A stretch of DNA of 34,409 bases from positions 1 through 34,409 of the forward strand of contig JAHDPQ010000139.1 in NCBI GenBank assembly GCA_018434245.1. The letters are read 5' to 3'. Source of the stretch: Oscillospiraceae bacterium (GTDB lineage: Bacteria; Bacillota; Clostridia; Oscillospirales; Ruminococcaceae). Shown here one piece after another: positions 1-34,409 of this stretch. The notes below the pieces were generated by a model. It ran no database searches. It was not told where the DNA came from and saw only the letters and a list, made by a program, of their open reading frames with translations. The position numbers and the translations under genes are program-made. Each line of letters opens with the position of its first letter. Within the stretch, counting starts at the first letter, position 1.

Positions 1-72
1 AACGCCAGCGCCTTTTCCCAGTCGGCCAAGGAGAAAATTGAACAGGCTGGCGGAAAGGCCGAGGTGATTCAA
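1..72 (+). CDS. rplO: Ribosomal protein L15, C-terminal end (5' truncated)
   Basis: The first 23 codons read NASAFSQSAKEKIEQAGGKA followed by E-V-I, which is the typical C-terminal tail of bacterial L15, a protein of the large ribosomal subunit that binds 23S rRNA. Its place directly before secY is the standard spc-operon order. The gene starts outside the window. In the family the protein would be expected to stop right after the final isoleucine, but the next codon (70-72) is CAA and the frame runs straight into secY without a stop. The end given here is therefore the expected end, not a seen stop. Either L15 is read into SecY, or there is a TAA-to-CAA change that is real or a sequence error. 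Confidence 0.85.
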
Positions 73-1362
73 GTGTTTGAGACGATTCGCAACGCGTGGA
101 AGCTTGCCGAGCTTCGCAAGAAGATCCTCTTCACCCTGCTGATCATCTTCATTTTCCGTGTCGGTGCTGCCATTCCGGTGCCTTTCATGATTCCCGAGAA
201 TCTGATCAATGTCACCGGTTCGGGACTGTTTGAATACTTCGACATCTTCACCGGCGGCGCCTTTTCTCAAGCAACCCTGTTCGCCATGAGCATTTCACCC
301 TATATCACTGCCTCCATTATCCTGCAGCTGTTGCAGGTGGCTATCCCCGCCCTGGAGCGGCTGGCCAAAGAAGGGGAGGCCGGTCAGAAGAAGCTGGCCA
401 AGATTTCAAGATATGTTACCTTGGGTCTTGCGCTGCTCCAGTCTACAGCCTACTACCTGATGCACCGTTCCAACGGCGCTGTCAAGTACACCACCGGAGC
501 TTCCGGTGCACTGGCGGGTCTGGTCATCGTCCTGTCCTTTACGGCAGGAGCCATGCTGATTATCTGGTTGGGTGAAAGCGTAGACAAAAAGGGAATTGGC
601 AACGGTATTTCCATGATTCTGTTTGCCGGTATCGTTTCCCGGGGCCCCCGTGCCGTTCTGATGCTTTGGGAAATGCTCAAAGCAGGCTACTTGGCCCAGC
701 AGTACCAGTACTTTGTCATGGTACCCGCCATCATTCTCCTCTTCCTTGTGCTGATCTTCCTCATCGTCCTGATGACCAACGCCGAGCGCCGGATTCCTAT
801 CCAGTACTCCAAGCGGGTGGTTGGCCGGAAGATGTATGGCGGCCAGAGCAGCTATATTCCCATTAAGGTGACCATGTCCGGCGTTATGCCCATCATCTTT
901 GCAGGTGCGCTGCTCAGCATCCCCAGCATGATTAAAACCTTTGGCAACATCACCAGCGGTTGGGGCGCAAGAATTTTGTCGTGGTTTGAATACACCCATC
1001 CTTTTTACGCCATTCTCTATCTGCTGCTGATCATTGCCTTTAACTACTTTTATGTTGCCATCCAGTACAATCCCATTCAGATGGCCAACGACCTGCGCAA
1101 GAACAACGGAGCCATTCCCGGCATTCGGCCCGGAAAACCCACCGCCGACTTTATTGCCAAGGTGATTTCTAAAATTACTCTGATTGGTGCTTTGTTTATT
1201 GCGTTTGTGGCTATTCTGCCCATTCTGCTGGGTGCGGTCGCCAGACTGCCCATTGCTCTGGGTGGAACCTCCATCATCATCCTTGTCGGTGTGGCTCTGG
1301 ACACGGTCCGCGCACTGGAAAGCCAGATGATGATGCGCCACTACAAGGGTTTCCTTGAATAG
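73..1362 (+). CDS. secY: Preprotein translocase subunit SecY
   Basis: SecY is the ten-helix channel protein of the SecYEG complex that exports and inserts proteins across the cytoplasmic membrane. The 429-residue product begins MFETIRNAWK, the usual Firmicutes start, and contains the conserved cytoplasmic loop RRIPIQYSKRVVGRKMYGGQ and many hydrophobic helices. I start it at the GTG at 73 because GAGGTGAT at 61-68 is an exact match to the Shine-Dalgarno sequence at proper spacing. The in-frame GTG at 64 lies inside that site and is less likely. The ribosome binding site sits within the last codons of L15, so the two genes are translationally linked. It is followed 15 bases later by adk, the usual Clostridia order. 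Confidence 0.96.
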   Translation: MFETIRNAWKLAELRKKILFTLLIIFIFRVGAAIPVPFMIPENLINVTGSGLFEYFDIFTGGAFSQATLFAMSISPYITASIILQLLQVAIPALERLAKEGEAGQKKLAKISRYVTLGLALLQSTAYYLMHRSNGAVKYTTGASGALAGLVIVLSFTAGAMLIIWLGESVDKKGIGNGISMILFAGIVSRGPRAVLMLWEMLKAGYLAQQYQYFVMVPAIILLFLVLIFLIVLMTNAERRIPIQYSKRVVGRKMYGGQSSYIPIKVTMSGVMPIIFAGALLSIPSMIKTFGNITSGWGARILSWFEYTHPFYAILYLLLIIAFNYFYVAIQYNPIQMANDLRKNNGAIPGIRPGKPTADFIAKVISKITLIGALFIAFVAILPILLGAVARLPIALGGTSIIILVGVALDTVRALESQMMMRHYKGFLE

Positions 1363-1377
1363 AGGGAGGTTGACACC

Positions 1378-2010
1378 GTGAAGCTGATTTTCCTAGGAGC
1401 GCCGGGCGCCGGAAAGGGCACGCAGGCGGAAATCGTCTGCAAGCTCCTTTCAGTACCGGCTATCAGTACCGGCAGCATCATCCGAGATGCCATGAAGAGC
1501 GGTACCGAGGCAGGACTTGCCGCCAAGGAGTACGTGGAAGCGGGAAACCTGGTACCCGATGAAATGGTCATCAAGATGCTTCAGGACAGAATTGCTCTGC
1601 CCGACTGCAAAAATGGTTATATTCTGGATGGTTTTCCCCGCAATCTCTCGCAGGCTCAGGCTCTGGACCGCATGGGCGTCATCATCGATATGGTGGTGGA
1701 CATCGAAGTGCCCGACGACATCATTCTGGAACGGCTGGCCGGCCGCAGAATGTGCGGAAAATGCGGTGCCGGCTACCATATCACCCACAAGCCCTCCGCC
1801 AAGGGGGAGAAGTGCGAACTGTGTGGCGGCCCACTGATCACCCGGGAGGATGATACCCCTCAGGTGATCCGGGATAGACTGAAGGTTTATCACGACCAGA
1901 CCGAGCCGTTAAAAGACCACTATCACGCTGCCGGAAAGCTGGCAGTGGTGGCAGGCACCGGCGACATCGGCGACATCACCAAAATGGTGATGGCCGTGCT
2001 CGAGGCATAG
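1378..2010 (+). CDS. adk: Adenylate kinase, long form with zinc-type LID
   Basis: Adenylate kinase interconverts ATP + AMP and two ADP in the cytoplasm. The 210-residue protein has the P-loop GAPGAGKGT at residues 7-15, the AMP-binding and core motif DGFPRN around residue 84, and a LID domain in which C126, C129, C146 and C149 form the four-cysteine zinc site typical of Gram-positive long-form enzymes. The GTG start is preceded by GAGGGAGGT at good spacing. The gene sits between secY and map as in most Firmicutes and is surely co-transcribed with them. Nothing is unusual. Confidence 0.97.
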   Translation: MKLIFLGAPGAGKGTQAEIVCKLLSVPAISTGSIIRDAMKSGTEAGLAAKEYVEAGNLVPDEMVIKMLQDRIALPDCKNGYILDGFPRNLSQAQALDRMGVIIDMVVDIEVPDDIILERLAGRRMCGKCGAGYHITHKPSAKGEKCELCGGPLITREDDTPQVIRDRLKVYHDQTEPLKDHYHAAGKLAVVAGTGDIGDITKMVMAVLEA

Positions 2011-2014
2011 GCGC

Positions 2015-2761
2015 ATGATTGTGCTTAAAAATAGCTCCGAGTTGGCGCTGATGCGCATAGCCGGCCGCATTTCGGCCCAAGCTCTTCAGGTGGGGGGCGA
2101 AATGGTCCGCCCGGGAGTGACAACGAGGCAGATCAACCAAAAGATTCATAACTTCATTCTAAGTCAAGACGCTATTCCCTCTTTTTTGGGGTATGGAGGA
2201 TTCCCGGCCAGCGCCTGTATTTCCGTCAACGACACCGTCATCCACGGTATTCCCGGAGATGAGGTCATTGAGGAAGGCGACATCGTCTCCATTGACGTAG
2301 GGGCAGTGTACAAGGGATTCCATGGCGATAACGCAGCCACCTTTCCCGCCGGAAAGATTTCCCCCGAAGCGCAGAAGCTACTGGACGCCACTCGGGAGAG
2401 TCTTTACAAAGGCATCGAAGCCGCGGTAAACGGCAACCGGGTGGGGGATATTTCCGCAGCGGTTGAGCGCAGCATCGAGCCCTACGGTTTTGGAATCGTT
2501 CGCAAGTTTGTGGGCCACGGTGTGGGCAAAGAGATGCACGAATCCCCCGAGGTTCCCAACTACGGCGTTCCGGGCAGAGGTCCAAGGCTTGCAGTGGGAA
2601 TGACCATTGCCATCGAGCCCATGATTAATCTGGGCACCCACGACGTTAAAATTCTATCCGACGGCTGGACCGTAAAAACAGCGGACAACAGCCTTTCCGC
2701 CCACTTCGAACACTCGGTGGCCATTACCGAAAACGGCCCCGTCATCCTCACAAAGCTATGA
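2015..2761 (+). CDS. map: Methionine aminopeptidase type I
   Basis: This cytoplasmic metalloenzyme removes the N-terminal methionine from new proteins. The 248-residue length is standard for type Ia. The metal and catalytic residues are visible as H77, D94, D105, H168, E201 and E232, matching the E. coli set of H79, D97, D108, H171, E204 and E235 with a small shift. The ATG lies only 4 bases after the adk stop, with a GAGG in the adk end as a modest ribosome binding site, so translation is probably coupled. Its stop overlaps an ATG for the following KOW protein frame, but a better start for that gene lies 9 bases downstream. Confidence 0.97.
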   Translation: MIVLKNSSELALMRIAGRISAQALQVGGEMVRPGVTTRQINQKIHNFILSQDAIPSFLGYGGFPASACISVNDTVIHGIPGDEVIEEGDIVSIDVGAVYKGFHGDNAATFPAGKISPEAQKLLDATRESLYKGIEAAVNGNRVGDISAAVERSIEPYGFGIVRKFVGHGVGKEMHESPEVPNYGVPGRGPRLAVGMTIAIEPMINLGTHDVKILSDGWTVKTADNSLSAHFEHSVAITENGPVILTKL

Positions 2762-2769
2762 GGTGGGAG

Positions 2770-3051
2770 ATGTTTGAACCGGGCAGAGTGGTCTTTTGTA
2801 TCGCAGGACATGACAAGGGCAGATTTTACGCAGTGGTAAAATGGCAGGGGGAAAGGGTGCTGATTGCTGACGGCAAAGCCAGAAAACTGGAAGCGCCCAA
2901 GGCAAAGAACCCCATTCACCTAAAGAAAACCAACCATATCCTAGACCTTTCACAGGTTGTAACCAACAAAAAGCTCCGATTAGCCCTGGCTCCTTTCAAT
3001 GCAAAGGTAACGGCGGCAATCGAAACAGAGGGAGGAGACAGGCTTGTCTAA
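2770..3051 (+). CDS. KOW-domain RNA-binding protein (L14e-like)
   Basis: A 93-residue protein starting [20 protein letters not shown], a KOW-type SH3 barrel related to archaeal/eukaryotic L14e. In Clostridia a gene of this kind commonly sits between map and infA and is annotated as a KOW domain-containing RNA-binding protein; its exact role on the ribosome or in translation is not established to my knowledge. The start at 2770 is chosen because GAGGTG lies directly upstream; an ATG at 2758 overlapping the map stop would add four residues. The 3' end overlaps the infA start by 8 bases, indicating translational coupling. The lysine-rich stretch after residue 40 fits nucleic-acid binding. Confidence 0.85.
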
Positions 3052-3262
3052 GGCAGATGTTATTGAAGTAGAAGGCAAAGTGATTGAAAAGCTGCCCAAC
3101 GCGCAGTTCCAGGTGGAGCTGGAAAATGGACATATAATCCTTGCCCACATCTCGGGCAAGCTGCGCATGAATTTTATCCGGATTCTACCCGGCGATAAGG
3201 TTACGGTGGAAATTTCCCCCTACGACCTGACCAAGGGGCGCATCACCTGGCGCTCCAAGTAG
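3044..3262 (+). CDS. infA: Translation initiation factor IF-1
   Basis: IF-1 is a 72-residue OB-fold protein that occupies the ribosomal A site during initiation. The sequence [20 protein letters not shown] and the ending KGRITWRSK are characteristic. It starts with TTG at 3044, preceded by GGAGGAGA at good spacing, and this start overlaps the end of the KOW gene by 8 bases. A non-ATG start on infA may tune its level; IF-1 itself helps discriminate start codons, although feedback control through it is only a thought here. It is followed by a repeat-bearing 131-base gap before rpmJ. Confidence 0.97.
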
Positions 3263-3317
3263 CAATTGAAGTGTGTCTGCAGGGTTTGGGCTTCCAAACA
3301 GGCAAACACCCTAGCAA

Positions 3318-3375
3318 CTGGTAGTTGGTAGTTGGCGCCAAGACCAATAGCCAGCCACCAAGAACCAACAACCAG
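3318..3375 (+). repeat. Heptamer-type inverted repeat between infA and rpmJ
   Basis: TAGTTGG occurs twice in tandem at 3322-3335. The 3' side holds degenerate seven-base units (ACCAATA, GCCAGCC, ACCAAGA, ACCAACA, ACCAGAA) from 3344. The outer arm at 3318-3328 pairs with 3365-3375 with one mismatch, and the palindrome TTGGCGCCAA sits at 3332-3341, so the RNA could fold into a long hairpin just before the rpmJ ribosome binding site. Related ACCAGTA-like units recur in the rpmJ-rpsM gap at about 3556-3572. It looks like short tandemly repeated repetitive DNA; a role in mRNA processing or attenuation is possible but unproven. Confidence 0.6.
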
Positions 3376-3393
3376 AAAAATGGAGGTAATCAA

Positions 3394-3507
3394 ATGAAAG
3401 TGAGGCCTTCCGTTAAGCCGATTTGCGAAAAATGCAAAATCATCAAGCGCAAGGGAAGAATCATGGTTATTTGCGAAAACCCCAAGCATAAGCAGCGCCA
3501 AGGCTAA
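3394..3507 (+). CDS. rpmJ: Ribosomal protein L36
   Basis: A 37-residue protein beginning [15 protein letters not shown], the whole length of a classical zinc-containing L36. Cysteines at 11, 14 and 27 and the histidine at 32 form the C-C-C-H zinc site of the C+ form. The ATG at 3394 is preceded by TGGAGGTAAT. A longer open frame runs upstream from a TTG at 3325, but that part is the repeat DNA and is not coding. It lies in the standard infA-rpmJ-rpsM order. Confidence 0.97.
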
Positions 3508-3590
3508 TGACTAACAAGAACCGGCGGCCGGCGCAAAGTATTTGTGTTGCCGCCAATCAACCAGTAACTATCTGGAGGTGTATGTAAAGA

Positions 3591-3959
3591 ATGGCTCGTA
3601 TCGCTGGTGTCGACCTGCCTAACCAGAAACGGGTGGAAGTAGGCCTGACCTATATCTTTGGAATCGGCCATACAACCGCCAAGCAGATTCTGGCCCGGAC
3701 CGGCGTCAACCCCGACATCCGGGTAAAAGACCTGACAGAAGATGATATCGCCAAGCTCCGCAACGACATTGATGAAAATTGCAGAGTAGAAGGCGACCTG
3801 CGGCGCGAAACCGCGCTGAACATCAAGCGGCTGATTGAAATCGGCAGCTATCGGGGTGTACGCCACCGCAAGGGCCTTCCTGTGCGGGGTCAGCGTTCCA
3901 AGACCAATGCCAGAACTCGCAAGGGACCCAAGAAAACTATGGCTAACAAGAAGAAATAA
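3591..3959 (+). CDS. rpsM: Ribosomal protein S13
   Basis: A 122-residue small-subunit protein starting [20 protein letters not shown] with the [11 protein letters not shown] helix-hairpin segment and a lysine-rich tail ([11 protein letters not shown]) that contacts the P-site tRNA in the family. CTGGAGGTG 13 bases before the ATG serves as ribosome binding site. It opens the alpha-operon gene order rpsM-rpsK-rpsD-rpoA-rplQ. Nothing unusual. Confidence 0.97.
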
Positions 3960-3980
3960 CAGGGGAGGGAAAGCTTAGAA

Positions 3981-4376
3981 ATGGCAAAAGCGCCTAAGAG
4001 GACGGTGCGTCGTCGCCGCGAAAGAAAAAATATCGAACGGGGTGCGGCTCACATCCAGTCCAGTTTCAATAACACTATTGTCACCATTACCGATACAAAA
4101 GGCAACGCCCTTTCCTGGGCCAGTGCCGGTGGGCTTGGCTTTCGGGGCAGCCGCAAGAGCACTCCCTTTGCTGCTCAAACCGCTGCAGAAACCGCTGCCA
4201 AAGCAGCCATGGAGCATGGTCTGAAAAGCGTAGAGGTATTCGTCAAAGGGCCCGGTTCTGGTCGGGAAGCTGCAATTCGCGCGCTTCAAGGTGCGGGGCT
4301 TGAGGTTAACATGATCAAAGACGTTACCCCTATTCCCCACAACGGATGCCGCCCGCCCAAGAGACGGCGGGTATAA
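3981..4376 (+). CDS. rpsK: Ribosomal protein S11
   Basis: A 131-residue protein with the S11 core motifs [16 protein letters not shown] near residue 22 and [14 protein letters not shown] near residue 90, and the conserved C-terminal [13 protein letters not shown]. It sits on the platform of the small subunit near the mRNA exit. The ATG follows GGGGAGGG at acceptable spacing, 21 bases after rpsM, so the two are co-transcribed. Confidence 0.97.
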
Positions 4377-4395
4377 CAGGAGGTGAAATAACCGT

Positions 4396-4989
4396 ATGGC
4401 AGTCAGCAGAGATCCTGTTTTGAAAAAGTGCAGGAATTTAGACATTTCTCCCGGCGTGATGGGTTATGCCAAGGAAACCATCCGGGATCCCAAGCGTAAC
4501 GCTCGCCGCTCTAAGGCCAGTGAGTATGCTTTGCAGCTGAAAGAAAAGCAGAAGGCCAAGTTTATCTACGGCGTGCTGGAAAAGCAGTTCCGCCTGACCT
4601 TTAAACAGGCTGAGCGGATGCAGGGCCAGGCCGGTGAAAACCTGCTTTCCCTGTTGGAGCGCCGCCTGGACAACGTTGCCTTCCAGATGGGATTTGGCGA
4701 AACACGGCGTCAGGCACGGCAGATTGTGAGCCATGGCCATATTTTGGTAAACGGTCGCCGGGTGGATATCCCCTCCTTCCGGGTAAAGGCAGGAGATGTG
4801 GTTTCTGTGAAGCAGAAGAGCCGCCAGTCCGAGCTGTTTAAGGGCTTTGCCGAAAACCCCCATGGGTTTCCCGCTTGGATTTCCGGCAGTACCGCCGCCT
4901 TTGAAGGCAAAATCGAGCGTCTTCCCGTGCGCGAAGATATCGATATTCCCGTAAACGAAACCCTTATCGTCGAGCTTTACAGCAAATAA
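4396..4989 (+). CDS. rpsD: Ribosomal protein S4
   Basis: A 197-residue S4, an early 16S rRNA-binding assembly protein. The S4 RNA-binding domain is visible as [20 protein letters not shown], followed by [20 protein letters not shown]. Only one cysteine (C12) is present near the N terminus, so the four-cysteine zinc site found in some S4 proteins is absent; this is common in bacteria. AGGAGGTGA precedes the ATG. In E. coli, S4 represses translation of its own operon by binding a pseudoknot; the structured segment just downstream, before rpoA, makes a comparable control thinkable here but is not evidence for it. Confidence 0.97.
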
Positions 4990-5007
4990 TGTTGAGCTGC
5001 GCCGATT

Positions 5008-5096
5008 CCCAAAGGGGTTTGACCTTTGGGCAAACCCCTCAATCAGCATGGGAACGAACACAGGGCGCGTTTTCATCTGCGCCCGTACAAGGAGGG
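5008..5096 (+). promoter_or_regulatory. Structured rpoA leader with competing hairpins
   Basis: Three base-paired elements lie between rpsD and rpoA. CCCAAAGG (5008-5015) can pair with CCTTTGGG (5023-5030). AGGGGTTTG (5013-5021) can pair with CAAACCCCT (5031-5039). These two overlap and are either mutually exclusive or, if the first is shortened, arranged as an H-type pseudoknot. A third hairpin pairs GGGCGC (5063-5068) with GCGCCC (5079-5084), ending 4 bases before the AAGGAGGG ribosome binding site of rpoA. The layout suggests processing or translational control of rpoA inside the operon. No U-run follows, so a simple terminator is unlikely. Confidence 0.5.
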
Positions 5097-5103
5097 TTTT
5101 TAT

Positions 5104-6060
5104 TTGGTTAAAATTATCGAACCGAAAATCGAAACTGCGGAGCTGAGACCCGACGGCACCTATGGCCGCTTTATTGGCGAGCCTTTGGACAGAGGATTTG
5201 GTACGACATTGGGGAATAGCCTCCGTCGCGTTTTGCTCTCCTCGCTTCCCGGCGTGGCAGTTATCTCCGTGAAAATAGACGGCATTCAGCACGAATTTTC
5301 TACCATCCCCGGTGTCAAGGAAGATGTGACCGAGATCATCCTCAACATCAAGGGGTTAACCGCCAAGCTCTACACCGACGAAGCAAAAACGGTGCGGATT
5401 GCGGCGGAGGGTCCGTGCGAGGTAACAGCTGGTTCTATTGAGGCGGATTCCGATATCGAGATTCTTAACCCTTCCATGCACATCGCTACTTTGGGAGCAG
5501 ATGCCAAGCTCTCCATGGAGATCACCCTCAAAAAGGGGCAGGGCTATGTCTCGGCGGAACGCAACAAGCACACTGAACTGGAAAAAGCACCCATTGGCAC
5601 CATTCCGGTGGATAGCATTTATACCCCGGTACTCAAGGTGAACTATTGGGTGGAAAACACCCGCGTGGAACAGATAACCGACTATGATAAGCTCACGCTG
5701 GAAGTCTGGACCGACGGAACCATATCCGCGAAGGAAGCCGTCAGCCTGGCTGCCAAGATCCTCAATCGACAGCTCAACCATTTTGTTGATCTTTCCGACG
5801 AAATGAGCTCTGCTGAGATTTTGGAGCAGAAAGAGGAGTCCGGCAAGGAGAAAGCTCTTGAGATGACCATTGAGGAGCTTGACTTATCTGTTCGCGCATT
5901 CAACTGCCTCAAGCGCGCGGGCATCAACACAGTGCAGGATCTGATCACCAAATCCCCCGAGGAAATGATGAAGGTCCGGAATCTGGGCAAAAAATCCCTG
6001 GAGGAAGTTGTGACAAAGTTGGCATCGCTCAACTTTACCCTTGCTTCCGATGAGGACTAA
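5104..6060 (+). CDS. rpoA: RNA polymerase alpha subunit
   Basis: A 318-residue alpha subunit, the platform for assembly of core RNA polymerase. The N-terminal dimerisation domain shows [20 protein letters not shown] and LSSLPGVAV; the C-terminal domain, with its helix-hairpin-helix DNA- and activator-contacting surface, reads [17 protein letters not shown] and [13 protein letters not shown] start at the TTG at 5104 because AAGGAGGG lies about 7 bases upstream and because the protein then starts near the family start. The open frame extends to an ATG at 5026, but that extension is the hairpin leader and is unlike RpoA. The gene is inside the alpha operon, 33 bases before rplQ. Confidence 0.97.
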
Positions 6061-6093
6061 CCGCGCAACAACAGATAAAGGAGTGAACAATTC

Positions 6094-6435
6094 ATGCCAG
6101 GCTCCAGAAAGCTCGGCCGGCCCAGCGACCACAGAAAGGCCATGCTGCGCGCTATGGTGACCTTCCTGCTGGAAAAGGGCAGGATCGAAACCACCGTGAC
6201 CAGGGCCAAGGAAGTGCGGTCCATGACCGAGAAAATGATAACAGTGGCAAAGCGCGACGATCTCCACTCCAAGCGCCAAGTCCTCTCCTTTGTAACCAAG
6301 GAGGACGTGGTGAAAAAGCTCTTCGATGAGATCGCCCCCAAATATAAAGAGCGCAACGGCGGGTATACCCGCATTATCCGCACCGGTCCCCGCAGGGGAG
6401 ACGCCGCGGAAATGGCTATCATTGAGCTTGTATAA
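6094..6435 (+). CDS. rplQ: Ribosomal protein L17
   Basis: A 113-residue L17, the last gene of the alpha operon, starting [20 protein letters not shown] after the initiator methionine and ending in the short bacterial form with [21 protein letters not shown]17 surrounds the peptide exit tunnel. AAGGAGTGA precedes the ATG. It is followed within 10 bases by a strong intrinsic terminator, which ends the ribosomal protein transcript. Confidence 0.97.
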
Positions 6436-6443
6436 CCAAACCG

Positions 6444-6476
6444 CAACCCGCCGGAATTGTCCGGCGGGTTGTTTTG
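6444..6476 (+). terminator. Intrinsic terminator of the spc/alpha operon
   Basis: A perfect 12-bp stem, CAACCCGCCGGA at 6444-6455 with its complement at 6460-6471, a 4-base loop and a following TTTT. It lies directly after rplQ. Confidence 0.93.
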
Positions 6477-6647
6477 CACCGTGGTAAGCAGGTAGGGATG
6501 AAGGACTCCATCCCAGTCCCCCACCTACCGCAGGAGTAAAGGGGGCTGACTTAAATCGGGGTACCTTGCCAATAGTGGGGGAGGTTACGGGGATGCGGAA
6601 CTCACCCAAATCACGGAAAAGCCCTGCCGCATCTGCTTTTCCCTTTA
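6477..6647. other. Intergenic region with inverted repeats, no gene seen
   Basis: No credible coding frame is seen on either strand. It contains a small hairpin, GGGATG (6495-6500) with CATCCC (6509-6514), bracketed by GGTA/TACC, and a longer-range pair, GATGCGG (6593-6599) with CCGCATC (6627-6633). These could be a small RNA or a backup terminator; nothing matches a riboswitch that I recognise. Confidence 0.35.
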
Positions 6648-6676
6648 TTGACAAGGACATAATTAGCAGATATAAT
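6648..6676 (+). promoter_or_regulatory. Consensus sigma-A promoter for the CheW-CZB gene
   Basis: TTGACA at 6648-6653 and TATAAT at 6671-6676 with a 17-base spacer, a full match to the housekeeping consensus. Transcription would start near 6683, about 45 bases before the ATG of the next gene. Confidence 0.92.
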
Positions 6677-6728
6677 AAAATAGTATTCTTGTCTATCGGG
6701 CCACTACATACTATTTGAGGTAATATTT

Positions 6729-7574
6729 ATGGAATATATGCAGCAGGATAAGCAGGCAAAGATGGAAGAGTTGCCCCATCTGGTCTTTAAGGTGCAGGAC
6801 AACTACTACGCTATCGACAGCAAACATATCTCCTCCATTATGCAGTACCAGGGCAGTGAAAAGCTGCCCAATTCGTCTCCGGAAATGGTGGGGATCGTTA
6901 TCTTCCGGGAAAAAGCGGCTCCTATTATCGATATCCGTTCGGTATTCCGCCTGCCCACCTTGGATGAGGAGTATCAGGAATTTGTGGAGATGCTCACTCA
7001 GCGCAGCGCCGACCACATCCACTGGGTCAACGAACTGGAGCGGAGCATAGAGACGGGAGAAGAATTTAAGTTGACCACTGATCCCCACCAATGCGCCTTT
7101 GGTCGTTGGTATGATAATTATCACACCGACAACCACAGCATCATGTTCCACCTGCGCAAAATCCGCGATCCCCACGAGAAGCTGCATCAGGCGGCGGTGG
7201 ATATGCTCCACTGCAAAGAGGCCCACCGCAACCAGGATCAGCAGGAAGAATGCCAGCAAAACGTCATGGGGCAGCTAAAGGGAAAATACATGCCTACAGT
7301 GCTGGGCCTGCTGGAAGAAGCTAAGGAGATTTTTAAGACCACCTACAAAGAAATGGTAATCATGATCGGAGAAGAAAACCCGGTAGGCCTGATGGTGGAC
7401 GAGGTGATTGCCGTTGAGTATCTGGAACAGGGAGACACCCTGGACGCTCTGGGCAGCAACCGCAACGAGCTGCTGACTCGCACCATGCGCAGCAAGCGGG
7501 ATTCCAGCATCATCTACCTGCTGGATGAACAAAAGCTGCTGCGAAAGTATCATTACGCACAGGAATATGCCTAA
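6729..7574 (+). CDS. CheW domain with inserted zinc-binding CZB domain
   Basis: A 281-residue soluble protein. Residues about 15-85 and 195-275 form the two halves of a CheW-like SH3 adaptor fold (VGIVIFREKAAPIIDIR in the first half, GEENPVGLMVDEVIAVEYL in the second). Between them lies a CZB (chemoreceptor zinc-binding) four-helix domain with the family motif CAFGRWY; the expected zinc ligands are H98, C122, H149 and H153. CheW links receptors to the kinase CheA, and CZB domains sense zinc, and in known examples hypochlorous acid, through the zinc-bound cysteine. No CheA, receptor or flagellar gene is nearby, so its partner must be elsewhere or it may serve a non-chemotaxis kinase. It has its own perfect promoter and terminator. 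TGAGGTAAT precedes the ATG. Confidence 0.85.
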   Translation: MEYMQQDKQAKMEELPHLVFKVQDNYYAIDSKHISSIMQYQGSEKLPNSSPEMVGIVIFREKAAPIIDIRSVFRLPTLDEEYQEFVEMLTQRSADHIHWVNELERSIETGEEFKLTTDPHQCAFGRWYDNYHTDNHSIMFHLRKIRDPHEKLHQAAVDMLHCKEAHRNQDQQEECQQNVMGQLKGKYMPTVLGLLEEAKEIFKTTYKEMVIMIGEENPVGLMVDEVIAVEYLEQGDTLDALGSNRNELLTRTMRSKRDSSIIYLLDEQKLLRKYHYAQEYA

Positions 7575-7612
7575 TCCCCTTTTGAACCTTTGGCGCACCT
7601 TGATACCGAAAC

Positions 7613-7654
7613 AAAAGTGTCCTTCCCAAAAAAGCCGGAAGGACACTTTTTATA
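7613..7654 (+). terminator. Intrinsic terminator after the CheW-CZB gene
   Basis: A 14-bp stem, AAAAGTGTCCTTCC at 7613-7626 paired with 7637-7650, a 10-base loop and a T-run. The A-tract on the 5' side could allow it to work in both directions. Confidence 0.92.
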
Positions 7655-7793
7655 TGATTCTTATCTTCAGCAAGAGCAGGATGGAGCAGGGCAGTTGCAT
7701 GGCCTGGGCCGCCTGTATCAAAGCAGAATTTTGATGCACCTATTGATAGAAAGATGATTTCCCATGTGGTCACTTCACGATGGAGGAATGAAT

Positions 7794-8987
7794 ATGAAAC
7801 GCTTCCTTACACTGCTGCTGGTTCTGGCGCTGTTGGCCGGATGCGGGGCACAGGACGGCTCCCCGGAGGCCTCCCAAGGGGAAATCTCGCTGGAATCTTC
7901 CGAGGGCTTGCAGGCGCCTCAGGGGCCTCCCGGGGCACCTGCCGACGGTGAGGAGTCTCAGGAGGAGCCAGGGGTACCGCAGGAGCCGCCACTAGCACAG
8001 CCCGACATTACCCCCCAGCAGGCGGCGGAGCTGCTCCAAGCCGGAGAGGATGGGCTTCTTACCATCTCCACCCCGGAGGAGCTTTGCGCCTTTGCCATTC
8101 TGGTCAACGCCGGGGAGGAGGACGCTGTCCATGCCCGGGTGGTGCTGACAGAGGATTTGAATCTTTCCGGTATGGATTTTATCCCCATTGGAAGGGACGG
8201 CGCCGAATTTTTGGGAGAGTTTGATGGCGGGGGGCATATTATCTCTGGCCTGACCATTCTGGGAGAACAGGACAACACCGGCCTGTTTGGCATGATCGGG
8301 CCGGGTGGAACGGTGGAGAATCTCCATCTGACCGGAGGCTGGGTGTCCGGCGGCAGTCAGGTGGGAGGGATTGCCGGAAGTAACGGTGGCCTTGTGTTTG
8401 GTTGCTCCTTCCGGGGAACGGTGGAGGCCACCGGACAAAATGTGGGGGGAATCTGCGGCATCCTGCAGGGAGCCCAGGCCAAGGCCGGCGGGGGCAAGCT
8501 AATGCAATGCGCCTCCAACGCCCAGGTTTCGGGTCACGCTCAGGTGGGAGGGCTTGTGGGAGAGGTGCAGGGGGAGGCGGGTGTGGTCGACTGCTACGCT
8601 CTGGGCAGTGTCACTGCTGTCAAAGGGCAGGGGGATGAAGCGCCCCACAGCATCGGAGGGTTGGCGGGAGCAGTGACCGGCTACGTCACCCGCTGCTACG
8701 CTTCCATCGAGGTGTTTACTCAGGTGAGCTCCAAGGTGGTAGGCGGCCTTGTGGGCCTCATTGATGCCGGAGTAGTCAGCGACTGCTACCTCAACGCTAA
8801 GCCGGTGGAAAACTGGAAGTTGGTAGGCTACTCGGCCCAGGACCTGCCCTATGAGGTAACCGGCTGCACCGTGGAGGAAATTACCGAACAAGCGACCTTT
8901 TCCGGCTGGGATTTCCAGCAGGTCTGGGACATTGCCGGGGATAAAAACCGGGGGCTTCCCTTTTTGCGGGTGATAGCAGGAGGATAA
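7794..8987 (+). CDS. GLUG-repeat surface lipoprotein
   Basis: A 397-residue exported lipoprotein. The signal peptide MKRFLTLLLVLALLAGC ends in an LAGC lipobox, so the cysteine would be lipidated and the protein anchored outside the membrane. A proline/glutamate-rich linker (to about residue 75) follows. From about residue 120 onward there are glycine-rich repeats of the GLUG type (NTGLFGMIG, QVGGIAG, NVGGICG, QVGGLVG, SIGGLAG, KVVGGLVG), each followed by a Cys-Tyr or Cys-Ser strand, predicting a right-handed beta-helix. GLUG repeats are common in adhesins and cell-surface proteins, but no enzyme domain is seen. The start at 7794 is chosen for its GGAGGA site and signal peptide; an upstream in-frame start adds 10 residues without merit. 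It is co-transcribed with the TM2 protein 4 bases downstream. Confidence 0.85.
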   Translation: MKRFLTLLLVLALLAGCGAQDGSPEASQGEISLESSEGLQAPQGPPGAPADGEESQEEPGVPQEPPLAQPDITPQQAAELLQAGEDGLLTISTPEELCAFAILVNAGEEDAVHARVVLTEDLNLSGMDFIPIGRDGAEFLGEFDGGGHIISGLTILGEQDNTGLFGMIGPGGTVENLHLTGGWVSGGSQVGGIAGSNGGLVFGCSFRGTVEATGQNVGGICGILQGAQAKAGGGKLMQCASNAQVSGHAQVGGLVGEVQGEAGVVDCYALGSVTAVKGQGDEAPHSIGGLAGAVTGYVTRCYASIEVFTQVSSKVVGGLVGLIDAGVVSDCYLNAKPVENWKLVGYSAQDLPYEVTGCTVEEITEQATFSGWDFQQVWDIAGDKNRGLPFLRVIAGG

Positions 8988-8990
8988 CAG

Positions 8991-9476
8991 ATGAGATATT
9001 GCAAAGGCTGCGGTGGGGAATTTTATCAGGGAGAAAAAATCTGTCCCTACTGCGGCACCAACTTGATGACCGGAGCGCCTCCTTCTCCCGAGTCGGAACC
9101 GGAGCCGGAGCCACGATCCCGGTGGGATTTTTCCCGGGCACAGGAGGCCTTTCGTTGGGGGCAAAGGGAGTATGACGCCTATCGCTCCAAGCAAAGGGAG
9201 TACGACTCCTATCGGAGGGCTGCTCAAGACTATGCCCGGCCCGACGGTCCGCCGCCCCTCCACATGTTTCGACCCCAACGCAGGAACGCCATTCTTCAGG
9301 CTGTTCTGGCCATCTGCTTTGGCAGCTTTGGAGCCCAGTGGTTTTACCGGGGAAGATTTGCCCGGGGCCTGCTCTGCCTCCTCTTCTGCTGGACAGGCAT
9401 CCCCGGCGTATTGGGAGTCATTGAAGGAGTGGGGTTGCTCCGCCGTACCCTGCTGGGCGGACCCTATCTGCCCTAA
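8991..9476 (+). CDS. Zinc-ribbon and TM2-domain membrane protein
   Basis: A 161-residue protein. Residues 1-25 form a zinc ribbon (C4, C7, C18, C21). Residues about 30-90 are a charged linker with an imperfect tandem repeat (QREYDAYRSK, QREYDSYRRA). Residues about 98-155 form a TM2-type membrane hairpin with FGSFGAQWFYRGRFARGLL between hydrophobic segments. TM2 proteins are widespread in bacteria and their biochemical role is unclear. AGGAGGATAACAG precedes the ATG, which lies 4 bases after the GLUG lipoprotein, so the two are made together. The same zinc-ribbon-plus-membrane design recurs at 21491-21925 in the vWA cluster. Confidence 0.85.
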   Translation: MRYCKGCGGEFYQGEKICPYCGTNLMTGAPPSPESEPEPEPRSRWDFSRAQEAFRWGQREYDAYRSKQREYDSYRRAAQDYARPDGPPPLHMFRPQRRNAILQAVLAICFGSFGAQWFYRGRFARGLLCLLFCWTGIPGVLGVIEGVGLLRRTLLGGPYLP

Positions 9477-9490
9477 CAAATACAAAACAG

Positions 9491-9524
9491 CCTGCCTCGA
9501 GGGGAAGGCCGGGGCAGGTTTTTT
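9491..9524 (+). terminator. Intrinsic terminator after the TM2 gene
   Basis: CCTGCC at 9491-9496 pairs with GGCAGG at 9513-9518, with partial pairing inside the loop, followed by TTTTTT. It closes the GLUG-TM2 pair. The 225 bases that follow up to the next gene hold no coding frame; they contain a TTCCGCC/GGCGGGAA hairpin near 9669-9693. Confidence 0.85.
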
Positions 9525-9748
9525 GCCGGAAGAATAGGGCCTGCCGGTGATGAGGCACAATTGCAAAGGGTTTTCCATTCCCTGTAGTAGGACCCGGCGA
9601 AAGGGGCATACTACTAGGGATTTATCGGCATTGGGAGAGAGCGGGGCGTTTTAAAAGGGGTTCTCGCTTTCCGCCAAAAATCTTCGGCGGGAAATGCCGC
9701 CCACACAAGGAGGGACGGGTTCTGCGCATCGGTTCAACACAAAAGACG

Positions 9749-12313
9749 ATGATCCGTCTGCTGAGTTTTTTCATTCCGGCGGCGATTTTGCTGCTGGTAT
9801 TTGCCCGGCTGGGAGTCTACCCCTTTGGGCCCAAATCTCTGCTGGTGGTAGACATGAACAGCGAATACATTGACTATTATATGCAGCTAAGCAAGATTTT
9901 TCGGGAGCGGGGCAGCTTTTTACGTTCTCAGGATATGGGCATGGGTCTAAATATGCTGGGCCTGATTGCTTTTTACACCGCAAGCCCCCTAAATATTTTG
10001 CTGCTTCTTTCCCCGGTGAACCACCTCACCGAGGCGGTGCTGCTGGTCACCCTGATCAAATTTGGGCTATGCGGCCTGTTTTTTTCGCTTTACACCAGCT
10101 ATACCTTCCGGCGCACCGACGGAGTGAATCTGGGGGCGTCGGTAGCCTATGCCATGATGGGCTACAATTTAGCCTACTCCTCCAACCTGATGTGGCTGGA
10201 CGGTGTTGCCCTGTTGCCGCTGGTGCTGATGGGGGTGGAGAAAATCCTGCGGGAGGATAAATACCTCCAGTATATCATCGGGCTGGTATTTCTTTTTTGG
10301 TGCAGCTACTATATCGGCTATATGGCGGGAGTCTTTGCCTTCCTCTACTTCACCTTCCGCTTTTTTACTGAAAAAGGCCGCCTCATCCATTACTTTAAGC
10401 AGCTGCTGCGCTTTGTGGGAGGAGCCCTGTTAGCGGCAGGATGCTGCGCGGTTTTGCTGCTCCCCGCCTTTCTGGGCCTGCTCAACGGACAGGAAGAGTT
10501 GATGGCCTTTCCCAAAAGTGCTCTTACTTCCTTTTACCCAATCATCCGGCTGGCCGCCAAGCTGGTGCCCGGAGCCTACGACTCCCTGACCGACTCAGGG
10601 CTGCCCCATATCTTTATCACTACGGCGGCGGTGCTGCTGGCCCTTCTTTTTTTCCTTAACAAAGAGGTTCCCCTGCGGGAAAAGATGGTCTTTGCCCTCT
10701 TTGCCGGGGGGATGATCCTCAGCCTGTCCTGGACGGCTCTGGACCTTGCCTGGCATGCCTTTGAGGATCCCACCTGGTTTCCCGCCCGGTACTCCTTTGT
10801 CTTTTGCTTCTTGGTGCTCCATTTGGGGCTGCGGGGACTTTCCCGTCCCCAGGGACTGGCTCCTGCCCGCATTCTCATCGCCATGGGAATTTGGCTGCTG
10901 GTTCTGTTTGAAATTGCGGTGACTCATTTTCCATTTGTGCAGACAAGCAACCTTTTGCTGGCGGTTTTTCTCACCCTCTGTTACGGAGGGGTTTTGCTAG
11001 CGATGGGGCGGGAGTTGCCTGTCCGCAGCAGGCAGGTGCTGGCTCTGCTGGGAGTCTGCCTGCTGTGCGCCGAGTGCTTTTACAGTGCCGATGCCCAGAT
11101 TCAGGGGATTGAGGAGCAGTTTGGCTACCGCACCCGCACCGGATATTACACCTACCGGGAGCGCTATCTGCCTGCCGTGAAGCTGGCAGAGCAGGAGGAT
11201 TCGGGGGTATACCGGATGGAGGTGCTGGAGCTGCGCAACGCCAACGGCGGAATGGCTTTGGGGTACAACGGCATCTCCCACTACTCCACCACCACCGACC
11301 AGACCCTGAACACTCTGCTGCGCAAGTTGGGTTATAACACCGGAACCATCAACGAGATGCGATTTGCCCAAAACAATCCCTTTACCAATGGCTGGTTGGG
11401 GATTCGCTATCTGCTCACCACCGAAAACCCTGGCTTTGGCTACGAATTTGTAGATTCGGTGGGTCAGGTGAACCTTTACGAGAATCCCCTTGCCTTTCCT
11501 CTGGTCTTCTTTGCTGAAGGGGAAGCATTGGAGGTAGACCCCAAGGAGCCCGATCCCTTTGTCCTGCAAAACCAGCTGGCGATGGCTCTTATAGGGGAGG
11601 GGTACCCGCCCCCCTTCCAGTCTCTGGCGGTGGTGGAGGAAGCTGCGGACAATCTGGTTCCCAGCGATAAGTTCCCCGGCATCTACTACTATTACCGCAT
11701 CCTCACCGACATGCCCGGCTCCCTGAACTTCACCCTCTATAACCCCCAAAGACTGGAAAGCTACGCCTTCTTCCCGGTTTACAACCGCCGGTTTTCCAAG
11801 GCGCAGGCCTACAGCGACGGCATTGCCTTGGGGCGGGAGCTTTCCTACCGCAGCAATACGGTGCTGAGCTTGGGAGCGGAGGAATACCCTCAGGTGCGGC
11901 TGGAGGTGGACTCCGACCGGATTTATCTGGCGGATACCCTGTTCTACGGGCTGGATATTGAGGCGGCCCAAGGCTTGGCGGACCTTGCCCGGCAGCGGGA
12001 GCTGACCTTTACCCGCTATCAGGACACAGCCATTGAGGGGGAGATTACCGCCCCCCGCGACGGGATTCTGGCCACCACTCTGCCCTACGATACCGGCTGG
12101 ACTGTGCGGCTGGACGGCAAAAAAGTCCCCTTGCGGCGGCTGGCGGGAGTCTTCTTAGCGGTGGAGCTTCCCGCCGGAACCCACATAGTTACCATGAAGT
12201 ATTGGCCCCCGGGATTTTTTCCGGGTCTGGCGGTTTCCCTGACCTGTGTGATAGGCCTGCTGCTGTGGCAGCTCAGAAGGCGGCAACAGGATAAGACGGA
12301 CCTTGGCCTTTAA
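9749..12313 (+). CDS. YfhO-family multi-pass membrane protein
   Basis: An 854-residue protein with a long N-terminal membrane region of about a dozen helices (residues 1-430), a mostly soluble outer domain (about 440-820) and a final helix near the C terminus. The N-terminal GVYPFGPKSLLVVDMNSEYI and the Asp/Asn loop after the first helix are typical of the YfhO family, GT-C-like proteins. In Bacillus, YfhO has been linked to glycosylation of lipoteichoic acid, so a role in decorating cell-wall polymers or lipids from a lipid-linked sugar is likely but unproven here. The start is uncertain: the strong AAGGAGGG at 9707-9714 is 34 bases before the ATG at 9749 but only 7 bases before an in-frame CTG at 9722, which would add nine residues. 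Confidence 0.85.
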   Translation: MIRLLSFFIPAAILLLVFARLGVYPFGPKSLLVVDMNSEYIDYYMQLSKIFRERGSFLRSQDMGMGLNMLGLIAFYTASPLNILLLLSPVNHLTEAVLLVTLIKFGLCGLFFSLYTSYTFRRTDGVNLGASVAYAMMGYNLAYSSNLMWLDGVALLPLVLMGVEKILREDKYLQYIIGLVFLFWCSYYIGYMAGVFAFLYFTFRFFTEKGRLIHYFKQLLRFVGGALLAAGCCAVLLLPAFLGLLNGQEELMAFPKSALTSFYPIIRLAAKLVPGAYDSLTDSGLPHIFITTAAVLLALLFFLNKEVPLREKMVFALFAGGMILSLSWTALDLAWHAFEDPTWFPARYSFVFCFLVLHLGLRGLSRPQGLAPARILIAMGIWLLVLFEIAVTHFPFVQTSNLLLAVFLTLCYGGVLLAMGRELPVRSRQVLALLGVCLLCAECFYSADAQIQGIEEQFGYRTRTGYYTYRERYLPAVKLAEQEDSGVYRMEVLELRNANGGMALGYNGISHYSTTTDQTLNTLLRKLGYNTGTINEMRFAQNNPFTNGWLGIRYLLTTENPGFGYEFVDSVGQVNLYENPLAFPLVFFAEGEALEVDPKEPDPFVLQNQLAMALIGEGYPPPFQSLAVVEEAADNLVPSDKFPGIYYYYRILTDMPGSLNFTLYNPQRLESYAFFPVYNRRFSKAQAYSDGIALGRELSYRSNTVLSLGAEEYPQVRLEVDSDRIYLADTLFYGLDIEAAQGLADLARQRELTFTRYQDTAIEGEITAPRDGILATTLPYDTGWTVRLDGKKVPLRRLAGVFLAVELPAGTHIVTMKYWPPGFFPGLAVSLTCVIGLLLWQLRRRQQDKTDLGL

Positions 12314-12330
12314 TGAACGCTCAAACGCAC

Positions 12331-12360
12331 CGCGCCGGACAGAATGTTCTGTCCGGCGCG
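12331..12360. terminator. Perfect palindromic hairpin between convergent genes
   Basis: A 14-bp perfect stem, CGCGCCGGACAGAA at 12331-12344 with 12347-12360, and a two-base loop centre. It separates the + strand YfhO gene from the minus-strand ATPase and probably stops both transcripts, although no clear T-run follows on either side, so it may act as a transcript-end barrier rather than a classical terminator. Confidence 0.6.
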
Positions 12361-12423
12361 GGCCCATGCGCGTAGGGGGATATGTAAGACCGGCGTGGGG
12401 CCGGCGGTGGGGGGGCAAAAGCA

Positions 12424-13521
12424 TCAGCCATGCTTTTTTAGCTTGGCAATGAGCTGTTGGGTGAGGGCATCCACCTTTTTAAAATCAGTGGCAGCAATGT
12501 AGTATTCCTCCAGCTGATCGTGGAGCTCCTTGGCCTCCCGCAGCAGAGTCTCGGCTTGAGCCACCATTTGAGCGGCAGCCTTCCGATTGAAGGTGAGCCG
12601 CTTTTTGTGCTCCTTGAGCTTGTCGGCTTCGGTAAAGCGCTGGCAGTTGACAATGCGGTAGGGGTTTACCACCATGGAAAAATCGTGGAACCGATTGGAA
12701 GTCAAGAATCCAATATCTAAGGCGGGGATGAACAGCTGCTCCAGCTTGTCGAAGGGGCCGAGGGGACAGTAGCAGGAGATGACGTCAAACCCTGCGGCCA
12801 ATGCTTTGGAGCGGAGATAGCAGAGCATCAGGCGCGAAACAGCGCCGTACTCGTCATTGATCAAAAAGAGGCGCTTGGCCAGAAGCTTGGCGGTGTCGGT
12901 ATACTGGACCACTCCCTGATCGGTGACGGCGGTGAGGAACCGAACCTTTTCCTTGCCGGTGCCGGAGCATTTGCGGCCCAGCTCCCGCTCGGAAAGGCGG
13001 CTTAAATAGCCGTTGAGCTTGGGGGTATCTACGCAGCTTAAGGCAATGCGGTAGCTGTCCCCCATCAGGGAGCCGGCTGCAGACAGGAAACGGCAGCAGT
13101 ATTCGTGACATTTAGTGGTGCGGTTGGAAAGAAGCACGATTTCTTCCCGGTTTTCATACAAAGCGTCGTCGTCCCAGCAGGAGGTGAGATCCACCAGAGA
13201 TTCCACCGCTCCGGGGTACTTGGGTTCCAGCGCGTGGGGAGGGGTTCCATCAGCAATGGCAAAGCCTCTGGAGGGAATGATCAGCCCATCCAGGCTGTCT
13301 ACACTGGATGAACAGTGAATATATTCTACTTCGGCGCAGCCGTCATCCAACTCCTGAGCGACCGCCTTCATCAAGGTTGATTTTCCGCTGCCGGGGCCAC
13401 CTTTGATTATGTAGGTGCGCATCCCCGACTGTGGATCAGTCAACTGGTCATATCTCGAAACAAACCCCTGGGGCGTATTCGCTCCCAGAAGAAAACGCAA
13501 TCTTTTTTCTTCGGGTTTCAT
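12424..13521 (-). CDS. P-loop ATPase of unknown role (PRK06851-like)
   Basis: A 365-residue soluble protein starting MKPEEKRLRFLLGANTPQGF. The Walker A motif IKGGPGSGKST is at about residues 39-49. The rest resembles a group of Firmicutes ATP-binding proteins (PRK06851 type) for which I know no established function; in larger relatives two such halves occur in tandem, whereas only one is present here. The C-terminal 70 residues are helical and charged (TFNRKAAAQMVAQAETLLRE), suggesting a coiled coil. The start at 13521 is set by AAGGAGG upstream; an upstream in-frame ATG would add 16 residues without a ribosome binding site. It is monocistronic and convergent with YfhO. The cysteine-rich CHEYCC segment is notable. 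Confidence 0.7.
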   Translation of the reverse strand: MKPEEKRLRFLLGANTPQGFVSRYDQLTDPQSGMRTYIIKGGPGSGKSTLMKAVAQELDDGCAEVEYIHCSSSVDSLDGLIIPSRGFAIADGTPPHALEPKYPGAVESLVDLTSCWDDDALYENREEIVLLSNRTTKCHEYCCRFLSAAGSLMGDSYRIALSCVDTPKLNGYLSRLSERELGRKCSGTGKEKVRFLTAVTDQGVVQYTDTAKLLAKRLFLINDEYGAVSRLMLCYLRSKALAAGFDVISCYCPLGPFDKLEQLFIPALDIGFLTSNRFHDFSMVVNPYRIVNCQRFTEADKLKEHKKRLTFNRKAAAQMVAQAETLLREAKELHDQLEEYYIAATDFKKVDALTQQLIAKLKKHG

Positions 13522-13834
13522 GCAATGGGCCTCCTTCTTCATTGTGAGGGGAAGGCCAGAGGCGCCCAAACGCTCTCTGAAGGCCCCGGATTCGGGGCAT
13601 TGTTTCCCACCTATTGCATGGTATTCTAAATACCTGAAAATTGTGAGGAAAAAGTAAAGTTACCCCCAGCTGTTCTTCCGACAAGGATACTAAAAAAGAG
13701 CCTTCTCCTCACCATGGGGGAAAGCTCTTTTTGCCGGAATAAAAACACCTCTACGGCCCCAAACCATTCGCTTGCCGTCTTTGTTTGCGGAGAAACAACG
13801 GATGTGCCCCGTCCATCCAAAGCCTGCTCCGTGG
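13522..13834. other. Intergenic region between two minus-strand genes
   Basis: No credible gene. It holds the bidirectional terminator at 13693-13732, which ends the ABC-F transcript, and AT-rich DNA at about 13620-13670 that may carry the promoter of the downstream ATPase, although no clear -35/-10 pair is seen. Confidence 0.5.
13693..13732. terminator. Bidirectional intrinsic terminator after the ABC-F gene
   Basis: AAAAAGAGC at 13693-13701 pairs with GCTCTTTTT at 13724-13732, with partial pairing inside. A-tract and T-tract flank the stem, so it can work on both strands; on the minus strand it follows the ABC-F gene by about 100 bases. Confidence 0.8.
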
Positions 13835-15406
13835 TTAGCTCTTTTTTTCAGGGGAAGGGGAAGAAAGCTCCCGTAGACATTGCAGTACTTGGGCGTACTC
13901 CTGCTCCAGAACATCCTTGCGGTCCGGCGGGGCGGAGGAAAGCTCCCCCAGAATCCGGGAAGCCCTCAGCTCCAGCACCAGTTTTTGGGCATGGTCGGGC
14001 TTTGGCTTTGCATGAAGCTGCCGGTACTGCTCCCGGGAAAACACCTTGCCCTCCTCCATCAACAGTTGTGTGGTGGCCACCTGCCGAACAAAATCGGCGT
14101 TGTGAGAGACAAACAGGATGGTGCCAGGGTACTGGGTCAGCACCTTGGCCACCGCATCCAGAGAGGGGAAATCCAGATAGTTGGTGGGCTCGTCCAGCAA
14201 AAGACCATTGCAGGAGGAGGTGAGCAGCATGGCCAGAGAAAGGCGCATCTTCTCCCCGCCGGAAAGCACCTCTGCTGTTTTGTAAACATCGTCCCCAAAA
14301 AAGAGCAGCCCCGCCAGCGTGGAGCGCAGGGCGGAAAGGCTCTGCACACTTGCCATCTGGGTGTTTTCCAGCACGGATTTTTCCGGGTTGATGCCGGAAA
14401 AATCCTGACGCAGCCAGCCAAGCTTGAGCTTGGGAACACAGGAAATCCCCGGATACCCCTGATTAATCAGCCGCAAAAGGGTGGTTTTCCCCACACCATT
14501 TTTTCCGCAAAGGGCTACCCGAGCTCCCCGCTCCACCACAAAAGAAGCCCCCAAGAGCACCACCTTGTCCCCGTAGGAAAAGTGGACGTTTTGCCCGGTG
14601 ATCACGTGGCGGTTGCCCGGCGGATGGGTAAGGGAAAAATCAATCCGCAAGGCAGGCGGCTCCTTTTCCACATCTTCTGGCTTTAGGTGCTCCAACCGGC
14701 GGCCCAGCACTGTGGCCTCCCGTTCCAGCTTTTTTTGCTTGGCGGCCCGCTTGTCCTTGCCCAGCCGGGCCTCCGAGTTCCCCATCCGGGAGGGGGCGCG
14801 GGTAGCCTGAGCCGCCTTTTGCTTCTTGTCCTCCAACGCCTTTTGAAGCTGGGCTTTTTGTTTGCGGTACTCCTCCGCCGCCAGCTCCTGCTGCCTTCGC
14901 TGAATTTTCAGCGCTGCCTCGTAATCCGAGTAGCTGCCGGTGTAGTGGGTCAAGGCCCCATCTTTGATCTCCACAATCCGGGTGCAGACGGCGCACAGTA
15001 GCTCCCGATTGTGGCTGACCAGCACCACGGTCTTGGCACGGCGAAGGGTTTGCAGCACCCACTGCTGGCCCTGAGCATCCAGATTGGCGGTGGGCTCGTC
15101 GGCAAACAGTACGCCATGGTTATGGGCGGTTTCCTTTAGAATATTCTGCTTTGCATTTTCCCCACCGCTGCGGGACATATGACTTTCTCCAAACTGACGG
15201 ATATAGGCGGGGGCGCAGTGAAGGGTGACGGTTCCCTCATCAGGGGCGACCTCCCCGGATAGAATACCCAGCAGGGTGGATTTCCCTACCCCGTTGGCCC
15301 CCACAATGCCAATTTTGTCCCCCTCGTAAACAGAGAAGGAGTCAAACTCCAGAATGGTGCGAGCTGCGTAGCTCTTTTTGATCTGAGACGCTTGAATAAA
15401 AAGCAT
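13835..15406 (-). CDS. ABC-F ribosomal-protection protein (Msr-like)
   Basis: A 523-residue cytoplasmic ATPase with two ABC domains and no membrane segment. Domain 1 has Walker A GANGVGKST at about 36-43, signature SRSGGE near 78 and Walker B FADEPTANLD near 101. Domain 2 has GKNGVGKTT at about 301, LSGGEKMRLS near 381 and LLLDEPTNYLD near 402. The interdomain linker (about 160-245) is long, helical and rich in lysine, alanine and glutamine, as in antibiotic-resistance ABC-F proteins that enter the ribosomal E site and displace drugs. The overall look is closest to the Msr/Mel group (macrolide, streptogramin), but the drug range cannot be read from the sequence. The start at 15406 follows TTGGAGGTT. 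The long leader with a tiny upstream ORF fits antibiotic-induced control. Confidence 0.85.
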   Translation of the reverse strand: MLFIQASQIKKSYAARTILEFDSFSVYEGDKIGIVGANGVGKSTLLGILSGEVAPDEGTVTLHCAPAYIRQFGESHMSRSGGENAKQNILKETAHNHGVLFADEPTANLDAQGQQWVLQTLRRAKTVVLVSHNRELLCAVCTRIVEIKDGALTHYTGSYSDYEAALKIQRRQQELAAEEYRKQKAQLQKALEDKKQKAAQATRAPSRMGNSEARLGKDKRAAKQKKLEREATVLGRRLEHLKPEDVEKEPPALRIDFSLTHPPGNRHVITGQNVHFSYGDKVVLLGASFVVERGARVALCGKNGVGKTTLLRLINQGYPGISCVPKLKLGWLRQDFSGINPEKSVLENTQMASVQSLSALRSTLAGLLFFGDDVYKTAEVLSGGEKMRLSLAMLLTSSCNGLLLDEPTNYLDFPSLDAVAKVLTQYPGTILFVSHNADFVRQVATTQLLMEEGKVFSREQYRQLHAKPKPDHAQKLVLELRASRILGELSSAPPDRKDVLEQEYAQVLQCLRELSSPSPEKKS

Positions 15407-15677
15407 AAAAAAACCTCCAATCAAAACAAGGTTGTTTCGTTGGAAGTCATTGCATGGCAAAGGGGCACGTCAAAAAGACGTCCGCTATCAGAGACCGGGA
15501 CCATTCTCCACTTCCCAATTTGGGCGCAAAAAAATGACAGTGCTCTGCCCAGTGCTGATTCCGACACGAAACAGACCCTGTATGGGTCGGGACCATATGG
15601 CCCGGATGTTCGCGGCAAAATCAGTCAATGCGCATTGCTACCTCCATTAACGTGGGATGCTCCACTTTTTCACTCAA
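15407..15677 (-). promoter_or_regulatory. Structured 5' leader of the ABC-F gene
   Basis: About 265 transcribed but mostly untranslated bases on the minus strand. Besides the MRID leader ORF it contains a GACCC/GGGTC hairpin (about 15575-15590), a near-palindrome GGACCATATGGCCC (about 15591-15604), a T7 tract (about 15530-15536) and a GACGTC-type hairpin (about 15467-15483). The parts are those of an attenuator, with alternative stems and a T-run, though I could not assign one clear terminator. Confidence 0.5.
15621..15635 (-). CDS. Four-codon leader peptide (MRID) upstream of the ABC-F gene
   Basis: ATG-CGC-ATT-GAC-TGA on the minus strand, preceded by GGAGGTAG with 5-base spacing, about 35 bases after the predicted transcription start and 215 bases before the ABC-F start codon. 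Very short leader peptides with an early arginine control many macrolide/lincosamide resistance genes by drug-dependent ribosome stalling. This is inference from position, ribosome binding site and family; the antiterminator structure was not worked out with certainty. Confidence 0.6.
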   Translation of the reverse strand: MRID

Positions 15678-15706
15678 AGTCTACCCCAAATTTATTACCT
15701 TGTCAA
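15678..15706 (-). promoter_or_regulatory. Sigma-A promoter for the ABC-F leader
   Basis: On the minus strand, TTGACA (15706-15701) and TAGACT (15683-15678) with a 17-base spacer. The transcript would start near 15670. Confidence 0.8.
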
Positions 15707-15749
15707 CCCCGGCATCGCAACAGTTCCCCATAAAATCCACCCCTTCCCC

Positions 15750-15778
15750 TTGTGGCAGAGCCTTGGCTGCGCTATAAT
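15750..15778 (+). promoter_or_regulatory. Sigma-A promoter for the amidase lipoprotein
   Basis: TTGTGG at 15750-15755 and TATAAT at 15773-15778 with a 17-base spacer, ending 41 bases before the GTG start. It is divergent from the ABC-F promoter 45 bases to the left. Confidence 0.75.
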
Positions 15779-15819
15779 AAATACCAAATCCTACATCCCA
15801 TGTTAAAGGAGCCAACTGC

Positions 15820-17151
15820 GTGAAAACTCCTTCTCTTATTTTACCTTTGCTGCTTTGCCTGCTGCTGGCCTGCTGCGGAGTACAAGTTCAGCCTGCGGGC
15901 CTGGCACCTGGGCCGGAGGAATCCCAAGCATCTTTGCCGCCAAAACAGCCGGCCCAAAGCCAAGCAGAATCGTTACCGCCAGCCCAACCTCAACCAGAGG
16001 AGGAACCTCCCTTGGAGCCAAAGCCCGAGCCGGAATCGCCGGAAGAGGGCGACGCCTTCTGGGAGGAGCTGGAGGCCCTCACCCTCTCCTTGGAGGATGC
16101 TCCCGAGCCGGAGGAGGTCATTCGGACTTATCTGGAGCTTCAGTATCTGGGATATTCTTATTTGGAGCCGGTGGATCTTGGCCCGGTGCTGGATTTGAAT
16201 CAGGAGTTGATGCGCAACCTTCAGCTCTGGCAGGATCTTTTGATTCAGCGCCGCCGCCTGCTCTACGACAGCAGCCTCTGCTACGTGGAGCGGGAGCGCT
16301 TTGATTTTGACCTGACCTTTATCACCCCGGAGGAGCTGACCGACGGCCGGCTGGAGCAGTGGACCAGCTACGATTTTGGGGATAAGGGGGAAGGCGTGGA
16401 GTACCACTTTGTGGTGACCGGCCAGCCGGGAAAAGCCTACCCCCCTCTGCTGGCCCCCAACGCACAGCACACGGTGCGCTTGCGTCCCCAAGGGGAGGAA
16501 TGGAAGATCACCTTTCACTACTTTCCCGGTGCGAGGAGGAAGTTCTACAGCCACTTTTTGAGGGAGCGGGAGGACGACGAGGTGATGGAAGAGCTGCTTC
16601 AGGAGCTGGAGCAGGGAGACCGCTACACCACTCAGGGGCCCAAGGATACCTCCATACCCTACCGGGGAATCTTTGCCGCTCGTTACGCCCTGGAGTTTGC
16701 CGAGACCCCCAACCCGGATTTTTACCAGGTGGGGGACTGGAACGGCAACTGCATGAACTTTATTTCCCAGTGTGTGCTCCACGGCTTTGGAGAGGGAAGG
16801 GTTCCCGATTCCACCCTGAGCCGCCTGATGATCCGGGAGTGGTTTTCCGGTGGGGGAGGGGGAACCCTTGCCTGGGAGAACGTGGACTACTTTTGGGACT
16901 ACGCAACCGGTGGCGAACCGCTGCGCTGTCAGGTGTTGGGGGGAGCCAAGGGCCTGCGGGCGGGGGATGTGATTCAAACCCGCAGCGATTACCTGCGGGA
17001 GGACGAAGATCCCCAGGATTTCTCCCACAGCCTCATGGTGGTGGAGCCTCACACCCTGACTTTAGCTCAAAACAGCCCGGCCAATCTAATTTACTTTTCC
17101 GATCTGGTGGGAACCCACAAACGCTATCTCAGGCCCTTATATATGGATTAG
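15820..17151 (+). CDS. Lipoprotein with amidase_6-type domain
   Basis: A 443-residue exported protein. The signal peptide ends in LLACC, with C18 the likely lipidated residue. Residues 20-95 are a proline/glutamate/glutamine-rich spacer. Residues about 100-265 form a region without a recognised family. Residues about 283-440 match the amidase_6 (NlpC/P60-like) family: RYALEFAETPNPDF, then GNCMNFISQC with the presumed nucleophile C311, WFSGGGG and AWENVDYF, GDVIQ, and H403 in FSHSLMVVE as the likely catalytic histidine. Such proteins are thought to cut peptide or amide bonds in cell-wall material. The GTG start is preceded by AAAGGAG. Transcribed alone. Confidence 0.85.
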   Translation: MKTPSLILPLLLCLLLACCGVQVQPAGLAPGPEESQASLPPKQPAQSQAESLPPAQPQPEEEPPLEPKPEPESPEEGDAFWEELEALTLSLEDAPEPEEVIRTYLELQYLGYSYLEPVDLGPVLDLNQELMRNLQLWQDLLIQRRRLLYDSSLCYVERERFDFDLTFITPEELTDGRLEQWTSYDFGDKGEGVEYHFVVTGQPGKAYPPLLAPNAQHTVRLRPQGEEWKITFHYFPGARRKFYSHFLREREDDEVMEELLQELEQGDRYTTQGPKDTSIPYRGIFAARYALEFAETPNPDFYQVGDWNGNCMNFISQCVLHGFGEGRVPDSTLSRLMIREWFSGGGGGTLAWENVDYFWDYATGGEPLRCQVLGGAKGLRAGDVIQTRSDYLREDEDPQDFSHSLMVVEPHTLTLAQNSPANLIYFSDLVGTHKRYLRPLYMD

Positions 17152-17163
17152 CGCATCTGTAAT

Positions 17164-17200
17164 CGCTCTGCCACTCATGGCAGGGCGGAGGACCCTTTTT
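17164..17200 (+). terminator. Probable terminator after the amidase gene
   Basis: CGCTCTGCC (17164-17172) pairs with GGCAGGGCG (17179-17187), one G-T pair, 6-base loop. The T5 tract is 9 bases further on, so termination efficiency is uncertain. Confidence 0.6.
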
Positions 17201-17537
17201 CAGGAGAGGAGGGCAAAATAAAAACCACATAGTTATTAAATAACTACACGGCATTGGGGATTTGATCTCCTTTAAAGGCGAAGTTGCCGGTTTTGAATTG
17301 TCCAGTAAAAAGGTAGAAATTATGTATGTTCTCCTCCTGTTTTTATGCCATTGAAACAACTACTTCACTGTGATAAACTACTTATAAATCTACCAAACAA
17401 AATATTTTTTAAAGGATGGAGATTGAACTTTATGCTTGGGAAGCACGTATACAATCTCTATCGAAAACCTCTTAAAGATCTTGAATAATATACGGCCACC
17501 ACATTTAATGTATAAAATGACGGTAGGGGGATGGAAT
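17201..17537. other. AT-rich intergenic region before the two-component genes
   Basis: No credible gene. Base composition changes sharply here, from GC-rich to AT-rich. It contains the perfect palindrome TAGTTATT-A-AATAACTA at 17230-17246, a possible operator or element end. A -10-like TATAAA at 17511 could serve the response regulator, but without a good -35. Confidence 0.5.
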
Positions 17538-18230
17538 ATGGCGCATTTACTGATAGCTGATGATAATAATCAGATAGCTTCTATTTTAGAGGATTATGCA
17601 AAAAAGGAAGGATACACCGCAGTGGTGGCTCATGATGGCGAAGAAGCTTTAAAAAAATTTGAAAGCGAAAATCCAGATTTGCTCCTTCTTGATGTTATGA
17701 TGCCAAAGGTAGATGGTTTTACTGTTTGCCGTGAAATACGCCGCAATTCAAATGTTCCAATTATTATGGTTACAGCAAGAGGCGAGGATTTTGAAAAAAT
17801 CATGGGGCTTGAAATTGGCGCGGATGATTACATTGTAAAACCGTTTTCCCCCGGTGAGGTTTTTGCAAGAGTGAAAGCAATGCTTCGCCGCATGAAGTGT
17901 TTGGAAAGCAGTAAATCACAGGCTTTCAGCTTTGATAATCTAAATATTAACCTTGATACCTACACTGTAAGGATTGAAGGAGCTTTACTGTCTCTTACTA
18001 AAAAAGAAATTGAAATTCTCTGGACGCTTGCGACCAACAAAAACAAGGTCTTTACACGTGATAATCTCTTAAATAGCCTTTGGGGATATGATTACGTTGG
18101 GGATAATCGTACTGTCGACAGCCATATTAAACGGTTAAGAGCTAAGATTGATGCACACAAGCATGATGGGTGGAATATTACTACCATCCGAGGGGTTGGA
18201 TATAAGTTTGAGGTGCTTTCCGATGCTTAA
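17538..18230 (+). CDS. OmpR/PhoB-type response regulator
   Basis: A 230-residue transcription factor. The receiver domain (about 1-118) has the acidic pair D8-D9, phospho-acceptor D52, T79 and K101. The C-terminal winged-helix domain (about 130-228) has LTKKEIEILWTLATNKNKVF and NRTVDSHIKRLRAKI, the recognition helix. The start at 17538 follows AGGGGGATGGAAT; the frame is open upstream to a TTG at 17436, but the receiver fold starts at MAHLLIADD. Its stop overlaps the start of the kinase gene, so the pair is made together. Target genes are not known; the secreted DUF2680-like gene downstream is a natural candidate. More AT-rich than the genes on both sides. Confidence 0.93.
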   Translation: MAHLLIADDNNQIASILEDYAKKEGYTAVVAHDGEEALKKFESENPDLLLLDVMMPKVDGFTVCREIRRNSNVPIIMVTARGEDFEKIMGLEIGADDYIVKPFSPGEVFARVKAMLRRMKCLESSKSQAFSFDNLNINLDTYTVRIEGALLSLTKKEIEILWTLATNKNKVFTRDNLLNSLWGYDYVGDNRTVDSHIKRLRAKIDAHKHDGWNITTIRGVGYKFEVLSDA

Positions 18231-19656
18231 AAGCAGGATAGCAAAAAAACTGAGCGTTTACTTTATGGCTTCGCTGCTGATATTTTCGGTGACTATCGGC
18301 AGCTTTTTTATCATGCTGTTTAGAAATCACGTACTGAATATGCATAAAGACGAACTGCAAAAAAGAGCAGAGTCAATTGCAGAGACACTATCTGACTTTT
18401 ACGCAAGGGGGAACACCGAAGGTGGCAGAGGTGGTTATGGTGTATATATGCGTTTTATTGGCGAGATTGCCGGCGCAGACGTTTGGATAGTTGATGAAAA
18501 TTACAATCTTGTCACTGCCGGAAAAGGGCAAAATGGCAAAGCATATCACTATAACGATCTGCCGGAAAATGCAAGCGAGGTAATTGAAAAAGTATTTGAT
18601 GGCAAGACGTTTTTTAGCGAAAACTTTAGCAACGTGCTTTCTGAATTAACACTCACAGTAGGAGTTCCTATCATTGGCGCTGACAGTAGCATTACAGGTG
18701 CTGTACTGATACATTCACCTGTCGAGTCTATTAAGCAAACGTCAACACAAGGTATTGTTATACTAGCTGTGAGCATAGCACTTGCACTGCTTATCTCAAT
18801 AGTGCTGGGCATTGCTCTTTCGGTGTCCTTTACAAAACCGCTGAATAAAATGAAACAGACGGCACTTAGGCTATCAAAAGGGGATTATACTGTCCAAAAT
18901 GAAATTGTGCAAAATGATGAAATAGGAGATCTTGCAATTATTATTGACGAGCTTGCAAATCGACTTGAACTGGCAAAGCATGAGAGTGAGCGCTTGGAAG
19001 AAATGCGGAAGAGCTTTGTGACAAACATCTCTCATGAGCTTCGCACCCCTGTTACTGTTTTAAGAGGGTCTCTTGAGATATTATGTGATAAGATTGTAAC
19101 AGAACCTGATAAGATTGATAAATATCATACTCAAATGCTATCCGAAACAAGATTTTTAGAGCGTCTTGTGGGTGATTTACTTGACCTTTCGCGTTTGCAA
19201 AGTGCTGACTTTATCATTGAGAAAAATGAAGTTGATATGTGTGACCTATTGCCGGAGGTGATGCGTTCAGCCGTTCAACTTGCCTCTGAAAAGCAAATTG
19301 AGATTATTGCAGAAAAATGGATGATGGATAAAATAATTGACGGTGATTATAGCAGGCTAAGGCAAATGCTTATGATTGTACTTGATAATGCGATTAAATT
19401 CACCCCTAAAAGAGGAAAAATATGGGTTGATGTGAAAGATACTTGCATCAGCATAACAGACAGTGGAAAAGGCATTGATTCTGAATATTTGCCACATATA
19501 TTCGAAAGGTTTTATAAAACCCATGGCGAGCAAAATAAAACGGGTACCGGCCTTGGGCTTGCCATAGCAAAGCAGATAGCGGTACGGCATGGTATTGAGC
19601 TTATAGCAAAAAACAGCGAAAACAAAGGAGCAACCTTTGTATTTAAATTTCCGTAA
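18223..19656 (+). CDS. Membrane sensor histidine kinase
   Basis: A 477-residue kinase, partner of the preceding regulator. Transmembrane helix 1 is at about 10-33, an extracytoplasmic sensor domain at about 34-175, helix 2 at about 177-202, and a HAMP linker at about 200-255. The HisKA helix holds the phosphorylated H271 in FVTNISHELRTP. The ATPase domain shows the N box DNAIKFTP, the G1 box DSGKGID and the G2 box GTGLGLAIAKQ. The signal is unknown; a 140-residue outer domain suggests an extracellular or envelope cue. Its ATG at 18223 overlaps the regulator stop by 8 bases. Confidence 0.93.
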   Translation: MLKSRIAKKLSVYFMASLLIFSVTIGSFFIMLFRNHVLNMHKDELQKRAESIAETLSDFYARGNTEGGRGGYGVYMRFIGEIAGADVWIVDENYNLVTAGKGQNGKAYHYNDLPENASEVIEKVFDGKTFFSENFSNVLSELTLTVGVPIIGADSSITGAVLIHSPVESIKQTSTQGIVILAVSIALALLISIVLGIALSVSFTKPLNKMKQTALRLSKGDYTVQNEIVQNDEIGDLAIIIDELANRLELAKHESERLEEMRKSFVTNISHELRTPVTVLRGSLEILCDKIVTEPDKIDKYHTQMLSETRFLERLVGDLLDLSRLQSADFIIEKNEVDMCDLLPEVMRSAVQLASEKQIEIIAEKWMMDKIIDGDYSRLRQMLMIVLDNAIKFTPKRGKIWVDVKDTCISITDSGKGIDSEYLPHIFERFYKTHGEQNKTGTGLGLAIAKQIAVRHGIELIAKNSENKGATFVFKFP

Positions 19657-19757
19657 AAATTACCTCTGTAGCTGTATTAATGCAAGTGGTTATTATTAAT
19701 GCAAGGATTATAATATCATCAGTAGGTAAAACGATCACTTTTTACCTAATCAATGTG

Positions 19758-19787
19758 AAGCACCCTGTTATTGCAGGATGCTTTTTT
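19758..19787 (+). terminator. Intrinsic terminator after the kinase gene
   Basis: AAGCACCCTG (19758-19767) pairs with CAGGATGCTT (19774-19783) with one mismatch, 6-base loop, followed by a T7 tract. Confidence 0.88.
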
Positions 19788-19952
19788 TGTGCGAAAAATG
19801 ACATTGGTTTTCCCTTGAAACGCCCAAAGAAAAACACTCTGATGACAAAAAAGAAGATTAAAATTTCAATATCAACTAAAACGGGAGGGCAAAATGTATC
19901 ATACAAAACAAAATTAAAAATACCTTGTAATCGGTACATAAAAGACACACAG

Positions 19953-19980
19953 TAGACACAAAAGAAAGGTAAATTATAAT
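19953..19980 (+). promoter_or_regulatory. Promoter for the DUF2680-like gene
   Basis: TAGACA at 19953-19958 and TATAAT at 19975-19980 with a 16-base spacer, about 41 bases before the ATG. It means that the small secreted protein can be expressed apart from the kinase pair. Confidence 0.65.
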
Positions 19981-20021
19981 TAATAAAACCCCATGAATCA
20001 GTTTTAAAGGAGATTATCATT

Positions 20022-20492
20022 ATGAAGAATATTCAAAAAACTTTCGCAATCGCTGCTATGGTACTTGCAATGGGAGCAACATCGATTACAGCTTTTGCAG
20101 CATCACAGTACAAAACCCCTGCCGAAGCAGTTGCTGGCATTACCGGTCAAACAGTTGAAAGCGTAATTGCTCAGCGTCAGGACACCAGAAAAACCTATGG
20201 CGCAATCGCTGCAGAATCTGGAAAACTCGACGAGTTTAAGGCAGAAATCCTTGAGATGAAGAAAGACAATCTTGCCGCTCAGGTAGCTGCTGGCAGAATA
20301 ACACAAGAGCAAGCAGATGCAATCATCAAGGCTGTCGAAGAAAATCAGGTAAATTGCGATGGAACAGGCACAGCAAAAATTGGCCAAAGTATGAGAGCTA
20401 AGTTCGGCTCAAACGGCACAGGTCTTGGTAACGGCGGCACAGGACGCGGCACTGGTATGGGCAGGGGTCAGCGATACCAGCGCATTCGATAG
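20022..20492 (+). CDS. Small secreted DUF2680-like protein
   Basis: A 156-residue protein with a signal peptide (cleavage probably after AFA at residue 26). Residues about 30-112 are helical, including TPAEAVAGITGQTVESVIAQ and the segment GRITQEQADAIIKAVEEN that is typical of DUF2680 (YckD-like) proteins. The tail from about 115 is glycine-rich with arginines (GTGLGNGGTGRGTGMGRGQR). Proteins of this sort often sit beside two-component systems; a periplasmic-type adaptor role like CpxP/Spy is a suggestion only. AAAGGAG precedes the ATG. AT-rich like the two genes before it. Confidence 0.75.
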   Translation: MKNIQKTFAIAAMVLAMGATSITAFAASQYKTPAEAVAGITGQTVESVIAQRQDTRKTYGAIAAESGKLDEFKAEILEMKKDNLAAQVAAGRITQEQADAIIKAVEENQVNCDGTGTAKIGQSMRAKFGSNGTGLGNGGTGRGTGMGRGQRYQRIR

Positions 20493-20611
20493 CCAATATG
20501 CCATGACCTTGATTTAGAAGGTAGGAGGAGTCTAAAACAGCAAGGTACCTGCATAAGACGCATCATAGGAACGGAAGTCACAGGAGCGAACAATAAATGT
20601 GTTTAATGTAT

Positions 20612-20646
20612 AAGGGCAGGCGGTACTTGCATTACATCCTGCCCTT
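20612..20646 (+). terminator. Hairpin after the DUF2680-like gene
   Basis: AAGGGCAGG (20612-20620) pairs perfectly with CCTGCCCTT (20638-20646), 17-base loop, followed only by a weak T stretch; a possible terminator. Confidence 0.5.
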
Positions 20647-20663
20647 TACATACTTGTTAAATT

Positions 20664-20696
20664 ACAAAAAAGCCTAGGGAACATAGGCTTTTTTGT
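20664..20696. terminator. Bidirectional terminator next to the tRNA remnant
   Basis: ACAAAAAAGCCTA (20664-20676) pairs with TAGGCTTTTTTGT (20684-20696), 7-base loop, T-runs in both directions. On the minus strand it directly follows the tRNA-Lys fragment, as a tRNA gene terminator would, and it now also ends the zinc-ribbon/vWA transcript. Confidence 0.88.
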
Positions 20697-20707
20697 TTCA
20701 CAATATT

Positions 20708-20757
20708 TGGTGAACCATTGGGGATTGGAATCCCGGACCTGATTAAAAGTCAGGTGC
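20708..20757 (-). pseudogene. 3' part of a tRNA-Lys(UUU) gene
   Basis: On the minus strand the sequence reads as an anticodon arm with a perfect 5-bp stem, loop CTTTTAA and anticodon TTT (20747-20745), then a degenerate T arm (GGGAT/ATCCC), an acceptor 3' strand ATGGTTC (20718-20712), A and CCA (20710-20708). No matching 5' half (acceptor GAACCAT, D arm) precedes it. It is therefore a fragment, not a working tRNA gene. Such 3' fragments are typical attachment-site remnants of elements that integrate at tRNA 3' ends; if so, the element lies to its right. Confidence 0.7.
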
Positions 20758-20894
20758 CCTGTAAAGCATAGTCCAGGTTTGTTTATCGTTATACCTGGGT
20801 AAGCATCGAACCCTATCTCACTCCCAACATCATTGAGCAGGATTTCTCCGCAATTCTTGTCAGGCGTATCTCGCATAACTTGGGTCAATAGGAT

Positions 20895-21416
20895 TTAATT
20901 GCTCTGCATAGGTGCACCGCACTCCGAACAGAATTTTTTGCCTGGGGGAACAACCTCCCCGCAGGAAGCACAGTGCATGGGCTCTTCTGTAAGAATGATC
21001 GGTGCCTCTTCTGCAGCGGGTTCCGGGGGAGTGATTGGCGTGCCGCATTCGGGGCAGAACTTTTTACCGAAAAGTACCGACGAACCACAGGCCCCGCAGG
21101 GGATACTTTCTTCCGCTGTGGTGTTCTGTTGTGCCGGCCCAGCTGTTGCCGCAGCTGTCTGGGGCGGCTCCTCCTTAATTTTTATAATCTCCTGATTAAA
21201 CGCCTGAATCGCCTCGTTGCTCGCCCTGATTGCAATGCAACATTCCATGGCTTCGTCATTTAGCTGTTCGCCGTTTTCAAACCTTGCCCAGTAAAGATCG
21301 GCTAGTTTTGTTTTTTGAGTTGCAATTTTACTTTTCTCTTCATTTATCTTGTTATTAATTTTGGAAACTTCCAGCATCTCACTGGTTTTGTCTCTTAGTT
21401 TATCAAAAAATGCCAT
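20895..21416 (-). CDS. Coiled-coil protein with two zinc ribbons
   Basis: A 173-residue soluble protein, last gene of the vWA cluster. Residues 1-85 are charged and helical, starting MAFFDKLRDKTSEMLEVSKI, and predict a coiled coil. A linker rich in alanine, proline and threonine follows. Two zinc ribbons occupy about 110-132 (CGACG...FCPECG) and 150-172 (CASCG...FCSECG). No enzyme domain. It is similar in design to the protein at 31751-32221, which shares a coil with a K-x-x-x-A-(D/E)-L-Y motif, so both may be adaptors for the same partner. Start at 21416 after AAGGTGG; a longer frame adds four residues. Confidence 0.75.
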   Translation of the reverse strand: MAFFDKLRDKTSEMLEVSKINNKINEEKSKIATQKTKLADLYWARFENGEQLNDEAMECCIAIRASNEAIQAFNQEIIKIKEEPPQTAAATAGPAQQNTTAEESIPCGACGSSVLFGKKFCPECGTPITPPEPAAEEAPIILTEEPMHCASCGEVVPPGKKFCSECGAPMQSN

Positions 21417-21490
21417 GGTTGTATCCACCTTTCATTATGTATTATTTTATGCCTAGAACAGAGGATGGCAGCATCTTTCGTTTTTTGGAA

Positions 21491-21925
21491 TTATTCCAAC
21501 AGCAGCTTGATAAGCTGTATGAGAGCGCTATAATTGGCAACAAAACCTATTATTGCAAGCAATAGAAACATTCCGCTGATAATGAGCACCGCACGGCAAT
21601 AGTTCTTTCTGGCACGGTTGGTTTTGGCGCCGAACGCCCACACAAAAGCGAGTATGATACCTATGATGGGCACTGAAAGCGCCAGCATGGTAAGAACATA
21701 ACCAAACACGCTCAGCTGTACGTTATTCTCTGCCGGCTTGGCAATGACGGAAACGGGAGCAGCTGCGGTAAAGATAGGCGCCGCAGCTTGCGGCGGGGGC
21801 GCTTGGTATGTCTGCGGCCGGGGGGCAGTCGGAACGGGGATGGGGATGCGGACTCCGCAATCGGGGCAGAATTTGGCCTCCGATTCCAGCTCTGCGCTGC
21901 AGGCAGTGCAAATTATTTTTGTCAT
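21491..21925 (-). CDS. Zinc-ribbon membrane protein
   Basis: A 144-residue protein with an N-terminal zinc ribbon (C6, C9, C20, C23), a proline/alanine-rich linker (about 28-65) and two hydrophobic segments (about 72-95 and 108-132). The zinc ribbon is expected in the cytoplasm. The start at 21925 is chosen because AGGAGG is 9 bases upstream; the ATG at 21934 would lie against the ribosome binding site. It follows the giant vWA gene by 18 bases, so it is probably co-translated with it. Family unknown; an anchoring or relay role is a guess. Confidence 0.75.
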   Translation of the reverse strand: MTKIICTACSAELESEAKFCPDCGVRIPIPVPTAPRPQTYQAPPPQAAAPIFTAAAPVSVIAKPAENNVQLSVFGYVLTMLALSVPIIGIILAFVWAFGAKTNRARKNYCRAVLIISGMFLLLAIIGFVANYSALIQLIKLLLE

Positions 21926-21943
21926 TCTACTCATCCTCCTGCT

Positions 21944-24900
21944 TTATAAATTATCAAAATAATACTGCAGCCCTGCATCAAAGCCATCTACAATGCTCGG
22001 AAGTGGTACATCAAGCTCCAACTGCAAGTGTGGCTTGCCGGGGATGTGATTCATCCATGGGTCGCCGCCTGCACTGCCGGGCACCATGGATCCTCTGGAA
22101 TTCGACGTCTTCATGCTCCAGCCTACGCCGCTCGGAGCGAGCTCTTTTGCGCTTTTAACAGCACCGACCATATCAAAAAAGTTGTGTACATACTCCGAAA
22201 CGGCACTGGCGTAACTTGCCGCCAGTTCAATTGCCTCTCCGTAGTCTCCGGTGATCAGATTAGCCGAGCACATGGACCATAGGCCAACATCAACACCCAC
22301 CATTGCGCCCACCGCATACTCCACATAGGCTGAACCATCGGGCGTTTTAAGCATATCTAAAAGGGCATATTCGGCAAATCCTCCGTGTTCGCCGGTGTCC
22401 AGGACAGCGATGGTTTCGCAGGTTTCAGCATCAATCTCCAACCATGCCCAGCGATCCTGCCCATCTATTTTCGAAGGCATATTCGGAATGATAAACATCT
22501 TGCCTTCGGACCCATTCGAAGCGCTTTCCATACTTTGCAGCAGCTTTTCGGGGAATTCGGCCTCCCGGAGAATCGGAAGATTGGCAAAAGTCGTGTCGCT
22601 GGCGATAACCAAGGTGACCGCATCTTTGGGAGCCTTTTCCCAAATGGTGGTAAAATCGTAGCCCTGCTTGCCCAGTGCCACACCCTCCATACGGGATGCG
22701 GTCAGCCCACTCATAATATGGAATGCGTCTGCCGCCTCTTTGCTGCCATTGTGGATTTGATTGACGACAGAAACAAGGTCGATGCTTGTAGCTATTGTTG
22801 CATCCTTTTCTTGCTTGCGTACCGTAACGGCAATGCAGCGCGGCTTTGTGGTTCTGCCTATGGTTAGCTTTAAGTCGGAGGCCAGCTTATCTTCAAAGGC
22901 AGTTTGCGCACCGATAAAGCGGTAGAGGTTGCCCCGGGTATACCAGCGCAGCGCAGAAACCTCATTGGGCGCTATGGCGCTCTTATGACTTACCTGAACA
23001 GCGTCATTGAGCTCTTTCAGTGCGTCCCCGGGCAGCTCGGGCAGGTTGATGCCAAGGGTTGTAAAAATGCTGTCCAGAGTTTCACCCTTTTTTAGGGTGA
23101 TTTCATGACTATAATCCTCCCCACCCACCGTCACGGTGATTTTTGTACCAATCGGCTGGTAATACTGTTTTGCAATCGCCACTTTGCTGATGACCCGGCC
23201 TGTGGGCGAATCCAGATAGGCGGTATAGGCTTCCCCCTGCGCTACTCCAAAGCCGATGTCGATGGCATCGTTGCTCAGGGCTTCCAGCTCAAGCTGCTCG
23301 CTGAGCATTTCAATTTCGATAGTTGCAGAATCGGTGACTTCGATGTCCTCCTCTCCACCCATCGCACCCGAAAAGCTGCCAAACAGGTTGCTGGTGTCCA
23401 GCAGGCCACTGGAATTTGCCGCATCCCCAAGGGGGATTGCCTCAACCATAACGGTGACGGTAGCCATTTCACTCGTCACCTCGATCTGCTCGCTTTCCGT
23501 TTGTGTCAGATAAACCGAACCGCTAAGCTGGGAAAGCTCCTGCATAAACGGAACTACCAACAGATGGTACTGACCAGTTGTATCCCGATAGGCAAGGGCG
23601 GGCAGGGTTTCGATATCCAGTTGATCGTAGTCTTCCAGCTGGAGATAGGCAGCCAGAGCTTTTTTACCCTCTTTTGTGAGGCGGACAGCCATCCTGTCCG
23701 GCCTTAGTCCAAGCCGGGAAAACAGCTGCTCCGCCAAAACCGCAAGATCAAATTCATTTCCCCAACCTTGGGTAAGCACTGCCTGGGGCGAAAGATTTGC
23801 AAACCATTCATTTGGGCTGTGCCTGTAAGACGGACGCCATGCCAGCCCGCGCAAAAGCTTCAAAACATCCTCCAGCGTTTGGGGATCTGCCAGCCTTTTC
23901 GCCCCTACCCCATTCAGCCCCGGAAAGGGGACATTGTGTTTGCCTGCACTCTGGACCAGGGTGACCACTTCGGGCTTTTGACCGCCACCTTGGGCCTTGG
24001 ACGCCTGCTCCCCTTGGTATTGCCGCACAACCTTTTCGATTTCCATAGCAGCTGCCTCGGCAAAGCTCTGGTCTTCATTTTCTATTTCCACATGTTGCGT
24101 CAGCAGCCCTTTGCGGGAAAAGCTTGTGCTTTGCGGTGTAAGCCTTAATCCCTGGAAAAACGGAGATTGCAGCGTGAACTGGCTGTCGGGCAACGCAAAC
24201 ACAAGCAGCCCGCGCCTGCTTTCGCCGTCCATTACGTTCCAACTGCTGTCAATGCCCAAAGCCAGTTGATTGGTTAAATCGCTGGGTGCGATAAAAAATT
24301 CATCCGCGCTGAAATCGCCAAGCCCCTCTTGTTCTACACCGTCCACTGTAATGGTGCCCTGCGCGCCGCCCTTCTTTATGCGATTGCTGACAAAGTGGAA
24401 TGCTTCGGCAATATCCCCGGTGCCAAAGCCATCCTTTTTATCGTAGACGGTGATATCGGCCACCACATAGACGATGCCTTCAGAGGATTCGCTGGGGTCC
24501 TCCTCGCTGGCTTCTTCCTCGGCAAGCTCCTCACTGAATTCTTCTTCGGCAGTTTCTTCCTCAACGGGCTCTTCCGCGTTGGCTCCTTCTTCGGCGGGCT
24601 CTTCGTCAAAGGCTTCTTCCTCGGTGTACTCTTCCTTGATGAGCTCCTCCCCAAAGAAGTCTTCCACGGCAAGTCGCTGCTGAAGCCGGTCAACGTCCTC
24701 CGCAGATAGCAAGCTAAGTTCGTTTATCGTAACATCCATCCACTCGCTTTTGTACTCACCCTTGCCCATGGAAGACGATACGCTTCCACCCTGGATTGGA
24801 ATGTGGAGGGCACCGTCGGCGATGTCGCCATAAATCTCCGCGCCCACGCCGGCAAGTTCCTTTGGAACAGCAAAAACCCAGCGGATGGGCGTAACTGACC

Positions 24901-27900
24901 CGGGCGCAAGGAGTTTTGGCTGCAAATAGCCCAGAGGGAGATAACCTGTCACCGGGCTGATTGGAATACGTACCGTCCCCTGATCGGTAGCGATATTTAA
25001 AAAGAAGCGCTCGGTGGGCATGATATCCAGCAGCGCCTGTACCTGAGAGGTGATTTCACCCTCCACAATGCGGTAAACTGTATCCTTAGACGCTTTGTGC
25101 TGCTGTACTTTATCCATATCGCTGTATGCTTTTGCCGTGAGGGTAAAGGAATCGGAAAGCTTTGCGGGCGCTGTACCTGATAGCTTTTGAAGTTGCATCT
25201 CACTTTTTTGTTTGCCGCCCATCAGCAGCATTTGGATATGCCCGTATGCGGTATCATAAAAATTTAGCTGCAAATCCAGAAGCTGCTGGGCGGGTACAAG
25301 AAAGATTAGAACACCTGCTGCCGTTTTGCCGGCGTCGATGGTAATTGCGTTTTCACCAGGATTTGCAAGGGGTGTTTGGGCAAGCCATGTCATAATAGAG
25401 GCGGGGTATGCCCCCAAATCATTGACGTTTAGATAGAAGTGCGATGCAAAATCGGGGATTTGAAGCGGCCGGTCAGAAAACAAATTCCTGAGCTGCAGAT
25501 TGACCGCAAGATATTCCATGCCGTTGGGTGCTTCAATACCCCGCAGCTTGCCTATGCGGTAATACTCGGTGGCAGCCATTTCAACTCCGCTGTTTTTATC
25601 CTTTGCCTCAAGCGGTACCCGGCTGATAACTTGGGTATCGGTGCTGGGGCTGTCGCCGCCGTACAGCAGCTGGGAAACCTGGGGGCTGTATGGTGCAAAA
25701 TCACCTTGGGCATCAGCGGCAGGGGGCTGGTTATTTGTACTCAGCCTCTTGGCAAAAAGCTGGGTACCGGGTTGTTTGGTCAAAATTTGAATGGCCTGAG
25801 GTGGCGCTTCTATTTTGCCAGAGCTGCTGAGCGGTGAAAGAGTTTGCTCTATGCTGGCGGAATAGCTCTGCAGCTTGCCCTCCTCGCTGGGCAGGGTGAT
25901 ATCCATGCGGATGACTGTTTTGTCGGTGGGGTTTTGCTGTTTTACTTCACCCAGCATTTTGTTCAGGCCATCGCTAAGCTCTTTGGCACTGTTGGGTAAA
26001 AGGTAGCTGCCCCCTGCGGTTTTTGCCGCCCAGGCAAAGTTTTCCTCATCTTCTTCCTGCTCCATCCCCAATCCTAGCCAAAGGCTTTTAATATCGGCCT
26101 CATTCATTTTTGTAAGAAGTTGACCAAACCTTTCGTTCTCTTTCCCTTCCATGGCGGCGTCGGTGAGAAACACTAAAATTCGGTTAGAGGTAGGGACACT
26201 CTTCAGGGTGTCGTAGGCCAGCTGTGCCGAATCTACAATATTGGTGCCTCCGCCGCCCTCCAGCGCAGAAACAGCCTGTAACATGGCCGCCTTATCGGTG
26301 GTGAGCACCTGCTCCAGCCACACATCTTCAAAGGTGATAAGCTGGGTCATAATCCCGTCGGGCATCTGCATAAAAAACTCCCGAAACATGTCCTTTGCGA
26401 TTCGCATTTTTGTGCCTTGACCCTCAATCAGCTCTTCCATCGAGCCACTGCAATCCAGAACCACCGTCACCACAGGAACATCCGTAACAGTTGCCTGCTG
26501 CGGGCGCTTGTACACTGCGGTGTAGGTGTTGCCCAAACGGGCGGCAATGGCGTCGAATACGTTTCTGAGCGCATCCTGATCACCTGCGGAGTAATATTTT
26601 CCTTCTGAAATATCCGCAAAGTCAACAAGGTCGGAGCCCCCGGCTTTTTGTGCTTCATCGGCCTGATCCGTTCCTGCACCTGCTTGCGCATCTTTTGCCG
26701 GAGAGGGGGCGTGTTCTTTGCCAAAGCCTATGGTATAAACCGGCACTCCGGCGGCTTTCATCGCCTCCACAACAACGCTTTTGTCGGTCAGCCCGCCGGG
26801 GGCAGGCTCATTTTTTCCGTCGGTAAACATGACAAGGGTGGGGCGTTGTGCACCTTGCAGCAGCTGCAGCACCATCATCGCCGAGTCATACAGTGCGGTG
26901 GAGCCGCCTGTAACGGCACTGTCCAGGCTGCTGAGCACCTCCGGCTTGGTTGTTCCGGGAAGCTTTCGCGCGGTGCTGTCAAAATCCACCACCTGAACGC
27001 TTGCGTTGTCGGGAAGCCCCTGCACAAACGCTTTGGCTGCCTCTACCGCCGGCTTCATCTGCTCCTCCATCGAGCCGGAGGAATCCAATAAGAGCACCAC
27101 GCTGGGCGGAATATCCAGCCGCTCAATGGAGATAATCTCCACCGGCCCACCGTTTTCATAAATACTGGTGGTTTGTTTGGTGGGGACAGCGTTTTTGTTC
27201 TCGCTGTCGTAGAGCAAAAACGTCAGCTCCACCTGCTCACCTTGCTCCTTTGGCGGATCCAAAAAGGTCATGCCATGCTCGGTTGTGCCCTCTCTCAAAT
27301 TGCCGGTTTGGGAAAAGATTGAGCCGAGATTGGAGGCCATCTCCACAACCGTCATCTCCCCCTCACTGATAGGAATGATTCTCGCACGGCTTGCGGTGCC
27401 CAGCACATCGGAAAAGATGTTCAGGTTCCAATAGCCGGATGGCAGCCAGAACAGAGTATCCCCCTCAGGAGTTTGATCCCCATAAAATGCTTCGTCGCCT
27501 TCGGCGATATCCGGATGGGATATGGAATAGAAGGTGTGCTCATCCACGGCATTGATCGGCACGCTCACCGAACCATAAGGTGCCCCCTTCACCAGCAGCG
27601 CACCCATATCCTCGCCGTATTTGACAGGCTCAAGATTGGCAATTTCACTAAGCGTGAACGAAACCGTTACTTCATCGCCGTCTACCGCAAAATCCCATAA
27701 AATATCTCCCGCTTCCTGGGGAATATCATCCAGGGTAAATACCTTGCTATTGGATGTGCCCGCAGCCAAAACAGTGGTATAGGATATTTCTCGGTTGTAT
27801 CTCCCTGCACGGTAGCCACCCTGCGCATGAATTTGAACCTCATCGTTTTCCCTAGCGCCGGTTAAGGTTACGATCAGGCTTTGCATGCGGCTGCCATTAT

Positions 27901-28543
27901 GCCTGGTGCTAAAAAACAGCCGGCCGGCTGTGCTCTCAGCCTTTGCCCTGTCCGCGGGCGTTATGGTTAAGGCTTTGCCCACTTGCAGGCGGCGCTCCCT
28001 GTAGAGCTCCATTTCGATGGATTGCCCGGGGATGATTGTTCCCCACCAGGCAAAGTCGTCTTCTTCCACAGAGAATACAATTTCCTCAGTGGCCGAAGAA
28101 AGAAGCTCTCCGCCTAAGTCCAGAATGTATTTTTCAAGATGGAGCAGGGCGTCAGGTGCGTCATCCTGTAAATCCATTACCCAGTGGTCACCCGCCACCC
28201 TGCGCGTTGTCAGCCGATAGTCCTTGTTCATGTACCGGATTTCACCCTCGGCATACTCTTTTCTTACACTGTCGTAACTGCTTTCATCTCCAAGGGGGTC
28301 AATCAAGGGCTTTTCGGTTGTCCAATTCCCCTGCCTCAAAGGATATTTTGTCTCGAATCCTTTGGGGAAATGCTCGGCGGGCACAACCTGAAGCCCTATA
28401 CCCACCGGTACAGGGCGCAGATTACCAGCAGCTTTTAGTACCTTGACCTTACCGGTAAGTCGTTCGATTGCGCCGCTACAACCTGAGAGCAGCAGCAGAC
28501 AGCAAAGCAGCAGGGCCAGTGCGGTGCGTAGCTTTTGTTTCAT
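21944..28543 (-). CDS. Giant lipoprotein with two tandem vWA domains
   Basis: A 2199-residue exported protein. The signal peptide ends in the lipobox LLSGC (C22). Residues about 40-470 are beta-rich and of unknown family. vWA domain 1 is at about 480-665 with the metal-site motif DSSGS at 487-491, T549 and D575; vWA domain 2 is at about 690-865 with DCSGS at 697-701, T767 and D795. Both have complete MIDAS residues, so both should bind a divalent metal and a ligand. Residues about 1005-1110 look like a DUF4352-type beta sandwich. Residues 1296-1356 are almost entirely Glu/Asp/Ser, a flexible acidic spacer. Residues about 1555-1680 (GWGNEFDLAVLAEQLFSRLG) are weakly transglutaminase-like, without the usual cysteine. 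No LPXTG or C-terminal membrane anchor is seen. The start at 28543 follows AGGAGG and gives the signal peptide; an upstream start adds 34 unlikely residues. Confidence 0.85.
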   Translation of the reverse strand: MKQKLRTALALLLCCLLLLSGCSGAIERLTGKVKVLKAAGNLRPVPVGIGLQVVPAEHFPKGFETKYPLRQGNWTTEKPLIDPLGDESSYDSVRKEYAEGEIRYMNKDYRLTTRRVAGDHWVMDLQDDAPDALLHLEKYILDLGGELLSSATEEIVFSVEEDDFAWWGTIIPGQSIEMELYRERRLQVGKALTITPADRAKAESTAGRLFFSTRHNGSRMQSLIVTLTGARENDEVQIHAQGGYRAGRYNREISYTTVLAAGTSNSKVFTLDDIPQEAGDILWDFAVDGDEVTVSFTLSEIANLEPVKYGEDMGALLVKGAPYGSVSVPINAVDEHTFYSISHPDIAEGDEAFYGDQTPEGDTLFWLPSGYWNLNIFSDVLGTASRARIIPISEGEMTVVEMASNLGSIFSQTGNLREGTTEHGMTFLDPPKEQGEQVELTFLLYDSENKNAVPTKQTTSIYENGGPVEIISIERLDIPPSVVLLLDSSGSMEEQMKPAVEAAKAFVQGLPDNASVQVVDFDSTARKLPGTTKPEVLSSLDSAVTGGSTALYDSAMMVLQLLQGAQRPTLVMFTDGKNEPAPGGLTDKSVVVEAMKAAGVPVYTIGFGKEHAPSPAKDAQAGAGTDQADEAQKAGGSDLVDFADISEGKYYSAGDQDALRNVFDAIAARLGNTYTAVYKRPQQATVTDVPVVTVVLDCSGSMEELIEGQGTKMRIAKDMFREFFMQMPDGIMTQLITFEDVWLEQVLTTDKAAMLQAVSALEGGGGTNIVDSAQLAYDTLKSVPTSNRILVFLTDAAMEGKENERFGQLLTKMNEADIKSLWLGLGMEQEEDEENFAWAAKTAGGSYLLPNSAKELSDGLNKMLGEVKQQNPTDKTVIRMDITLPSEEGKLQSYSASIEQTLSPLSSSGKIEAPPQAIQILTKQPGTQLFAKRLSTNNQPPAADAQGDFAPYSPQVSQLLYGGDSPSTDTQVISRVPLEAKDKNSGVEMAATEYYRIGKLRGIEAPNGMEYLAVNLQLRNLFSDRPLQIPDFASHFYLNVNDLGAYPASIMTWLAQTPLANPGENAITIDAGKTAAGVLIFLVPAQQLLDLQLNFYDTAYGHIQMLLMGGKQKSEMQLQKLSGTAPAKLSDSFTLTAKAYSDMDKVQQHKASKDTVYRIVEGEITSQVQALLDIMPTERFFLNIATDQGTVRIPISPVTGYLPLGYLQPKLLAPGSVTPIRWVFAVPKELAGVGAEIYGDIADGALHIPIQGGSVSSSMGKGEYKSEWMDVTINELSLLSAEDVDRLQQRLAVEDFFGEELIKEEYTEEEAFDEEPAEEGANAEEPVEEETAEEEFSEELAEEEASEEDPSESSEGIVYVVADITVYDKKDGFGTGDIAEAFHFVSNRIKKGGAQGTITVDGVEQEGLGDFSADEFFIAPSDLTNQLALGIDSSWNVMDGESRRGLLVFALPDSQFTLQSPFFQGLRLTPQSTSFSRKGLLTQHVEIENEDQSFAEAAAMEIEKVVRQYQGEQASKAQGGGQKPEVVTLVQSAGKHNVPFPGLNGVGAKRLADPQTLEDVLKLLRGLAWRPSYRHSPNEWFANLSPQAVLTQGWGNEFDLAVLAEQLFSRLGLRPDRMAVRLTKEGKKALAAYLQLEDYDQLDIETLPALAYRDTTGQYHLLVVPFMQELSQLSGSVYLTQTESEQIEVTSEMATVTVMVEAIPLGDAANSSGLLDTSNLFGSFSGAMGGEEDIEVTDSATIEIEMLSEQLELEALSNDAIDIGFGVAQGEAYTAYLDSPTGRVISKVAIAKQYYQPIGTKITVTVGGEDYSHEITLKKGETLDSIFTTLGINLPELPGDALKELNDAVQVSHKSAIAPNEVSALRWYTRGNLYRFIGAQTAFEDKLASDLKLTIGRTTKPRCIAVTVRKQEKDATIATSIDLVSVVNQIHNGSKEAADAFHIMSGLTASRMEGVALGKQGYDFTTIWEKAPKDAVTLVIASDTTFANLPILREAEFPEKLLQSMESASNGSEGKMFIIPNMPSKIDGQDRWAWLEIDAETCETIAVLDTGEHGGFAEYALLDMLKTPDGSAYVEYAVGAMVGVDVGLWSMCSANLITGDYGEAIELAASYASAVSEYVHNFFDMVGAVKSAKELAPSGVGWSMKTSNSRGSMVPGSAGGDPWMNHIPGKPHLQLELDVPLPSIVDGFDAGLQYYFDNL

Positions 28544-28814
28544 GGAAGTTCCTCCTGTTCGCAAGAATGCTGGAATGGAAGGGAGTTTTTTGTGGAATTT
28601 CCTGCAAACCAACTCTGTTTTTGCCGCACTGTTGGCAAGGGCCATGGCGCACGGCCTGCATCGGGCAGCTTTGTACCGCCGCCAATTACAAAAATTATGA
28701 TTGGGAAGTTATTGTCCTTAGAATGATCTGCTGCGTTCCCGTACTACCCGCCTTAAATATGTTGCTGGGTTTTTCAGTTATGCCTTTGTTTTCTGGATTA
28801 TTTCTCTTTTTCTT
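28544..28814. other. Intergenic region upstream of the vWA gene
   Basis: A 271-base gap, the largest inside the cluster. No credible gene or clear promoter is seen, though the length leaves room for a separate promoter or leader for the vWA gene. Confidence 0.4.
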
Positions 28815-29312
28815 TTATATTTTTTCCTCCCACGCTACCGTGATGCTGAGGGTTTTGTCTGTCGTATAAGTGAGAATAACGCCAGTGCCCTTGCTGCTTT
28901 TCGCTGCATAGGTTACATTTCCGTCCGACTGCATATCATAGGCTTCCTCGGTAAAGGTCTCCTTGATTTCATTCAGGTAATCTGCAAAGTCTTTCTCAGA
29001 TGCTTCTTCCAGGATGATCAACAGAGAATCCTTTGTTTCCATCACAGAGATAACCTTGCCGCCTTTGAATTCGGGAATGCTTTTTGCCAGGTCGGATGAG
29101 GGCCATTCGCCCTCTCCAATGGTTAACTCCTGGCCATCTTCCCCCTTGATGACCACCTTGTCACCAGTAATGTCTGCATCCACTCCGGCGTCCCCAAGAA
29201 TCTTTTCCGCAAGGGCCTCTGCGGCCTTTTCCTCCAGTTTTTTCTTTGCCCCGCATCCGGCAAAAGAGAGGGCCAGCAAAAGAGCCAACAACCCGACTAA
29301 AATCTTTTTCAT
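28815..29312 (-). CDS. Small lipoprotein with W-P-S-x-D-L motif
   Basis: A 165-residue lipoprotein with lipobox FAGC (C20). A lysine/alanine/glutamate-rich helix follows (21-45), then DADITGDKVVIKGEDGQ and the segment GEWPSSDLAKSIPEFKGGKV at about 67-86, then a mixed alpha/beta domain. The same W-P-S-x-D-L...P-E-x-K-G pattern occurs in the neighbouring lipoprotein at 29356-30183, so the two share a domain, probably recognising the same thing or each other. No catalytic motif. GAGGAAGAG precedes the ATG. Function unknown. Confidence 0.75.
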   Translation of the reverse strand: MKKILVGLLALLLALSFAGCGAKKKLEEKAAEALAEKILGDAGVDADITGDKVVIKGEDGQELTIGEGEWPSSDLAKSIPEFKGGKVISVMETKDSLLIILEEASEKDFADYLNEIKETFTEEAYDMQSDGNVTYAAKSSKGTGVILTYTTDKTLSITVAWEEKI

Positions 29313-29355
29313 AATATCTCTTCCTCACCGTTAAACGCAGCTGTTTACAGCCGCC

Positions 29356-30183
29356 CTATTTCTGATATTCGATGGATACAAGGTTTTCCTCACCTTTATA
29401 GGCAAAGCTCATCATGCTGCTGTCCTTAAAAGCGAGAAATTCCATATGGTCGCTGTCTATATCCGGCTGCGTATCAAAGCTAAAGCCTGACGCTGTTAAT
29501 TCACCAATGTAACTTTTCACCGTTTCAGCAGTTTCCACCGTAATCTCAAGCCGGATGATACCCTCTTCCCGCAGGATTTGGCCTATGTGGCCCTTTAACT
29601 CCGGGACTCCGGGCAGATCTGCGGAGGGCCATGTTTCTCCATCTCCCTCGGGCATCTGGCTTTCACCGCCGGATACGCCTTTCAATCCGGTTAGAACGAT
29701 GTATACGGATATTTTTCCGGCATATTGGGGGTTGGGATTCATAGCGTCTTTACTAAGCATAATGGTATACCCAACACCATCCATTTTGGCAGAAATCATA
29801 TAACCGTCCGACGTTTCCGCTACACTTAAATCTTTCGCATCCTTCAGTGCGCCCTCATATAAATCATGCAGTGTATCCATATCGCTGTCACTGACATAGC
29901 TAACTTCCAGACCGTTATTGGCAGGGTTTTCCCTCACATCAATAATTTCGGCGTCCGCCGTCAGTGGTAAGATTTCCCTGGGATAGATGGCTGGAAGTGC
30001 TTTGGAATTAATGGCAGTTTCGTTTTGAGGTGTATTGAAATCACCAGGCGTTTTACTTGGTTTGGGTGTCGCTGTGGTTGCTCCACCGCTTGTCTCTTTT
30101 GGGGCAGAACCTTCTGCCCCGCCGCAGCTGGCAAGCGTCAAAATCAATACAGACATTAAAAGAAAAAGTGCAATCCGCTTCAT
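29356..30183 (-). CDS. Lipoprotein sharing a domain with its neighbour
   Basis: A 275-residue lipoprotein with lipobox LASC (C20), a Thr/Pro/Ser-rich linker to about residue 60, and two similar alpha/beta halves: about 65-170 and 180-275. The second half begins with ETWPSADLPGVPELKGHIGQ, matching the smaller lipoprotein 43 bases downstream. Its second half may be the ancestral unit, with the first half a diverged copy, but this is inferred by eye. AGGAGAA precedes the ATG. Function unknown. Confidence 0.75.
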   Translation of the reverse strand: MKRIALFLLMSVLILTLASCGGAEGSAPKETSGGATTATPKPSKTPGDFNTPQNETAINSKALPAIYPREILPLTADAEIIDVRENPANNGLEVSYVSDSDMDTLHDLYEGALKDAKDLSVAETSDGYMISAKMDGVGYTIMLSKDAMNPNPQYAGKISVYIVLTGLKGVSGGESQMPEGDGETWPSADLPGVPELKGHIGQILREEGIIRLEITVETAETVKSYIGELTASGFSFDTQPDIDSDHMEFLAFKDSSMMSFAYKGEENLVSIEYQK

Positions 30184-30228
30184 ATCAGTTCTCCTGACAT
30201 TAATATAATTTTTTTAAAAGTCCACGCC

Positions 30229-30591
30229 TTATTTCAGAATAGTAAACTTGCCGATCAGGGGCAGCCTCTTTGCTTTTCCGCCGAATCCATTAATGAGTCC
30301 CATAATACCCAATATCAAAACGCCGATGCCGAAAAACGGAAGCAGCATCCAGCCGATCACGGGTATGATACCTAGGATTACGTTGCCCGCTATTCCTGTA
30401 ATCAAGAGCAGCAGCGATTGATTGGCATGGAATTTGGCATATTGGGATTCGGGGCAGGTAATCAGCGGCAAAAAGAACAGCAAATAAGAAAGTCCAGCCA
30501 TAGTCTTGTTTTTCTCGATATCCTCCGGGGTATAGGCGTTTTCCTGTGCTGTCAGCTCCTGATTTTCCAGATTGTTTTTTTGCTCTGTCAT
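30229..30591 (-). CDS. Small multi-pass membrane protein (DUF4870-like)
   Basis: A 120-residue protein with a charged N-terminal stretch (about 1-28) and about three hydrophobic segments: GLSYLLFFLPLI, SLLLLITGIAGNVILGIIPV and LLPFFGIGVLILGIMGLING. The KFHANQSLLLL motif between the first and second is typical of DUF4870-like small membrane proteins in Firmicutes, whose role is unknown. The start at 30591 has GGAGG 8 bases upstream; the ATG at 30597 is an alternative. It sits between the zinc-ribbon genes and the lipoprotein genes, possibly bridging cytoplasmic and surface members. Confidence 0.75.
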   Translation of the reverse strand: MTEQKNNLENQELTAQENAYTPEDIEKNKTMAGLSYLLFFLPLITCPESQYAKFHANQSLLLLITGIAGNVILGIIPVIGWMLLPFFGIGVLILGIMGLINGFGGKAKRLPLIGKFTILK

Positions 30592-30662
30592 GTTCATTCC
30601 CTCCAAAATTTTGATATTTGTTTGCGTTCGGTAATCTTAGGCCAGTTTCCCTTTCTATGTCG

Positions 30663-31415
30663 TTACAGTTTTCTGCCGCAGCCGCCGCAGAATTTGGTGC
30701 CGGGCGAATTTTCTGCACCACATCCAGAACACTTGGCAACGGCTGGCGCCGCCATGGATGAACCGCAGTGATTACAGAAGCGCACTCCCTGCGCATTTTC
30801 CGCCTTGCATTTGGGGCAAACCGCCAGTGCCAGCGACGCACCGCAGTTGTTGCAGAACTTGCCTGTTCCGGTAGGCTTGCCGCAGGTGGGGCAGACGGTT
30901 GTCTTGCTTTCCAGTTTGCCCTTCCAGACAACGGCGCTTTCAGCTGTTTCCTCAATGTTGCGCCGCATGGCGTCGGCACGAGCCTTGGCTACCGAAATTT
31001 CCTGCCGGGGGGCACATTCGGTGCACAGGCCCTCGTCCTCGTTATAGCAGGAATCACACACCCATTTACGGCAGCCGTGACAGCGATGGAAGTGCTGTTG
31101 GGCTTCGTTTTTTGCCCGCTCAAAGGCTTTTTCATGTTCCTTCTGCCATTCGGGGCTCATCCCCTCGAACCGATCGGACAAAACGTTTCCGCCCCGCTCC
31201 AGTGAATAGCCGAGGTTTCCCAGGCGACCGCCAAGCAGACTGCCCAGCACGCCCGCACCCTGGGCCAATCCCCGCAGTCCGCGGCCCTTTCTGTAGGTTT
31301 CGGATTCAATGAAGCTGCTTTTATATCCATCCTCACAGAGATCGCAGTAAAAGGTAAACTGGAACCCCGCCTCGGTGGAGTTGTCTTCATAATTCCTTGT
31401 GAAGGATTGCAGCAT
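30663..31415 (-). CDS. Multi-zinc-ribbon protein with central treble-clef-like module
   Basis: A 250-residue cytoplasmic protein. An N-terminal CxxC (C24, C27 in FTFYCDLCEDGY) is followed by a glycine-rich amphipathic stretch (about 45-80; GLAQGAGVLGSLLGGRLGNL), a helix, and a cysteine-rich module near 110-140 (HRCHGCRKWVCDSCYNEDEG then CTEC). A helical linker (145-168) leads to three C-terminal zinc ribbons (CPTCG...FCNNCG, CPKCK...FCNHCG, CSGCG...FCGGCG). It shares the N-terminal and central modules with the 32218-32559 protein. The cysteine module looks like a protein-protein or nucleic-acid binding fold. GAGGTGAACTT precedes the ATG, 4 bases after the previous gene. Confidence 0.75.
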   Translation of the reverse strand: MLQSFTRNYEDNSTEAGFQFTFYCDLCEDGYKSSFIESETYRKGRGLRGLAQGAGVLGSLLGGRLGNLGYSLERGGNVLSDRFEGMSPEWQKEHEKAFERAKNEAQQHFHRCHGCRKWVCDSCYNEDEGLCTECAPRQEISVAKARADAMRRNIEETAESAVVWKGKLESKTTVCPTCGKPTGTGKFCNNCGASLALAVCPKCKAENAQGVRFCNHCGSSMAAPAVAKCSGCGAENSPGTKFCGGCGRKL

Positions 31416-31419
31416 AAGT

Positions 31420-31764
31420 TCACCTCATTTTCTTAACGGGTTTCATTTTTTTGCCGCAGGCGGTGCATTTTGTATTTTCAAAGAATTGCTGTGCGCCGCA
31501 GCGGGGGTTTTGGCATTGGATCATCAATGATGCACTGCATTGTTCGCATTTCTCCCCCGCAAAAGTCGGCTTACCGCAGGCGGGGCAAGGAATAGATAGC
31601 GCCCTGCCGCAGCCGGAGCAAAGAGGCTGACCCTTTTCTATGGGGCGCAGGCAGGTGGGGCAAAGATACCCAAAAGGGTTTATGCTTTGACAGGAGGGAC
31701 AAAAACGGCAATCCGGCTCTATGTATGTACCGCAGTGGATACACGGCTGCTTATATGAAGCCAT
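31420..31764 (-). CDS. Protein of four tandem zinc ribbons
   Basis: A 114-residue protein made almost entirely of CxxC knuckles: CIHC, CPSC, CPTC, CSGC, CPAC, CEQC, a C-x4-C (CQNPRC) and CTAC, giving four zinc-ribbon units in a row (double-zinc-ribbon style), with a short basic tail KKMKPVKKMR. No other domain. The start at 31764 has AGGAGG at good spacing; the frame is open further upstream but that part overlaps the preceding gene. It overlaps the preceding gene by 14 bases. It is probably an adaptor or scaffold. Confidence 0.75.
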   Translation of the reverse strand: MASYKQPCIHCGTYIEPDCRFCPSCQSINPFGYLCPTCLRPIEKGQPLCSGCGRALSIPCPACGKPTFAGEKCEQCSASLMIQCQNPRCGAQQFFENTKCTACGKKMKPVKKMR

Positions 31765-32221
31765 GTTGTTCCTCCTGCTTTTTACCACACTCTCCGCAAA
31801 AGCGGGTACTGGGCGGCAAAGGCGCCCCACACCGGCTGCAAAGGACTGCCCCAAGCTTGGCGCCACACTCCCGGCAAAACTTTACGCCATCGGGGTTTAC
31901 ATTGCCGCATGAGGGGCAGATCGATTTCTCATCTTCTGCACGCTGGGCCGCTTCTTTGGCCTCTTTTTCTGATTGTACGCTTTGCAGCTTGGCCTGCGCC
32001 GCAGACAGGTTTTCCTGTACCAGACGCAGCTTGTTTTCCAGCTCTGGATACTGGACGCAGCCTTCTGCCAAGGTCTGTCGCCCAATCTGCGCATAGAGCT
32101 CGGCCTCCTGCTTTTGCAGGTCGCTCACTTCCGATCCGGCCATCATCAGCTTTACATCCGGGTCGTCCTGGGGCATAAAGCCGGAAAGCCCCTTCATCAG
32201 TCCTCCGAACAGATCGCTCAT
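31751..32221 (-). CDS. Coiled-coil protein with two C-terminal zinc ribbons
   Basis: A 156-residue protein. The first 30 residues (MSDLFGGLMKGLSGFMPQDD) are amphipathic, residues about 32-98 predict a coiled coil, and zinc ribbons lie at about 101-121 (CPSCG...FCREC) and 126-147 (CSRCG...FCGEC). The layout parallels the last gene of the cluster (20895-21416). Its ATG overlaps the stop of the preceding gene in ATGA, a sign of coupling. Confidence 0.75.
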   Translation of the reverse strand: MSDLFGGLMKGLSGFMPQDDPDVKLMMAGSEVSDLQKQEAELYAQIGRQTLAEGCVQYPELENKLRLVQENLSAAQAKLQSVQSEKEAKEAAQRAEDEKSICPSCGNVNPDGVKFCRECGAKLGAVLCSRCGAPLPPSTRFCGECGKKQEEQHGFI

Positions 32222-32559
32222 CTTTCTTCATCCTTTCCTGCTTCAAATTGTGGGGCGCCGCAGACGGCGCAAAACGCGTCTCCTTTTGACACGGGAGCCT
32301 TGCATCGGGTACAGATGCGAGGGACACAGTCTGTACACATCATTCGATTCTCGTTAAAGTGTTCATCGCATACCCACCGGTGGCAGCAAGCGCATCGGTT
32401 GAAATGTAACCGTGCGTCCTGTTCTCCCAAATGCAGGGCCTTTTTAGGGGTATCACAGACAAGGGTTGGGGTGGTATATCCACCGCCGCAGACTTCACAG
32501 AAGAAGGTTAGGCGAAAGCCGGTGGCTTCCCGCACCGTGCGGCATTTTGCCGTAAACAT
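32218..32559 (-). CDS. Small zinc-binding protein, short paralogue of the 30663-31415 protein
   Basis: A 113-residue protein from the ATG at 32559. It has FRLTFFCEVCGGGY near the N terminus, a HFNRCACCHRWVCDEHFNEN cysteine/histidine module, then CTDC, and one C-terminal zinc ribbon (CTRCK...FCAVCG). The first two modules match the 250-residue protein two genes downstream, which carries extra glycine-rich and zinc-ribbon parts. The start is uncertain: an ATG at 32583 would add eight residues, but the one at 32559 has GAGGG at better spacing and aligns better with the paralogue. First intact gene of the minus-strand cluster. Confidence 0.72.
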   Translation of the reverse strand: MFTAKCRTVREATGFRLTFFCEVCGGGYTTPTLVCDTPKKALHLGEQDARLHFNRCACCHRWVCDEHFNENRMMCTDCVPRICTRCKAPVSKGDAFCAVCGAPQFEAGKDEER

Positions 32560-32569
32560 GGGAAGCCCT

Positions 32570-32830
32570 CTATCCATCCTCATGGCCCGTACCTTCGCTT
32601 TCTTTACCTTGTGCCTTCACGCTTTCCAAACCGGTAATGAAAGCGCTGAGCTTTTGCAAGCTAAAATGATCCAGTTGATAAACGGCCTCAATGATTTCAT
32701 CCTGCAGCCGCTTTATCCGATTATTTTGCACCGCATCATCCTCTTTCTCAATAGCATAAAACGCTTGACTGGGTTAGGTCGGTTTGGTAATATATAGGCA
32801 GTAATCCGGTTGTTTTTCTATTTCATCATA
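32570..32830 (-). pseudogene. Decayed small gene at the head of the cluster
   Basis: One minus-strand frame reads like protein for 86 codons: YDEIEKQPDYCLYITKPT, then an in-frame TAA (32776-32774), then PSQAFYAIEKEDDAVQNNRI and a helical stretch (LQDEIIEAVYQLDHFSLQKL) to a TAG at 32570. There is no start codon and a TAG precedes the reading frame. Its end overlaps the possible 32583 start of the next gene, as in a coupled operon. It is most simply a broken first gene; the family is not recognised. Confidence 0.5.
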
Positions 32831-32850
32831 CTAAAAATACCACCTGCCGT

Positions 32851-32904
32851 AATCATCCCGGGGGTGATTGTCAAGTTAAAATAGGGGTGATTTTTGGGGT
32901 GATT
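32851..32904 (+). repeat. Repeated GGGGTGATT boxes between divergent genes
   Basis: GGGGTGATT occurs at 32861-32869, 32884-32892 and 32896-32904, and the first copy faces an inverted partial copy (AATCATCCC at 32851-32859), forming a near-palindrome. A TTGACA on the minus strand (32874-32869) lies between the boxes. The arrangement looks like an operator controlling the divergent lipoprotein gene, the minus-strand cluster, or both. Confidence 0.55.
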
Positions 32905-33016
32905 TTTTATGACTTGCCAAATACTCTAACTATGTCAACGAAAAAACTCTTATCTGGTGTGTTCCGATGGGCAATGAAGAAAGATTTTTCAAAATACGCC
33001 TTGCGGGAAGGAATAG

Positions 33017-34405
33017 ATGTTGATGAAAAAGAAATGTGTCGTTTGGGTACTGTTGCTGTCCGTCCTACTGTCTGCCTGTGGACAGACAAGCGGATGGAAC
33101 CCGAACAGTCCGATAACCCTTACCCTGTGGCATAATTTTGGCGGACAGATGCAGGCCACAATGGATGAGCAGATCGAAGAGTTTAACGCCACGGTTGGCA
33201 AGGAAAAGGGCATTGTCATAAGCGTCACCTCTATTTCAGGCTCAGCTGCTTTGCAAGAGAAGCTGACCATGATCGCTGCGGGTGACCCAGGTGCGCCTGA
33301 AATGCCCAATATTACCACCTGTTATCCTGCTACGGCAACGCTGCTTGCGGACAAAGGGCTGCTTGTACCGATGGATGGTTACTTTACCGATGCGGAACTC
33401 GCGGACTATCTGCCCCAGTTTCTAGAGGAAGGCCGGCTGCCCGACGGAAAGCTCTATGTGTTTCCCTTTGCCAAATCCACCGAGGTGCTTTTTCTAAACC
33501 AAACGCTGTTCGAGCGTTTTTCATCAGCCACCGGGATTACAGCGGACAGCCTTGCCACCTTTGAAGGGATCGCCAGGGCTGCGATGCAATATTACCGGTG
33601 GACTGATGAGCAGACGCCAGACATACCAAACGATGGAAAATTCTTTTATTCTACCGATTCATTTTTCAATCTGGCTCAGGTTGGAATGGAGCAGATGGGG
33701 ACCTCTCTCTTTCACCGAGAGAAACTTCGGATGAACACACCGGAATTCGAGCGGATCTGGAATGCTGTTTTTGAACCGGCAGTAAAGGGCGGCTACGCCA
33801 TTTATGACGGCTATTCCTCGGATCTTTCCAAGACGGGCGATATCCTTTGTTCCACAGGATCGACAGCGGGCATTCTCTTTTATGGAGAGGAAATTACCTA
33901 TCCAAATAACACAAAAGAAAGGGTAGAATACGCTGTTCTACCGTACCCAGTCTTTGAAGCTGGCAAAAAAATCGCCATTCAGAGAGGCAGTGGCCTGGTA
34001 GTGGCAAAATCCACACCGGAAAAAGAAGCGGCGGCCGCTCTGTTCCTGAAATGGTTTGCCTCCCCGGAACAGAACATGCGCTTTGTGGCATCTACCGGCT
34101 ATCTACCGGTGACCGGACGGGCTTTTACCAACCACATGGAGCAAGAAATTGCCAAAAACAATAACCCAAATATTCAAAAACTACTGCGTACCGCTATGGA
34201 TGTTTACAAGGAATATGATTTTTATATACCGCCGGTGTTTGATGGCTTCAATCTCATCAGCGGCGATTTTGAGGCCGGGTTCTTTGCCATTGCCCAGAAA
34301 AGGCGGGAGCAGTATTTGGAAAACCTGCAAATAATGGAGTCGCAGGCCGCCTATGAGAAGGCGGCAAGTGGCGCCCTAAAAGAGTTTATCGCAGCACAGC
34401 CATAA
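33017..34405 (+). CDS. Solute-binding lipoprotein of an ABC transporter (family 1)
   Basis: A 462-residue exported lipoprotein with lipobox LLSAC (C21), followed by ITLTLWHNFGGQMQATMDEQ, the start typical of family 1 solute-binding proteins for sugars and related compounds. Further family features are EFNATVGKEKGIVISV, MPNITTCYPATATLLADKGL, KLYVFPFAKSTEVLFLNQ and the late FLKWFASPEQNMRFVASTGY. The ligand cannot be told. GGAAGGA lies just upstream of the ATG at 33017; an ATG at 33023 is the alternative. Permease or sensor genes would be expected next, beyond the window, which ends 4 bases after the stop. Confidence 0.9.
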   Translation: MLMKKKCVVWVLLLSVLLSACGQTSGWNPNSPITLTLWHNFGGQMQATMDEQIEEFNATVGKEKGIVISVTSISGSAALQEKLTMIAAGDPGAPEMPNITTCYPATATLLADKGLLVPMDGYFTDAELADYLPQFLEEGRLPDGKLYVFPFAKSTEVLFLNQTLFERFSSATGITADSLATFEGIARAAMQYYRWTDEQTPDIPNDGKFFYSTDSFFNLAQVGMEQMGTSLFHREKLRMNTPEFERIWNAVFEPAVKGGYAIYDGYSSDLSKTGDILCSTGSTAGILFYGEEITYPNNTKERVEYAVLPYPVFEAGKKIAIQRGSGLVVAKSTPEKEAAAALFLKWFASPEQNMRFVASTGYLPVTGRAFTNHMEQEIAKNNNPNIQKLLRTAMDVYKEYDFYIPPVFDGFNLISGDFEAGFFAIAQKRREQYLENLQIMESQAAYEKAASGALKEFIAAQP

Positions 34406-34409
34406 AAAA

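What the first reader, a model, noticed from the sequence alone, without database searches (positions are those of the whole stretch)
20895..32583. Candidate new system: giant vWA lipoprotein with a family of zinc-ribbon partners
Ten same-strand genes, several overlapping or nearly abutting, combine four cytoplasmic zinc-ribbon proteins, a small membrane protein, two related lipoproteins, a 2199-residue lipoprotein with two intact vWA metal sites, a zinc-ribbon membrane protein and a coiled-coil zinc-ribbon protein. No known operon that I recognise has this content. It may form a membrane-spanning machine in which zinc-ribbon adaptors inside meet a metal-dependent adhesion or sensing surface protein outside.
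Basis: partly seen in the sequence, partly recalled or inferred. Interest (0 to 1): 0.8.

Follow-up and report, generated by a model that had tools for sequence, protein, structure and literature searches.

The report
Co-regulated zinc-ribbon and surface-lipoprotein regulon
Some clostridial bacteria carry a set of small zinc-binding proteins, membrane proteins and a giant surface lipoprotein that appears to be switched on together by its own sensor for something outside the cell; what the set does is still unknown.

Summary
In detail: ten same-strand genes (32583-20895) are as described; an eleventh small ORF (32731-32570) precedes them. Zinc-ribbon genes P3 (31764-31420) and P4 (31415-30663) are adjacent in 10 of 12 loci with full-length P4; P2 is present in 7 of 12; P1, DUF4870-like, DUF6591 and vWA genes recur less often. 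A distant genome (vWA identity 33%) has P3-P4-vWA-P2 in a row. The vWA protein is not the centre: four of five distant vWA genes stand alone. New here: a palindromic operator (ATCACC-N4-GG[AG]TGAT, with AATCACCCC copies) lies upstream of the window operon, of related operons, and of an unlinked vWA gene in a genome whose zinc-ribbon operon carries the same 17-bp core. A double half-site search of 391 genomes hit five places, four of them system loci. Six of seven genomes with a particular membrane LuxR-type receptor have the operator; none of ten others searched do. The receptor gene usually lies beside a solute-binding lipoprotein like the window's 33017-34405. Best reading: a sensor-controlled cell-envelope regulon with a zinc-ribbon complex inside the membrane. 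Function is not shown.

The parts
32852..32868 (-). palindromic operator core ATCACC-N4-GGATGAT
   Evidence: exact match; same element upstream of related operons and of an unlinked vWA gene
32861..32904 (-). direct copies of AATCACCCC
   Evidence: double half-site pattern: 5 places in 391 genomes, 4 of them system loci; the fifth lies inside a gene
32570..32731 (-). small ORF (53 aa, GTG start), possible first gene
   Evidence: frame seen; look-alike before the P1-like gene of L099, similarity judged by eye
32218..32583 (-). P1, zinc-ribbon protein sharing part of P4's N-terminal domain
   Evidence: P1-like or P4-N-terminus-like small genes in L097, L099, L104, L105
31751..32221 (-). P2, hydrophobic N-terminus, helical stretch, two zinc ribbons
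   Evidence: present in 7 of 12 P4 loci
31420..31764 (-). P3, all-zinc-knuckle protein, about 114 aa
   Evidence: next to P4 in 10 of 12 loci
30663..31415 (-). P4, 250-aa zinc protein, the most conserved member
   Evidence: 58-81% identity to 11 homologues
30229..30591 (-). P5, two-TM DUF4870-like protein
   Evidence: 72% in L095, 53% in L101, 35% in L035
29356..30183 (-). P6, lipoprotein
28815..29312 (-). P7, DUF6591 lipoprotein
   Evidence: 42% in L104 and L105, 26% in L101
21944..28543 (-). P8, 2199-aa lipoprotein with two vWA domains
21491..21934 (-). P9, zinc ribbon plus two TM
   Evidence: follows P8 in L005 and L018, follows P4 in L099 at 34%
20895..21416 (-). P10, helical region plus two zinc ribbons
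   Evidence: follows P9 in L018 and, cut after 30 residues by the contig end, in L005
33017..34405 (+). divergent solute-binding-protein lipoprotein
   Evidence: SBP_bac_8 E 5.5e-29; 49-55% identical proteins beside the system in L099, L101, L104, L105

Best explanation
The genes are the main transcription unit of a sensor-controlled cell-envelope regulon. Inferred chain: a solute-binding lipoprotein (33017-34405) and a membrane LuxR-type receptor encoded next to it sense something outside the cell; the receptor's HTH binds the ATCACC-N4-GG[AG]TGAT palindrome and the AATCACCCC copies; the operon is expressed. P3, P4 and P2 then form a zinc-ribbon complex on the inner face of the membrane, joined to it through P5 and P9, while P6, P7 and P8 act outside, P8 binding a ligand through its two MIDAS sites. 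Shown by sequence: recurrent neighbourhood, shared operator, receptor/operator co-occurrence, conserved MIDAS. Inferred: DNA binding by this receptor, complex formation, membrane contact, ligand binding and the purpose (my guess: envelope maintenance or remodelling).
For: Neighbourhood: P3-P4 adjacent in 10 of 12 loci, P2 in 7 of 12; P1-P2-P3-P4 in L099, P2-P3-P4-P5 in L095, P5-lipoprotein-P7-P3-P4-P2 in L101, P3-P4-vWA-P2 in L070. Fresh phylum draw: P3-P4 adjacent in 4 of 5 strong P4 loci. Operator: palindrome at 15 places in 17 genomes, 6 upstream of system genes and 9 inside other ORFs; reversed-pattern control 0. Double half-site at 5 places in 391 genomes, 4 at system loci, the fifth inside a gene. 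In G683 the zinc-ribbon operon and an unlinked vWA gene carry the same 17-bp core. Receptor profile: 7 of 17 genomes; SBP profile: 7 of 17. Operator at a system locus in 6 of 7 receptor genomes and 0 of 10 others; Fisher p 0.0014 with the own genome left out. SBP and receptor genes adjacent in L101, L104, L105, L143 and, cut by the contig end, L099; receptor beside P5 in L095. In the own genome the SBP ends 4 bases before the end of C93 and the receptor frame reaches within 1 base of the end of C177. L044 fuses zinc ribbons, TM and DUF6591.
Against: No binding, expression or interaction data. Distant vWA genes in G435, G605, G471 and a second one in G578 stand alone on the visible DNA; the first three lack the motif and the last has one half-site. 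P4 loci L036, L096, L097, L098, L100, L102 and L103 lack the operator, so this regulation is lineage-specific. G446 has receptor and SBP but no recognisable operator. G677, counted as without receptor, has a weaker SBP/LuxR-like pair (34% and 22%) and no operator. L019's vWA gene has no zinc-ribbon gene upstream; its downstream side is not visible. The 17 genomes were chosen for holding a system gene and the motif was first seen by eye in two of them; for G004 the upstream DNA is not visible. The P7-P8 gap has no operator. None of the ten same-genus genomes shows a full-length P4 match. Of six other-genome DUF6591 loci whose flanks I fetched (L044-L049), only L044 has relatives of P1-P4.
Confidence: 0.5

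Rival explanations
1. The zinc-ribbon proteins are a general cytoplasmic module (P3-P4 with an unnamed partner X), and the membrane and surface genes are accidental operon companions in a few lineages.
For: X lies beside P4 or P3-P4 in 4 of 12 class loci (L036, L097, L102, L103) and in 5 of 5 strong phylum loci, weakly in one of them; vWA in only 2 of 12 class loci.
Against: The vWA gene and the zinc-ribbon operon share an operator when unlinked in G683; DUF4870-like or DUF6591 genes recur with P1/P2/P4 relatives in two other families (f66: L095, L101; f46: L104, L105); zinc-ribbon/DUF6591 fusion in L044.
Confidence: 0.25
2. The zinc-ribbon proteins are nucleic-acid-binding regulators rather than adaptors.
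For: The best PDB profile matches of the P4 family are zinc ribbons of DNA polymerase D and similar proteins; a paper on Psp describes the YdjG zinc ribbon as a DNA-binding type (PMC9239133, one passage).
Against: Those polymerase matches cover profile positions 151-222 only and are weak (E 2.5e-4 or worse); the LuxR HTH already accounts for regulation.
Confidence: 0.12
3. An anti-phage or conflict system.
For: Patchy spread: P4 is 81% identical in two genomes of other families but 58% in an order-mate, as expected after horizontal transfer or uneven loss.
Against: PADLOC gave only weak matches, E 0.0041 or worse; no P8 in plasmids, no A7 relative in viral contigs, no P4 in phages and two partial zinc-ribbon matches in plasmids; no nuclease, toxin or NTPase match among the ten proteins.
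Confidence: 0.05

Closest known systems
pspA-ydjGHI operon of Bacillus subtilis
   Same: An operon of membrane and zinc-finger-bearing proteins that work together at the membrane under envelope stress (PMC8581546, start of abstract and passages; PMC9239133, one passage)
   Different: No PspA or SPFH match among the ten proteins; SigW control there, a putative SBP/LuxR receptor here; no vWA lipoprotein mentioned in the passages seen
TerY-type vWA with zinc-ribbon partners (recalled; PMC11090510 seen only in a search listing)
   Same: vWA domain plus zinc-ribbon partners
   Different: Here the vWA domains sit in a lipoprotein predicted outside the cell; no kinase or phosphatase match among the ten proteins in Pfam
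DUF6591 family (PF20234)
   Same: P7 matches above cut-off
   Different: Family of unknown function; no paper in the library holds the name

Membership tests
vWA domain proteins (PF00092/PF13519) | profile match above curated cut-off | tested here: met
   P8: PF13519 E 1.2e-24, two stretches; 6 of 6 members of A12 match
vWA domain proteins (PF00092/PF13519) | intact MIDAS residues D-x-S-x-S...T...D | tested here: met
   both sites the same in 6 of 6
DUF6591 lipoproteins | PF20234 above cut-off in P7 | tested here: met
   42.6 bits, cut-off 27.1
DUF6591 lipoproteins | PF20234 above cut-off in P6 | tested here: not met
   no Pfam match at E 0.1
DUF4870 | PF09685 above cut-off in P5 | tested here: not met
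   22.7 bits, cut-off 25; the L105 protein next to the P1-like gene reaches 33 bits
PspA-YdjGHI system | PspA or SPFH gene in the operon | tested here: not met
   no such Pfam match among the ten proteins
Known anti-phage defence systems | convincing PADLOC profile match | tested here: not met
   only weak partial matches, E 0.0041 or worse
LuxR-type membrane receptor controlling the operon | GerE HTH plus TM segments, gene beside the system | tested here: met
   GerE above cut-off in 3 of 3 receptors tested (L101, L104, L105); beside the system in L095, L101 (after the SBP), L104, L105; TM by hydropathy only
LuxR-type membrane receptor controlling the operon | binds the palindrome | not testable with these tools
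   co-occurrence only

The most novel reading that the evidence does not exclude
A previously undescribed transmembrane system: an SBP-coupled LuxR receptor induces a zinc-ribbon scaffold on the inner membrane face, which works with surface lipoproteins, including a giant dual-MIDAS protein, to sense or remodel the clostridial envelope.
Probability: 0.35. Interest if true: 0.8.

Novelty: new variant of a known kind. Interest (0 to 1): 0.6.

Why it matters
It ties several protein families without known function (P3, P4, partner X, DUF6591 lipoproteins, the giant vWA lipoprotein) into one regulon with a defined operator and a candidate receptor, so that ligand, regulator and effector become testable one by one. 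Small zinc-ribbon proteins are numerous in these genomes (many partial matches) and largely without assigned roles.

Tried and rejected
P8 homologues were sought first among relatives (2 of 61) and in the order (own genome only of 394); a three-row profile over the class was needed. Of the 9 of 391 genomes there, G455, G642, G649 and G754 were dropped because they match only an acidic stretch of about 50 positions; G683 was missed because its vWA contig ends early. Of 24 of 391 genomes (own included) have full-length P4; 13 match only part, of which I looked at G738 and G755. Of 14 of 194, I looked at 10 besides the own; G049, G938 and G903 match only the ribbon region. Five weaker phylum P4 relatives (36-38%) show neither P3 nor X (0 of 5). 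A transglutaminase-like look of the P8 C-terminus was dropped: the recalled cysteine position is W, Y or F, Pfam gave no match at E 0.05 or better, and the only PDB match is a SusD homologue at E 0.0077 over the last 105 positions. The SBP profile has no PDB match at E 1e-10. 'PH-like' for partner X was an impression; three X proteins gave no Pfam match. Literature: five-term search 1 paper, DUF6591 0, DUF4870 with zinc ribbon 0, LuxR/SBP 1, TerY 3, YdjGHI with PspA 5, TcaA/zinc ribbon/teichoic 0, zinc ribbon/DUF4352/lipoprotein 0; only two of these papers were opened, for passages.

Full report
Observation. The window is a whole contig (G000:C93). ORF calling and translation confirm ten minus-strand genes, here P1-P10 from 32583 to 20895. 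P1-P2 and P2-P3 overlap, P3-P4 nearly abut, P8-P9 are 9 nt apart, and P7-P8 are 271 nt apart. P2, P3, P4 and P10 have zinc-ribbon matches above cut-off; P1 and P9 fall below it. P8 has a lipobox and two vWA domains; the rest has only a weak DUF4352 match and no convincing PDB match.

Conserved neighbourhood. P8 is rare: own genome only of 394 in the order for its C-terminal part, 2 of 61 relatives, and in the class draw of 391 genomes five with long matches, own included. A scan with record titles gave three Clostridia MAG contigs. P9 and P10 follow P8 in L018 and L005 (L005 ends inside P10). The P4 family is wider: 11 of 391 genomes with full-length matches. In 12 loci with full-length P4 (window, L036, L070, L095-L103), P3 is next to P4 in 10, P2 is present in 7, P5 in 3, P1-like in 3, P7-like in 2, P8 in 2. 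Several contigs end nearby, so absences are not all real. L070 (G578) has P3-P4-P8-P2 in a row with 56, 67, 33 and 49% identity to the window proteins. L099 has P1-P2-P3-P4, a P9-like gene and a lipoprotein. L104 and L105 have a P1-like gene with P7 (42%), and L105 a DUF4870 gene between them.

Fresh test. In a phylum draw of 194 genomes, of five strong P4 relatives besides the own genome, four have X, P3, P4 in that order and one has P4 followed by a weak X match. Five weaker relatives have neither. X is a family of roughly 310-500 aa; three members tested had no Pfam match, and in L103 it is split over two ORFs. The widespread core is therefore P3-P4, often with X; the membrane and surface genes look like a lineage-specific addition.

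Operator. Comparing upstream DNA showed AATCACCCC copies or the palindrome ATCACC-N4-GG[AG]TGAT upstream of the window operon, L095, L101, L104, L105 and the unlinked vWA gene of L019; L070 has the double half-site and the second vWA gene of that genome (L072) a single one. In 17 genomes the palindrome occurs at 15 places: 6 upstream of system genes and 9 inside other ORFs (reversed control 0). The double half-site occurs at 5 places in 391 genomes: window, G683 zinc-ribbon operon, G683 vWA gene, G578 operon, and one inside a gene of G447. L019 and G683:C84 have the same length and the same sequence around the site and are taken as one contig, so in one genome two loci on different contigs share the element.

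Receptor. The SBP lipoprotein at 33017-34405 has 49-55% identical relatives beside the system in L099, L101, L104 and L105. Next to it in L101, L104, L105 and L143 lies a 534-569-aa protein with TM segments by hydropathy; a C-terminal LuxR HTH was confirmed by Pfam in the first three and matched by the profile in L143. Profile searches found this receptor in 7 of 17 genomes and the SBP in 7 of 17; G683 has only the receptor (its contig ends beside it), G677 only the SBP above threshold, with a 22% receptor-like neighbour. Six of seven receptor genomes have the operator at a system locus (G578 by half-sites); 0 of 10 others do (for G004 the upstream DNA is not visible). Fisher p is 0.0014 with the own genome left out; leaving out G578 as well, where the motif was also first seen, gives 5/1365, about 0.004, worked out by hand. 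The genomes were chosen for holding system genes, so this supports rather than proves. In the own genome the SBP lies at the end of C93 and the receptor at the end of C177, as expected if they adjoin; no joining was done.

Mechanism. The receptor-operator step is supported by co-occurrence but unproven. That P2-P4 work at the membrane is inferred from the hydrophobic N-terminus of P2 and P0018, an amphipathic glycine-rich segment computed for the P4 homologue P0016, the TM and lipoprotein partners, and a natural fusion of zinc ribbons, TM and DUF6591 in L044. The nearest studied analogue I found is B. subtilis pspA-ydjGHI, an envelope-stress operon in which membrane proteins recruit a complex (PMC8581546, passages).

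Spread. P4 is 81% identical between the window and two genomes of other families but 58% to an order-mate, which fits horizontal transfer or uneven loss; no tree was built.

Noticed in passing
L095:5729-7562: A macro-domain-like protein (recalled, by eye) and a small vWA protein without TM (PF00092) lie upstream of the P2-P5 operon in G683.
   Followed up: partly
L044:7657-10456: Zinc ribbon-TM-double DUF6591 fusion next to a gene that looks like an SPFH protein by eye.
   Followed up: partly
L035:4446-10402: Zinc-ribbon gene, lipoprotein-like gene and DUF4870-like gene (35% to P5) near two LuxR-HTH genes.
   Followed up: partly
window 17436-19656: Two-component system genes in or beside an AT-rich stretch (38% GC at 18001-20000).
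   Followed up: no
window 31973-32797: 274-aa plus-strand ORF antisense to P1 and P2, probably spurious; an antisense ORF likewise hides P3 in L101.
   Followed up: no
window P8 about residues 1330-1395 and the same region of L018 (P0011): Acidic E/D-rich linker of very different length among P8 homologues.
   Followed up: no
L073:10473-16739 and L074:4625-11005: P8 homologues without an obvious lipobox, with an N-terminal hydrophobic segment instead (L074 is flagged lipobox-like by the loose script test).
   Followed up: no
L144:130-2326: G446 carries a receptor relative on contig C105 in addition to the one cut off at the start of C13 (L099).
   Followed up: no
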